IMG/VR virus record: IMGVR_UViG_3300031951_000380
Coordinates: 1-42,811 of that record
Length of the DNA: 42,811 bases
DNA from: a virus
Reading direction: 5' to 3' (one strand)
The stretch's first letter is position 1. Each line of letters starts with the position of its first letter. The notes beneath the pieces were generated by a model. It made no database searches and was not told the DNA's origin. It was given only the letters and a program-made list of their open reading frames with translations. The position numbers and the translations under genes are program-made. This document shows, in pieces, positions 1 through 42,811 of this stretch.

Positions 1-117
1 CCAGAGAATTTAATGCTAAAATTATACGAGTTAGCACACAAACAAGACATTACACTCAATCAATTAGTTGAAAACATTATTAAGTTCGAAATAGAAAATA
101 GAAAAAATGCAGCGTAA
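1..117 (+). CDS. Partial ribbon-helix-helix-like small protein (C-terminal end)
   Basis: Open from the window edge; the last 38 residues are visible. They read as an amphipathic helix, a turn and a second helix (…LYELAHKQDITLNQLVENI…), with the 'itLNqlvenii' pattern of Arc/CopG-type DNA-binding proteins. If that is right it would be a small dimeric repressor or an antitoxin-like regulator. The stop overlaps the start of the next gene (ATG at 107), so the two are probably translationally coupled. The N-terminal beta strand that would contact DNA lies outside the window, so the fold assignment is tentative. Confidence 0.5.
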   Translation, partial: PENLMLKLYELAHKQDITLNQLVENIIKFEIENRKNAA

Positions 118-649
118 TTATAAAGACGGTATTAAAAACGATGTAAATTTTTTCATCGGAAATGAAGTTGAACACACTCCTGCATTCGGAATGCGTACAA
201 TGTTTGTTACTGGAGTACACAACATAGACGATATAGAAAATATCGTTAATGAAGAAAATTCAAAACTAGATAGATCATATCACATCAAGCATATTTTCTT
301 TGGGGCTAATCATAGTTTCAATCCTCAAACATACGAGGAACATAAATTATGGGAAGAAATGATATTTTATTTCCTCAGAAAAGATTATCTGTGTTCTCTT
401 GATATTCCTATAAATCAAGTAGAGGAATTCCATGAATCAGGTTACTGTGAATATGATAATTTTATTCCTCAAATTCGTGTGCCGATTCCATATATAAAAC
501 TATGGAACTATAACACAATGGTTAAAATTGATGATAAAGATTTTAAAGCAACTAATCCTGGCGTATGGTCACACAGTCTACATACGCTAATGAATCGTAA
601 CAAATTTACAGACTGGTCGCAATACAATAATGACGAGATCGTTAAATGA
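107..649 (+). CDS. Hypothetical phage protein, 180 aa
   Basis: I do not recognise a named family. The protein is soluble, with no signal peptide or membrane segment. It starts with an 'FFIGNEVEHTPAFGMRT' segment, has alternating strand-like and helical stretches (IKHIFFGANHSF) and ends with a strongly conserved-looking block (KIDDKDFKATNPGVWSHSLH) rich in Asp, Asn and His that could form an active or metal site. The start overlaps the end of the upstream ORF by 11 bases, and the next gene starts inside its stop (ATGA). Its position next to the QueD-like ORF suggests, without proving, a role in the same pathway. Confidence 0.8.
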   Translation: MQRNYKDGIKNDVNFFIGNEVEHTPAFGMRTMFVTGVHNIDDIENIVNEENSKLDRSYHIKHIFFGANHSFNPQTYEEHKLWEEMIFYFLRKDYLCSLDIPINQVEEFHESGYCEYDNFIPQIRVPIPYIKLWNYNTMVKIDDKDFKATNPGVWSHSLHTLMNRNKFTDWSQYNNDEIVK

Positions 650-1041
650 TTATTAAACAAGATGTACGTCCAAATAAAATGATTTGGGTTACCTTTCGTA
701 AGGAAGGGATCCATTGTTACCCGGCAGCAGCCACAGACACTAACCTAGCAACAGGAGATGAATATGATGTATCGTTCCTTGCTCATCCTCACCGTCATAT
801 TTTTCACTTTCGTGTGTGGATCAGCGTTACTCATAACGACAGAGATATCGAGTTTATCCAATTTAAAAGATGGCTTGAAAAATTGTATAATAGCGAACAA
901 GCTGTATTGTCGCTAGATCATAAAAGTTGCGAAATGATGTCAGATGAATTGTATGACATGATTTCCAATAAGTATCCAGGCAGAGAAGTTTGGATTGAAG
1001 TCTCCGAAGATGGAGAAAATGGTAGTTTTATCAAATATTAA
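646..1041 (+). CDS. Possible QueD/PTPS-like T-fold protein
   Basis: 131 aa. The second half follows the 6-pyruvoyl-tetrahydropterin synthase/QueD (T-fold) pattern. A His cluster at residues 47-51 (HPHRH) precedes a strand 'FHFRVWISV', like HGH-NY-x-V in QueD. Then come 'DIEFIQFKRWLEKL' (like the MVxDFxxLK helix), 'LDHKS' at 90-94 (like LDHxxLN), and a closing 'VWIEVSEDGENGSFIKY' that matches the V-x-V-x-E strand carrying the pterin-anchoring Glu. C24 could be the catalytic Cys. QueD makes 6-carboxy-tetrahydropterin from dihydroneopterin triphosphate, the step between FolE and QueE, and both of those are encoded downstream. The spacing around the His cluster is shorter than in true QueD, so it may be a divergent relative. 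It shares ATGA with the preceding gene. Confidence 0.5.
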   Translation: MIIKQDVRPNKMIWVTFRKEGIHCYPAAATDTNLATGDEYDVSFLAHPHRHIFHFRVWISVTHNDRDIEFIQFKRWLEKLYNSEQAVLSLDHKSCEMMSDELYDMISNKYPGREVWIEVSEDGENGSFIKY

Positions 1042-1063
1042 TAATTAACAACTAAGGAAAAAT

Positions 1064-1303
1064 ATGTCTCAAGAACGTCTTAAAAAATATTTTGTTATGA
1101 AACCTGAAGTAACAAAAATTTTCGATGATCTAGAAGCTTATCATAATTTTTGCAGATTCGAATTGCTGCCTTTTAATCCGGCAGATCTATATAACAAATC
1201 AAGCACTATCTGGAATCAATATCTGCAATCAACTAGACCTCGTAGATGGAAAAACGACAGACCTGGATCATATAACGGTCATAAAAAACACTATACAAGA
1301 TAA
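1064..1303 (+). CDS. Small hypothetical protein, 79 aa
   Basis: Start supported by an AAGGAAA Shine-Dalgarno about 6 bases upstream. The N-terminal half is helical (LKKYFVMKPEVTKIFDDLEAYHNFCRFELL). The C-terminal tail is basic and aromatic (RPRRWKNDRPGSYNGHKK), which could bind nucleic acid. No named family is recognised. Its stop shares a base with the start of the following glycosyltransferase (TAATG), so the pair is co-translated. Confidence 0.75.
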   Translation: MSQERLKKYFVMKPEVTKIFDDLEAYHNFCRFELLPFNPADLYNKSSTIWNQYLQSTRPRRWKNDRPGSYNGHKKHYTR

Positions 1304-2400
1304 TGACAGTCTATATAGTAGATCTTGAGGCAGTAGAAACAAGGTATACTGCCCAATGGAAATCTCATTTACCTAGTATTTTAAAAAAGAAAGGTTATGA
1401 TGTTCAAGTTATATCTGGCCCTGAGGATATTCCTAGTGCCACTACTCCTGGCGCCTTCCTTAATTTTGGCGGCACTAATGTCTATAAGTCTCGTCAAACT
1501 GAAGAGATTAGTAGACTGTTTACTACCGGTAAGATAAAATCATTTGATCACTTTGTGTTTACTGATGCCTGGCATCCCGGTATCATTAATTTAAAGTATA
1601 TGAGCAGTCTGCTTAGTGTTCCAATTAAGATACACGCACTATGGCATGCCGGCAGTTATGACCCTCAGGACTTCTTAGGTCGTCTAATTGGTAACGAACC
1701 TTGGGTAAGACATGCCGAGAAGTCATTTTTTTATGCTATTGATTATAATTACTTTGCTACAAACTTTCATATTGATATGTTTGTACGCAATTTATTGAAC
1801 AACGGGCTGACGGAAAATCCATGGCTAGAAGATGATTTGCAGGATGCGTTAAAGGGTGATTGGCCTAATGTTGTACGCACAGGATGGCCTATGGAATATT
1901 TTCATGACATTTTCACACAATATCAAGGAATGCCTAAGCGTGATTTAATTCTCTTTCCTCACAGACTGGCTCCCGAGAAGCAGGTCAATATTTTTAGAGA
2001 TTTAAAAGAACTGTTACCACAATATGAATTTGTAATTTGTCAAGAACAAGAATTAACAAAAAACGAATATCATAACTTATTAGGCGAAGCTAAGATTGTG
2101 TTTAGTGCTAACCTACAAGAAACCCTAGGCATCAGCTGTTATGAAGGATGCGTACTCAATGCTATTCCTATGGTTCCAGACAGACTTTCATATACAGAAA
2201 TGTATTTTGACACATTCAAATATCCTAGCAACTGGACAGATACTTGGGACAATTATTTGGACCATAGGCAAATGTTGGTAAAAACAATAATAGATCATAT
2301 GACTTTTTACGAAACTAGACTGCCAATGTTGCATAAACAAACGGAGGCATTACGTGAGCAATACTTCGCAGGAACCAATTTATACAATAACCTTAGATGA
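1303..2400 (+). CDS. GT-B-type glycosyltransferase
   Basis: 365 aa, the usual length for a GT-B (group 1) glycosyltransferase. The C-terminal half carries the signature: 'LILFPHRLAPEKQVNIF' (the nucleotide-sugar binding entry strand), then 'VFSANLQETLGISCYEG' near residues 265-282 with the Glu-x7-Glu arrangement (E273, E281) of the GT4-like E-x7-E motif, followed by 'AIPMVPDRLSY'. The N-terminal half holds a Rossmann-like domain (VYIVDLEAVETRYTAQW). It transfers a sugar from a nucleotide-sugar donor; the acceptor is unknown. T4 uses GT-B enzymes to glucosylate DNA, so modified DNA bases or a virion protein are both possible. No leader or membrane segment. It ends 47 bases inside the next gene. 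Confidence 0.75.
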   Translation: MTVYIVDLEAVETRYTAQWKSHLPSILKKKGYDVQVISGPEDIPSATTPGAFLNFGGTNVYKSRQTEEISRLFTTGKIKSFDHFVFTDAWHPGIINLKYMSSLLSVPIKIHALWHAGSYDPQDFLGRLIGNEPWVRHAEKSFFYAIDYNYFATNFHIDMFVRNLLNNGLTENPWLEDDLQDALKGDWPNVVRTGWPMEYFHDIFTQYQGMPKRDLILFPHRLAPEKQVNIFRDLKELLPQYEFVICQEQELTKNEYHNLLGEAKIVFSANLQETLGISCYEGCVLNAIPMVPDRLSYTEMYFDTFKYPSNWTDTWDNYLDHRQMLVKTIIDHMTFYETRLPMLHKQTEALREQYFAGTNLYNNLR

Positions 2401-2749
2401 ACTTGAGCCGTTAAAGCCCGAGGACATTACTGTTACTTGGGATATGAATAGTCTTCCAAGTTTGACTACATCAGACATTATAACATTAACAGGTACACCT
2501 TATAATTCAGGATCTTATACAATAGGCAATATAGAAACAGTAGATTTATCTGGTATTGATTCTTTTACTACTTTTAGTAATTTTTATAAAGACGAGTTTG
2601 ATGGTAGATTTCCAGATTACGAACGTGTTCAAGAAATGTGTAAAGAATATCCTGGACTGGAAATCGCATATCGAAAATTTAAAGAAGTTTATAAAATGGT
2701 TAAAGAAGATTTTGACGGAAAAGAAAGAGAACGTAAAGGATACAAGTAG
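2354..2749 (+). CDS. Hypothetical phage protein, 131 aa
   Basis: Starts at GTG 2354. The choice is supported by a strong GGAGG at 2343-2347, six bases upstream and inside the preceding glycosyltransferase gene, giving a 47-base overlap. The protein is acidic. Its N-terminal half is low in helix and rich in Ser, Thr and Ile (TITLTGTPYNSGSYTIG), and its C-terminal half is charged and helical (YRKFKEVYKMVKEDFDGKE). It may be a structural or scaffold-like small protein, but no family is recognised. Confidence 0.7.
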   Translation: MSNTSQEPIYTITLDELEPLKPEDITVTWDMNSLPSLTTSDIITLTGTPYNSGSYTIGNIETVDLSGIDSFTTFSNFYKDEFDGRFPDYERVQEMCKEYPGLEIAYRKFKEVYKMVKEDFDGKERERKGYK

Positions 2750-2750
2750 T

Positions 2751-3119
2751 ATGACGACGTTTACTATACCTACCACAACTACTGGCCAAATTTATGTGTC
2801 TGCTGGTAACGGTGGAAGCGGTGGAACAGGTTCGTTTACTACAAGTACAAGTACAACTACTCAATTCAATAACAGTAAGGGCAAACCTGTTATGGAAATT
2901 CCAAATAGCGACGACCCTAGTATCAAAATTAACGGCAGAATAGAATGGAATGGTGAAGACCTCCATAATAGATTAAAACGAATAGAAACTATGTTGAACA
3001 TTCCTACAAGAGATGTTATAATGGAAGAGAAGTATTCAAAACTTAAGAAGATTAATGATGAATACAACAAAGCGTTAGCAGAATATAAAACTTGGGAAAC
3101 TTTAAAGGGGTCAAAATGA
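2751..3119 (+). CDS. Hypothetical protein with Thr/Gly-rich N-terminus and C-terminal coiled coil
   Basis: The ATG at 2751 is chosen, right after the upstream stop, over a longer frame that would overlap the upstream gene by 194 bases. 122 aa. Residues 1-40 are Thr/Ser/Gly-rich low complexity (TTTTGQIYVSAGNGGSGGTG). The middle (KPVMEIPNSDDPSIKINGRIEWNGEDL) resembles short beta-tip modules of virion proteins. The C-terminal third is a predicted coiled coil (LKKINDEYNKALAEYKTWETL). It ends in an ATGA overlap with the next gene. A minor virion component is plausible but unproven. Confidence 0.65.
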   Translation: MTTFTIPTTTTGQIYVSAGNGGSGGTGSFTTSTSTTTQFNNSKGKPVMEIPNSDDPSIKINGRIEWNGEDLHNRLKRIETMLNIPTRDVIMEEKYSKLKKINDEYNKALAEYKTWETLKGSK

Positions 3120-3328
3120 TTGAACAATTAATAACAGATCAAGCTGCATGGAAGCTTCGGTTAAAAATTAACGACTGTGTAAAGCCAGACGGCTTTAACC
3201 ATCTTATGTTTACTGGAGAACAGTATAACGACGAAGGTGAATTAACTAATACTAGCACTTACGATTTTTTCCTTAGCAAAGAGGAAATTGGAAAGCTTTG
3301 GACAACCTTAGCAAACGGTGTACGATGA
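3116..3328 (+). CDS. Small hypothetical protein, 70 aa
   Basis: Start at ATG 3116, overlapping the upstream stop (ATGA) and preceded by an AAAGGGG Shine-Dalgarno. The sequence alternates strand and helix (LKINDCVKPDGFNHLMFTGEQYNDEGE) and ends with a helix (KEEIGKLWTTLANGV). No family is recognised. It ends in another ATGA overlap with the PRTase gene, so it belongs to one translationally coupled string with its neighbours. Confidence 0.65.
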   Translation: MIEQLITDQAAWKLRLKINDCVKPDGFNHLMFTGEQYNDEGELTNTSTYDFFLSKEEIGKLWTTLANGVR

Positions 3329-3870
3329 AAAAAATTTACTTAACTTGGAGAAACGTTCAAGGACACGTTCTTGAACTAGCTAAACAAATTAACAATGATA
3401 ATTGGCGTCCGGATTATATTGTAGGTATTACAAGAGGAGGTGCTGTTCCAGCAGTAATGCTTAGTCAATATCTTGATGTTCCTATGCGACCATTACAGGT
3501 CAGTTTACGCGACGGTGGAGATTGTGTCAGCGACTTAGGTATGGCCGAAGATGCATTTGGTTATGTTCCTGAAGAAGTACGAGGGGAGTCAGGTACTCAA
3601 ACTGATCCTGCTTATCGAAAAAAAATTCTTATTGTTGACGACATCAACGACACCGGTGCTACTATAGCGTGGATTAAGAAAGATTGGCCTAGCGGATGTT
3701 TACCAAATCACTTTGCTTGGGATACTGTTTGGAACAATAATGTTCGTTTTGCTGTAATTCATAATAATCTTGCCAGCAAAGAAGAAGTAGATTACTCAGC
3801 TAATGAAATTAACAAGGCTGAAGAGGATTGCTGGATAGTATATCCTTGGGAGAACTTTTGGCGTGGATAA
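3325..3870 (+). CDS. Phosphoribosyltransferase (type I PRTase fold)
   Basis: 181 aa from ATG 3325 (ATGA overlap with the upstream gene). It carries the PRPP-binding signature ILIVDDINDTGAT at residues 101-113, with two Asp followed by a Thr-rich loop, and the earlier PPi loop 'IVGITRGGAVPA' at 32-43. These place it with purine or pyrimidine PRTases, which make nucleotides from a free base and PRPP or remove bases in reverse. The substrate hood is not diagnostic: hypoxanthine, xanthine or a modified base are all possible. A link to base salvage for phage DNA synthesis is inferred from the neighbouring nucleotide genes. Confidence 0.8.
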   Translation: MKKIYLTWRNVQGHVLELAKQINNDNWRPDYIVGITRGGAVPAVMLSQYLDVPMRPLQVSLRDGGDCVSDLGMAEDAFGYVPEEVRGESGTQTDPAYRKKILIVDDINDTGATIAWIKKDWPSGCLPNHFAWDTVWNNNVRFAVIHNNLASKEEVDYSANEINKAEEDCWIVYPWENFWRG

Positions 3871-4243
3871 TAAAGAACTAGATCGTTTCTGCTGTAATTG
3901 GGATATTCAATTGAGGCCTAGTTCACGCACTATTAGAAAGGCTAAACCACCACAGGTTAGCACTTATCAGGATGCACATGATTTTTATTTTGCTACAGAA
4001 GATTTAGAGTGTTATGATATTCTAATACCTAAAGATAACTTTCATGCCTTAGCCGAAATTGATCAAAGAATGAATGACGTAATTGTTAAATCTCGTGGAG
4101 ATCAAGATTACATCAATCATATAAAGCGTAAAGAAATGATTGAGATTAAAGCAAGAAATAATAACCCTGCTGTTAAAAAGGCCTGGGATAATTATTCTAC
4201 ATTAATGAATATGGTTTGGAACGAGTATGCTGACAGATATTGA
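3863..4243 (+). CDS. Hypothetical protein, 126 aa
   Basis: GTG start at 3863, overlapping the PRTase stop by eight bases, with GGGAGA about nine bases upstream. Mostly helical and charged (YINHIKRKEMIEIKARNNNPAVKKAWDNYSTLMNMV at the C-terminus), with two Cys near the start (FCCNW). The C-terminal helix resembles a small coiled-coil oligomerisation element. No named family. It overlaps the HIT gene by 17 bases, consistent with one operon. Confidence 0.65.
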   Translation: MDNKELDRFCCNWDIQLRPSSRTIRKAKPPQVSTYQDAHDFYFATEDLECYDILIPKDNFHALAEIDQRMNDVIVKSRGDQDYINHIKRKEMIEIKARNNNPAVKKAWDNYSTLMNMVWNEYADRY

Positions 4244-4631
4244 AAAGGCCTTAAATGAAAAAAGAGCACCGTGGACAGAAATTGAATACAGAACTAAAGA
4301 CTTCTGGGTCTTCAGAGACGCTTATGCAGTTACCCCAGGGCATTTGTTATTTGTGCCTACCCAAGAAAACTGGACTAATCTCTGGGAGTGCTACAAAGCA
4401 GCCTACAAGTTCGGACACGAGGGTGTTGAAGCTGAAAGGTGGGATGCTTTTAACATCGGCCAAAATGTTGGAGAAGCAGCTGGACAAACAGTGATGTATC
4501 CCCACGTACACATGATACCACGACGTATAGGCGATATGGAGGATCCAAGAGGTGGAGTTAGACATGTTATACCCGAAAAAGGAAACTATAAAAAATCCAC
4601 ACACAGTATGGATCAATTGGCAGCACCCTGA
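4227..4631 (+). CDS. HIT-family nucleotide hydrolase/transferase-like protein
   Basis: 134 aa, full length for a histidine-triad protein. The HIT core is clear: 'WDAFNIGQNVGEAAGQTV' at 72-89 followed by 'YPHVHMIPRRIGD' at 91-103 and 'DPRGGVRHVIP'. HIT proteins act on dinucleoside polyphosphates or nucleotide phosphoramidates through a covalent nucleotidyl-His. Canonical members read H-x-H-x-H here. In this protein the first His is Tyr91, while H93 (expected nucleophile position) and H95 are kept, so catalysis is probably retained but may be altered. A role in nucleotide housekeeping during infection is inferred. It overlaps both neighbours. Confidence 0.8.
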   Translation: MLTDIEKALNEKRAPWTEIEYRTKDFWVFRDAYAVTPGHLLFVPTQENWTNLWECYKAAYKFGHEGVEAERWDAFNIGQNVGEAAGQTVMYPHVHMIPRRIGDMEDPRGGVRHVIPEKGNYKKSTHSMDQLAAP

Positions 4632-4788
4632 TATGCCGTGGACTGAAATCTGTGCTAAGGTAATGGAAGTATTTGGATTACCTGGTCACAGATATACTAG
4701 TCATCCTACTACACACTTTATGACATTTACATTTAAATCAGAAAAAGATCGTGTATTATGTGAAATATTATTAAGCGAGTATTTGTAA
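4564..4788 (+). CDS. Small hypothetical protein, 74 aa
   Basis: I chose ATG 4564, with GGTGGAG six to eight bases upstream, over a GTG 12 bases earlier. The frame overlaps the HIT gene by 68 bases. Sequence features: 'VWINWQHPDMPWTEICAKVMEVFGLPGHRYTSH', then a strand 'HFMTFTFKSEKDRVLCEILLSEYL', suggesting a small alpha/beta fold. Unrecognised. The stop shares a base with the following dehydrogenase start. Confidence 0.6.
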   Translation: MLYPKKETIKNPHTVWINWQHPDMPWTEICAKVMEVFGLPGHRYTSHPTTHFMTFTFKSEKDRVLCEILLSEYL

Positions 4789-5585
4789 TGTATGAAAAAA
4801 TAGGAATTATTGGTCATGGCTATGTTGGAGAAGCAATAGCACAAAGCATAGTGCCTCCATTTCAAGCAGTTATTATTGATCCAGCCAAGGGATGGAACAC
4901 AACTTACTATGATCTAAAAAAAGAATGTTCTTGTGTGTTTATATGTGTCCCAAGTCCGCAAGGTGCAGACGGACAATGTGATACTAGTATTATTGAGAGT
5001 GTTTTAAAAGAATTGCAATTTGGATTTACTGGAACTATTATTAGTAAAGTAACTGCGCCGCCAGACTTTTACGAAGACTGGGGTAAACTGTTACCTAATT
5101 TAGTTTACGTTCCAGAATTTCTTAGAGCCTCATCTGGTATAACAGACTTTGCTAGAGCAGAATGGACTATAGTTGGCGGCACTGTTGGTGCTTATCAAAG
5201 AGAAGCAATAAGAATTATTAAACAACTGCAAACCGAACTTAGGCATATTGAACTATGCGGTATCGGTGAAGCAGCATTTGTCAAATATTCCATTAACAGT
5301 TTCCTTGCTACAAAAGTTGTCTTTATGAATGAACTATATCAATTATCCGATAAGAAAGGTTACAATTGGAGGCAACTGTCTAATTTGATTAATATGGACA
5401 AGCGCATAGGCGATAGTCATATGCAAGTGCCCGGGCCTGACAAGTATTATGGGTTCGGTGGAGCATGTTTTCCTAAAGATACAGAAGCACTATTAAAATA
5501 TGCAGATGATCATAGTGTAAACCTAAATACTCTTGATGCAGCCGTAAAGAAAAATACTCTTTTAAGGTTGACTAAACCTAAATAA
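4788..5585 (+). CDS. UDP-glucose/GDP-mannose dehydrogenase-like protein (short form)
   Basis: The N-terminal NAD-binding Rossmann motif is GHGYVG at residues 9-14. 'FICVPSPQG' at 51-59 fits the cofactor/nucleotide loop, and the catalytic signature 'YGFGGACFPKD' at 221-231 carries nucleophile Cys227. Enzymes of this family oxidise a nucleotide-sugar 6-hydroxyl to a uronic acid in two NAD-dependent steps. At 265 residues it is much shorter than the usual ~390-450 because the C-terminal sugar-nucleotide domain is missing after the catalytic Cys. It may act as a reduced enzyme or on a different substrate. It could supply uronate donors to the many glycosyltransferases in the window (inference). 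A promoter for folE overlaps its last codons. Confidence 0.8.
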   Translation: MYEKIGIIGHGYVGEAIAQSIVPPFQAVIIDPAKGWNTTYYDLKKECSCVFICVPSPQGADGQCDTSIIESVLKELQFGFTGTIISKVTAPPDFYEDWGKLLPNLVYVPEFLRASSGITDFARAEWTIVGGTVGAYQREAIRIIKQLQTELRHIELCGIGEAAFVKYSINSFLATKVVFMNELYQLSDKKGYNWRQLSNLINMDKRIGDSHMQVPGPDKYYGFGGACFPKDTEALLKYADDHSVNLNTLDAAVKKNTLLRLTKPK

Positions 5586-5596
5586 CATTGTAAAAT
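5568..5596 (+). promoter_or_regulatory. Candidate sigma70-type promoter for folE
   Basis: TTGACT at 5568-5573, a 17-base spacer, and TAAAAT at 5591-5596. This is one base off consensus in each box with ideal spacing, 19 bases before the folE ATG. An imperfect dyad AGGTT-gacta-AACCT surrounds the -35 box. The -35 box lies within the last codons of the dehydrogenase gene. Confidence 0.5.
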
Positions 5597-5614
5597 AGCA
5601 ATAAAGGAAAACTT

Positions 5615-6379
5615 ATGGTATATAACAAAATGTATGAAAGCAACGACGAGACTGGCTTAGATGCTATGGCCGGAGATGGTGGCTACCAAGAATCAACATT
5701 ATCTGCTGTACTACGTGCTAAAATGAAAAGAGAAGGAAAGCGTTTCTGGGCAGGAGACAATATCAGCGACTATCTTCATGACAGCGACAAAGAGCACTTA
5801 ATTAATGAAGCTACAGAAGCATTTGAAGGTGTACTAGACACACTGCTGATTGATCGCGAAAACGATCCTAACAGTAAAGGCACAGCCCGCAGGCTTGCTA
5901 AAATGTATTTCAACGAAATAATGGCAGGAAGATATGACCCGGCGCCGGACTGTACAGCATTTCCTAACGATTCAGAAGAACGATATGAAGGAATGTTAGT
6001 AGTACGTAGCGAATTAAGAAGTATGTGTAGTCATCATCATCAACCAGTTAATGGTGTAGCATATATTGGTATCATTGCTGCTAATAAACTTATTGGCTTA
6101 TCTAAGTACACTCGAATCGCTCAATGGTGTGCTAGACGCGGTACTCTACAAGAAGAACTGGCCAACGATATTGCAAGAGAAATTAGTCGAGCTACTGACG
6201 CTAAAGATGTAGGTGTGTACATTCAGGCCACACATGGCTGCTGTGAGAATCGAGGTATTATGGCACATAGTAGTCTTACACAGACTACAGTATTAAAAGG
6301 TGCGTTCAAAGATGATCAAGGCACTAAAAAAGAATTCTTTGATAACATCAAACTACAACAAGATTTTGCTCCAAGATAA
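5615..6379 (+). CDS. folE: GTP cyclohydrolase I
   Basis: 254 aa; ATG 5615 with AAAGGAAA upstream. It converts GTP to dihydroneopterin triphosphate, the first step of folate and of 7-deazaguanine (queuosine/preQ0) synthesis. Zinc ligands are visible: C138 and H141 in 'MCSHHHQPVNGVAYIGI', and C209 in 'ATHGCCENRG', the equivalent of HMCxxxRG. The substrate-binding run 'LIGLSKYTRIAQWCARR' at 159-175 and 'LQEELANDIA' complete the family pattern. The extra ~40-residue N-terminus is typical of variable FolE leaders. With QueE at 7.7 kb and a QueD-like ORF at 0.65 kb, a 7-deazaguanine role is more likely than folate alone (inference). It has its own likely promoter. Confidence 0.95.
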   Translation: MVYNKMYESNDETGLDAMAGDGGYQESTLSAVLRAKMKREGKRFWAGDNISDYLHDSDKEHLINEATEAFEGVLDTLLIDRENDPNSKGTARRLAKMYFNEIMAGRYDPAPDCTAFPNDSEERYEGMLVVRSELRSMCSHHHQPVNGVAYIGIIAANKLIGLSKYTRIAQWCARRGTLQEELANDIAREISRATDAKDVGVYIQATHGCCENRGIMAHSSLTQTTVLKGAFKDDQGTKKEFFDNIKLQQDFAPR

Positions 6380-6400
6380 TAAAATGAAAGAAACTTAAAT

Positions 6401-6679
6401 GTGACTTTAATTAACAAAGATGATATAATAGAAGTAGATGAAGATCAGTATCTTTGTTTAACAGGAACACTTGAAGAACAATTTAGTTTTCAAATTATAA
6501 ATGGAGAAAAATGGGATCTACTAGGAGATGAGGAATTTCCTGTCGACTGGTGGCCCGAAAGAAGAGAAGCTAACGATTACTATATTGGATGGACTGCCGA
6601 AGAATTTTTATTATGGGGGCATTCGCCGTTAATAGATGATCTATGCAACTATCGTAATTTATTAAACAAGGAGAAATAA
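6401..6679 (+). CDS. Small hypothetical protein, 92 aa
   Basis: GTG start at 6401; an ATG two bases earlier runs straight into a stop. The Shine-Dalgarno is weak (GAAAGAAA). The protein is very acidic and Trp-rich (DDIIEVDEDQYLCLTG; PVDWWPERREANDYYIGW). The acidic, compact profile is like small phage inhibitors or DNA-mimic proteins, but nothing more specific can be said. First of five short ORFs between folE and queE. Confidence 0.6.
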   Translation: MTLINKDDIIEVDEDQYLCLTGTLEEQFSFQIINGEKWDLLGDEEFPVDWWPERREANDYYIGWTAEEFLLWGHSPLIDDLCNYRNLLNKEK

Positions 6680-6680
6680 A

Positions 6681-6869
6681 ATGAATATAGGCGACAAGCT
6701 AGCAAAAGTAGGAGATAGTTTTACTATCAATATGTATGACAACGGATTTATGGTAGAAGTGTCGGGACGTAATTCCGACGGCGACTGGGCAACTGCTAAA
6801 GTACTTTGTCAAAATTTAGAACAGGTAGTTTCTATAGTTACTGAAGTTTCATCAATGGAAAGAGAGTAA
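6681..6869 (+). CDS. Small hypothetical protein, 62 aa
   Basis: ATG 6681 with a strong AAGGAG seven bases upstream, located over the end of the previous gene. Predicted beta-rich with one helix: 'GDSFTINMYDNGFMVEVSGRNSDGDWATAKVLCQNLEQVVSIVTEV'. No family is recognised. The pattern of two strands followed by a helix recurs in the next ORF, hinting at related small proteins. The stop shares a base with the next start. Confidence 0.65.
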   Translation: MNIGDKLAKVGDSFTINMYDNGFMVEVSGRNSDGDWATAKVLCQNLEQVVSIVTEVSSMERE

Positions 6870-7087
6870 TGGACAAAAAAGTCGAAGATGTTATTCATAG
6901 GATGAAAAATCTTAGAGAGTACAAAGTAGTACGTAATGTCTCCGAAGGATTTGTTCTTAATGGCAAGATGCCGTATGATGTTAAGCTTGACAAAAACAAT
7001 GTATTGACAGTAACATTAATGGCTGTTGATAGAGAAGAAGCAGAACGTCGCGTTAGCGAATTTATTGCAGGAATGAACGATGATTAA
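6869..7087 (+). CDS. Small hypothetical protein, 72 aa
   Basis: ATG 6869 overlaps the upstream stop (TAATG); AAAGAGAG lies just upstream. 'KVVRNVSEGFVLNGKMPYDVKLDKNNVLTVTLMAVDREEAERRVSEFIAGM' gives strands followed by a charged C-terminal helix. Function unknown. It overlaps the next gene by eight bases. Confidence 0.65.
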   Translation: MDKKVEDVIHRMKNLREYKVVRNVSEGFVLNGKMPYDVKLDKNNVLTVTLMAVDREEAERRVSEFIAGMNDD

Positions 7088-7385
7088 AAAATGGTTTAAG
7101 AAAAAATTCAGAGATTGGTCTAAGGAAGCGTGGGACGCCGGTATGGAAAAATCACAATCTTTAGGCATTGGTATTCCTAACAGTGTTTATGAAACTCGTC
7201 AATTGAATAGCGATGCTGTTTTACAGTTTACTGTATACAATGCTGTTGGCGGTAAAGTAGTAGAATTTAGATATCATGATCGTAACAGTGATCGTAGTCA
7301 TAATCAGATGTATGTTATTGGTAAGGATGAAGACTTTGGAGAGAAAATAGCTAAGATAGCCACATTAGAGGTATTAAAGCAATGA
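7080..7385 (+). CDS. Hypothetical protein, 101 aa
   Basis: ATG 7080 with GCAGGAA upstream. Basic amphipathic N-terminus (IKKWFKKKFRDWSKEAWDAGMEKS), which could bind membrane or nucleic acid peripherally, followed by a beta-rich body (VLQFTVYNAVGGKVVEFRYHD) and a terminal helix. No signal peptide cleavage site or transmembrane span. It overlaps the next gene by four bases. No family recognised. Confidence 0.65.
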   Translation: MIKKWFKKKFRDWSKEAWDAGMEKSQSLGIGIPNSVYETRQLNSDAVLQFTVYNAVGGKVVEFRYHDRNSDRSHNQMYVIGKDEDFGEKIAKIATLEVLKQ

Positions 7386-7735
7386 CACCGCAGATACCTG
7401 CAGAAGGAATTTATAAAACGGGCGAATGGGGGGACTCAGTGTCTTACCGTATTGCCTGTAATTGTCACGATGCAAATCATTCTCACGATCTTTGGGTAGA
7501 AGCCAGCGACATAGGTATAGATATTACAATCTATACCACAGTTAAATCTAAATGGTGGTCTATTAATCGACTAAAACAAATTTGGATATTATTAACTAAG
7601 GGCTATATAGAGACAGAGTCGTCGATTTCTCTTACAACACAACAAGCTCTTAATTATTCTGAAGTTTTAAAATCTTCTATAGAATATGTAGACAAATTAA
7701 GAGAAAGTTATATTAGAAAGAAAAAAGATGAGTAA
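7382..7735 (+). CDS. Hypothetical protein, 117 aa
   Basis: ATG 7382 inside the upstream stop, with an AGAGG stretch about ten bases earlier. It contains 'CNCHDANHSHDLWVEASDIGIDITIYTT': a Cys-x-Cys-His followed by two His could bind metal. A hydrophobic-aromatic segment (KWWSINRLKQIWILLTKGYIE) follows, then a helical C-terminus. It resembles small phage proteins of unknown role found beside nucleotide genes. It overlaps queE by eight bases, so it is likely co-expressed with it. Confidence 0.65.
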   Translation: MTPQIPAEGIYKTGEWGDSVSYRIACNCHDANHSHDLWVEASDIGIDITIYTTVKSKWWSINRLKQIWILLTKGYIETESSISLTTQQALNYSEVLKSSIEYVDKLRESYIRKKKDE

Positions 7736-8585
7736 AATAAAAATAGCAGAGCTTTTTTATAGCATACAAGGCGAAGGACGCTTTATGGGTGTTCCTTCTG
7801 TTTTCTTACGTACATACGGTTGTAATTTTAAATGCGCCGGATTTGGTATGCCACGCGGTGAGATTAGTATTGAAGCAGATGATATTGCATATACACATGC
7901 CAATATTGAATCTTTTCATAAGTACGAAGAACTGCCGTTAGTTACTACAGGCTGTGATAGTTATGCAAGTTGGCATCCAGCATTTAAAGATCTAAGCCCT
8001 ATGCTAACTGTAGATGCTATAGTTGATAGAATAATGGAATTACTTCCTTATAATAAATGGCGCAGTGAGCATCTTGTTATTACAGGCGGTGAACCTTTGC
8101 TAGGTTGGCAACGTGCTTATCCAGATTTGTTAAGTCACGATAAAATGAAAAAATTAAAAGATATAACATTTGAAACAAATGGTACTCAAGAAATATCTAA
8201 AGATTTTAGAAAGTACTTAGAAAAGTGGACACACAAACAAGGGTATCACAATCTTACGTTTAGCGTGAGTCCAAAACTAGGTGTAAGCGGAGAGAAGAAA
8301 GAAGACGCTATACGTCCAGATATCGTTAGAGAATATGAAGAACTAGGACACACTTATCTAAAATTCGTAGTCGCCACTGAAGAGGATCTTAAAGATGCAG
8401 AACAGGCAGTTCAAGAATATCGCGATAACGGTTTCGAAGGTCACATTTATCTTATGCCTGTCGGGGGTGTTGAACGGGTGTACAATCTTAATAATAGAAC
8501 AGTGGCACAGATGGCAATGCAAAAAGGATGGCGGTACAGTGATCGACTTCAAGTGCCGTTATTTAAAAACGAATGGGGAACCTAA
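7728..8585 (+). CDS. queE: 7-carboxy-7-deazaguanine synthase (radical SAM)
   Basis: 285 aa. It matches QueE: the N-terminal substrate motif 'ELFYSIQGEGRFMGVPSVFLR' (residues 8-28), the cluster region 'GCNFKCAGF' (31-39), and 'LVITGGEPLLGWQ' for SAM binding. QueE converts 6-carboxy-tetrahydropterin to 7-carboxy-7-deazaguanine, the precursor of preQ0. The third cluster Cys is displaced. C32-x3-C36 is followed by Phe39 where Cys is usual, and the 'xCDSYA' element with C76 comes about 40 residues later, after an insertion. The motif is therefore C-x3-C-x39-C, an expanded version of the variant spacing known in some QueE enzymes. QueC is not visible in the window and may be elsewhere or supplied by the host. 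Confidence 0.9.
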   Translation: MSKIKIAELFYSIQGEGRFMGVPSVFLRTYGCNFKCAGFGMPRGEISIEADDIAYTHANIESFHKYEELPLVTTGCDSYASWHPAFKDLSPMLTVDAIVDRIMELLPYNKWRSEHLVITGGEPLLGWQRAYPDLLSHDKMKKLKDITFETNGTQEISKDFRKYLEKWTHKQGYHNLTFSVSPKLGVSGEKKEDAIRPDIVREYEELGHTYLKFVVATEEDLKDAEQAVQEYRDNGFEGHIYLMPVGGVERVYNLNNRTVAQMAMQKGWRYSDRLQVPLFKNEWGT

Positions 8586-9034
8586 TGAAAAACTTTATTA
8601 AAAAAATAACGGGCATCGAACGATTAGAAAAAGAAAGAGCTGAATCATTAGCTCGTTTAGCTGAAGCTAAAGCTAGCGAAGAAGCAGCTAAAAAGGCAGA
8701 AGAAGAAGCTCGTCAACAAGAAGAATTGGCTAAAATGACGCCAAAAGAACGAGCTACTGCTAACCAAGAACCTTATATTGCTGTTTTAGATACTAAGGTC
8801 AATCCAGAAAATCCTAGAAATGGCTTTTTTGAACTTGACTGGAACGAATACTTTATTGTACAATTAAGACAAGCGGGTTATGGTTTAGATGGTGATCCAG
8901 ACGAGCTTGTTGTTGATTTATGGTTCCGTGACCTTGCTCGTAATATCTTAGCCGAAGAAGGTCAAGATATTACTCGAGGAGCCGGATATATTAACGTTGT
9001 TCCAATTTCAAAAGGCAAATTAGAAGTTTCATGA
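8585..9034 (+). CDS. Hypothetical protein with N-terminal coiled coil, 149 aa
   Basis: ATG 8585, overlapping the queE stop by one base, with GGGG eight bases upstream. Residues 12-55 form a long charged coiled coil (EAKASEEAAKKAEEEARQQE). The C-terminal 90 residues are a compact domain: 'YIAVLDTKVNPENPRNGFFELDWN', 'YFIVQLRQAGYGLDGDPDELVVDLWFRDLARNI', 'GAGYINVVPI'. It sits directly before RNase H with a four-base overlap, so it may work with replication or repair proteins, but no family is recognised. Confidence 0.7.
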   Translation: MKNFIKKITGIERLEKERAESLARLAEAKASEEAAKKAEEEARQQEELAKMTPKERATANQEPYIAVLDTKVNPENPRNGFFELDWNEYFIVQLRQAGYGLDGDPDELVVDLWFRDLARNILAEEGQDITRGAGYINVVPISKGKLEVS

Positions 9035-10035
9035 CATATATTCTAGTAGATACTGCTAATACATTTTTCCGTGCTAGGCACGTAGTTCGTGGAGATGCTG
9101 ATACTAAACTTGGTATGGCTCTCCATATTACTTTTAACAGTATTAAAAAGGCCTGGCAAGATTTTGAGGGCAAGCATGTTGTATTCTGTCTTGAAGGTCG
9201 ATCATGGCGTAAAGACGTTTATACGCCCTATAAGGCTAATAGAGCCGAAACTCGAGCTGCTATGACTCCAAAAGAAGCAGAAGAAGATAAACTCTTTTGG
9301 GAAACCTTTGATAAGTTTAAGGAATTCATTACTGAGAAATCTAATTGTACTGTGTTACAACACCCACAGTTAGAAGCAGATGATCTTATTGCAGGATGGA
9401 TACAAAGTCATCCTCACGACAGTCATGTTATTATTAGCACTGACAGCGACTTTGCACAACTAATTTCTCCAACTGTTCGGCAATACAACGGCGTAGCAAA
9501 TGTAACTACTACGCACAAAGGATATTTTGACGATCGAGGAAAAGAAGTAATTGATAAAAAAACTAAGCAGCCGAAGCCGGCACCTAATCCACAATGGCTG
9601 CTATTCGAAAAATGTATGCGAGGTGATACAAGCGATAATGTGTTTTCAGCATACCCAGGAGTTCGCGTTAAAGGAACAAAAAATAAAGTAGGACTAACAG
9701 AAGCGTTTGAAGATAGAAACTCAAAAGGATTCGCGTGGAACAATCTCATGTTACAACGTTGGATGGATCATAACGGTGTTGAACATAGAGTGCTCGACGA
9801 CTATAATAGAAATGTACAGCTCTGTGATCTAACTGCACAACCTGATCATATTAGATCTTTGATTAAAGAAACTATTCATGCACAGACTAGTTCTCCTAAG
9901 AAAATTGACCAAGTTGGAATTCGAATGTTAAAATTTTGTAATTTATTTGACTTACAAAAAATTTCAGACAACATTCAACAATATGCAGAACCATTCGCTG
10001 CCAAATATACTAGTAAAGAAGTTGAACTAATTTAA
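9031..10035 (+). CDS. rnh: T4-type RNase H / 5'-3' exonuclease (FEN family)
   Basis: 334 aa, close to T4 RNase H length. It removes RNA primers from lagging-strand fragments and has 5'-3' DNA exonuclease and flap activity. Acidic metal ligands of the FEN fold are visible: D7 in 'YILVDTANTFF', E115/D117/D118 in 'LEADDLIAGW', D138/D140 in 'ISTDSDFAQL', and D199/D202 in 'MRGDTSDNV' (198-204). The basic arch region 'RKDVYTPYKANRAE' at 60-73 fits. A helix-hairpin-helix-like part follows the catalytic core. This is one of the clearest T4-core markers in the window. ATGA overlap with the preceding gene suggests co-expression. Confidence 0.92.
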   Translation: MTYILVDTANTFFRARHVVRGDADTKLGMALHITFNSIKKAWQDFEGKHVVFCLEGRSWRKDVYTPYKANRAETRAAMTPKEAEEDKLFWETFDKFKEFITEKSNCTVLQHPQLEADDLIAGWIQSHPHDSHVIISTDSDFAQLISPTVRQYNGVANVTTTHKGYFDDRGKEVIDKKTKQPKPAPNPQWLLFEKCMRGDTSDNVFSAYPGVRVKGTKNKVGLTEAFEDRNSKGFAWNNLMLQRWMDHNGVEHRVLDDYNRNVQLCDLTAQPDHIRSLIKETIHAQTSSPKKIDQVGIRMLKFCNLFDLQKISDNIQQYAEPFAAKYTSKEVELI

Positions 10036-10052
10036 ATCTATAAAGGATACAA

Positions 10053-10523
10053 ATGAATTTAAAAGCTAAACCCATTATAGAAGGAAAGTATTGGATAATA
10101 GAAAAAGATGGTGAAAAGGTTGCTATCTTACATAAAAAAGAAAACAACAAGTTTATGTTAAGTTCCAAAGACGGCGAAAAATATTTTAATCGTAAAGACG
10201 AACTAACTAAAATTTTTGGAAAAGATTTCTTTGGAAAATCTATCAAAACTAAAATCTCTTCAATAGAAGTAAGAGATGTTTACGGATTTCCTACACCATG
10301 TCATCCATACAATCCTCTTTTTGATATTAAGAGAAAATTACCTTTGTTTACAAAGAGTAGTCAAAGTAAAAGTTTATACTGTGCAGGATATTATACCATT
10401 AGATTTGATAAAGGATGGGTAAAATCGTTCTGTCCTAAACTAATCACTATTGAAAGATATGAATCCAGAGGACCTTTTAAAACTGAATTAGAAATGAAAC
10501 AGGTACTTAGTCATGCAAAATAA
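10053..10523 (+). CDS. Hypothetical phage protein, 156 aa
   Basis: ATG 10053 with AAAGGA seven bases upstream. The N-terminal half looks like a small beta-barrel ('GKYWIIEKDGEKVAILHKKENNKFMLSSKDGEKYF'). The middle carries 'VRDVYGFPTPCHPYNPLFDIKRKLPLF', and the C-terminus repeats a strand-rich pattern ('CAGYYTIRFDKGWVKSFCPKLITIERYES'). The look is of a conserved small T4-like phage protein, but I cannot name a function. It overlaps the next ORF by 11 bases. Confidence 0.75.
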   Translation: MNLKAKPIIEGKYWIIEKDGEKVAILHKKENNKFMLSSKDGEKYFNRKDELTKIFGKDFFGKSIKTKISSIEVRDVYGFPTPCHPYNPLFDIKRKLPLFTKSSQSKSLYCAGYYTIRFDKGWVKSFCPKLITIERYESRGPFKTELEMKQVLSHAK

Positions 10524-10749
10524 TACTATTAACACATTACCTATTCAGCAGTTTATACAACAGGTAAGGGCTGCAGAACTAAGCCAACAAAGAGAAATTA
10601 AGTTAGATATAAAAACTGCTAAAAATTTAGCATTTTGTTTAGGTGAAATTAGTGCTAAACTGCTGCAAGACTATACAGAAGTTCTTTCTGCACTACAAAA
10701 AACATCTGGAGAATCGGTTACTATAAAAATGGACGGTGGTGGTTTTTAA
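10513..10749 (+). CDS. Small hypothetical protein, 78 aa
   Basis: ATG 10513 within the end of the upstream gene. Almost entirely helical: 'LPIQQFIQQVRAAELSQQREIKLDIKTAKNLAFCLGEISAKLLQDYTEVLSAL', ending in a Gly-rich tail. It resembles a small helical adaptor. No family recognised. Its stop lies 44 bases before the next start, and that gap holds a late promoter and hairpin. Confidence 0.65.
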   Translation: MQNNTINTLPIQQFIQQVRAAELSQQREIKLDIKTAKNLAFCLGEISAKLLQDYTEVLSALQKTSGESVTIKMDGGGF

Positions 10750-10759
10750 CTAAAAAATG

Positions 10760-10767
10760 GATAAATA
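10760..10767 (+). promoter_or_regulatory. T4-type late promoter (GATAAATA)
   Basis: GATAAATA matches the T4 late -10 box TATAAATA except for the first base, and the same octamer precedes two structural genes on the other strand. In T4 geometry transcription would start about six bases after the box, near 10773, giving a leader of about 20 bases. Confidence 0.6.
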
Positions 10768-10795
10768 TATACGTACATTTCGGAGACGTATATAT
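10765..10795 (+). promoter_or_regulatory. Start-codon hairpin overlapping the late promoter
   Basis: A perfect 10-base inverted repeat: ATATATACGT at 10765-10774 and ACGTATATAT at 10786-10795, with an 11-base loop. The loop holds the GGAG ribosome site (10782-10785) and the 3' arm holds AU of the start codon (ATG 10794). The 5' arm starts inside the late -10 box, so only read-through transcripts would carry it whole. Confidence 0.7.
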
Positions 10796-11078
10796 GTCGA
10801 GACCAAAACCAAAAGTTCTTCTGGAACAAGTAAATAAAAAAAATTATAAATGCGATCAAATTTTAGAAGCAGAAGCAGTTTGGGCTGTCTTCTATAAAGG
10901 TAGTCCTTTCAATTTAAAAAGTTTTAATAGTTTAACTAGTTACCCTGGACCAAAATATAAAAAAGTCAGTTTTAGTAACCCCGGACATGCACACAATCTT
11001 GCTAAAAAATTAAATCAAATGTTTAATTGTAAAGATTTTCAAGTTTATAAATTAACATCCGGCGATCCAGTTAAATGA
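10794..11078 (+). CDS. Hypothetical protein, 94 aa, with late-type control
   Basis: ATG 10794 with GGAG eight bases upstream. Basic small protein: 'RPKPKVLLEQVNKKNYKCDQILEAEAVWAVFYKGSPFNLKSF', then 'YPGPKYKKVSFSNPGHAHNLAKKLNQMFNC'. The alternation suggests a compact alpha/beta fold with a helix-ended core. No family recognised. Its control region (late promoter within a hairpin covering the start codon) implies strictly late translation even if early transcripts read through. Late expression suggests a role in assembly, packaging or lysis (inference). ATGA overlap with the next gene. Confidence 0.7.
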   Translation: MSRPKPKVLLEQVNKKNYKCDQILEAEAVWAVFYKGSPFNLKSFNSLTSYPGPKYKKVSFSNPGHAHNLAKKLNQMFNCKDFQVYKLTSGDPVK

Positions 11079-11470
11079 TAGCCAAGGAAACATACACAAA
11101 AATTTTTCTTAAACAAAAAGAAAAATCTTGTGATCCTGCTAACATAAAAATTCATATGTTCAAATGGTGGCAAAGTCACCGTTCAAAAAAAGAAGGCGGA
11201 TTGAGATTATCCGATGAAGGATACGATTTCTTAACCAAAGAGCTAGAGTTAAGAAGTTACGAAGTTAAGTTCACTGAACCAATCGAACTAAGTCCCCAAA
11301 CAATCATATTTTTTGATAGATATATTGATTGTCCTTATTATCTTACTAACAGTTATTTGGTTGTTTTTTCTGAAAAAAAAGCTTTTGAACTTTACATGTT
11401 TTCGGACGACATTCGAAAATACGGATTGGTTAAAGCTATGAAAAACAGAGAAGAAGTCCAAAATGGCTAA
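11075..11470 (+). CDS. Hypothetical protein, 131 aa
   Basis: ATG 11075 overlapping the upstream stop. Helical, basic N-terminus (TKIFLKQKEKSCDPANIKIHMFKWWQSHRSKKEGGLRLSDEGYDFL) that reads like a winged-helix-type 'recognition' segment. It is followed by 'LSPQTIIFFDRYIDCPYYLTNSYLVVFSEKKAFELYMFSDDIRKYG', a strand-helix module. A DNA-binding or structural role is possible. Probably co-transcribed with the gene before it from the late promoter. The next gene has its own promoter 7 bases after this stop. Confidence 0.7.
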   Translation: MIAKETYTKIFLKQKEKSCDPANIKIHMFKWWQSHRSKKEGGLRLSDEGYDFLTKELELRSYEVKFTEPIELSPQTIIFFDRYIDCPYYLTNSYLVVFSEKKAFELYMFSDDIRKYGLVKAMKNREEVQNG

Positions 11471-11477
11471 AAAGTAT

Positions 11478-11506
11478 TTGACAGTTGCCTAACTCTGTCA
11501 TATAAT
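11478..11506 (+). promoter_or_regulatory. Strong sigma70-type promoter with spacer dyad
   Basis: Consensus TTGACA (11478-11483), 17-base spacer, consensus TATAAT (11501-11506). TGACAG at 11479-11484 and CTGTCA at 11495-11500 form an inverted repeat through the spacer. A direct repeat CACAATTT (11518-11525 and 11529-11536, 11-base period) follows in the leader. Both look like possible operator sites. Confidence 0.8.
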
Positions 11507-11552
11507 ACTGACTGTAACACAATTTAACCACAATTTTTTTAAAGGATAATAA

Positions 11553-12641
11553 ATGAGCGAAATCTCATCTCGACAAGTTGGACCCAATGCTGCTAAAAAA
11601 GGTTTGCGTAAAGCATTCAAGCACAAGCGTCCTGTATTCCTTTGGGGACCTCCGGGTATCGGTAAGTCGGACATTATTAAGCAGTTGGGCGTCGAGCTTG
11701 ATGCTCATGTAATTGATGTTCGTTTGAGCCTCTGGGAGCCGACTGACATCAAAGGTATTCCGTACTTTGATTCTAACAATAGTACAATGGCATGGGCTCC
11801 CCCATCTGAATTGCCCAGTAAAGCACTAGCATCAAAATATAAAAATGTCATTTTGTTCCTAGACGAAATGAATTCTGCGGCGCCCACAGTACAGGCTGCT
11901 GCCTATCAGTTGATTCTTAATCGTCGTGTTGGCACATATGAATTGCCTGACAATGTTTTTCTAGTTGCCGCTGGTAACCGCGAAAGCGACAAGGGTGTTA
12001 CTTATCGTATGCCTGCTCCATTGGCGAACCGTTTTGTTCACTTGGAAATGCGTGTAGACTGGGACGACTACTTTGGTTGGGCTACTGAAAATAAGATCAA
12101 TAAGGATGTCGTTGGTTTCCTTTCTTTCAGCAAAAAAGATCTTTATGATTTTGATCCTAAGTCTGCTAGTCGTGCATTTGCTACTCCTCGTACTTGGAGT
12201 TTTGTAAGTGAATTACTCGACGACGAAGACGGTGACGAGAACACTCTTACTGACTTGGTATCAGGTGCAGTGGGCGAAGGTCTTGCTATTAAATTTATGG
12301 CACATCGTAAAGTGGCTAGCAAGATGCCTAAGCCTGAAGATGTGTTAACTGGCAAGGTTAAAAAGATGGAATCAAAAGAGATTTCAGCTATGTACTCTTT
12401 GACTATTAGTTTGTGCTATGAACTCAAAGATGCATGTGATAAAAACGATAAGGATTGGAACAAAAAAGTTAACAATTTCTTTAACTTTATCATGAATAAC
12501 TTTGAAACTGAATTGGTTATTATGGGTACTAAGTTAGCACTTACACAGTATCAGCTGCCATTAGATCCAGACGAGATCGAATGTTTTGACGATTTCCATG
12601 CTAAATATGGCAAATATATTAGCCAAGCGACCGATCGATAA
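11553..12641 (+). CDS. MoxR-type AAA+ ATPase
   Basis: 362 aa; ATG 11553 with AAAGGATAA upstream. Walker A GPPGIGKS at residues 32-39, Walker B 'ILFLDEMN' at 100-107, sensor-1 Asn142 in 'VAAGNRESDKG', and arginine-finger region 'PAPLANRF' (R160). This is the layout of MoxR/RavA-like ATPases, which remodel or activate protein partners, usually together with a VWA-domain protein. The next gene encodes exactly such a partner. Arg codons are exclusively CGN, while neighbours mix in many AGA codons, and the promoter is at consensus. Both suggest strong early expression or recent acquisition. The target is unknown. Confidence 0.9.
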   Translation: MSEISSRQVGPNAAKKGLRKAFKHKRPVFLWGPPGIGKSDIIKQLGVELDAHVIDVRLSLWEPTDIKGIPYFDSNNSTMAWAPPSELPSKALASKYKNVILFLDEMNSAAPTVQAAAYQLILNRRVGTYELPDNVFLVAAGNRESDKGVTYRMPAPLANRFVHLEMRVDWDDYFGWATENKINKDVVGFLSFSKKDLYDFDPKSASRAFATPRTWSFVSELLDDEDGDENTLTDLVSGAVGEGLAIKFMAHRKVASKMPKPEDVLTGKVKKMESKEISAMYSLTISLCYELKDACDKNDKDWNKKVNNFFNFIMNNFETELVIMGTKLALTQYQLPLDPDEIECFDDFHAKYGKYISQATDR

Positions 12642-12660
12642 TTGTTTGGTCCATTAAACA

Positions 12661-12689
12661 TTGACACCGCCTACGGGCGGTGTTATAAT
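12661..12689 (+). promoter_or_regulatory. Strong sigma70-type promoter with hairpin filling the spacer
   Basis: Consensus TTGACA (12661-12666), 17-base spacer, TATAAT (12684-12689). The spacer holds an 8-bp perfect stem, ACACCGCC (12664-12671) and GGCGGTGT (12676-12683), around a TACG loop, a UNCG-type tetraloop when transcribed. In the upstream transcript this would be a very stable 3' hairpin, but it lacks a real U tract, so termination is uncertain. Confidence 0.8.
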
Positions 12690-12717
12690 ATGTACATACT
12701 AACAGTTAAGGAAAAAT

Positions 12718-13899
12718 ATGTATAATACTGATCCAATCGTTGATAAAATTGTTGTAGCTCGAGTTGGTCTCCTGCTACGTCATCCGTTTTTTGGTAACAT
12801 GGCTACTCGTCTACAAATTAAAGAAGCAGACGATTGGTGTCCTACTGCGGCTACTGACGGACGTCATTTATACTATAATACTAAATTTTTCGAAACTCTA
12901 AATATCAAACAAATTGAATTTGTTGTTGCACACGAAATTCTACATAATGTGTTTGATCATATGAGTCGTGTCGAAGGCCGTGATCGATTCATTTGGAACG
13001 CGGCTGCTGACTATTGTGTAAATGGTCAATTAGTTCGAGACAAGATCGGAGAAGTTCCGCCAGAAATTAAAATATTTCATGACTCCAAATATTACGGTTG
13101 GGGTGCAGAACAAGTGTATGATGAAATCTTTTCAAACATGGATGAAGAGCAACTTAAAGCTCTAGGTCAGTTACTTGACGAACACATTGACTGGAATAAA
13201 GATAACGGCGACGGTAGGCCGTCATATTCAAAAGAAGAATTGAAAAAAATTCGTGACGAGATCAGAGATGCTACTATTCAAGCAGCTCAAGGTGCAGGCG
13301 CAGGTAATGTGCCATCGGGTGTAGAACGATTAATTAAAGAATTAACAGAACCTAAAATAAATTGGCGCACATTGCTACGTCAACAAATCCAAAGCACTAT
13401 TAAAAACGATTATACTTTTATGCGTCCAAATCGAAAAGGTTGGCACACTGGTGCTGTTTTACCAGGTATGCGATTTGACGAAACTATCGATATAGCTATT
13501 TCTTTAGATATGAGTGGATCCATTGGCGATGATCAAGCTAGAGATTTCCTTTCAGAAATTAAAGGAATTATGGAAGAGTACAAAGATTTTAAGTTAAAGA
13601 TTTGGTGCTTTGATACAAGTGTTTACAACGAGGCAGATTTTGACGGGTATAATGACGACATCGGAGGATACGAAGTCAAAGGTGGCGGTGGTACTGACTT
13701 TGATGCTAATTGGCATTATATGAAAGAAAACAATATTGAACCAAAGAAATTTATCATGTTTACTGATGGATATCCTTGGGGTAGTTGGGGTGACGAAAAT
13801 TACTGCGATACTGTCTTTATTATTCACGGTAATGATAAAATTGTTCCGCCGTTTGGAACATATGCCTACTACGAAAATCCAAAATTTCAAGAATCATAA
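12718..13899 (+). CDS. Metallopeptidase-like/VWA-domain protein (DUF2201 type), MoxR partner
   Basis: 393 aa; ATG 12718 with AAGGAAA upstream. N-terminal domain: zinc-protease motif HEILH at residues 72-76, followed by 'WNAAADYCVNGQL' (93-105), as in DUF2201 proteins. C-terminal domain: a von Willebrand A fold with a complete MIDAS, D264-M-S266-G-S268 in 'SLDMSGSIG', T326 in 'GGGGTD', and D350 in 'MFTDG'. VWA proteins of this kind work with MoxR ATPases to load metal or remodel complexes. Both domains look catalytically intact, so it could be a protease whose access is gated by the ATPase. It has its own consensus promoter and mostly CGN Arg codons, like its partner. Confidence 0.88.
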   Translation: MYNTDPIVDKIVVARVGLLLRHPFFGNMATRLQIKEADDWCPTAATDGRHLYYNTKFFETLNIKQIEFVVAHEILHNVFDHMSRVEGRDRFIWNAAADYCVNGQLVRDKIGEVPPEIKIFHDSKYYGWGAEQVYDEIFSNMDEEQLKALGQLLDEHIDWNKDNGDGRPSYSKEELKKIRDEIRDATIQAAQGAGAGNVPSGVERLIKELTEPKINWRTLLRQQIQSTIKNDYTFMRPNRKGWHTGAVLPGMRFDETIDIAISLDMSGSIGDDQARDFLSEIKGIMEEYKDFKLKIWCFDTSVYNEADFDGYNDDIGGYEVKGGGGTDFDANWHYMKENNIEPKKFIMFTDGYPWGSWGDENYCDTVFIIHGNDKIVPPFGTYAYYENPKFQES

Positions 13900-13961
13900 T
13901 TTTGCTCATTTCTGTTCTATGAAACAAATTTTTATCATATATAGTGTATAAGGAGATTATT

Positions 13962-14216
13962 ATGGAACACGAAACACAAGAAAATCAAATTAATTTAACT
14001 GCACAGTCTGCCGAAGCTCAGTCCGAGGCAGGCTCTCAAAATGCTGCTGGTACCGAATTAAACATCAATGATCTGGCTGCAATGAAAATGATTGTTGACA
14101 TTGCTAGTTCAAGAGGTGCATTTAAGCCTGCAGAAATGATGGCAGTTGGACAAACTTATAATAAACTTACTGCATTCTTAAATGCTGTATCTAAAGGAGC
14201 ATCTAATGGATCTTAA
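13962..14216 (+). CDS. Small hypothetical protein, 84 aa
   Basis: ATG 13962 chosen because AAGGAG sits six bases upstream; a GTG 18 bases earlier is in frame but lacks a site. Residues 1-35 are low-complexity Glu/Gln/Ala/Ser (disordered). Residues 36-75 form a helical domain 'LNINDLAAMKMIVDIASSRGAFKPAEMMAVGQTYNKL' of the kind seen in small T4-like phage proteins. Function unknown. It overlaps the next gene by 11 bases. Confidence 0.75.
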   Translation: MEHETQENQINLTAQSAEAQSEAGSQNAAGTELNINDLAAMKMIVDIASSRGAFKPAEMMAVGQTYNKLTAFLNAVSKGASNGS

Positions 14217-14826
14217 ACACGTAGGTCGCGTTAAGGCTGATGCAAAAAAATGCTTAGTCGTTTTTCGAACACTGCCTGGTGACTCTAGTTATTGCCTTAT
14301 AGTTCCTACAGAGTTATTATCAGACAGTCAACACGACGCGATTATTAGCTGCGTCGAAGGTAATACTGCACAAGCTTCCTTTGAGTTTGGCGAGGTATTA
14401 GCTAGGGTTCCATTTTCAGATGGTAGAATGATGTTACCAGCTTTACATGCTGAAGGAAAGCTAGTTAGAATAGCTACTAAAGATATTGAAATGATTCCTA
14501 ATCATACTACTGCTATTCAGCTGTCTGAGTTAAATCAAATGATTGCCGAGCAAAGAGGAACCACTGTAGATGAATTAGCTCTTAAATCGCCTAGTAAATC
14601 AGAAGGTCCAAAATCTGAAACAGTAGATGTGGCTACTATTCAAGAAGTACCGAAAGTTTCTGAACCTGATTTAGTTACTCCTAATCCAAATGCAACACCA
14701 GAGGAGACTGCAAAACTATACAGAAGTCAAGCAGACAAACTAAGTAAGGAAGCTGCAAACTTAAGAAGACTGGCGGAAGATCTTGTCCCAACGAAAAAAC
14801 CAGAGCGAAAACAAATGGTTTCCTAA
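14206..14826 (+). CDS. Hypothetical protein, 206 aa, with C-terminal coiled coil
   Basis: ATG 14206, with AAAGGAG eight bases upstream. The N-terminal 110 residues form a compact, mostly beta domain ('HVGRVKADAKKCLVVFRTLPGDSSYCLIVPTELL', 'FEFGEVLARVPFSDGRMMLPALHAEGKLVRI'). A disordered Pro/Thr/Ser linker (about 120-160) leads to a coiled coil 'AKLYRSQADKLSKEAANLRRLAEDL'. No family recognised. The layout, a domain plus linker plus coil, fits a virion or replication adaptor. The next gene starts 44 bases before its end. Confidence 0.75.
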   Translation: MDLKHVGRVKADAKKCLVVFRTLPGDSSYCLIVPTELLSDSQHDAIISCVEGNTAQASFEFGEVLARVPFSDGRMMLPALHAEGKLVRIATKDIEMIPNHTTAIQLSELNQMIAEQRGTTVDELALKSPSKSEGPKSETVDVATIQEVPKVSEPDLVTPNPNATPEETAKLYRSQADKLSKEAANLRRLAEDLVPTKKPERKQMVS

Positions 14827-15121
14827 AGATATCAACGATACTTGGTCTGAAATTTTTGAAGAAATTGAATTTGATGCTATACCAATTGAATACATACATG
14901 CCATTGATGTTGTTTTCAAAAATAAAAAAGTTTGGTCAATAGAAGTAGAAAAAAAATTATCCTATACATCGTGGAGTGATTTTGAGAAGGAAGTTCGAGA
15001 AATGCTCGGATCTTATAAAGATGACATAGAACATGTTAATTTTAAACTCGACACAGAGAGACTTAGAGTAGACATTACAAACAGTACTAAAAAATTCTTC
15101 AAAAATAGAAAGTTAAAATGA
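14783..15121 (+). CDS. Hypothetical protein, 112 aa (TTG start)
   Basis: No ATG fits: the only in-frame Met is far inside. TTG 14783 has GGCGGAAG five bases upstream, which supports it. 'WFPKDINDTWSEIFEEIEFDAIPIEYIHAIDVVFKNKKVWSIEVEKKLSYTSWSDFEKEVREMLGSY' gives helix-strand-strand-helix, a small alpha/beta fold, and the C-terminus is basic. No family recognised. It overlaps its upstream neighbour by 44 bases and thyX by four. Confidence 0.65.
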   Translation: MSQRKNQSENKWFPKDINDTWSEIFEEIEFDAIPIEYIHAIDVVFKNKKVWSIEVEKKLSYTSWSDFEKEVREMLGSYKDDIEHVNFKLDTERLRVDITNSTKKFFKNRKLK

Positions 15122-15786
15122 AAGTAAAGTTAATATCACATAGTACACCATCTCCTGAAATTCTTGCACAAGGGCTCGAAGATGCACAAGATCTTATAGC
15201 TTTTTGTGCAAGAGTAAGTAATCCAAGTAATCAGTTCAATACAGGAACCAGCGAAAAATTAATTAACTATCTAGTTAAACATAAACATTGGAGTCCGCTT
15301 GAAATGGTATCAGTGTGTTTAGAAATCGAAACAACACGAGACATTGCAAGGCAAATGCTACGACATCGTAGTTTTAGCTTTCAAGAATTTAGTCAACGCT
15401 ACGCTGATCCAACAAAGGACCTTAACTTTGTACATAGAGAGGCACGACTCCAGGATACTGCTAATCGACAGAACAGTATAGAAACCGACGATGACGACTT
15501 ACAACAACAATGGCGTCGGTGGCAGAACAATGTTATTACTGAAGCACGTATGGCATATAATTGGGCTATTGAAAACGGTATAGCTAAAGAACAAGCTCGT
15601 GCTGTATTGCCGGAAGGGCTTATTGAAAGTCGTTTATATATGAACGGTACATTGCGTAGCTGGATACATTATATCGAACTTCGTTCCTCTAATGGAACAC
15701 AAAAAGAACACATGGAAATTGCTCGTGCATGTGCAGAAGTAATTTCTAAAGTAGTTCCTATGATCAATAATTTTATTACTGATTAA
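15118..15786 (+). CDS. thyX: FAD-dependent thymidylate synthase
   Basis: 222 aa. The ThyX signature RHR-x7-S-x-R is exact at residues 82-94 ('RHRSFSFQEFSQRY'). 'HWSPLEMVSVCLEIETTRDIARQ' before it and 'ARAVLPEGLIESRLYMNGTLRSW' near the C-terminus, which binds dUMP, fit the family. ThyX makes dTMP from dUMP with methylene-tetrahydrofolate and FAD/NADPH, supplying phage DNA synthesis. T4 uses the unrelated ThyA-type enzyme (td), so this is a marine-phage-type replacement. Its stop overlaps the stop of a convergent gene by 11 bases, with no terminator between them. Confidence 0.95.
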   Translation: MKVKLISHSTPSPEILAQGLEDAQDLIAFCARVSNPSNQFNTGTSEKLINYLVKHKHWSPLEMVSVCLEIETTRDIARQMLRHRSFSFQEFSQRYADPTKDLNFVHREARLQDTANRQNSIETDDDDLQQQWRRWQNNVITEARMAYNWAIENGIAKEQARAVLPEGLIESRLYMNGTLRSWIHYIELRSSNGTQKEHMEIARACAEVISKVVPMINNFITD

Positions 15787-16894
15787 ACCATTCAGTAAGT
15801 TTTTCTTTAAGATTTTTTCCGATCTGCTCTTGAACAATCTGTCTATGCTGATTGTTCTTTTTTAGCCTCTCGTTGAGATTAGTAACGGACATTATGGAAT
15901 CTTTGTTCTTTAAAAGACGTTCTAGCTCTTCTGCTACCATTTTTATTCGATTACCCGGATTTGGTTCTAAATCGTAAGAATGATCTACAATATCATCAAA
16001 GACATCAAACCCGTGATCCCTAACAGCTTGCACATGCCCTTTAACTGTTACAAATAATGGTATCTGATAAGATTGAAAAGCAAAAAACGTTTTCTCTGTT
16101 AAAAATACTCTATCACTAAAAATACCTCCACAGTAGTTAGTACATTTTGTTCCAGGTATAATAGAATCGTCATAAGTAGATTCTAAAACTACTTTTACTA
16201 TTGAATCTATTGCTTCGGGCGGGTAAGTGACTACATACTGATTTCTTTTTACTATTCCGTCAGCATACATTGGAAACAAATGTGTGTATTCTGCAGGTAT
16301 TAATTCTTTATATAATTCGTCCCCGTAATCGTCTGAAACTCCAAAACTCACACACCCTAAATTTAAAAGGTCTCGTTTAACTAATTCTAAAGTAAATAAT
16401 AATCTAAAATTTTTTGGATTTCTTGATAAAGAATTGTAAAAAGTTTTTCTTTGAGAAATAGGCGTTAGTGCTCGCACTACACTTGTTAGATCCAATACAG
16501 GATTAATAACAAAAGGATTTGTACCTATGTGAGGGTAACTTCCGTCTGTAGTATATCCTGCATCAACAACCATTATATCTTCAATATTTTTTCCTGTTAT
16601 TTCTAAAATAAAGTCTACTATTTCTTTCCATCTGTAATTTGGTAACGCTTCATTTCTGACCATTAATAAAAGTTTAGGGTATTCTTTTAATTTCTTTATG
16701 CTATGGCCAACAATAAAAAGTTTTATCCTGCCAAGGTTATCCCAATATTTTAAAGCTGCTACATCAAAATTAATTACGCCTATTTTACGTTTTCCTCTAC
16801 CTTCTAGAAGATGAACTATGTCTCTGTTTAACCATACCCAATCTTTATCTTTAACTCTCTCTTGTAGTACGTTTAAATGAGATTTACTTAGCAT
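15776..16894 (-). CDS. Glycosyltransferase-like protein, 372 aa
   Basis: I chose the ATG at 16894, which overlaps the upstream radical SAM gene by 11 bases; the longer frame would overlap it by 80. The C-terminal third holds 'FLTEKTFFAFQSYQIPLFVTVKGHVQAVRDHGFDVFDDIVDHSYD', a '(S/T)EKT…QxPxxV…GF' pattern I associate with GT-B/fucosyltransferase-like nucleotide-sugar binding ends. The N-terminal part reads as a Rossmann-like domain with 'VINFDVAALKYWDNLGRIKLFIVGHSI'. No signal peptide. The family assignment is by motif look only. Last gene of the 18.6→15.8 kb leftward operon. Convergent with thyX. Confidence 0.55.
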   Translation of the reverse strand: MLSKSHLNVLQERVKDKDWVWLNRDIVHLLEGRGKRKIGVINFDVAALKYWDNLGRIKLFIVGHSIKKLKEYPKLLLMVRNEALPNYRWKEIVDFILEITGKNIEDIMVVDAGYTTDGSYPHIGTNPFVINPVLDLTSVVRALTPISQRKTFYNSLSRNPKNFRLLFTLELVKRDLLNLGCVSFGVSDDYGDELYKELIPAEYTHLFPMYADGIVKRNQYVVTYPPEAIDSIVKVVLESTYDDSIIPGTKCTNYCGGIFSDRVFLTEKTFFAFQSYQIPLFVTVKGHVQAVRDHGFDVFDDIVDHSYDLEPNPGNRIKMVAEELERLLKNKDSIMSVTNLNERLKKNNQHRQIVQEQIGKNLKEKLTEWFNQ

Positions 16895-18044
16895 AAGTTT
16901 TATCTCCAGGAAATAACGGTAGTTCAGTATTAGGTGCTCTTTTAGGAATTTTACTATCGGCACTACTTACACAACTTGGAGTAATACAAGGTTTAGGACT
17001 ATCAAATAATCTAAAACCTGTTTCTATATTTCCCAATGGCACATCGTGACAGCTATAACTTCGTTTGATGCTTCCGTCTGGTTCGCGTATAATAATACCT
17101 CGATATCCACTACTACATTCCCATCCTTCAAATTTGTTAAAATTAAAGGCATTAAATCGTTCGGCCTGATCCATGTACCACACCTTTTGTTCTTTATCTA
17201 TAAATTCTACTTGAAAGTGTTGTGGGATATTTTGATTTTCTGCTTTATAAATTGGATCAGGCATCTTAACAAAAGTAGGAAATGGTCTTGAGACTAGTTT
17301 AGCAGTGGCAGCTTTAGCTTCAGTAAACGCCCGTTGAGGCATTCCGTTATGTAACTTTTCTAACATTTCAGAAGTATAACCATCTACTACCCGACTAGCA
17401 GTGGGATCGCTTTGAGGCTTTAATGTAACATTAATACCCCTATTATGAAAGTAAAGAGCGTTTTCATAATCTTTATCAAACCACTCTGGTACCATGACCA
17501 TATTAATTGTAACTTGTACATCATGGTCTTGACAAAGTTCTAATTTATCTCCAAATTCTTTTAGCTTCTCTTTAGTGTCAACATGTTCAGTGTGTAGACT
17601 AGCAGTTATACTTGCACGGTGGAATTTACTAACAGCAGGACAATATTCATCGTTAAACCATTTTACAGTTCTGCTCATATTAGTTGTCATATGAACACTG
17701 GTGTAATTTGTATTTGGGGCATCATTATTCAAATGATTTAAAATATCTATGTACCCTGGATGAAAGGTTGGTTCGCCTCCACTAAGGCTAAAATGAAAAC
17801 TATTAAATCCTCTTTCTCTAGCCTGTCGTTTAATTTCGTCTACAGTTTTAATACATAATTCTGTTGGTCTATGATCTTTTTTATCACTCCGTGCATAAGG
17901 CCAACAATAGCTACAACGATAGTTACAATATCTGCCTAATAACCAACTTACTGTAAAAAGGTCTCTATATAACATATTTCGTTGTCCAACACGAACTATA
18001 TTTTCAAACGGTATTTTTTTAAAATCGTATTCTGATTTTTCCAT
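16884..18044 (-). CDS. Radical SAM protein with C-terminal Cys-rich extension
   Basis: 386 aa. Radical SAM cluster motif C40-x3-C44-x2-C47 in 'RYCNYRCSYCWPYA', SAM motif GGEP at 89-92 ('LSGGEPTFHPG'), and the barrel strands 'HFSLSGG' and 'ASITASLHTEHVDT'. The C-terminus has further Cys ('WECSSGYRG', 'SYSCHDVPLGN', 'KPCITPSCVSS'), which suggests an auxiliary Fe-S cluster like those of SPASM-type enzymes that modify peptides or sugars. The substrate is unknown. It starts one base from the end of the SDR gene upstream and overlaps the downstream glycosyltransferase-like gene, forming a three-gene set. Confidence 0.85.
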   Translation of the reverse strand: MEKSEYDFKKIPFENIVRVGQRNMLYRDLFTVSWLLGRYCNYRCSYCWPYARSDKKDHRPTELCIKTVDEIKRQARERGFNSFHFSLSGGEPTFHPGYIDILNHLNNDAPNTNYTSVHMTTNMSRTVKWFNDEYCPAVSKFHRASITASLHTEHVDTKEKLKEFGDKLELCQDHDVQVTINMVMVPEWFDKDYENALYFHNRGINVTLKPQSDPTASRVVDGYTSEMLEKLHNGMPQRAFTEAKAATAKLVSRPFPTFVKMPDPIYKAENQNIPQHFQVEFIDKEQKVWYMDQAERFNAFNFNKFEGWECSSGYRGIIIREPDGSIKRSYSCHDVPLGNIETGFRLFDSPKPCITPSCVSSADSKIPKRAPNTELPLFPGDKTYAK

Positions 18045-18045
18045 G

Positions 18046-18600
18046 TTAAACTTTCTGAATTGGGTCTATGCTTATTTCGTTTATATGAAATTCTTTAGGC
18101 TGTTCAATAACCCATTTTATGTAATTTGCTGCAAGACTAATATCCATACAAGTCCTAGTTGGATGTTTATGTTGTACATTAGATAAACTACCAAAACTTA
18201 CTAAAGTGACTGTAGGACCTCCTTGCCATACACCGTTCATCGAAAGTGTATTACAATAATCTCTCAAAGCTTTTTTCTCTGCATTATATAACCATGCTCC
18301 GCCTTTTTTAACTCGATCAGTTGTTGATCCTACACAAATTATTTTTAGATCTTTTTTGTTTTCTATGCAAGATTTATAAACTGCATCTAGTAGTACAGTT
18401 TGGTTAAATTTCCATAGTGCTGAACAATTTATAAAAATATCGTAATCTAAAACTTTTTTGGCTAGAGATAACTGTCCATCCGCTGAGGTTAAATCGTAGC
18501 CAGTTGTCCTTGATACAAAAGTAGCGTCCGGATATATTTTAAATAGTTCAGAAGACAATCCAAAATTTTTATTTCCGGTTATTAGTATTTTGGAGCTCAC
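18046..18600 (-). CDS. Short-chain dehydrogenase/reductase-like protein
   Basis: 184 aa, GTG start at 18600 with AGAGGAAG six bases upstream. Rossmann start 'ILITGNKNFGL' at 5-15 (TG-x3-x-G type), Asn58 in 'FINCSALW', Ser92 in 'CVGSTTD', and the catalytic Y105-x3-K109 in 'LYNAEKKAL'. This is a short SDR (usual length ~250), lacking part of the C-terminal substrate loop. Likely NAD(P)-dependent oxidation or reduction of a sugar or small alcohol (inference). First gene of the leftward three-gene operon. Divergent from the 18683 gene. Confidence 0.8.
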   Translation of the reverse strand: MSSKILITGNKNFGLSSELFKIYPDATFVSRTTGYDLTSADGQLSLAKKVLDYDIFINCSALWKFNQTVLLDAVYKSCIENKKDLKIICVGSTTDRVKKGGAWLYNAEKKALRDYCNTLSMNGVWQGGPTVTLVSFGSLSNVQHKHPTRTCMDISLAANYIKWVIEQPKEFHINEISIDPIQKV

Positions 18601-18634
18601 ATCTTCCTCTTATTTTTACTTTGAAATAGTAGCA

Positions 18635-18642
18635 TATAAATA
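18635..18642 (+). promoter_or_regulatory. T4-type late promoter (TATAAATA)
   Basis: Exact T4 late -10 consensus, 40 bases before the 18683 start. Because the flanking sequence is palindromic (TAAATATTTA), the opposite strand reads GCTAAATA, one base off, so the site might also serve the leftward gene. Confidence 0.7.
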
Positions 18643-18646
18643 TTTA

Positions 18647-18662
18647 GCTAGTAAAAACTAGC
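18647..18662 (+). other. Leader hairpin between divergent genes
   Basis: GCTAGT-aaaa-ACTAGC, six perfect base pairs with a four-base loop, at the predicted 5' end of the late transcript. It may protect the mRNA end or be an operator; no U tract follows, so it is not a terminator. Confidence 0.45.
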
Positions 18663-18682
18663 CAACATAATTTGAAGAACCC

Positions 18683-20035
18683 ATGAGAAAACTAGTTAAA
18701 AATACATACATCATATACATTGTTGATGATAACAAGGATTATAAAGACACCTTAGGTCAGGAAATTGGTTATAATCTTCTAGAAGCATCTGTAAGGCACG
18801 ACATGCTTTACAAATACTTTTTATCTTACGACGATGCATTTAAAAGTTTACAAACAGAAACAGCTCCTAAAGTCATTTTTACAAGACCAGGAAACACATT
18901 TGATCCAATATGGTTAGCACAGTTAGTTTCTAAAAATCCAGAGTATTCTCTAATTGGACATCTTTTAGACAAAGGTGAAGAATACTACGAACTACACAAT
19001 CAATGTTTTATATTAGATGTTAAAGATTGGAAACAATCCGGATCTCCTATGTATAATTCTCCTGGAGAGCAAACATGTACAAATATCAGTAGGAGCGAGA
19101 ACAATTTTCATGATCACCACACTCCTTTATCAGTTGATAAAGGTGATGGAACAAAGACCTATAAAAAGATAAAGCCAGGCGGATTAATTATTAGTAAATT
19201 GTTAGAACACGGATTTAAAATTAGGCCGTGGACTTCAGAAGAAAGAAAGCATAAGTTTTACCTATACGATGATCTAGTTTTAAAGTACGGATCTTATCTA
19301 CGTATAGAATGTACGTTTGACGACACTATCTTTAATTGTACAAATGAACCAATTGTAAAATTTGAACTCCCGCAAATTAAAAGAATTGTAACTCCCGCAA
19401 ACGGACTACAAGCCTTACAGATTATTGACAAGTGCCCTAATGCTACTACTGTAGATTTTAGAGATATTAGTCAATCTGCAATCAATTTTACAAAAAATGT
19501 TTTAGACAATTATATCGGAAAAGATTATGACCAACTATGTTTTTCTAGCGGGTACAATCTTCAAGTTAGCAATCAAGAGTCTATTAGAAAATCAGAACAA
19601 GAATTTTTAAACGGGCTTGTAGAACCTTATTCCGAAATGCAGTTTAGATTACTAGAACTGAATTGTAACTATTTCAAAGAAAGCTTCTTTGAAATAGAAG
19701 ATTTAATTAATAGGATGAATGGTAATACATTGTATGCGTTTAGCAATATTCTGTCTTATAGGAAAACAGCATACTTGTACAGTCAAATTCATTTTAATTT
19801 AATGTTAAAAACATTAGCTAGTGCAGAAAGACTAGCAAAAAATGATAGTTATTTTTTAGGAATGTTACCTACTAGCGAAGCATCGACAAGAGGATATGCG
19901 TTAATGCATGTTAAAGATGTTAGTTTAGATCCTGATACAGAATTCAACTTTCCTTGGAGACAAAAATTATATGAATACTACACTGAATATCTCGGAATTC
20001 TTCGAGAAAAGGAAAGAAGAAAATCATTATCATAA
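18683..20035 (+). CDS. Unrecognised 450-aa protein
   Basis: ATG 18683; the ribosome site is weak (GAAGAA). The N-terminal ~180 residues look like an alpha/beta domain: 'TYIIYIVDDNKDYKDTLG', 'PKVIFTRPGNTFDPIWLAQLV', 'YSLIGHLLDKGEEYYELHNQCFILDV'. The centre has 'RIVTPANGLQALQIIDKCPNATTVDFRDISQSAINF', which reads like a Rossmann/SAM-type fold with an acidic residue ending the second strand. The C-terminal 100 residues are helical, with a tail basic in Arg/Lys. It could be a modification enzyme, but I assign no function. First gene behind a T4-type late promoter; its end overlaps the oxygenase gene by 65 bases. Confidence 0.7.
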   Translation: MRKLVKNTYIIYIVDDNKDYKDTLGQEIGYNLLEASVRHDMLYKYFLSYDDAFKSLQTETAPKVIFTRPGNTFDPIWLAQLVSKNPEYSLIGHLLDKGEEYYELHNQCFILDVKDWKQSGSPMYNSPGEQTCTNISRSENNFHDHHTPLSVDKGDGTKTYKKIKPGGLIISKLLEHGFKIRPWTSEERKHKFYLYDDLVLKYGSYLRIECTFDDTIFNCTNEPIVKFELPQIKRIVTPANGLQALQIIDKCPNATTVDFRDISQSAINFTKNVLDNYIGKDYDQLCFSSGYNLQVSNQESIRKSEQEFLNGLVEPYSEMQFRLLELNCNYFKESFFEIEDLINRMNGNTLYAFSNILSYRKTAYLYSQIHFNLMLKTLASAERLAKNDSYFLGMLPTSEASTRGYALMHVKDVSLDPDTEFNFPWRQKLYEYYTEYLGILREKERRKSLS

Positions 20036-20711
20036 TTTAACTGAGATACCAAAACATCTAAATTTAGATGCTCAGTTAAAATGGATTATTGAAGAATCAA
20101 ACTTAAGAACTCTTAGATTAAATGTTGAGATTCCCCATGAACAGATGTATCAAGAAGCTGAAATTCTTCTTGACGAATTTTATTCTCATCGAGACGAAGG
20201 CGAAGATCACAGAGGGTGGAAAAGTCTTGTTATTCACGGACGAGGAAAACATATTACTCAAGGTGACGAACAATACGAAAATTTAAAAGATCTTCCCGAC
20301 TATCATTGGACTGAGATAGCCGACAAATGTCCTATAACAACTATGTGGTTAAAAAGTTGTTGGCCTTTAGATAAATTTCTCAGGGTACGATTTATGCTTT
20401 TAGAACCAGATGGCTACATTATGCCTCATAGAGATAACAATAAAAGAAAGTTACAAGCAATTAATATAGCGTTAAATAATCCAGTTGGTTGCGAATTTGG
20501 TATGGAAAACTACGGAGTTATACCATGGAAATCTGGAGATGTTAGATTAATAGATATAAGCACGAATCATGCTGTTTGGAACAATAGTAAAACTCCCAGA
20601 ATACATATTATTGTACATGGATGGCCAGTTCAACAATATAAAGAGTACAGAAATTTAGTTATAGAAAGTTATAAAAAAACATATGAAGAATATATTGCAT
20701 CTTGGAAGTAG
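19971..20711 (+). CDS. Aspartyl/asparaginyl beta-hydroxylase-like 2OG-Fe(II) oxygenase
   Basis: 246 aa, ATG 19971 with GGAGA about 11 bases upstream. Fe(II) ligands H153-x-D155 in 'YIMPHRDNN' and distal H200 in 'STNHAVWNNSKTPRIHIIVHG', with R210 as the likely 2-oxoglutarate anchor: the H-x-D…H…R layout of the aspartyl-hydroxylase family. Such enzymes hydroxylate protein side chains or small molecules. Together with the radical SAM and sugar enzymes this supports a virion- or glycan-modifying role (inference). It overlaps the upstream gene by 65 bases and the downstream SGNH gene by 29. Confidence 0.85.
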   Translation: MNTTLNISEFFEKRKEENHYHNLTEIPKHLNLDAQLKWIIEESNLRTLRLNVEIPHEQMYQEAEILLDEFYSHRDEGEDHRGWKSLVIHGRGKHITQGDEQYENLKDLPDYHWTEIADKCPITTMWLKSCWPLDKFLRVRFMLLEPDGYIMPHRDNNKRKLQAINIALNNPVGCEFGMENYGVIPWKSGDVRLIDISTNHAVWNNSKTPRIHIIVHGWPVQQYKEYRNLVIESYKKTYEEYIASWK

Positions 20712-21417
20712 TTGGAGTGAAGTAAATGGTGTACCTAATCATAGCTTACCATTTTTTGTAACAGAAGGCCTTATTAATCGAGGTATTGATGTAAACTATT
20801 ATTCAACAGCTATGGGCGGTTGTGGATTAGGTGTTCAATTTGAAATTTTATTAAACATTTTAAACGGTAAAGAAAAAATTGATTTTGTTTTATTTGAAGT
20901 AACTACATTTGACAGATTTCATTGTCAACTATTAGACTCTGATATTGTATGGGAAAAAGAAGATAGTCATCCTAATATTGTACAATGTCGAAACTGGCTT
21001 ATTAAAAACTATATTTTTTGGATGCCGCTGCATAAAGAAATTATTAATCAACATTGGCCTTATCTGTCGAATAAAGGAACATATTTAAAAATGGCCAAAC
21101 TTTTAAATGCGGGCGACTTTAATTGGGAAAGTATTTTTTTAAGTAGAATAGTAACAATTAAAAATTTACTTAAAAAAAGAAATATTCCGTTTTTAATATA
21201 TGCACACGATTCGAAACAAATGGTAGATAAAACTCGGATATCTCAATTAGTACTTAAAGAAATATACGACGAACTAGACTTTTGTGTTAACGAGTACATT
21301 GGTATTGAAACTTTTAAGAAATTTGCCATCGACAGAGGATTTCATATGTCGCCCAACGGTGACAGATATATAGCTGAAAATGTTTTAATACCAAAAATTA
21401 TTGAAAAATTAAAATGA
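20683..21417 (+). CDS. SGNH-hydrolase-like protein, copy 1
   Basis: 244 aa. Block I 'LHLGSSWSEVNG' places the nucleophile Ser near residue 8-10 (GxSxS). The C-terminal block 'FHMSPNGDRYIAENVL' near residues 221-236 provides the His of an H-x-S-x2-G motif. In between, 'FVLFEVTTFDRFH' replaces the usual Asn block. SGNH enzymes deacetylate or transfer acyl groups on sugars, so this could trim or decorate a glycan. It is a tandem paralogue of the next gene, with a similar start and end. ATGA overlap between the two. Confidence 0.7.
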   Translation: MKNILHLGSSWSEVNGVPNHSLPFFVTEGLINRGIDVNYYSTAMGGCGLGVQFEILLNILNGKEKIDFVLFEVTTFDRFHCQLLDSDIVWEKEDSHPNIVQCRNWLIKNYIFWMPLHKEIINQHWPYLSNKGTYLKMAKLLNAGDFNWESIFLSRIVTIKNLLKKRNIPFLIYAHDSKQMVDKTRISQLVLKEIYDELDFCVNEYIGIETFKKFAIDRGFHMSPNGDRYIAENVLIPKIIEKLK

Positions 21418-22121
21418 AAAAAATATTACATTTAGGGTGCAGTTGGAGTCAATTTAATCACGAAGGACAAAAAGGAGTACCTGAAAATACAGTCGAAGTA
21501 TTAAAAGAGAAAAATGTTGATGTTCTCTATTACAGTGCATCCCATGGTGGTTGCGATCTTGGAACACAATTTGAAGTACTAAAATCAGAGATAGGTAAAG
21601 GCTACGATTTTATTATATTTCAAGTTACTTCTGACAGTAGACATCATATAAGAACTGGTCATTATAATTTAGACTGGACTCCTACTGTTTCTCATCCAAA
21701 CATTTATAAGTGTGATGTTTCTTTAAGAAAAAGTTTTGTGTTCTGGAATCCAAATTACGGAAAAGCTATAGATCAATTCTGGCATAAACATAACAGAGAT
21801 TATCGAATGGCTGCTAAACTTAGTTACTCTTACGACTGGGATGATCAAAGTTTATACTTTGGTCAAATATGTTCGATTAAAAAAATATTAGAAAAATCTA
21901 ATACTCCTTACATAATCTATAGTCATCGGAATATCTGGTGGGAAAAACATAATAATATCTTTCAGGCTCACACAACTGATCTACTTGATTTTGATGTTGA
22001 AACACAATTAGGTGACAATTTTAATTCTTATATTGTAGACGACGGACACCATTTAAGTAGTCAAGGAAATAGGATAGTAGCCGAAGAATTAATTGTTCCT
22101 AGACTACTACCCTATCTATAA
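21414..22121 (+). CDS. SGNH-hydrolase-like protein, copy 2
   Basis: 235 aa, aligned along its length with the previous gene: 'LHLGCSWSQFNHEGQ', 'HGGCDLGTQFEVL', 'FIIFQVTSDSRHH', 'SHPNIYKCDVSLRKSFVFW', and C-terminal 'DGHHLSSQGNRIVAEELIVP'. The active-site Ser and final His are kept in both copies. Divergence in the middle suggests different substrates. Its stop is immediately followed by the convergent stop of the 22122 gene. Confidence 0.7.
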   Translation: MKKILHLGCSWSQFNHEGQKGVPENTVEVLKEKNVDVLYYSASHGGCDLGTQFEVLKSEIGKGYDFIIFQVTSDSRHHIRTGHYNLDWTPTVSHPNIYKCDVSLRKSFVFWNPNYGKAIDQFWHKHNRDYRMAAKLSYSYDWDDQSLYFGQICSIKKILEKSNTPYIIYSHRNIWWEKHNNIFQAHTTDLLDFDVETQLGDNFNSYIVDDGHHLSSQGNRIVAEELIVPRLLPYL

Positions 22122-23024
22122 TTACATCTTAGCTTGTTCTTTTCGCCACTCTATAAGTAAATCATCATCGAGTTCAACTAAGAAAGTTAGTAATAAACCC
22201 ATCTTAGCGTTCCATAATTTTTTACCTTTGCTCTTAGTACCTTCATTAGTATTATGCAACTGTACTGCATCGAACCACATAGGTTTACCTGGTTCCCAAT
22301 CTAAAATAGTTTCAGCACTTAAACCTTTTAATCTTTCATACGGAGTATTCATTACCTGCTCAAAAACAGATTTATCAAAAGGTGTTGCATTGTTTTCTTT
22401 AGGAACAGCAGTTCCTTGACCGTCATAGAATTGAAGTTCAGTGTAATCAGTGGTAATTTTATACACACTAGCAATATTAGGAACTAGACCGCCACCATTA
22501 TAAACATGCGCCCAGTCAATATGTCGCTGATCGAAGAATACAATTTGTCCACCATCTTCTTCATTAAGATGTGTTCCTATCCATAAAGGTAACAACCAAT
22601 TTTTCCAACAAGTGTATTTTCGTTGTTCGTGATTCAACGGGACTTTATCAAATGTAGTTGTAAAATCTTCAGGCCTTATACTATCATTATGTAATCCATA
22701 TTGTTGGGGAGTAATAAAATAATTACCGCCCACTTGTGGACTTTTTTCAGCAGGTATACCTAAACACTGATCGATTCTATCTTTAAATTTTAAATAAACT
22801 TCATGTAACTGTCCTGCTACTAACACAGTTCCGTTTTTATTCATTCTAACTTCTTTGCCTCCGGCAAATGCAAATTTCCAAATCCAATCTAATTCTTCTT
22901 TTGAAAACATTGCATCTTCAGATTTTGATGCTCGGCTAATATGCCTACGCATATTTTCAACTGCTATAGGATGATCCATTGGAAGCATATAATGCTCCCT
23001 TCTTAAACCTTTAGTGTACTCCAT
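22122..23024 (-). CDS. 2OG-Fe(II) oxygenase
   Basis: 300 aa; ATG 23024 with AGGAG about seven bases upstream. Fe(II) site H112-x-D114 in 'YGLHNDSIRP' and H257 in 'FDAVQLHNTNEG', with Lys residues after it in the right place for 2-oxoglutarate. 'VGGNYFITPQQYG' and 'LPLWIGTHLNEEDGGQIVFF' fit the double-stranded beta-helix of prolyl-hydroxylase-like enzymes. It hydroxylates an unknown substrate. It starts 14 bases inside the upstream radical SAM gene and is the last gene of the long leftward operon. Confidence 0.8.
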   Translation of the reverse strand: MEYTKGLRREHYMLPMDHPIAVENMRRHISRASKSEDAMFSKEELDWIWKFAFAGGKEVRMNKNGTVLVAGQLHEVYLKFKDRIDQCLGIPAEKSPQVGGNYFITPQQYGLHNDSIRPEDFTTTFDKVPLNHEQRKYTCWKNWLLPLWIGTHLNEEDGGQIVFFDQRHIDWAHVYNGGGLVPNIASVYKITTDYTELQFYDGQGTAVPKENNATPFDKSVFEQVMNTPYERLKGLSAETILDWEPGKPMWFDAVQLHNTNEGTKSKGKKLWNAKMGLLLTFLVELDDDLLIEWRKEQAKM

Positions 23025-24417
23025 AAAATACTCCTGTCATTTCTGGAAAAATTTCTTCAAAATTTAAACCTCTATGTGTATCAAGTGCTTTTAAATATTC
23101 TGTTGTTTCAGGTAATCGGTTAGTCCAATCTTCTGATTTCATAAATTTAATCATGCCGCGCAATCTTTTGATACCATACTCGGCGTTAAGCCACTGTTCT
23201 TTTGTTACCTTACCTTTATGCCATTCAGGAACACCTAGTTCCCAGTTTTCTATCCACCATGGTATAAATTCCTCATAGTGTTGTTCGCATTTGTCTTTAA
23301 ACCATTGAGGTAAGATCTTGACATTTAGGTGTGGTGGCCAATATACAAAATGATGATTAATTCCACCTGCACCAAATGGCCACATGTTAATCTTTTTATA
23401 GTTCTGTTGTAATTTCCATTTGATAAATTCTGGAATATAATAAATGTTCAATGCCTGTACTGCACATGCAACTGTAATTTCTACGTTGTCAGATGTTTGT
23501 GTATCTAGAATCTTAAATACTTCTTCTGTACGTTCCCATTTACTAGGATATCTAATATAGGCATTCTTTTCACCTATTGCATCAACACTATAATGGAATC
23601 GAACAAGTTTAAATTCTTTCCATAACTCAAATAAATCTTCTCGCCATTCGACTCCGTTACTGTTATAACGAAGTTCTAAATTCTTAGCATGTCCTTGCTT
23701 TATACATTCTTCTAAAATTTCGTAATGTTCTTCTATGATTAATGGCTCGCCACCTGCAAAATAAAGCTGTTGCATATTCGGGATTTGTTCATAGAATTGC
23801 TGCCAAAAAAGAGGATTATTTTTATGCCAATTAAAACTTGAGCCGTTAACACTGCCCTTGTTTTCCCATGCCATGGTCTTGCTTAATTCTCTATTCTGTA
23901 TAGTAGGATGGATCTTATTCCATTCTGGAATCCAATTACTACTATCATGCGGACTGCACATTACACAGGCTAATTGACATTTAGATCCGAATCTAAGATC
24001 AATATATTTTAAATTAGGAGGGACTTGTCCATCATCTGTTGTCTGTGCAATTAACTGATCGATGTCCACACGCTGAGCCCAATAGTTAGTTTCCCATTGT
24101 CTTTTGCTTACATGACCAGATTCTTCTTCTTTATAACATTTTGAACAGCTTTCTGGCTGTCCATTATCTAACATAATTTTTCTTACATTTTTCATGTAAG
24201 TGCTGTTCCAGCTTGATTGGAAATCGCTAACATTTAAGTTAGCTGGTTTACCTTCTTCTGTCTTCAACATTCCGACATGACCCCCGGTTTCAGCATTTGT
24301 AGATCCAACACCGCTAGCATTAGCAGTGCAACATACTCTCATACTACCGTCAGGTCTTGTACTTAAATGTATCCAAGGAAGAATACAAAATGTGTCTGAT
24401 GGATATTTTTGTGTCAT
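23011..24417 (-). CDS. Radical SAM protein with N-terminal twitch-like cluster domain
   Basis: 468 aa. The N-terminal region carries C11, a CC pair at 29-30 ('RPDGSMRVCC') and C91-x2-C94 ('CSKCYKEE'), the layout of an auxiliary cluster domain placed before the barrel ('FCILPWIHLST…'). The radical SAM motif is C147-x3-C151-x2-C154 in 'SKCQLACVMCSP'. 'YFAGGEPLIIEEHYEIL' gives the SAM motif and 'HYSVDAIGEKNAYIRYP' a core strand. The same C-x17-CC spacing occurs in the 25600 gene. Proteins of this N-twitch type are thought to modify peptides or small molecules by radical chemistry. No close ribosome site is visible. Confidence 0.85.
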   Translation of the reverse strand: MTQKYPSDTFCILPWIHLSTRPDGSMRVCCTANASGVGSTNAETGGHVGMLKTEEGKPANLNVSDFQSSWNSTYMKNVRKIMLDNGQPESCSKCYKEEESGHVSKRQWETNYWAQRVDIDQLIAQTTDDGQVPPNLKYIDLRFGSKCQLACVMCSPHDSSNWIPEWNKIHPTIQNRELSKTMAWENKGSVNGSSFNWHKNNPLFWQQFYEQIPNMQQLYFAGGEPLIIEEHYEILEECIKQGHAKNLELRYNSNGVEWREDLFELWKEFKLVRFHYSVDAIGEKNAYIRYPSKWERTEEVFKILDTQTSDNVEITVACAVQALNIYYIPEFIKWKLQQNYKKINMWPFGAGGINHHFVYWPPHLNVKILPQWFKDKCEQHYEEFIPWWIENWELGVPEWHKGKVTKEQWLNAEYGIKRLRGMIKFMKSEDWTNRLPETTEYLKALDTHRGLNFEEIFPEMTGVFYGVH

Positions 24418-24437
24418 GGAAATATTTAGTTATTATG

Positions 24438-25616
24438 TTAATTGGCAAATTGGTTACTGAACATATCGTTTTTTACACCACATGTTTTGGCACAGATTTG
24501 TAATTTCCCGTCAGCACAACTAGATTTGGTCCAACTATTAGGAACAATATCTTGAAAATATAATCCATTTACGATTGATTCTAAACTGTGATTTTTGGCA
24601 TTTAAATTTTCTTTTCCTACTTTATTAATTGCTTGCCAAATTTGGCCGCCTTCTGGTAACCAATACCAAACATACATTTGTCCGGCGGTCCAACAACAAG
24701 GTTGAACAATACCTTCAGCTGAAACATAAAGACTTTTTTCTTCTGCTACTTTACATTTTATTGGAACTTCGTCCCAATACTTCTCCATTGGTTTTTTCTT
24801 AGAGGGATCAATATGAAATTTTTGTTTACTTTGCACAATGAATGCTTCTTCTGCTTTACTTGGAACAAAAGAAATAGTATCTTCTAGTTTTTTATCAATT
24901 TTACTTAATTCTGCTAATGCTGTATTTTTATACTTGTCATCAGTAGGAGGTTTTAAAAGAGTAGTTGCTTGTCCTTTACGATTGGCCGCTTGATGAGTGT
25001 CTTTTGTTGCGCCCGAGGCATTGCTGAAAAATCTTGCTGATTTTTTAAATTGAAACTTTTCAAACCCCATTTTCCCACTTAATGCTCTGGCCTCGTCGAC
25101 CTGATGTTCGTTGTGTTCAAATACAATATAATCCCATCTTGCCCTGCCGCCAGCATTTATAAAAGCCTGAGCATTTTCCATAATTTTAGACCATATAGTA
25201 TTTTGTCTGTACAGATGATTAGTATCTTCTAATCCGTCTAAACTAAACACTACATTAGAATTTTTTCCCATAACTTGAGCAAGACGTGCCCACCAATCCG
25301 GTTTCTTCGCACTGCCGTTGGTGTGCATACTTAAATTCATTTTAGGATTAGATTGTCTAAAATATTCAAATATTTCTAAAGTATCTCTAGCAGCAATAGG
25401 ATCTCCATAATTGCCACACATATATAGTCTGTCTAATTGCTGTATAAACTCAACTGTAAATATTCTTTTAACATCATCAAGATGTAATTCTGTGTTTGGT
25501 AACTGAGGATTGTCTTCGCCACCGTTAATGTTTCTAGCACACATTGGGCAGGCTGCGTTACAGCTATCTGTAACTTCTAAGTGTACAGTTCTAATGTCGT
25601 TATAGTGGTATATCAT
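24438..25616 (-). CDS. Radical SAM/SPASM protein
   Basis: 392 aa from ATG 25616; an upstream TTG at 25625 is possible. The cluster motif C19-x3-C23-x2-C26 lies in 'DSCNAACPMCARN'. 'LSMHTNGSAKKPDWW' and 'VVFSLDGLEDTNHLYRQN' are barrel strands. The C-terminal part has a SPASM-like Cys set: 'KCKVAEEKSLYVSAEGIVQP', then CC, 'SCADGKLQICAKTCG'. SPASM enzymes bind one or two extra clusters and often modify peptide precursors. It is the middle of three consecutive radical SAM genes. It overlaps the 25600 gene by 17 bases and leaves a 20-base gap to the 23011 gene. Confidence 0.85.
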   Translation of the reverse strand: MIYHYNDIRTVHLEVTDSCNAACPMCARNINGGEDNPQLPNTELHLDDVKRIFTVEFIQQLDRLYMCGNYGDPIAARDTLEIFEYFRQSNPKMNLSMHTNGSAKKPDWWARLAQVMGKNSNVVFSLDGLEDTNHLYRQNTIWSKIMENAQAFINAGGRARWDYIVFEHNEHQVDEARALSGKMGFEKFQFKKSARFFSNASGATKDTHQAANRKGQATTLLKPPTDDKYKNTALAELSKIDKKLEDTISFVPSKAEEAFIVQSKQKFHIDPSKKKPMEKYWDEVPIKCKVAEEKSLYVSAEGIVQPCCWTAGQMYVWYWLPEGGQIWQAINKVGKENLNAKNHSLESIVNGLYFQDIVPNSWTKSSCADGKLQICAKTCGVKNDMFSNQFAN

Positions 25617-26874
25617 CTTGTTCAAATAGATAACTAAATTGTTTTAAATAATCTTTATTTACTGCTTCTTGAAAATACAGAAATTCTTCTTTTAACTTAT
25701 TATTTGCTCTTGTACTAAAATCGTGATTGTCTAATAAATCAAAAACATTTTGAAAGTCTGATTTATAATCTAAATTACAATCGTTAATAACATTAATTAA
25801 AGATTGTTTTGACTTCATAATATATTTTTTTGGAAGAACATTAATAGACATTGATCGTGGCCAAGTGAGTATAATTGGTTTAATTACACATCTTTTATCT
25901 CCAAGTGTTTTTTTCCACCAATAAATTAAATTATCTAAATATCTTACATTTAACCCGCTGACTACAGGTACTAAAGTAAGTTGGAAATTATCGTCTACAT
26001 GTTTGACCGCTAAGTTAACATTTTTTTCAATATTATTCCAATCTGAACTCGTTCTTAAATATTCATTCAATTCGCCATACGCATCAATACTTAAATTTAA
26101 TTCTACACTTTTAAAACTTTTAAGAAGATTTAATTGGTATTCGCTAAACTGAGACGTATTTGTATTACACCAGAATACAATGTTTGATGAGTAACCTTGC
26201 TCAACAAGAAAGGTTATAAAGTTCCAAAGAGGTTTAATAATAAAAGGTTCGCCGCCTGTAACATACAGATGCTCTAACTTATTTGCAATGTCTTTAAGCC
26301 CTTCCCAAAAAGTTTCACTTTTATCTAATTGTTCTTCTCCTGGATTATTAGACCACCATCGTTGATTTAACAACATTGTCTTTTTTTCTTCTCCCATTTT
26401 TTGCCCTATAGAAGTAATTAAAGAAGACCAATCTGTAGAACACATAATGCAAGCATAGTTACAAGTTTTAGCTACTTGCAAATTATAATAGCTGGGTACT
26501 AACTTTGTATCAAACTTTTCCCAATTAGAAAAATCTTCAGGTAATGAAGTATCATAATTTTGTTGAAAGACATTCCACTCTTCTAATCGTTTAGAAACTA
26601 ATCCTTGTTTTTCTTTGATCCAACAAGATTCACATTCTGAAAGTTTTTCTCCATTTATCATCCGTTTTCTAGATTCGTTGTAGTATGAATTATTAAAAAT
26701 TTCTATAATCTTTGTAGACTTACCGTCAACTTTTTCTATGTCAGGATTATACTTTGCTTCGCAACAAAATTTTATTTGTCCTTTAGTTTCTGTACTAAAA
26801 TGATTGAATAACAAAGGACACATTGTTGGATGTGTACCTGGAGAAAATCTATTTAAAAATTCTTCTCGATTCAT
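25600..26874 (-). CDS. Radical SAM protein with N-terminal twitch-like cluster domain
   Basis: 424 aa. Same architecture as the 23011 gene: N-terminal C19, CC at 37-38 ('KFCCEAKYN'), C81-x2-C84 ('CESCWIKEK'), then radical SAM motif C138-x3-C142-x2-C145 ('KTCNYACIMCST'). 'LYVTGGEPFIIKPLW' is the SAM motif and 'ELNLSIDAYGELNEYLRTS' a matching core strand. The two proteins probably arose by duplication and differ most in the loop between the CC and C-x2-C pairs (42 versus 60 residues). ATGA overlap with the small ORF upstream. Confidence 0.85.
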   Translation of the reverse strand: MNREEFLNRFSPGTHPTMCPLLFNHFSTETKGQIKFCCEAKYNPDIEKVDGKSTKIIEIFNNSYYNESRKRMINGEKLSECESCWIKEKQGLVSKRLEEWNVFQQNYDTSLPEDFSNWEKFDTKLVPSYYNLQVAKTCNYACIMCSTDWSSLITSIGQKMGEEKKTMLLNQRWWSNNPGEEQLDKSETFWEGLKDIANKLEHLYVTGGEPFIIKPLWNFITFLVEQGYSSNIVFWCNTNTSQFSEYQLNLLKSFKSVELNLSIDAYGELNEYLRTSSDWNNIEKNVNLAVKHVDDNFQLTLVPVVSGLNVRYLDNLIYWWKKTLGDKRCVIKPIILTWPRSMSINVLPKKYIMKSKQSLINVINDCNLDYKSDFQNVFDLLDNHDFSTRANNKLKEEFLYFQEAVNKDYLKQFSYLFEQDDIPL

Positions 26875-27242
26875 TGTGTTTCCTTATCCCAATACATTTT
26901 ATTATTTTTTTGATAAAAGTAATCTTTTTGCATTTCATATACATCATCGTAATCTACTCTATAATGAAATGCTTGACTTTTTAAGTATATTGCTATTCTA
27001 ACATATGCAGCAGGTTTCGACTCTGGTCTAGGTCCCGAAGTTTTATATTGGATGTGCCAAACTGCATTATCAGTTTGTATTTGACATCCACCTTTTTTAT
27101 TCCAAAATCCTAATATTTTTTCAAAATCTTCCACCTTTAACATGTAAGTGTTTACTGTGTTAGAGCTGACAAGAATACTTAAACTAACTTCGTTAGTTTC
27201 TTTAAACAAATAAATTTTTAATGGCTTGGTAAATTCTAACAT
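26871..27242 (-). CDS. Small hypothetical protein next to radical SAM genes, 123 aa
   Basis: ATG 27242 overlaps the upstream stop by one base (TAATG). Strand-rich start ('LKIYLFKETNEVSLSILVSSNTVNTYMLKVEDFEKIL'), a possible Gly-Cys pair ('KKGGCQIQ') and a Tyr/Lys-rich end ('RVDYDDVYEMQKDYFYQKNNKMYW'). No family is recognised. It is read together with the radical SAM gene after it (ATGA) and may be a partner or adaptor; a substrate role is only a hypothesis. Confidence 0.65.
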   Translation of the reverse strand: MLEFTKPLKIYLFKETNEVSLSILVSSNTVNTYMLKVEDFEKILGFWNKKGGCQIQTDNAVWHIQYKTSGPRPESKPAAYVRIAIYLKSQAFHYRVDYDDVYEMQKDYFYQKNNKMYWDKETQ

Positions 27243-27466
27243 TAATTATCCAAAACTAATTTAACATCTTTTCCTGGACCAACATGACTTGGTAATCCAC
27301 CATACTCGTTGATATACCATTCAATTACAGCCTTATACCAATTTTGGCTATCGTGATGAGCCTGCTGGTTAAATTTAAAAATATTATTGTTGGTAGCTTC
27401 TATAGCTACTAGAGCTCTTGCAGATTCTTTTTGAAGAGTTCTTAAATCAAAATCATTTATATCCAA
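27242..27466 (-). CDS. Small hypothetical protein, 74 aa (TTG start)
   Basis: No in-frame Met exists upstream of the core, so the start is TTG 27466 with a GAG just before it, overlapping the upstream stop by 14 bases. Helical: 'DLRTLQKESARALVAIEATNNNIFKFNQQAHHDSQNWYKAVIEWYINEYGG', then a Gly/Pro-containing tail ('LPSHVGPGKDVKLVLDN'). Unrecognised. Size and position beside SPASM-type genes make it one of two small proteins worth testing as a substrate or carrier (inference). Confidence 0.6.
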   Translation of the reverse strand: MDINDFDLRTLQKESARALVAIEATNNNIFKFNQQAHHDSQNWYKAVIEWYINEYGGLPSHVGPGKDVKLVLDN

Positions 27467-28562
27467 TTCTCAAAAATCTCCTATATTTTGGTAATTCTAA
27501 TTCACCTTCGTACAGACAATCTCTCATCGGAGTTTTGTCTGTAAAGTCAATCAAAGAACTAGAACAGTTTACGTGATCTTCAATGTCAAAATAATCGTTA
27601 GTTTGCAAAATCACTAGTGTCCCATCTGGTATACTTTCGTACCATTGATTAAAATTTCCTATATGTTCACAACTAGTATTAATTATCGTATTAGGAATAT
27701 CTACTAAAGTTACTGTTGTTCCGTCTGGCTTAAAAACATCGTAAGTTGTCTTATTATAATTTAAGCTTAAAATGTCAGCAATTCCAGCTTTAAATTTCCA
27801 CGAATCCATTTCCCACGGTTTATTAAATCTTTCTGCTATTTTAACACAACTAGGATCAATATCAAAACTTCTAACTTTGTTAATTTTTAAATTGCTTTCG
27901 AACATCATTACAGCAAGAGTACCGTACCAGCCTGCACATAAAAATACCGTTCCTAAATCTAAATCAAGTTTCTTTAGCTCATGTATTAACCACATTTTGC
28001 TAGCTAGTTGTCCTCGAGAAAAACAATCGTCATCATAATTTACTTGTTCAATATAAAAACTTTTAAATGCTGAAACAAACTGTGTTTCTAATTCGTTAGA
28101 TAAAATCTTCCAAAGACTCCAAACGTTGTCTTCTAGTACTAATTTTCTTAATTCTTCATTATTACAAATCCTAAAAATACTATATAAATTTTCTTCAACA
28201 ACTGCCTTTCTTAATTCTTCATTTTCTACTAATCTAAAAATACTGTGTAAATTTTTTTCAGTTACAGCTTTTCTTAATTCTTCAATTCCATCGTTTTCTA
28301 AATTAGGAATAACTCTAAAAATACTATACATATTTTCTTCAATGACTGCTTTTCTTATATCCTCAGTATATTCATTCTCATCAAAAAGTCTAAAAATACT
28401 GTGTAGATTTTTCTCCATTACAGCTTTTCTTAATTCTTCATTATCTAATAATCTAAAAATACTAGAAAAGTCTTTATCAGTATAAGACCTGCGTAAATCA
28501 GATATTCGTTCATTAGTATTGAATAACAGTTCAAATCTATCCAACAAATCTTTAATTTCCAT
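27453..28562 (-). CDS. SAM-dependent methyltransferase-like protein with N-terminal helical repeats
   Basis: 369 aa from ATG 28562 (TTG 28565 rejected). Residues ~23-155 hold about six copies of a 19-26-residue unit, e.g. 'ELRKAVMEKNLHSIFRL', 'IRKAVIEENMYSIFRV', 'ELRKAVVEENLYSIFRI'. They give two short helices per repeat and so probably a curved binding scaffold. Residues ~200-300 read as a class I methyltransferase: motif I 'VFLCAGWYGTLA' (206-217) and acidic 'FDIDPSCVKIAERF' (233-246, DID at 234-236). The enzyme would methylate a sugar, protein or nucleic acid; the repeats probably bind the partner. It overlaps both neighbours. Confidence 0.75.
   Translation of the reverse strand: MEIKDLLDRFELLFNTNERISDLRRSYTDKDFSSIFRLLDNEELRKAVMEKNLHSIFRLFDENEYTEDIRKAVIEENMYSIFRVIPNLENDGIEELRKAVTEKNLHSIFRLVENEELRKAVVEENLYSIFRICNNEELRKLVLEDNVWSLWKILSNELETQFVSAFKSFYIEQVNYDDDCFSRGQLASKMWLIHELKKLDLDLGTVFLCAGWYGTLAVMMFESNLKINKVRSFDIDPSCVKIAERFNKPWEMDSWKFKAGIADILSLNYNKTTYDVFKPDGTTVTLVDIPNTIINTSCEHIGNFNQWYESIPDGTLVILQTNDYFDIEDHVNCSSSLIDFTDKTPMRDCLYEGELELPKYRRFLRIGYK
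28098..28496 (-). repeat. Coding tandem repeat, about six degenerate units
   Basis: Encodes the repeat scaffold of the methyltransferase-like protein. Units of 57-78 bases share 'ctaaaaatact…' and 'tttcttaattcttca' stretches as read on the plus strand. Length differences are in whole codons, consistent with repeat gain and loss. Confidence 0.75.
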
Positions 28563-29232
28563 CAAATTTTTCCTTTAACCATATAAAGTCGTTTATTTTT
28601 TTTAAGGCATCAACGTTGCCTTTGTTTTCAGTTCCGTAGTTAGTACCCTCATGCGCACCGCGAATTGCATATTCTCCATAAGGCTTATCAGATCCTACTG
28701 ATCTCCAAACATTTAATCTTTCCTCAGTCTCATTAGATTTTTGCCTATCAATTACTTTACTACTTAATTTTACACACTCTCTAAATGCACTTTTCCATGT
28801 ATTAAACGGATCAGTATTAAAAACAGTAATATTACTAACCTGGGAAACTGGAACAAAATGTCTACTAATACTAGTTGTCATATCAGGTTTAGAAACATCC
28901 ATATTTAAAGTTAGTTTTCTTGGGAGAAGTTTGATTCCTCCGTATCCGTACACTAGTCCGTTAACTGGATTTAGACTTCTCCAGACGTGAACATGTTCTA
29001 GATACTGATTAGAAACATTATAATCAAAATTAAAATCTTCTAACACTTTTGCATCACCATCAACAACCCAAAACATCTTAGTTAAACATTTCTGTGCTGC
29101 GGCAATGTGTGCTTGATGTATTCCTTTAACTCCGTGTACACGTTTTGTCATTGGAAAGTTGTTTAGTAAATTTTTGTAATTTTCCTCAGCATTAGGTTCT
29201 TGGTAGCTGATAAACACAATGTCATACATCAT
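28552..29232 (-). CDS. GT-A-type glycosyltransferase-like protein
   Basis: 226 aa. It opens with 'YDIVFISYQEPNAEENYKNL' and carries a metal-binding DGD at residues 58-60 ('FWVVDGDAKV'), the DxD motif of GT-A enzymes, followed by 'VWRSLNPVNGLVYGYGGIKLLPR'. It is a paralogue of the next gene upstream (29229), sharing 'KRVHGVKG', 'NGLVYGYGGIK' and the 'FREGVK/FRECVK' region. Donor and acceptor are unknown; modification of virion protein or lipopolysaccharide-like glycans are candidates. TGATG-type overlap with the upstream gene. Confidence 0.8.
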   Translation of the reverse strand: MMYDIVFISYQEPNAEENYKNLLNNFPMTKRVHGVKGIHQAHIAAAQKCLTKMFWVVDGDAKVLEDFNFDYNVSNQYLEHVHVWRSLNPVNGLVYGYGGIKLLPRKLTLNMDVSKPDMTTSISRHFVPVSQVSNITVFNTDPFNTWKSAFRECVKLSSKVIDRQKSNETEERLNVWRSVGSDKPYGEYAIRGAHEGTNYGTENKGNVDALKKINDFIWLKEKFDGN

Positions 29233-30158
29233 CGTTTAACAACTCTAGCACCAGTAGTTACTCTAGAAGGGTTAGTAAACACTTCTTTAAAAAATTTACT
29301 CTGTATTGGATCAAGCGGACTACTCACAGGAATATCTAATTCGCTTTTAAGTTTTTCTCCTAAAATTTCTACTTCATCTTTCATACGATCTTCAGTCAGT
29401 GTTGCATTTTGATCTTCCCAAAATTGATTTAACCATTTAAAATCTCTAACATTTACATAATCCCAATCAGTACAATTTGTCATATAACATCCTTGTCTTG
29501 CCCCGAACATTGCCCAGTAACCGTTTTCTACATCTGATCCAACATTTAACCAGGCTAACAATCTATGATAATTCTTTTTATGTACACTGTGAATAAATTT
29601 TTTAGTATTTTCTAGTTTAACTCCTTGTGTCAAACTCATTTTGACACCTTCACGGAATCCGGCCCGCCATGCTTGCCAAGGTGTAGCATTATTATACACC
29701 CAACTCATGCATTCGTCTAATGTTATGTAATTAATATCCCAACAAAAATCAACTTGGCTTTGAGGATTATTAGCGTCAGCGTTTTCATGAGTTTTCATGT
29801 TCAACACGAACTCTCTGGGCCAACTTTTGATCCCACCGTTTCCATACATTAATCCGTTTACTACATTTAATGCACACCAAGACACTACACTTCGATTATA
29901 TAACTCTTCTGAATCAATTTCAATTGTTTGTTCAAAAAATTTAGGATTTACTATGTTATCTCCATCAATTATAACGATTCTTTCGGTGTCTGCTAATTTT
30001 GCACAGGCCTTGTGCGCTGAATCAGATCCTTCAACACCGTGTACACGCTTTGCCCACGGGCATTTAGTTAGCAAATCTGCATAATTTTTTTCAGCGTTTG
30101 GCTCGTCATAGCTCAAATATATCACATCGCAATCAATAATGTTAAAAGTTTTAGTCAT
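29229..30158 (-). CDS. GT-A-type glycosyltransferase-like protein, larger paralogue
   Basis: 309 aa. 'DVIYLSYDEPNAEKNYADLL' and DGD at 65-67 ('IVIIDGDNIVNP') as in its neighbour, plus 'LNVVNGLMYGNGGIKSWPREFVLNM' and 'PWQAWRAGFREGVKMSL'. A ~70-residue C-terminal helical extension ('MKDEVEILGEKLKSELDIPV') is absent from the shorter copy and may serve dimerisation or partner binding. Four-base overlaps on both sides. Confidence 0.8.
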   Translation of the reverse strand: MTKTFNIIDCDVIYLSYDEPNAEKNYADLLTKCPWAKRVHGVEGSDSAHKACAKLADTERIVIIDGDNIVNPKFFEQTIEIDSEELYNRSVVSWCALNVVNGLMYGNGGIKSWPREFVLNMKTHENADANNPQSQVDFCWDINYITLDECMSWVYNNATPWQAWRAGFREGVKMSLTQGVKLENTKKFIHSVHKKNYHRLLAWLNVGSDVENGYWAMFGARQGCYMTNCTDWDYVNVRDFKWLNQFWEDQNATLTEDRMKDEVEILGEKLKSELDIPVSSPLDPIQSKFFKEVFTNPSRVTTGARVVKR

Positions 30159-30706
30159 AATAATCCATATGTTTTAAAATACTGTTCTGTTACCATTGAA
30201 AACTTTGTTAAATCGTTTTCGTTTTCGTAAGCATACGGAACTTCGATAAAGTCATTTTCAACTAAATCATATAATTGAAATCTTATTGTTCTAATTAAAA
30301 AGTGTATGTCTTGTTTTTTACAAATATAGAAATTTATATTCCTATTTTGATCTCTTAATATTCTTTTTTTAACTGTAGGCGAAAGTCTAAATCTCCAACA
30401 ATTGGACATTCTTTGAATCAAGCACTCTTCACGTGAATCAATCATTGGTCTAATAATGTGAATATAACTGTGTACTGTAGGAGGTATAGATTTTTCAACT
30501 TCTTTAATTTCATAACTACCGTCATCGGCAAAAGTTATCATACAATTACCAATTTGAAATCCACTACTTGAAAATTTTTGCTGTTCGTCAAAGTCTAAAG
30601 CTATAAATTTTTTAGATTCTTCTAATTCAGGACTTATAGATTCTATAACTCCGCTATCATTAAAATATAAAAATATGTCTGTTGGATTATATTTTTTCTT
30701 CGGCAT
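30155..30706 (-). CDS. Hypothetical protein, 183 aa
   Basis: Begins at ATG 30706, inside the end of the upstream glycosyltransferase gene. Strand-rich N-terminus ('IFLYFNDSGVIESISPELEESKKFIALDFDEQQKF'), centre 'NCMITFADDGSYEIKEVEK', then a basic patch ('CLIQRMSNCWRFRLSPTVKKRILRDQNRNINFYIC'). It resembles a phage accessory structural protein, but no family is recognised. Embedded between glycosyltransferases, so a shared pathway is likely. Confidence 0.65.
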   Translation of the reverse strand: MPKKKYNPTDIFLYFNDSGVIESISPELEESKKFIALDFDEQQKFSSSGFQIGNCMITFADDGSYEIKEVEKSIPPTVHSYIHIIRPMIDSREECLIQRMSNCWRFRLSPTVKKRILRDQNRNINFYICKKQDIHFLIRTIRFQLYDLVENDFIEVPYAYENENDLTKFSMVTEQYFKTYGLL

Positions 30707-31541
30707 TTTTCTTTAATTTATTTTCAAGTTTTTGAATAATCTCATGTGTTAAAAACTCATCTTCTACATAATGGAATACACCGTTTTGCAAAATATTTCC
30801 TATTTTTAATTCGCATTGATCAGTAAACACACTACTTACAGTATCATACCAAGAAAAGGGCAACAATGACCAATCTTGTAATGCTGGTTTCATATGTGTA
30901 AAGGTTGGGATTGACAGAGTTTTTAGTGTACATTGTTCCTCAACATCTAAAATTTTTAAAATCAATGCCGACGAAACATCCATACTAGCCCAAGTTTGTT
31001 GAGTGCTAGGACAAAATTTTTGATAAAAGGTCTGATAATTTTTTGTTAAAATTTCTAACCATTTATAAAATTCAAAAGAACTTTCATTTTTTTTGAAATA
31101 ATGTAATCCAAAATATGTATTTGGTAATTTATTTTCTTCAAAAGATTGTCTATAATAATTAGAAGTAATTTTATTACCTCGATAATTAAACACGTTGCTA
31201 GATAACACTACATCTTTATTTTTTAAAACATTCCACCAATGATCATTAGAATTCAACAATAGCATATCGCTGTCATAAACTAAATTTTCTTTAAACGGTG
31301 TTACATAAATTATTTTCCATCTATTTTCAATTTTCCAAACACTGTCTTTAGCTTCATCATTCCACGGAATTTCGACTATATAATCAAATACTTTTTTATA
31401 GTGCTCGGGTACTTTGTCATTAGTAATAACACAAACTTGATTTATTTTATTATGTAATTTTATACTTAATGCAAGTGCGTATGCCTGTCTAAGATAGTTT
31501 ACATCAGAATTTTGAGCAAAAATAACATGACCTTTAGACAT
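30687..31541 (-). CDS. GT-A/GT8-like glycosyltransferase
   Basis: 284 aa. 'GHVIFAQNSDVNYLRQAYALALSIKLH' is the typical start of GT8-like nucleotide-diphospho-sugar transferases. 'NLVYDSDMLLLNSNDHWW' (residues 87-104) holds the DxD metal motif (D90, D92). 'CPSTQQTWASMDVSSALIL' and 'TFTHMKPALQDW' fit the acceptor side. Its neighbour (31534) is a related protein. It starts eight bases inside the previous gene and overlaps the next by 20. Acceptor unknown. Confidence 0.75.
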   Translation of the reverse strand: MSKGHVIFAQNSDVNYLRQAYALALSIKLHNKINQVCVITNDKVPEHYKKVFDYIVEIPWNDEAKDSVWKIENRWKIIYVTPFKENLVYDSDMLLLNSNDHWWNVLKNKDVVLSSNVFNYRGNKITSNYYRQSFEENKLPNTYFGLHYFKKNESSFEFYKWLEILTKNYQTFYQKFCPSTQQTWASMDVSSALILKILDVEEQCTLKTLSIPTFTHMKPALQDWSLLPFSWYDTVSSVFTDQCELKIGNILQNGVFHYVEDEFLTHEIIQKLENKLKKNAEEKI

Positions 31542-32367
31542 ATAATTCCTTATTGTCCATTAATCGTAGTAAACTAAGTTTATTCATAACATGCACATCC
31601 ATACCTTCAGTCTTGGACACAATGTATTCATTAGCAGACGAGGGATGTTCTAATAAAAATGTCATTTTATTATCTTCAAATGATAAGATATGATCTTTAT
31701 CTAATACATATGCTATTTTGGCTGGAAATATTTCTATAAAATTTTCTTTAGAAAACCCATTAAACATATGTATCGCAATACTATACGCGATGTCATTTCG
31801 ATAATTTGAACTTAATGTTTGATACATCATCACATAATAGCTCCAATTATCTTTAATATATTCAACTAAATTAAAAAATAATTGATTCTTTTCAGTTTTT
31901 CTAAAATAAAAAACAGTGGCCCAATAAAAATCAATGCTATATTCACTAATGTGATTAAATTCTTTGATATTTCTCCAACTAGCTAGATCAAAACTATCTT
32001 TAAAAATTAAAAAATCGCTAGTCTTACCCCAGCAACAATTTAAAAAATCAGAGTTAATTATATAATCGCAGTCAATTACTAAAGTTTCATCGTAAGGACT
32101 TAGGTCATAACAGGTGTGTCTAGAAAGATTATTCCACTCATCGACAAAGTTTTTTAAAGACCCGTCATGAAATAATCTTTTTTGACCCAATTCTTTCGCT
32201 AAAAGAATAACATTGTCAAATAAATTTTCTTTATCAACTTGTACATCAGTAACTAATGTAACAGGTACCTTTAAAAATTGTGCGACTCTACTAGCAGCCA
32301 GCTTGGCTAATTTAACATAATCAATAGTTTCGTTATTGAAGGCAAAGATTAAGACACCCTTAGTCAT
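31534..32367 (-). CDS. GT-A-like glycosyltransferase, paralogue of neighbour
   Basis: 277 aa. Similar start 'GVLIFAFNNETIDYVKLAKLAASRVAQFL' and a DxD at 99-101 ('LVIDCDYIINSDFL'), followed by 'SIDFYWATVFYFRKTEKNQLFFNLVEYIK'. It differs more at the C-terminus than in the nucleotide-binding half, suggesting a changed acceptor. Very AT-rich coding compared with the fibre genes. Overlaps both neighbours (four and eight bases). Confidence 0.75.
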   Translation of the reverse strand: MTKGVLIFAFNNETIDYVKLAKLAASRVAQFLKVPVTLVTDVQVDKENLFDNVILLAKELGQKRLFHDGSLKNFVDEWNNLSRHTCYDLSPYDETLVIDCDYIINSDFLNCCWGKTSDFLIFKDSFDLASWRNIKEFNHISEYSIDFYWATVFYFRKTEKNQLFFNLVEYIKDNWSYYVMMYQTLSSNYRNDIAYSIAIHMFNGFSKENFIEIFPAKIAYVLDKDHILSFEDNKMTFLLEHPSSANEYIVSKTEGMDVHVMNKLSLLRLMDNKELYV

Positions 32368-32714
32368 AATTGAACTAAACTCTCAACCTTTCTAGAAAGT
32401 TTTAATTGTTGATATTTGGTTTGATAACTGTTAACTGCCATAAAGTACTGATTTAGAATATCTTCTAAAAACACATTAAGATTTTTGATCTTGATGGGAA
32501 GGTCGTTATCATCTATAAGCACCACATCTGTATCTTGTTTCAAGTCTATAAGAGTTTTTACAAAAGTTATTAGATCTTTTGATACTTGGAACGTGTGCCC
32601 TTGGAAAAAATAAACTAGATTTTGTTTGAATTCTTGCTTTAAAATTGACTTTTGATTAGCTAAAGTTGTCATATAATTGGCAACTTCATACGCTTTTTGA
32701 ACTTTGTCGTCCAT
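32364..32714 (-). CDS. Small conserved-looking phage protein, 116 aa
   Basis: I chose ATG 32714 because GGAG is six bases upstream; a longer frame starts inside the terminator. Helical: 'DKVQKAYEVANYMTTLANQKSILKQEFKQNLVYF', then 'HTFQVSKDLITFVKTLIDLKQDTDVVLIDDNDLPIKI' and a Tyr/Lys-rich coil end. The type is familiar from T4-like marine phages but no function is known. First gene after the intrinsic terminator, with only about 10 bases between the U tract and its start, so it depends on read-through or a promoter hidden in the hairpin. Confidence 0.75.
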   Translation of the reverse strand: MDDKVQKAYEVANYMTTLANQKSILKQEFKQNLVYFFQGHTFQVSKDLITFVKTLIDLKQDTDVVLIDDNDLPIKIKNLNVFLEDILNQYFMAVNSYQTKYQQLKLSRKVESLVQL

Positions 32715-32723
32715 TTTTACTCC

Positions 32724-32769
32724 AAAAAAATAACTATACTGCCTAAGCAAGTATAGTTATCTTTTTTTT
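32724..32769. terminator. Bidirectional intrinsic terminator
   Basis: An 11-bp perfect stem (32730-32740 with 32750-32760) flanked by seven A (32724-32730) and by a T run (32762-32769). Read leftward it ends with seven U, so it should terminate fibre-gene mRNA; read rightward it also has a U tract. A second 7-bp hairpin, CTTAATC/GATTAAG at 32774-32796, lies over the fibre gene's stop. Confidence 0.85.
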
Positions 32770-32791
32770 AAGCCTTAATCTAAAGTCTTGA

Positions 32792-33847
32792 TTAAGTCAT
32801 TGTGGATGTAACTGTTGGAGCGACAATTGTAACACTGTTAGTTCCGGAAGTTTGAATAGTTCCAACCGGTCTTAATAAAGCACAGTTACTAGCAAATGTT
32901 CCGTCAACTTGTTCATCGTTAGGGCCACCGCCGCCAACTGAAGCATCATTATAAGTGATGATGAATGTCATTCCCGAGTTGTCTGCTGTTTTTTGAGCTG
33001 TCATAGTAACAGAAGCAGTATTGTACGGAGTGTTAGTCGCACCAGTTACAACTGAACCAGCAATAGTAAAGAATGTCTGTGGGCTAGTTGTTAATGTTCT
33101 ATAATTAACACTAGTAGTAACTGTACCGCTATACAAACCAGCAGTAGAAACAGTAACAGTATCTCCTCTAAACTCAATTGTTCCAAAATTAAGCAATGCT
33201 GTCCAGTAGGTGTTTTTATTGTTAACTGATCCACCGGTACGACTTGCGCTAAATCTAAAACTTCCGCCTGCATTAAAGAAATGTCTTAGATTAGCAGCGG
33301 AGTTAGCTGTTGTTGACCCTTGATTACCGCTTGCTGGATTAGCAGTACTGCCAGTAACAGTAATAGTATGAACTCTAGTACCATTAAAAGTAGCAGTAGT
33401 TGAATTTGAACCAGCCGCATTTGCTAATGTTGTTAGCGAAAACTGAGCTGGGATCGTTACTGTGTTGTTGATAACTGAAACTATTAAATTAGCCTCAGCT
33501 GGTCTAACTAGTTTGTCTGTTGCAATTTGTCCGGACATGTTGGTATATTGTACTCTAAGCGCATCAGAAATAACAGATGTACTTGTTGGAACAATAAGTT
33601 GATTATAGGAACCAGCTGGACTACCAGTTGCTCCGGAGCCGTTAGTAATACCCACTCCCTGGTGATTTCTGATTCTTATCAAATCGTTTCGTAGATTTGT
33701 AAACTGACTCAATCTAATAGTTGATCCTGCCACAACTTGAGAAGAAGCTACTGATTGTCCATAACCAGAATTCCCGCTACCGGTGCCTAAAATAGATGCA
33801 ACTGAAGATTGAATAGCATTATATTGTGCTGCTGTAATTTTTGCCAT
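32792..33847 (-). CDS. Virion structural protein (tail-fibre cluster)
   Basis: 351 aa. Helical start 'AKITAAQYNAIQSSVASILGTGSGNSGYGQ' and 'TIRLSQFTNLRNDLIRIRNHQGVG', then a Ser/Thr/Asn/Gly-rich beta body with repeated 'VTVSTAGLYSGTVTTSVNYRT'-like strands, as in shaft or tip proteins of phage fibres. No enzymatic motif. Last gene before the terminator. A 12-base gap separates it from the upstream fibre gene, and AAGGAATT provides a ribosome site. Confidence 0.8.
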   Translation of the reverse strand: MAKITAAQYNAIQSSVASILGTGSGNSGYGQSVASSQVVAGSTIRLSQFTNLRNDLIRIRNHQGVGITNGSGATGSPAGSYNQLIVPTSTSVISDALRVQYTNMSGQIATDKLVRPAEANLIVSVINNTVTIPAQFSLTTLANAAGSNSTTATFNGTRVHTITVTGSTANPASGNQGSTTANSAANLRHFFNAGGSFRFSASRTGGSVNNKNTYWTALLNFGTIEFRGDTVTVSTAGLYSGTVTTSVNYRTLTTSPQTFFTIAGSVVTGATNTPYNTASVTMTAQKTADNSGMTFIITYNDASVGGGGPNDEQVDGTFASNCALLRPVGTIQTSGTNSVTIVAPTVTSTMT

Positions 33848-33859
33848 TTTTTCAATTCC

Positions 33860-35353
33860 TTATAAAATAACTGCTTCGACTAATTTGACACCAGAATCAT
33901 TGTTTGATTCTAGGGCAATAGCGAAAATATTAAAAATTCCCTTGCTAATAGTGTTACCTACCGCAACTCTTTCGGCACAACCATCGTTGGCCGCAATTAA
34001 TCGGTCACCTTTGTTTACTGGACCAACCACTTTTACTGGCACTCTTCCTTTTAAAGCAATGTATGTGCCGCCTTCTAGTGTACTGTTCATCATATAAGCA
34101 GGGTTTCCACTTACTACACCTAGTGCTCTGTCACCACTTTGTGATGCAGTCACTTCAGCGTCACCGCCTACAGTAACTACGGTTCCTACAATGTAGTCAC
34201 TGTCAGCTAGATATTTTTCTGCTAAGTCAGCAAATTGTGCTTGTAAAGCAATACCTGTAAAATATTCGCCTTTGATTGAGCCTGGAGGTATAGTAGTACC
34301 ATCTATTACTTCTGAAGTATCGGTTCTACAAACAATCGTTCCGGAAGTGCCGGTAATATCAGCTGCTGCATAACTGCCGCCGGCTTCTCTTAAAGTATTA
34401 GATTGTGTAGCAGTACCATTAAATTGTGTAGCATATACTACAGCATACTTTGCTCCAGGGTCACCAATATCGTACGTATTTCCAACATCGGGCATAATTT
34501 TAGTTGGAAATATCTGCATAAGTTTTGCATTACCTACACCTAATGTTAAACTTGAGCCAGTAGCTCTTACTGTAGGATCCGACCCTTGCATTAAACATTC
34601 AAGTTTAGGAGTCGAAGTTCCTACAGTAAAACCAGAATTAGAAAATGATGCTACGCTAGTAAACGCTGCATTTACACCGGATTTAGTAACATAATCTGAA
34701 GATGGGATTCCACCTAACTGATCAGCATCAGATGCTACTCCGTGATACTTATATCCTGCATCGGCACTTAGCGTGAGTCCTGTTTTGATTTCAGTAAAGT
34801 ATTCTAATTCAGTAGGTTTATCTGGTTCCGATAATACAAAATCGGCCGAAGAACTTACTGTAAATACTCCAATATCTTCTACGATACCTGCAATAATATA
34901 TCTTAGAGTATTGTCATCTGCTGTAACTTCAAGTGCCTTCATTTGAATAGTGCCTTGTCCGGCAATACCCTGTGGCCCAATTAGAACTTTTTCTGTTCCG
35001 TTCCAAACATATAACAAGTCGTTGTCTGTATCAAACCAAAAATCGCCTGCTACTAATCCCGATGGTTCTTGACCACTAGCAATAGAGCCGCCAGCGACTT
35101 TAAATCGTGTACCGTCAAAGTAATTAAGTTTTTTAGTGCTAGAATTATACCAAAGTTGTCCGGCAATTTTTCGAGGTGGCTCAGTTCCGCCTGCAAAATT
35201 TTCTAGCAAATGTACAAAGTTTTCATTCTGCACTTCTCCGTATCCGGCATAGTTTTTTCCAACTAACTTGATATCTAAAGTGCTATCAACAGTGCCATCT
35301 TCTACGATTATTGGATCGAAAGCGCCACTGTATCTATCAATTGTGTACGGCAT
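33860..35353 (-). CDS. Tail-fibre protein with shared N-terminal module (copy 1)
   Basis: 497 aa. Residues ~25-95 carry the module shared by three fibre genes: 'LVGKNYAGYGEVQNENFVHL', 'LENFAGGTEPPRKIAGQLWY', then 'YFDGTRFKVAGG'. The middle is fibre-like beta with 'SSLTLGVGNAKLMQIFPTK'. The C-terminus 'QFADLAEKYLADSDYIVGTV' and 'RVPVKVVGPVNKGDRLIAA' is a small beta barrel of virion proteins. GGGG precedes the ATG, and a late promoter box sits 22 bases upstream. It probably binds the host surface or links to the baseplate. Confidence 0.82.
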   Translation of the reverse strand: MPYTIDRYSGAFDPIIVEDGTVDSTLDIKLVGKNYAGYGEVQNENFVHLLENFAGGTEPPRKIAGQLWYNSSTKKLNYFDGTRFKVAGGSIASGQEPSGLVAGDFWFDTDNDLLYVWNGTEKVLIGPQGIAGQGTIQMKALEVTADDNTLRYIIAGIVEDIGVFTVSSSADFVLSEPDKPTELEYFTEIKTGLTLSADAGYKYHGVASDADQLGGIPSSDYVTKSGVNAAFTSVASFSNSGFTVGTSTPKLECLMQGSDPTVRATGSSLTLGVGNAKLMQIFPTKIMPDVGNTYDIGDPGAKYAVVYATQFNGTATQSNTLREAGGSYAAADITGTSGTIVCRTDTSEVIDGTTIPPGSIKGEYFTGIALQAQFADLAEKYLADSDYIVGTVVTVGGDAEVTASQSGDRALGVVSGNPAYMMNSTLEGGTYIALKGRVPVKVVGPVNKGDRLIAANDGCAERVAVGNTISKGIFNIFAIALESNNDSGVKLVEAVIL

Positions 35354-35374
35354 TAATTACCCCTTTATTCAAAA

Positions 35375-35382
35375 TATTTATC
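35375..35382 (-). promoter_or_regulatory. T4-type late promoter (GATAAATA)
   Basis: GATAAATA on the minus strand, 22 bases before the fibre gene start at 35353, in the short gap between two fibre genes. Same octamer as at 10760 and 40278. Confidence 0.65.
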
Positions 35383-35383
35383 A

Positions 35384-37303
35384 TCAAACGCTACTTGTTA
35401 GGTTAGTTACAAAGGACCAAGCATGTTTTTCGGCAGTTCCTACGACTGAAAATGATCCTTGATCTGTGCCCAGATTACTGTAGGTAAATGAGCTTGGGCC
35501 AGTTACTGTAATACTTGTTAAGGCACTAAATGTAGTGTCTGTTGAACAAACAATATCAATTACATTTCCAGTGCTGTATCCATGAGGACTACCAACTGTA
35601 ATTGTTGCTAAATTTGTCGCTCTAGCAGCAGTCGATAATGCAACTGTTGCAGAAGCAGTAACTTGAAATTTCTTTAAAAATCTAGATACAGGATTAATAT
35701 TATCATCTAAAGTGCAGTGTACTCTAGCTACAGCACCGACTCGAAATTCATCTTCGGGATAAATGTCATGACAGACTAATGCAATACTGTCATCAGTTGG
35801 TGCCGGTAAATCTGTAATATCTAATGAAAACCCTACAGGTCTAGTATCAACATAAGATCTGTTTGCTGCATCAGTTTGACTTACTGGAGCTGTTACATTC
35901 TTAATTAAACTAGAATTAACATCAACTGATCCTGATCCATTTGGACTAATAATAATATTGCCGTTTGTATCTGTAGAACTTACAGTATTTCCGTTAATGT
36001 TTATATTATCAATGTTAAGTTGTGCTAGAGTTCCTAAAGAAGTTAAACTTGAACTAACTACAGATGGGCCTAATGTGGTAGAACTTAAAATTAAAGAATT
36101 GTCAATTCTGTATTCTGTTCCGGTAGGAATATTAATAGTTTGAGATAGTTCCCAAGCATCATTTGACAAGTTGTATAATATAGTTTTGTCTGTTGCTCCG
36201 ACTAAAATTATTCCGCCACCGTCGGCACTTAAATCAGTCTGAGCAGTACTATCGCCCAATGCAGGACGATTCAATTCAATATTTTTATCTTCTGAAGTGA
36301 TAACTGTAGTATTCATTGTAACAGTTTCACCTTCGACAATTAAGTCGCCTGTAATTCTTGCATCACCGGTTACATCAAGATTATATTCTGGGTATTCGTT
36401 AAAGATACCAACTCGACCTTCTAATGTTTCAATTTTTAAAGCAGATATCGGGCCACCGCCCCGTAATGCTTTAATACTAAACCCTTGATTGATCGCATTA
36501 CTAGAGATTTCAAATATTGTATCATCTACATATATTTGGCTTTCGTCTGCTTCTCCTAACTTTAAAGGAGTAGAGTTTTGAATAGTTATTGTACCTATTG
36601 TCCCAGTGTCTTGATAGGTTGTCATAAAATTAGACACGGATCTAACTGTACCATTTTCATCAACTAAATTTTCTGCTGCTGAAGCAGTTACATAAAACTT
36701 AGGAGAAATAGTTCCAGGATTGAACCCTTTTCTAATTGTATTTGAAATACCGTTAGTGGAAGGATATCCAGGTATAATTTTCTTTGGTGTGAATTCTGAA
36801 GTGTCTTTACTAAAAATTCCTAATAATATTTGTGCGCACCAGAGATAAACTAAAGTTCTACTTGTTTCAGTTGTATCTAAAATTGTTTCAACTGTAAATC
36901 CTGAAAGACCTTGACTACTTTTATATACTGGTCCAGCTAATACTAAATCTGACCCATCATAAAAATACATTTGATTATCAGTTGGGTTAATCCAAATGTC
37001 GCCTTGAGCTAGTGCAGGTTGTGTAGAACTGACTGTTGAACCGCCAGCTGCTTTAAATCTAGAACCATCATATACTTTTAATTTGTTTACGCTAGTATCG
37101 AACCACAACTGTCCTGTTATTTTGTTCGATGGTTCAGTAGTAGATGCAAAATTTTCTAATAGTTTTAAAAAATTCTCATTGATATATTCACCGTAGCCGG
37201 AAACATTTTTACCAATTAAGGTAAGATCTGTAGTTTGATCAATGGTTCCATCTATAATTTGAGTAATCTCTACATTTTCTGTGTTATTAATTTTATAGGT
37301 CAT
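35384..37303 (-). CDS. Tail-fibre protein with shared N-terminal module (copy 2)
   Basis: 639 aa. Module: 'LIGKNVSGYGEYINENFLKL', 'LENFASTTEPSNKITGQLWF', 'VYDGSRFKAAGG'. The remainder is fibre beta with chaperone-like 'VGIFNEYPEYNLDVTGDARITGDLIVEG' (a pattern seen in phage fibre triple-beta shafts) and 'LIKNVTAPVSQTDAANRSYVDTRPV' typical of trimeric fibre proteins. The C-terminus is Thr/Ser-rich. It is four-base overlapped with the 37300 gene. Host-recognition role inferred. Confidence 0.82.
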   Translation of the reverse strand: MTYKINNTENVEITQIIDGTIDQTTDLTLIGKNVSGYGEYINENFLKLLENFASTTEPSNKITGQLWFDTSVNKLKVYDGSRFKAAGGSTVSSTQPALAQGDIWINPTDNQMYFYDGSDLVLAGPVYKSSQGLSGFTVETILDTTETSRTLVYLWCAQILLGIFSKDTSEFTPKKIIPGYPSTNGISNTIRKGFNPGTISPKFYVTASAAENLVDENGTVRSVSNFMTTYQDTGTIGTITIQNSTPLKLGEADESQIYVDDTIFEISSNAINQGFSIKALRGGGPISALKIETLEGRVGIFNEYPEYNLDVTGDARITGDLIVEGETVTMNTTVITSEDKNIELNRPALGDSTAQTDLSADGGGIILVGATDKTILYNLSNDAWELSQTINIPTGTEYRIDNSLILSSTTLGPSVVSSSLTSLGTLAQLNIDNININGNTVSSTDTNGNIIISPNGSGSVDVNSSLIKNVTAPVSQTDAANRSYVDTRPVGFSLDITDLPAPTDDSIALVCHDIYPEDEFRVGAVARVHCTLDDNINPVSRFLKKFQVTASATVALSTAARATNLATITVGSPHGYSTGNVIDIVCSTDTTFSALTSITVTGPSSFTYSNLGTDQGSFSVVGTAEKHAWSFVTNLTSSV

Positions 37304-39648
37304 GCAATTACCCCAGTAAAGATTATGTAGTTAATTGTTGTAAATGGGTTAGTGACATCAATTGGTTGTCCTAACGAGCCTGTTGTGTCAATTCCGCCAC
37401 TGTTTGTTAAGTATTGTGCTTGCAAAGGTGCAGTGCCTCCTAATCCCGATATCGCATCAAGATCCGGTGGAGTTCCAGCAACTTGTCTTACAGCATAATA
37501 TTGATTTCCTGCACCACCTTTTAGATTGTGGCTATGCTGTGGAAGTTGGCTTACAGCTATCGAAACCTCCGGATTACCACTTGATTTTCCAATAGTTGTA
37601 CTAAACGGAGTTTCGACACTACCATCAATGATAGGTCTAGCTCCAGAAAATCCTGTTATTGGTAACGTTACTGTTACAAATATTACTGCCGGTGACACCG
37701 GAGTTGGTAATGAAGGTATACCTGATCCAACAACAAGTGCCCCGGTAAATGTACCTTCAGTGAACTCTGTTCCTTTGGCATTAAGAACTACCGATGTTAC
37801 CTGTCCAAGAGAATTTACTATCACATCAACAGTTAATCCTACGCCGTCTCCGCCGCTAATTTGAACATTAGTATAAGTTGTTGATACTGCTGCGTAACCA
37901 TCGCCCGGATCGTCTATCACAAAATCAAACTGAGTAGATCTAGTAATAAAGGTCTGATTGTCCATACTATCTCTACCTAGTGCGAATCTTCCTCGCATAT
38001 CCGGTAAGGCAAATGTATTGATACCAATTAAAAGAGTTTGTTCTTTATATTTGTATCCAATGACTGCAAATAAATCAGGATAAGCACCAATGGTTATCTC
38101 GCTACCGTCGCAAAATAAATATCCGCTTGGAGGAGTTTCTCCAGCATATGGTAGAATAGTTCCGGCTGGTATAATAGGAACATTGTTTAGAAGATTTGCT
38201 TTAGTTACTTTTCTTAAACCCGTATTAGGTCTGTGTATTAATAGTTCATCAGTAAACTCGGAACTAAAAATTTCAGTTTTATTTGTTACAAGGTTTTGGC
38301 TTAATGTTGCTTGGAATTGTACATTCCCTCCAACAGTCTCGCCATTAAACGCAATAGCAGGAGCTGAAATATCCCCTGTGATACTAAAGTTAGTAGTACC
38401 AACTAACCTAATAGCCGAAGTTGCTGTTCCAGTTAAACTACCGGTCACGGGACCTATAAATTCTCCTGAATATACTTTATCAGCATAGACATTCCTCCAT
38501 GCTTTTCCGCCAGATACTGACGGATTAGTTCCTAAATCATAAGAACTATCTAAGTTTGGTATAATACTATTTGAGGTAATTTGCCCAGCAACACTAAGAT
38601 TTTCTCCTACTGTTACTGATTTTTCTACGCTTATGCCGCCAGCGGTTGCAATAGATAATGCGCCCGTTCCTGATACAGTTAAGCTATTACTAATCTTAGC
38701 TGATCCTGTTACATCTAATTCTGTATCAGGAGATAAATTATTAATTCCAACTCTAGGACCTGTTGCTAAAATTCTTAATGCAACTGAATCTGTTCCGCCG
38801 TTATTAACTACAAAGTCAATACTTGATCCAGATGTTTTGTGATATATCTTTGCTGATCCAGCAGTATCTGTACTAATAGATGTAGATGCATTTGCTCCTA
38901 CACTAATGCCTCCATCATTTCTAACAGAAAAAGAATAGTTAGTATAGGATGCTACATCTGACCGCAAAAAATTCGCCGCTGGTATAATCTTATTAGATAC
39001 TACTAGCCCGTCAGCTGCTTCCGCTGTTCCCCAAAGTTTATTAGTTTCAGTGTTATCGTTAAAGTTTAAAGCAGAAACATTAATACCTTGTTTTATTTCT
39101 GTAAACCCAAGAATTGCTGCCTTAGGTGAAAATCTATCTTTACTAATGATTGCTACACGATTACCGTTTGAAAACATTGTAACAACATTATAATCTTGGC
39201 CATCTTTACCTGTTATTGTTTCGCCTTCAGCACCAGTCTTATTGACTTCGTTAAAGTTTGGTCCTATTAATGCCCAAGATGAACCGTTGTATAGGTACAA
39301 CTGTTGATTTTCAGTATCAACCCATAAATCGCCTGGACGTCCTGAGGTCGGAGTTGCGCTTGCTCTAAAAATATTTCCAGCAGGAACAAAATTTTCTCCA
39401 TCAAAAACTTGTAATTGTTGGGTGCTAGGACTTGCATCAAACCAAAGTTGTCCGGTAACTGGGTTTTCTGGCTGGGCGTTGCTGGCAAAATTTTCTAATA
39501 AGTGTAAGAAGTTTTCAGCTATGTCAACACCGTAAGAGGTAGTATTCCTTCCGGTAAATTTTATACTAGTGGAGTTATCCCCAATCTGGTCTTGTACCTG
39601 TATTGGTTCCTTGTTAGTATCAGTGTAATTAACTAGGTAGTATCCCAT
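37300..39648 (-). CDS. Tail fibre/collar-domain protein (copy 3)
   Basis: 782 aa from ATG 39648 (GAGGTG six bases upstream); a GTG 12 bases earlier is less likely. Shared module 'FTGRNTTSYGVDIAENFLHL', 'LENFASNAQPENPVTGQLWF' at the start. The phage collar domain begins near residue 493: 'IPAGTILPYAGETPPSGYLF', then 'PDMRGRFALGRDSM'. The collar normally continues quickly to the tip. Here ~140 residues are inserted before 'QLPQHSHNLKGG' (H213/H215 of the collar segment, an HxH like that of T4 gp12) and the C-terminal 'FTTINYIIFTG'. Likely the receptor-binding short tail fibre. It follows its neighbour with a one-base gap. Confidence 0.85.
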   Translation of the reverse strand: MGYYLVNYTDTNKEPIQVQDQIGDNSTSIKFTGRNTTSYGVDIAENFLHLLENFASNAQPENPVTGQLWFDASPSTQQLQVFDGENFVPAGNIFRASATPTSGRPGDLWVDTENQQLYLYNGSSWALIGPNFNEVNKTGAEGETITGKDGQDYNVVTMFSNGNRVAIISKDRFSPKAAILGFTEIKQGINVSALNFNDNTETNKLWGTAEAADGLVVSNKIIPAANFLRSDVASYTNYSFSVRNDGGISVGANASTSISTDTAGSAKIYHKTSGSSIDFVVNNGGTDSVALRILATGPRVGINNLSPDTELDVTGSAKISNSLTVSGTGALSIATAGGISVEKSVTVGENLSVAGQITSNSIIPNLDSSYDLGTNPSVSGGKAWRNVYADKVYSGEFIGPVTGSLTGTATSAIRLVGTTNFSITGDISAPAIAFNGETVGGNVQFQATLSQNLVTNKTEIFSSEFTDELLIHRPNTGLRKVTKANLLNNVPIIPAGTILPYAGETPPSGYLFCDGSEITIGAYPDLFAVIGYKYKEQTLLIGINTFALPDMRGRFALGRDSMDNQTFITRSTQFDFVIDDPGDGYAAVSTTYTNVQISGGDGVGLTVDVIVNSLGQVTSVVLNAKGTEFTEGTFTGALVVGSGIPSLPTPVSPAVIFVTVTLPITGFSGARPIIDGSVETPFSTTIGKSSGNPEVSIAVSQLPQHSHNLKGGAGNQYYAVRQVAGTPPDLDAISGLGGTAPLQAQYLTNSGGIDTTGSLGQPIDVTNPFTTINYIIFTGVIA

Positions 39649-39649
39649 A

Positions 39650-40258
39650 TTACACCTCACTTAAACCAGTTAGACTTTGAATTCTAACGGTGTAGTCTAC
39701 TTGAATTACCCTATTCAGTGATTTCTGTACGGGATGGAATATTACGTGAGTTAACAATCTTCCAGTACCTGTTGCACTGTACGCTCTAAGACCAAGTTCA
39801 TCAAAAACGAAATCTCCGTTATTATTCGACGTATTATCAAATGCTTCTTGTCCGGCTGGCTCACCGTAATCTAAAAAACAAGTTACAAAAACATCTGTAT
39901 AATTAGTTCCTGTAACATGTCTAGTCTCGACCCTATTTCTCGTAGGGTCTATATTTGTTCTTTGTCTATCGTTAACGACTTTAGAGAATTTTTCATTATA
40001 CAAAGTTGCATTAGTGCCTGTTGAATTTGGTGTCAAATATGTAATAATTCCGGTAGGATCAATTGTAGTTCCCCCGTTACCAAATACCATTTCTTGTATA
40101 AATCCTTGCCCTTCGTTCGCAATACTTTCAGCAAGGGCAATGCTAATGTTTTCATAATGAATAGCATTTCTTTTATTCACAACGATTTCGCCCGTGTCTG
40201 GGTGCCATATTTTTATATGGCCTTCTATATGTAATCCTGAATGATCTTTACCTTGCAT
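39650..40258 (-). CDS. Virion/tail-fibre-associated protein, 202 aa
   Basis: ATG 40258. 'HIEGHIKIWHPDTGEIVVNKRNAIHYENISIALAESIANEG' starts it, then 'IQEMVFGNGGTTIDPTGIITYL' and 'FVFDELGLRAYS', with a C-terminus 'VIQVDYTVRIQSL'. This is a beta-rich fold often found beside T4-like fibre genes. A late promoter box lies about 20 bases upstream and GCGAG serves as a weak ribosome site. Probably a tail or baseplate accessory protein. Confidence 0.75.
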   Translation of the reverse strand: MQGKDHSGLHIEGHIKIWHPDTGEIVVNKRNAIHYENISIALAESIANEGQGFIQEMVFGNGGTTIDPTGIITYLTPNSTGTNATLYNEKFSKVVNDRQRTNIDPTRNRVETRHVTGTNYTDVFVTCFLDYGEPAGQEAFDNTSNNNGDFVFDELGLRAYSATGTGRLLTHVIFHPVQKSLNRVIQVDYTVRIQSLTGLSEV

Positions 40259-40277
40259 AATAATCTCGCTAATAAAT

Positions 40278-40285
40278 TATTTATC
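40278..40285 (-). promoter_or_regulatory. T4-type late promoter (GATAAATA)
   Basis: GATAAATA on the minus strand, 20 bases before the 40258 start. A 6-bp A/T-only inverted repeat (AATAAT/ATTATT with an 11-base loop) overlaps the box and ends at the start codon, a weaker echo of the 10765 hairpin. Confidence 0.65.
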
Positions 40286-40333
40286 AACACGCATAATACA
40301 CTATTTTAATAACATATCTGTTATTTTTTAAGA

Positions 40334-42811
40334 TTATGGTGTTTTATTAGGCCATGCTCCTTCGTATCTTTTTAAAAATTTTGCTATTGGAGTATTAGAG
40401 AACGATAAGGATTTCCCTGGCTCATTCCAAATCTTCCCTTGTCGTTTAACTATACTAATCTTAGTTCCAATACTTGGAATTTCGCTTAACAATACACCCT
40501 TTGTAGTGCCATCGACTGCAAAATCTGCATCAAATTCAACATCTGCTCCAGGACTTTCGGGTCCGTTATCTAAGCAGTGTACTTCATAAGGATGTTTCTT
40601 TAATCTTCTGTTTCCAGTAAAGAATTTCCACTTATCTGAATCATTAAAAAAGCTATCAGAGCTTATATGATCGCTTGTACATCTATAGTTATAGCTACCA
40701 TAAATTACAATATCTCCTAAATTGTAACTTGTATCTGATGTCCAATCTCCCATTACTAGCCAACCCCCGACAAACACTTCAACATCATCGCACTGTCCAA
40801 ACTGTGTTGGGGTTGATGATCGGCGCCATCCAGTATATAAAGTACTTCCGTCAGCTACGGTTCCTGATGTTAATGCTGGAGTAAACTCTAACGGTACTAA
40901 TTTAGTGCTACCGTCGCTATAATGATTTTCTATAATTAACTCATCATTATAAGGAATAGTTTCTGAAAAACTAATATCTTGTACAAGCATACCAAAACTA
41001 TGTAATGTAGGTACACCTGTACCTAAAGTTCCTCTTCTTAACTGACCTAGAATATTTCCATTTTTATAAAGATATTCTATACGTTCTCCGTTAATTTCAA
41101 TAATTCCTGGAATATTTTTTAAACTTAATGGATCTGCTAACACACTTCCATTAGTAACTTCAATTTCTGAATCATAATAATTTAATTCTCTTGCTAAGGA
41201 AGTTTGCTTGTCAGAGCGTAATCTCTTATAATGCACCCTATTTAAAATATCTTTAAATTGCATGTAACTAATTGCTTGCTCAGTTACTTGATCATTGAAT
41301 ACTATAATCTCAACTATATCGCTAGATATTAGATCTTCAGACAGCATTATTGATTGTTTTAAAGGATGTAAAGAATAATCTACACTATGAGTTAATAATT
41401 TTCTATTCTTAGTTACCCATACATAATCGTCTGAAGACACTGGTGCCTTTAAAGAAAACATACCGGCAGTATTTTTCTTAAATTCATAATAGTCTGCAGA
41501 CATTGGAACTATTGTACCTTGGGATTCTAATTTGTTATTTGTTCTTTCTACATTAAGGATATCATGATTGTAGTATGTAATAACTTCAACCTCAGTACCT
41601 GTTGGATATGACTCTGTAAGTATTAAGTTAGTTACGCCGCCACTGTCAATTTCAATTCTGTAATCAGCATCAGTTAAAATTGCAATAGATAGCACTGTTC
41701 CTTCGACATACGAAGAACTTAACAATGTAACCGATATTCCTGCACCATTAAAAGTATAATCAATCACAGGAGATAGCAGCTTACCATCAACATACACTGA
41801 TAAATTAGAGACAGTTAATGTACTTGGAGTTAACTGATATTGAGGAATATTGTAAGTTAACTGACCTCCACTTAATGTAAAATAAAATGTTCTAGGAGAT
41901 CTTAAAACTTCTTGTCCTACTCTTACAATTGAATTTCTTCCAAACGGTAATTTTTTACCTATAGGAATAGTAAGAGTATAACTAAACACTTCTTCCTCTG
42001 CTTCAAAAGATTCAGATCGAATAATTGACATCTTATCAAGTACTGGTGTTCCTTCAATAATAGGAGTAATTGCATAGGTAATCACAGAATCTAATTCAGG
42101 CGGTGCTGCAAATTTTATTCCTAATTTACCTATACTAGATTCTCCATATGATTCATCAGTTTCAAATAAAACATAGTCTATTGCTTCGCCGTTAACTAGA
42201 ACGAATCCTTCAAAATTACTTGACCAAGATGCTCTAGTTATGAATTCTGTCGAAACACCGTCAGCTATAAAATAATCTAAATCAACTACATTAGATGAAT
42301 TTAATCCAAAAGATGTAATGTTAACTATCTGTGTATTAGACGCTGCTGCTGTTAACTTAACTTCATTTAGTTTCCAATCGTACTGATAATCAACACCTCT
42401 GGTTAAAATTTGATCGTCCAATTTTACAATTAATACAGCATTTCCATTTGGAATCTGATCAAGGGTAAAACTAGATGTTGAATTGTCTCCTTTGTAATTT
42501 TTAGAGATAATTTTTGCAGACCCGCTTGTTGGTCTATTATAAACTTTAATTGCTACAGTGTCAGAAATATGTCCTGGTACAACTTCTTCGGGTGCCGAAC
42601 TTGACGTTGGTGTAACGAATCCGTCACCGTCAATAATAATATCATCTGCATTTAACCCTGTAGCAGATGAATAATCAATTGGTCCTCCGTCAAGACGTAT
42701 GTCATAGTTAGTTTCTAAAGGTTTATAGCTGCCATCGCTTGTTGATCGTCTTACAATAACAATATCATTGCTGTTAATTGTAATTTTATCTTCGGGGATC
42801 ACCACTGTTTG
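40334..42811 (-). CDS. Large virion structural protein (partial, continues past window)
   Basis: 825 codons visible; open to the window edge, with the C-terminus present. Built of repeated beta modules with 'VDY' turns ('LDDQILTRGVDYQYDWKLNEV', 'YVDGKLLSPVIDYTFNGAGI', 'KLLTHSVDYSLHPLKQSI'), as in large tail or baseplate proteins. Near the C-terminus 'WTSDTSYNLGDIVIYGSYNY' and 'CTSDHISSDSFF…KW' resemble a CBM5/12-type chitin-binding module, which may bind surface polysaccharide. The 75-base gap after its stop holds the next gene's late promoter. Exact T4 counterpart not assigned. Confidence 0.8.
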   Translation of the reverse strand, partial: QTVVIPEDKITINSNDIVIVRRSTSDGSYKPLETNYDIRLDGGPIDYSSATGLNADDIIIDGDGFVTPTSSSAPEEVVPGHISDTVAIKVYNRPTSGSAKIISKNYKGDNSTSSFTLDQIPNGNAVLIVKLDDQILTRGVDYQYDWKLNEVKLTAAASNTQIVNITSFGLNSSNVVDLDYFIADGVSTEFITRASWSSNFEGFVLVNGEAIDYVLFETDESYGESSIGKLGIKFAAPPELDSVITYAITPIIEGTPVLDKMSIIRSESFEAEEEVFSYTLTIPIGKKLPFGRNSIVRVGQEVLRSPRTFYFTLSGGQLTYNIPQYQLTPSTLTVSNLSVYVDGKLLSPVIDYTFNGAGISVTLLSSSYVEGTVLSIAILTDADYRIEIDSGGVTNLILTESYPTGTEVEVITYYNHDILNVERTNNKLESQGTIVPMSADYYEFKKNTAGMFSLKAPVSSDDYVWVTKNRKLLTHSVDYSLHPLKQSIMLSEDLISSDIVEIIVFNDQVTEQAISYMQFKDILNRVHYKRLRSDKQTSLARELNYYDSEIEVTNGSVLADPLSLKNIPGIIEINGERIEYLYKNGNILGQLRRGTLGTGVPTLHSFGMLVQDISFSETIPYNDELIIENHYSDGSTKLVPLEFTPALTSGTVADGSTLYTGWRRSSTPTQFGQCDDVEVFVGGWLVMGDWTSDTSYNLGDIVIYGSYNYRCTSDHISSDSFFNDSDKWKFFTGNRRLKKHPYEVHCLDNGPESPGADVEFDADFAVDGTTKGVLLSEIPSIGTKISIVKRQGKIWNEPGKSLSFSNTPIAKFLKRYEGAWPNKTP

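Follow-up and report, generated by a model that had tools for sequence, protein, structure and literature searches.

The window, by which we mean the whole 42,811-nucleotide stretch of viral DNA, contains a 94-aa ORF that closes a long run of co-directional genes, an order which fits read-through by early/middle transcription. A perfect inverted repeat overlaps both the start codon of this ORF and a T4-type late promoter box. The features of the locus, all on the plus strand, are listed below together with the evidence for each.

107–10749, plus strand: co-directional, tightly packed genes from which read-through RNA presumably comes (gene calls).
10760–10767, plus strand: T4-type late −10 box GATAAATA (few such boxes in the window; box in relatives; late sigma factor in relatives).
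10765–10774, plus strand: 5' arm of the putative inhibitory hairpin, sharing 3 bases with the end of the late box (sequence, covariation, chimera test).
10773, plus strand: predicted late transcription start, approximate +1 (T4 late-promoter geometry).
10775–10785, plus strand: loop with the Shine-Dalgarno (SD) sequence GGAG at 10782–10785 (sequence; length variable among relatives).
10786–10795, plus strand: 3' arm, made up of the SD-AUG spacer plus the A and T of the start codon (sequence, covariation).
10794–11078, plus strand: 94-aa ORF, widespread in T4-like jumbo phages, without family match (relatives; AlphaFold2 pLDDT 89).
11075–11470, plus strand: 131-aa ORF overlapping the stop of the 94-aa ORF by ATGA, the probable second gene of a late unit.
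11478–11506, plus strand: perfect sigma-70-type promoter (TTGACA-17-TATAAT) for the gene that follows, an AAA ATPase gene.

The two arms, ATATATACGT and ACGTATATAT, are exact reverse complements and form a perfect 10-bp stem around the 11-nt loop ACATTTCGGAG. The start codon occupies 10794–10796; the A and T belong to the 3' arm, and the G lies just beyond it. The late box is identical to the T4 sequence TATAAATA in seven of eight bases, and the stem begins within it. A sequence-only reading of this DNA had described the stem, the SD in the loop, the start codon in the 3' arm and the box at the 5' arm, and all four were found at the positions it gave. The sequence NATAAATA is present only five times in the window, four times intergenically and immediately 5' of an ORF. 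Of its two minus-strand occurrences, one is followed by a gene with weak matches to virion structural proteins and the other by a gene matching a phage protein of unknown function, within a block containing tail-fibre-like genes. None of 20 related records, one of them 278 kb long, contains the extended motif ATAAATATATRCGTA more than once. Regarding other roles for the hairpin, a terminator was rejected, as there is no U-tract and the start codon is overlapped, and so was a structure of the T4 gene 25 type that shortens the SD-AUG distance, as the linear spacing is already 8 nt. An Rfam search returned nothing above the gathering threshold.

Perfect stems of ≥10 bp with loops of 3–20 nt occur five times in the window, compared to 1.5 ± 1.0 in dinucleotide shuffles, and the local fold of the hairpin region has a z-score of −1.7 (single sequence). 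Taken alone, the stem is thus only mildly unusual, and these modest values, together with its AT-rich composition, are what a chance hairpin in AT-rich DNA would have in its favor. We regard chance as extremely unlikely, a reading already largely refuted by the covariation and by the chimeras built from real late promoters, both described below. The hairpin stands out beyond chance because of these two tests, because its position coincides with a late box and a start codon, and because the extended motif is rare.

The product of the 94-aa ORF has no entry in Pfam, PHROG, NCBIfam, PADLOC or Rfam; weak contact with a Pfam spore-protein model was seen for 3 of 67 family members. Relatives are encoded in at least 588–600 IMG/VR stretches for each of three queries, and they are present in the jumbo phages PA5oct and its kin, Atu_ph07, SCTP-2 and Phosso; with the SCTP-2 relative as query, no relatives were retrieved among viral contigs. 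The predicted fold of the protein is confident (AlphaFold2, as listed above). A search with this predicted structure matched no solved structure and suggested no function, and the only two confident viral matches are both uncharacterized phage proteins.

A late-type box lies within 80 nt 5' of the gene in 222 of 226 distinct upstream regions, and a gp55-like late sigma factor is encoded by 13 of 16 large relatives (PHROGs). It was not found in the window, a 42.8-kb fragment that was searched in part. For the jumbo phages CBB and GAP32, ATAAATA has been reported before structural genes (PMC5259590). A co-directional ORF ends ≤150 nt 5' of the gene in 216 of 224 relatives, and in 152 of the 224 an ATGA overlap contains the start of the following ORF. 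Of 191 relatives, 125 have sigma-70-like sites scoring 11–12 of 12 downstream (within 1.5 kb), compared to 7 of 180 with such sites upstream. In the window, no terminator was called between 10500 and 10794. Based on the co-directional ORFs upstream, the ATGA overlap and the sigma-70-like promoters downstream, the 94-aa and 131-aa genes probably make up a two-gene late island inside early/middle transcription, which is the same situation as that of T4 late genes under hairpin control (PMC2988022).

We calculated the cost of opening the start region as the ensemble energy needed to keep positions −15 to +3 unpaired, once for RNA beginning at −70 (read-through) and once for RNA beginning 6 nt after the box (late). 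Shuffling the dinucleotides in the 5 nt behind the box leaves the arm intact, so the control consisted of chimeras in which the part before +1 was swapped for that of other late promoters. In the main lineage (n = 163) the median cost is 9.7 kcal/mol for read-through and 3.4 kcal/mol for late RNA, while chimeras add only 1.9 kcal/mol. Divergent relatives without the ATRCGT stem (n = 61) give 9.4 and 2.7 kcal/mol, with 2.2 kcal/mol added by chimeras, and other late promoters (n = 58) give 5.2 and 2.5 kcal/mol and do not differ from chimeras. The difference to other late promoters is significant for both groups (Mann-Whitney p = 4e-11 for the main lineage and 5e-5 for the divergent relatives, relatedness ignored); the cleaned control set still contains one family member, L262, which works against the claim. 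The leader in the window costs 11.9 kcal/mol to open in read-through RNA, a value reached by no chimera. A start at about 10773 drops eight of the ten 5'-arm bases, leaving a cost of about 5 kcal/mol, and starts at about 10771 or any later position are enough to relieve the fold. In the same test T4 e yields 16.6 vs 1.6 kcal/mol and T4 49 yields 15.6 vs 3.4 kcal/mol (read-through vs late), so that the likeness to T4 late-gene control proposed from the sequence is borne out by the same signal. The predicted occlusion of the SD and AUG, as the folding of the two leader types indicates, depends on the RNA 5' of the predicted +1.

Taken one by one, roughly half of the divergent members and one third of the main lineage fall short of significance by opening cost; by the stem test, the main lineage reaches 87%. 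In some relatives (L021, L027, L085, L223–L225) the stem is lost or the signal absent. The lock is therefore common but not universal, and in this form we strongly favor it for the 94-aa gene among the relatives. Upstream of the 94-aa gene in L205, L221 and L085 a long hairpin begins in the late box; it would not directly hide the start codon, because it ends before the SD.

The stem of the main lineage contains a variable pair, which is G-C in 89 leaders, A-U in 37, G-U in 5 and A-C in 1 (Fisher p = 4e-26, relatedness ignored). Changes on the gene tree number about 21 at the 5' base, 22 at the 3' base and only 25 for the pair as a whole; only five independent contrasts are well supported, typically with four concordant and none opposite. 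Because a MAFFT alignment of all leaders slid the 3' arm, pair counts were limited to leaders of one architecture. In these 64 leaders 95.9% of cells are paired, and 40 double changes were observed compared to 17.9 in shuffles, with slid helices performing far worse. All double changes come from two of the eleven pairs, and seven of the eleven are invariant. The expectation that changes in one arm would be compensated in the other thus holds for the main lineage, where the stem keeps its covariation, and fails in a minority of relatives with uncompensated changes (e.g. L021, L027, L223–L225).

An inverted repeat that overlaps a promoter could also be a DNA operator: a dimeric repressor would bind this dyad at the late promoter, and the RNA fold would be a by-product. 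In T4, I-TevI likewise acts on DNA to repress the late promoter of its own gene (PMC2988022). However, the arm cores of the main lineage lie 8 to 19 nt apart, with variable loops, a range which a rigid dyad would not tolerate, and the unrelated stems of the divergent relatives share nothing but RNA pairing with the start region. A DNA operator is therefore very unlikely. Many divergent members have stems of unrelated sequence, and their start is occluded only when the RNA 5' of the predicted late start is included. In L270 a 12 bp stem is formed by TATGTTTAATCT and AGATTAAACATA, and in L245 ACCTCTTTT and AAAAGAGGT pair over the SD; in both the late box lies between the arms, so that a late start would remove the 5' arm.

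The same relatives bear on a further possibility, in which the overlap with the late promoter is secondary and the hairpin serves either as an RNA thermometer or as an RNA operator bound by a phage protein, perhaps a RegA-like repressor or the 94-aa product itself. Hairpins in initiation regions are usual targets of repressors, and the fold search matched the 94-aa protein to no solved structure. A protein-binding RNA, however, needs a conserved loop and stem, and such conservation is missing in the divergent relatives; moreover, the late box is found either at the 5' arm or in the region separating both arms, so that the operator would be absent from late RNA. We consider this explanation highly improbable.

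The hairpin is instead very probably an RNA timing lock that is opened by the late promoter built into it. We propose that early/middle RNA polymerase would pass from the upstream genes into the 94-aa gene, and that the read-through RNA would keep the 5' arm, paired with the SD-AUG spacer and the start of the AUG, so that initiation by ribosomes would be inefficient. Later in infection, polymerase carrying a gp55-like sigma factor would start from GATAAATA at about 10773, within the 5' arm, if the geometry of T4 late promoters applies. With eight of ten arm bases gone no hairpin could form, which would leave a translatable leader with 8 nt between GGAG and the AUG. Overlapping by ATGA, the 131-aa gene would probably be released together with the 94-aa gene. 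That a late start escapes the hairpin, as first read from the letters of the window, is supported by the late box, the gp55-like sigma factor, the +1-dependent occlusion, the covariation and the read-through context.

Hairpin-locked late genes with an embedded late promoter have been published for T4 e, soc, 49 and I-TevI (PMC3014915; PMC2988022); the mechanism is already known, and what we describe is very probably this T4 e/49/I-TevI control on a new gene. Gene 49 (endonuclease VII) is a late gene lying in early/middle transcription (PMC3014915), and as in the window, a hairpin covers the SD and start codon and has the late box, AATAAATA, at its 5' arm. Gene and stem are different, and in the window the loop contains the SD, with the SD-AUG spacer forming the 3' arm. 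For gene e (lysozyme), as predicted here, the early RNA is locked and the 5' strand is absent from late RNA (PMC3014915), with late promoter and structure predicted in related phages too; unlike the gene studied here, e has the SD itself paired, two late promoters and a lysis enzyme as product. The homing endonuclease genes of T4 and Aeh1 (I-TevI, I-TevII, I-TevIII, segB, mobE) are late genes in early/middle polycistronic RNA and have a hairpin over the start, one arm of which is removed by a late promoter (PMC2988022). These genes are mobile, whereas the 94-aa gene is highly conserved and its neighbors are largely fixed. Among the control late promoters the strongest were L047:883-1012, L372:15609-15708 and L077:27-126, where strong hairpins cover the late box and the start of endonuclease-like genes in related jumbo phages (HNH-like, GIY-YIG-like and zinc-finger type, judged by eye); they resemble T4 I-TevI.

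Our findings suggest that the T4 trick of placing a late promoter in a hairpin extends to jumbo phages, on a widespread uncharacterized gene, and they single out one gene pair among the thousands of uncharacterized genes of these phages. The stem sequences have changed, but selection appears to have preserved the logic of the lock, and this suggests that early expression carries a cost. That the 94-aa product is toxic is a guess: deletion of the I-TevI hairpin did not reduce T4 viability when thymidine was supplied (PMC3014915; PMC2988022), and the lock alone is therefore no proof of toxicity. As a tentative idea, for which the chances are somewhat below even, the 94-aa and 131-aa proteins may be an undescribed late-only functional pair of T4-like jumbo phages, for instance in lysis, packaging or as a shut-off factor, and making them too early may be so costly that the lock was rebuilt many times with unrelated stems over a large radiation. 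Start-region pairing that is lost once the RNA before +1 is removed also provides a computable signature for strictly late genes in uncultured phages.

Further observations concern the surroundings of the locus. A second copy of GATAAATATATGCGTACATTA was found 5' of a homologue of the 156-aa gene of the window (10053–10523) in L021 (3152–3230), L036, L039, L066 and L068; it has no 3' arm, another GC-rich hairpin lies between the copy and the SD, and it looks like a duplicated late leader. A second perfect sigma-70 promoter (TTGACA-17-TATAAT) is located at 12661–12689 of the window, 5' of a DUF2201 metallopeptidase/VWA gene, and in many relatives this gene and the AAA ATPase gene come as a pair after the late island. 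The window also carries a QueE-like gene (7728–8585) and, on the minus strand, at least three radical-SAM-like genes at 15776–18044 and 23011–25625.

Follow-up and report, generated by a model that had tools for sequence, protein, structure and literature searches.

Radical SAM islands in phages are already known, because CP220, pelagimyophages and one T4-like marine virus have them. For Campylobacter phage CP220 the authors counted 11 radical SAM proteins (PMC2853527), with CP220 and CPt10 ranging from 11 to 12; in pelagimyophages, cassettes of radical SAM genes occur together with glycosyltransferases in the host-recognition clusters (PMC7029224); and TARA_ERS488813_N000010, a 183-kb T4-like marine virus, encodes 12 radical SAM genes plus other Fe-S genes (PMC5332604). 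The locus described here lies in a 42,811-base IMG/VR virus record from an uncultured T4-like aquatic phage (IMGVR_UViG_3300031951_000380), which is called the window below; its genes are listed in Table 1. It resembles CP220 in that radical SAM genes, an amidinotransferase and two proteins of nucleotide-diphospho-sugar-transferase fold lie beside baseplate genes in that phage. However, similarity between CP220 and the cassette proteins is confined to the radical SAM core, the best SPASM-profile matches score 49-64 bits, and the CP220 stretch that we examined contains no match to TwA, S74, S123, the methyltransferase (MT) or the glycosyltransferase (GT) profiles. The pelagimyophages, including Pelagibacter phage Mosig, share with our locus a T4-like aquatic lifestyle and a tail-fibre-linked region with glycosyltransferases, carbamoyltransferase, Asp/Arg hydroxylase and radical SAM genes. 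Near its tail fibres Mosig also encodes a relative of MT370 (E=2.6e-25) and a SPASM-profile match, while S74, S123 and TwA were not found in the Mosig stretch examined. Compared by description, the 12 published radical SAM genes of TARA_ERS488813_N000010 stand against up to 25 matches in the records considered here. Searched against the 50,697 phage records of INPHARED, TwA, S74 and S123 each came back without a significant relative. What appears to be new is the definition of a core, together with two families, S74 and S123, and higher radical SAM counts.

The genes form a single minus-strand run with no strand switch, from tail-fibre and virion genes (~42.8-32.8 kb) through P128, P277, GT284, P183, GT309, GT226 and MT370 to S74, S123, TwB, the SPASM-like gene, TwA and an oxygenase-like gene at 22,122. 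Three of the bordering genes match PHROG tail and virion structural families, the outermost weakly. Most neighbouring genes overlap, by 1-26 bp, except that within the TwA-S74 set a 20-bp gap separates the SPASM-like gene from TwA. A preliminary description had recognised a tandem set of N-twitch radical SAM genes with two small ORFs at 23011-27466, and all of these ORFs are as it gave them; they lie on the minus strand. It had also placed the small ORFs directly upstream in the same transcript: the genes are indeed co-directional and overlapping, and a shared transcript is plausible, with no strong terminator found and no excess over shuffles in promoter and terminator scans. The GT8-like label of GT284 was assigned by eye, its sole Pfam match being PF14950 (E=0.01). 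The class of the oxygenase-like gene was likewise assigned by eye, without a Pfam match; homologues occur in 12 S74 loci. The window's other half holds QueE-like, GTP-cyclohydrolase-like and thymidylate synthase genes and another radical SAM gene (16,884-18,044). Near-identical copies of the cassette are present in other IMG/VR records, including the 180,861-base G002, and a T4-type gp23 major capsid gene is found in 10 of 14 related records, G002 among them. On the strength of gp23 in these related records, the cassette-bearing phages are T4-like.

Table 1. Features of the cassette and its borders (positions in the window)
Feature	Position	Strand	Basis
Putative 2-oxoglutarate/Fe oxygenase-like gene, downstream of TwA and overlapping it	22122..23024	-	by eye
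TwA, N-terminal-twitch radical SAM protein, conserved core	23011..24417	-	NF033640, 430 bits
SPASM-like radical SAM protein, conserved core	24438..25625	-	Radical_SAM (Pfam) at 35.9 bits; SPASM at 17.5 bits, under its cut-off
TwB, lineage-specific second radical SAM protein with an N-terminal twitch	25600..26874	-	NF033640, 272 bits
S123, small protein, predicted PUR/Whirly-like fold	26871..27242	-	AlphaFold2 model, structure comparison
S74, small three-helix protein, new family, TTG start	27242..27466	-	alignment and predicted structure; 14-bp overlap with upstream gene
MT370, ELRKAV...SIFRL repeats and class-I-methyltransferase-like domain	27453..28565	-	motif and Mosig annotation
GT226, glycosyltransferase-like, GT-A type, GT309 paralogue	28552..29232	-	36% identity to GT309, common invariant DxD
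GT309, glycosyltransferase-like	29229..30158	-	weak PF13641 match, E=0.017
P183, GT8-like GT284, P277 and P128, conserved flank from tail fibres to core	30155..32750	-	locus maps
Tail-fibre/virion structural genes bordering the cassette	32792..42805	-	PHROG families for three genes

TwA and TwB, which are 26% identical, both score above the curated 170-bit cut-off of the NCBIfam HMM NF033640 ('N_Twi_rSAM') and so belong to that family, whose name describes domain make-up and specifies no reaction or substrate. This bears out the earlier reading of the two as paralogues with an auxiliary C-x17-CC...C-x2-C motif before the core: in TwA the motif comprises C11, C29, C30, C91 and C94, followed after this Cys-rich twitch by the core CxxxCxxC (C147, C151, C154), and because all of these cysteines are invariant in 20 TwA orthologues (59-88% identical) they are not a chance pattern. 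The preliminary description also placed a SPASM-type enzyme between the paralogues. Its radical SAM core is secure (PF04055 cut-off 29.5 bits; C22, C26 and C29 invariant), and five C-terminal cysteines are invariant as well (C291, C310, C311, C378 and C382, pattern C-x18-CC...C-x3-C), but a canonical SPASM domain has seven, and because the PF13186 score lies under the cut-off of 21.5 bits the 'SPASM-type' label is only approximate. Against the NCBIfam maturase equivalogs the protein falls far under every cut-off (best TIGR04317, 56 versus 380). Profile searches of the PDB suggest that the cassette enzymes are without close characterised relatives, the best matches being NifB for the SPASM-like protein (5.6e-6) and SkfB for TwA (0.007). 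There are at least 596 viral relatives of TwA and at least 590 of the SPASM-like protein. TwB, by contrast, was found in nine viral loci with only two distinct close orthologues, so the tandem TwA/TwB pair is a feature of this lineage and not part of the conserved core.

The identities of the remaining core proteins are likely rather than firm, resting on motifs, weak matches and the annotation of one cultured relative. MT370 has no Pfam match above cut-off, and its reading as a methyltransferase comes from the motif and the Mosig annotation; neither it nor the two core glycosyltransferase-like proteins found a characterised relative in the PDB profile search. We considered whether the MT370 repeats might be repeated cores and set this aside: copy number varies, and many orthologues lack the repeats by a strict pattern.

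Across related viruses the genes recur in a common order, GT-GT-methyltransferase-[S74]-SPASM-TwA, adjoining the tail-fibre genes of gp23-bearing T4-like phages. Each anchored scan took the best 80 loci nearest to its query, so that the fractions below describe relatives of the window; the loci are partly non-independent, with distinct proteins counted for S74 and not for TwA or SPASM. Anchored on S74, and counting the distinct loci among the best listed, the methyltransferase lies immediately upstream in 70/73, the SPASM-like gene downstream in 56/57 and TwA downstream in 42/45. Anchored on the SPASM-like protein, the best listed loci have the methyltransferase upstream in 63/64 and TwA downstream in 47/52, so two independent anchorings recover the same core with MT370 as the near-constant upstream neighbour of S74 or SPASM; anchored on TwA, SPASM is upstream in 60 of the 63 best listed. 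GT309-like genes are present in all 61 of 61 S74 loci, and in one locus (L052) GT309, GT226 and the methyltransferase are fused into a single protein of 848 residues. Around this core the radical SAM complement is large: most loci hold 4-8 ORFs with a radical SAM motif within ~20 kb, and up to 13, while the number of Pfam radical SAM matches in whole records runs from 5 to 25 (a 184-kb record has 25, for example, and a 117-kb record 22), apart from two short records with zero. The other neighbours vary and none is present in most loci; they include carbamoyltransferase, UDP-glucose dehydrogenase, Trp halogenase, AMP-binding, Asp/Arg hydroxylase and TauD-family genes. Weakly FeeM-like genes also occur in the islands. 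Amidinotransferase-like neighbours were noted by eye only, and the one tested had no Pfam match.

S74 and S123 are genuine new families. S74 (74 aa) has at least 410 viral relatives, occurs as a single copy per record where found, and is conserved end to end (mean column identity 72%, no leader/variable-core pattern) under purifying selection (median dN/dS 0.15). It is predicted to be compact and helical (pLDDT 88); a fold search with the model found no convincing structural relative, and PDB profile matches to designed repeat proteins and antibody chains, spanning 16-25 residues, were discarded as spurious. In bacteria it is present on two MAG contigs only, both with the same cassette and both probably viral. 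S123, with dN/dS of 0.43, has a fairly confident AlphaFold2 model (pLDDT 85, under 50 at 117-123) that resembles repeats I-II of human PURA (8chu_A; Z 9.7, 106 residues, 3.2 A) and Whirly folds (Z 8.4). There is no PDB sequence match, so this likeness is a fold resemblance of a predicted model, from which S123 probably binds nucleic acid. Its C-terminal tail, QKNNKMYWD, is nearly invariant yet modelled with low confidence and possibly flexible.

The preliminary description proposed that one of these small proteins could be the substrate of the radical SAM enzymes, and saw the test in whether the small ORFs accompany such genes in other genomes. S74 does: of the 57 distinct S74 proteins whose downstream sequence extends for 3 kb or more, all 57 have a radical SAM gene within 3 kb, albeit in a closely related set. 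S123 also occurs away from radical SAM genes; some of its loci have none within 10 kb, lying instead near IscU/reductase-like or S-adenosylhomocysteine hydrolase genes, although most of these records carry radical SAM genes elsewhere. Adjacency to the enzymes, the single copy per record and the constant, perhaps flexible tail of S123 would all suit a RiPP-like precursor on which the SPASM/twitch enzymes act. However, S74 is present in only 43 of 64 SPASM loci, although the methyltransferase and TwA are retained, and missing from 21, where the methyltransferase often abuts SPASM directly, and of 12 such records searched whole (these may be fragments) eight lack S74 altogether and four have it elsewhere. 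S123 is rarer still in the core (6/64 SPASM loci) and keeps its tail where no radical SAM gene is nearby, and neither alignment shows a leader/core pattern. A literature search for phage radical SAM enzymes accompanied by RiPP precursors returned nothing relevant. As to a PqqD-like RRE, neither protein matches any NCBIfam or Pfam family, and the predicted folds are helical for S74 and PUR-like for S123; the lack of a PqqD match carries no weight of its own, and we set aside S123 as a PqqD-like recognition element on its PUR/Whirly-like model.

S74 moreover has a second genomic context. In four loci (L340, L348, L350 and L352) it sits in an operon ClpX-IF3-bS21-S74-Hsp20-ClpS, overlapping bS21 in L350 and L352; the family assignments were tested on L350, and the other loci were matched by eye. 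An S-adenosylmethionine-lyase family gene lies beside the operon in some of the four, and L344 has a similar but looser arrangement. Because S74 is so often missing and has this other context, and because S123 is PUR/Whirly-like and rare in the core, the substrate proposal is not supported: the behaviour of both proteins is unlike that of an obligate SPASM or TwA substrate, a RiPP-like precursor is highly improbable, and both are probably accessory proteins or helpers. For S74 alone, the operon suggests a translation or proteostasis helper, such as a Clp or ribosome adaptor, that is in the cassette only for co-expression. We consider this somewhat unlikely, since the fixed neighbours of S74 in most relatives are the methyltransferase and SPASM, but it is compatible with the explanation of the cassette that we prefer.

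That explanation, which we hold tentatively, is that T4-like aquatic phages carry, in their host-recognition region, a conserved cassette for decoration, which would modify a glycan or a fibre. The two glycosyltransferase-like proteins and the methyltransferase-like protein would act together with the SPASM-like and TwA enzymes, joined by a variable set of extra radical SAM and tailoring enzymes, to make or alter a group, sugar-based or attached to a fibre, that would end on the virion fibres or on the surface of the infected cell. The constant GT, MT and radical SAM parts, the variable neighbours and the position beside the tail fibres fit a sugar decoration better than a peptide natural product. 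Support comes from the near-constant methyltransferase and frequent TwA in SPASM loci, the GT309-like genes in every S74 locus and the GT-GT-MT fusion, as well as from the likenesses to CP220, Mosig and pelagimyophage host-recognition clusters; gene order, co-occurrence, fusion, motif conservation and the T4-like capsid are direct observations. The explanation is weakened by enzymes without a close characterised relative and by GT and MT assignments drawn from motifs and weak matches. A glycan or fibre as the substrate, radical C-H chemistry on it, and an effect on host recognition or superinfection exclusion are what we would infer from this arrangement.

Because radical SAM enzymes of the SPASM/twitch kind, SkfB among them, often have peptide substrates, a protein acceptor such as a fibre has to be weighed. 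In that case the radical SAM enzymes would modify a tail-fibre or baseplate protein rather than a glycan, and the GTs and MT would further mark the same protein. The adjoining fibre genes, the auxiliary clusters of the enzymes, the Asp/Arg beta-hydroxylase homologues in the window and its relatives, and a TwA conservation so high that it suggests a conserved acceptor all agree with this; no fibre motif has been shown to co-vary with the enzymes, however, and the carbamoyltransferase and UDP-glucose dehydrogenase neighbours point to sugars, so that we judge it unlikely. It is also possible that the islands serve auxiliary metabolism, making a cofactor or small molecule that aids infection rather than decorating virion or surface. 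The Fe-S genes of the marine virus have been read in this way (PMC5332604), some related viruses encode an IscU scaffold, a ferredoxin-reductase-like protein or S-adenosylhomocysteine hydrolase, and halogenase, AMP-binding and FeeM-like genes would be at home in such a pathway. But many loci lie between the tail fibres and a variable region, and IscU is found in only 6/14 records and is absent from G002, the record of the window's own lineage, which makes this alternative quite unlikely.

A more ambitious form of the decoration explanation, which we regard as decidedly doubtful, would be a new phage modification system in which the GT-GT-methyltransferase genes and SPASM-like/N-twitch enzymes carry out radical chemistry on the proteins of the tail fibres, or on a glycan that the phage makes, and so set host recognition; each virus would add as many as two dozen more radical SAM enzymes, and S74 would be an adaptor of a new kind. 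These uncultured T4-like phages encode many radical SAM enzymes, clustered by host-recognition genes, even though such enzymes are costly and sensitive to oxygen. The fixed GT-MT-SPASM-TwA core with its accessory S74 and S123 offers a definite starting point for finding out what the radical SAM islands of phages produce, a question that dates from the Campylobacter phage genomes of 2010.

The C-terminal tail of S123, a small minus-strand ORF of the radical SAM cassette, is almost invariant (QK[NH]NxM[YH]WD; model confidence is low there), and it is retained also at loci without a nearby radical SAM gene. Viral genes close to S123 homologues, spread over two related loci, code for an IscU-like scaffold, for a ferredoxin-reductase-like protein and for S-adenosylhomocysteine hydrolase; their products possibly supply the radical SAM enzymes. 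Pfam radical SAM matches number 25 in one virus record (G010, 184 kb, containing L174) and 22 in another (G017, 117 kb, containing L098).

Homologues of S74, the adjacent small ORF, occur in a ClpX-IF3-bS21-(S74)-Hsp20-ClpS operon of aquatic viruses, with families tested on L350 and the other loci matched by eye. At L350, S74 is followed by an S-adenosylmethionine-lyase-family gene (PF23780), to which an ORF at both L340 and L348 is similar.

MT370, the methyltransferase-like gene upstream of S74, carries N-terminal repeats of ~18-22 residues (ELRKAVxExNLxSIFRL) whose copy number differs between orthologues; within it, a DNA-level tandem repeat has period 63.

The same phage region at L158 encodes a flavin-dependent tryptophan halogenase (PF04820, 241 bits). 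GTP cyclohydrolase and QueE-like genes in the window suggest a 7-deazaguanine pathway, perhaps for DNA modification.

Coordinates of features in the window and at related viral loci
Feature	Location
S123	window 26871-27242
S74-containing ClpX-IF3-bS21-Hsp20-ClpS operon	L340:6121-9378
S74-containing ClpX-IF3-bS21-Hsp20-ClpS operon	L348:4571-8748
S74-containing ClpX-IF3-bS21-Hsp20-ClpS operon	L350:4967-8700
S74-containing ClpX-IF3-bS21-Hsp20-ClpS operon	L352:4999-8144
IscU-like scaffold, ferredoxin-reductase-like protein, S-adenosylhomocysteine hydrolase	L179:4588-5007 and 7386-8165; L016:10554-11855
MT370 N-terminal repeats	window 28100-28540
MT370 DNA tandem repeat	window 28129-28284
Tryptophan-halogenase gene	L158:3257-4753
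GTP cyclohydrolase and QueE-like genes	window 5615-6379 and 7728-8585
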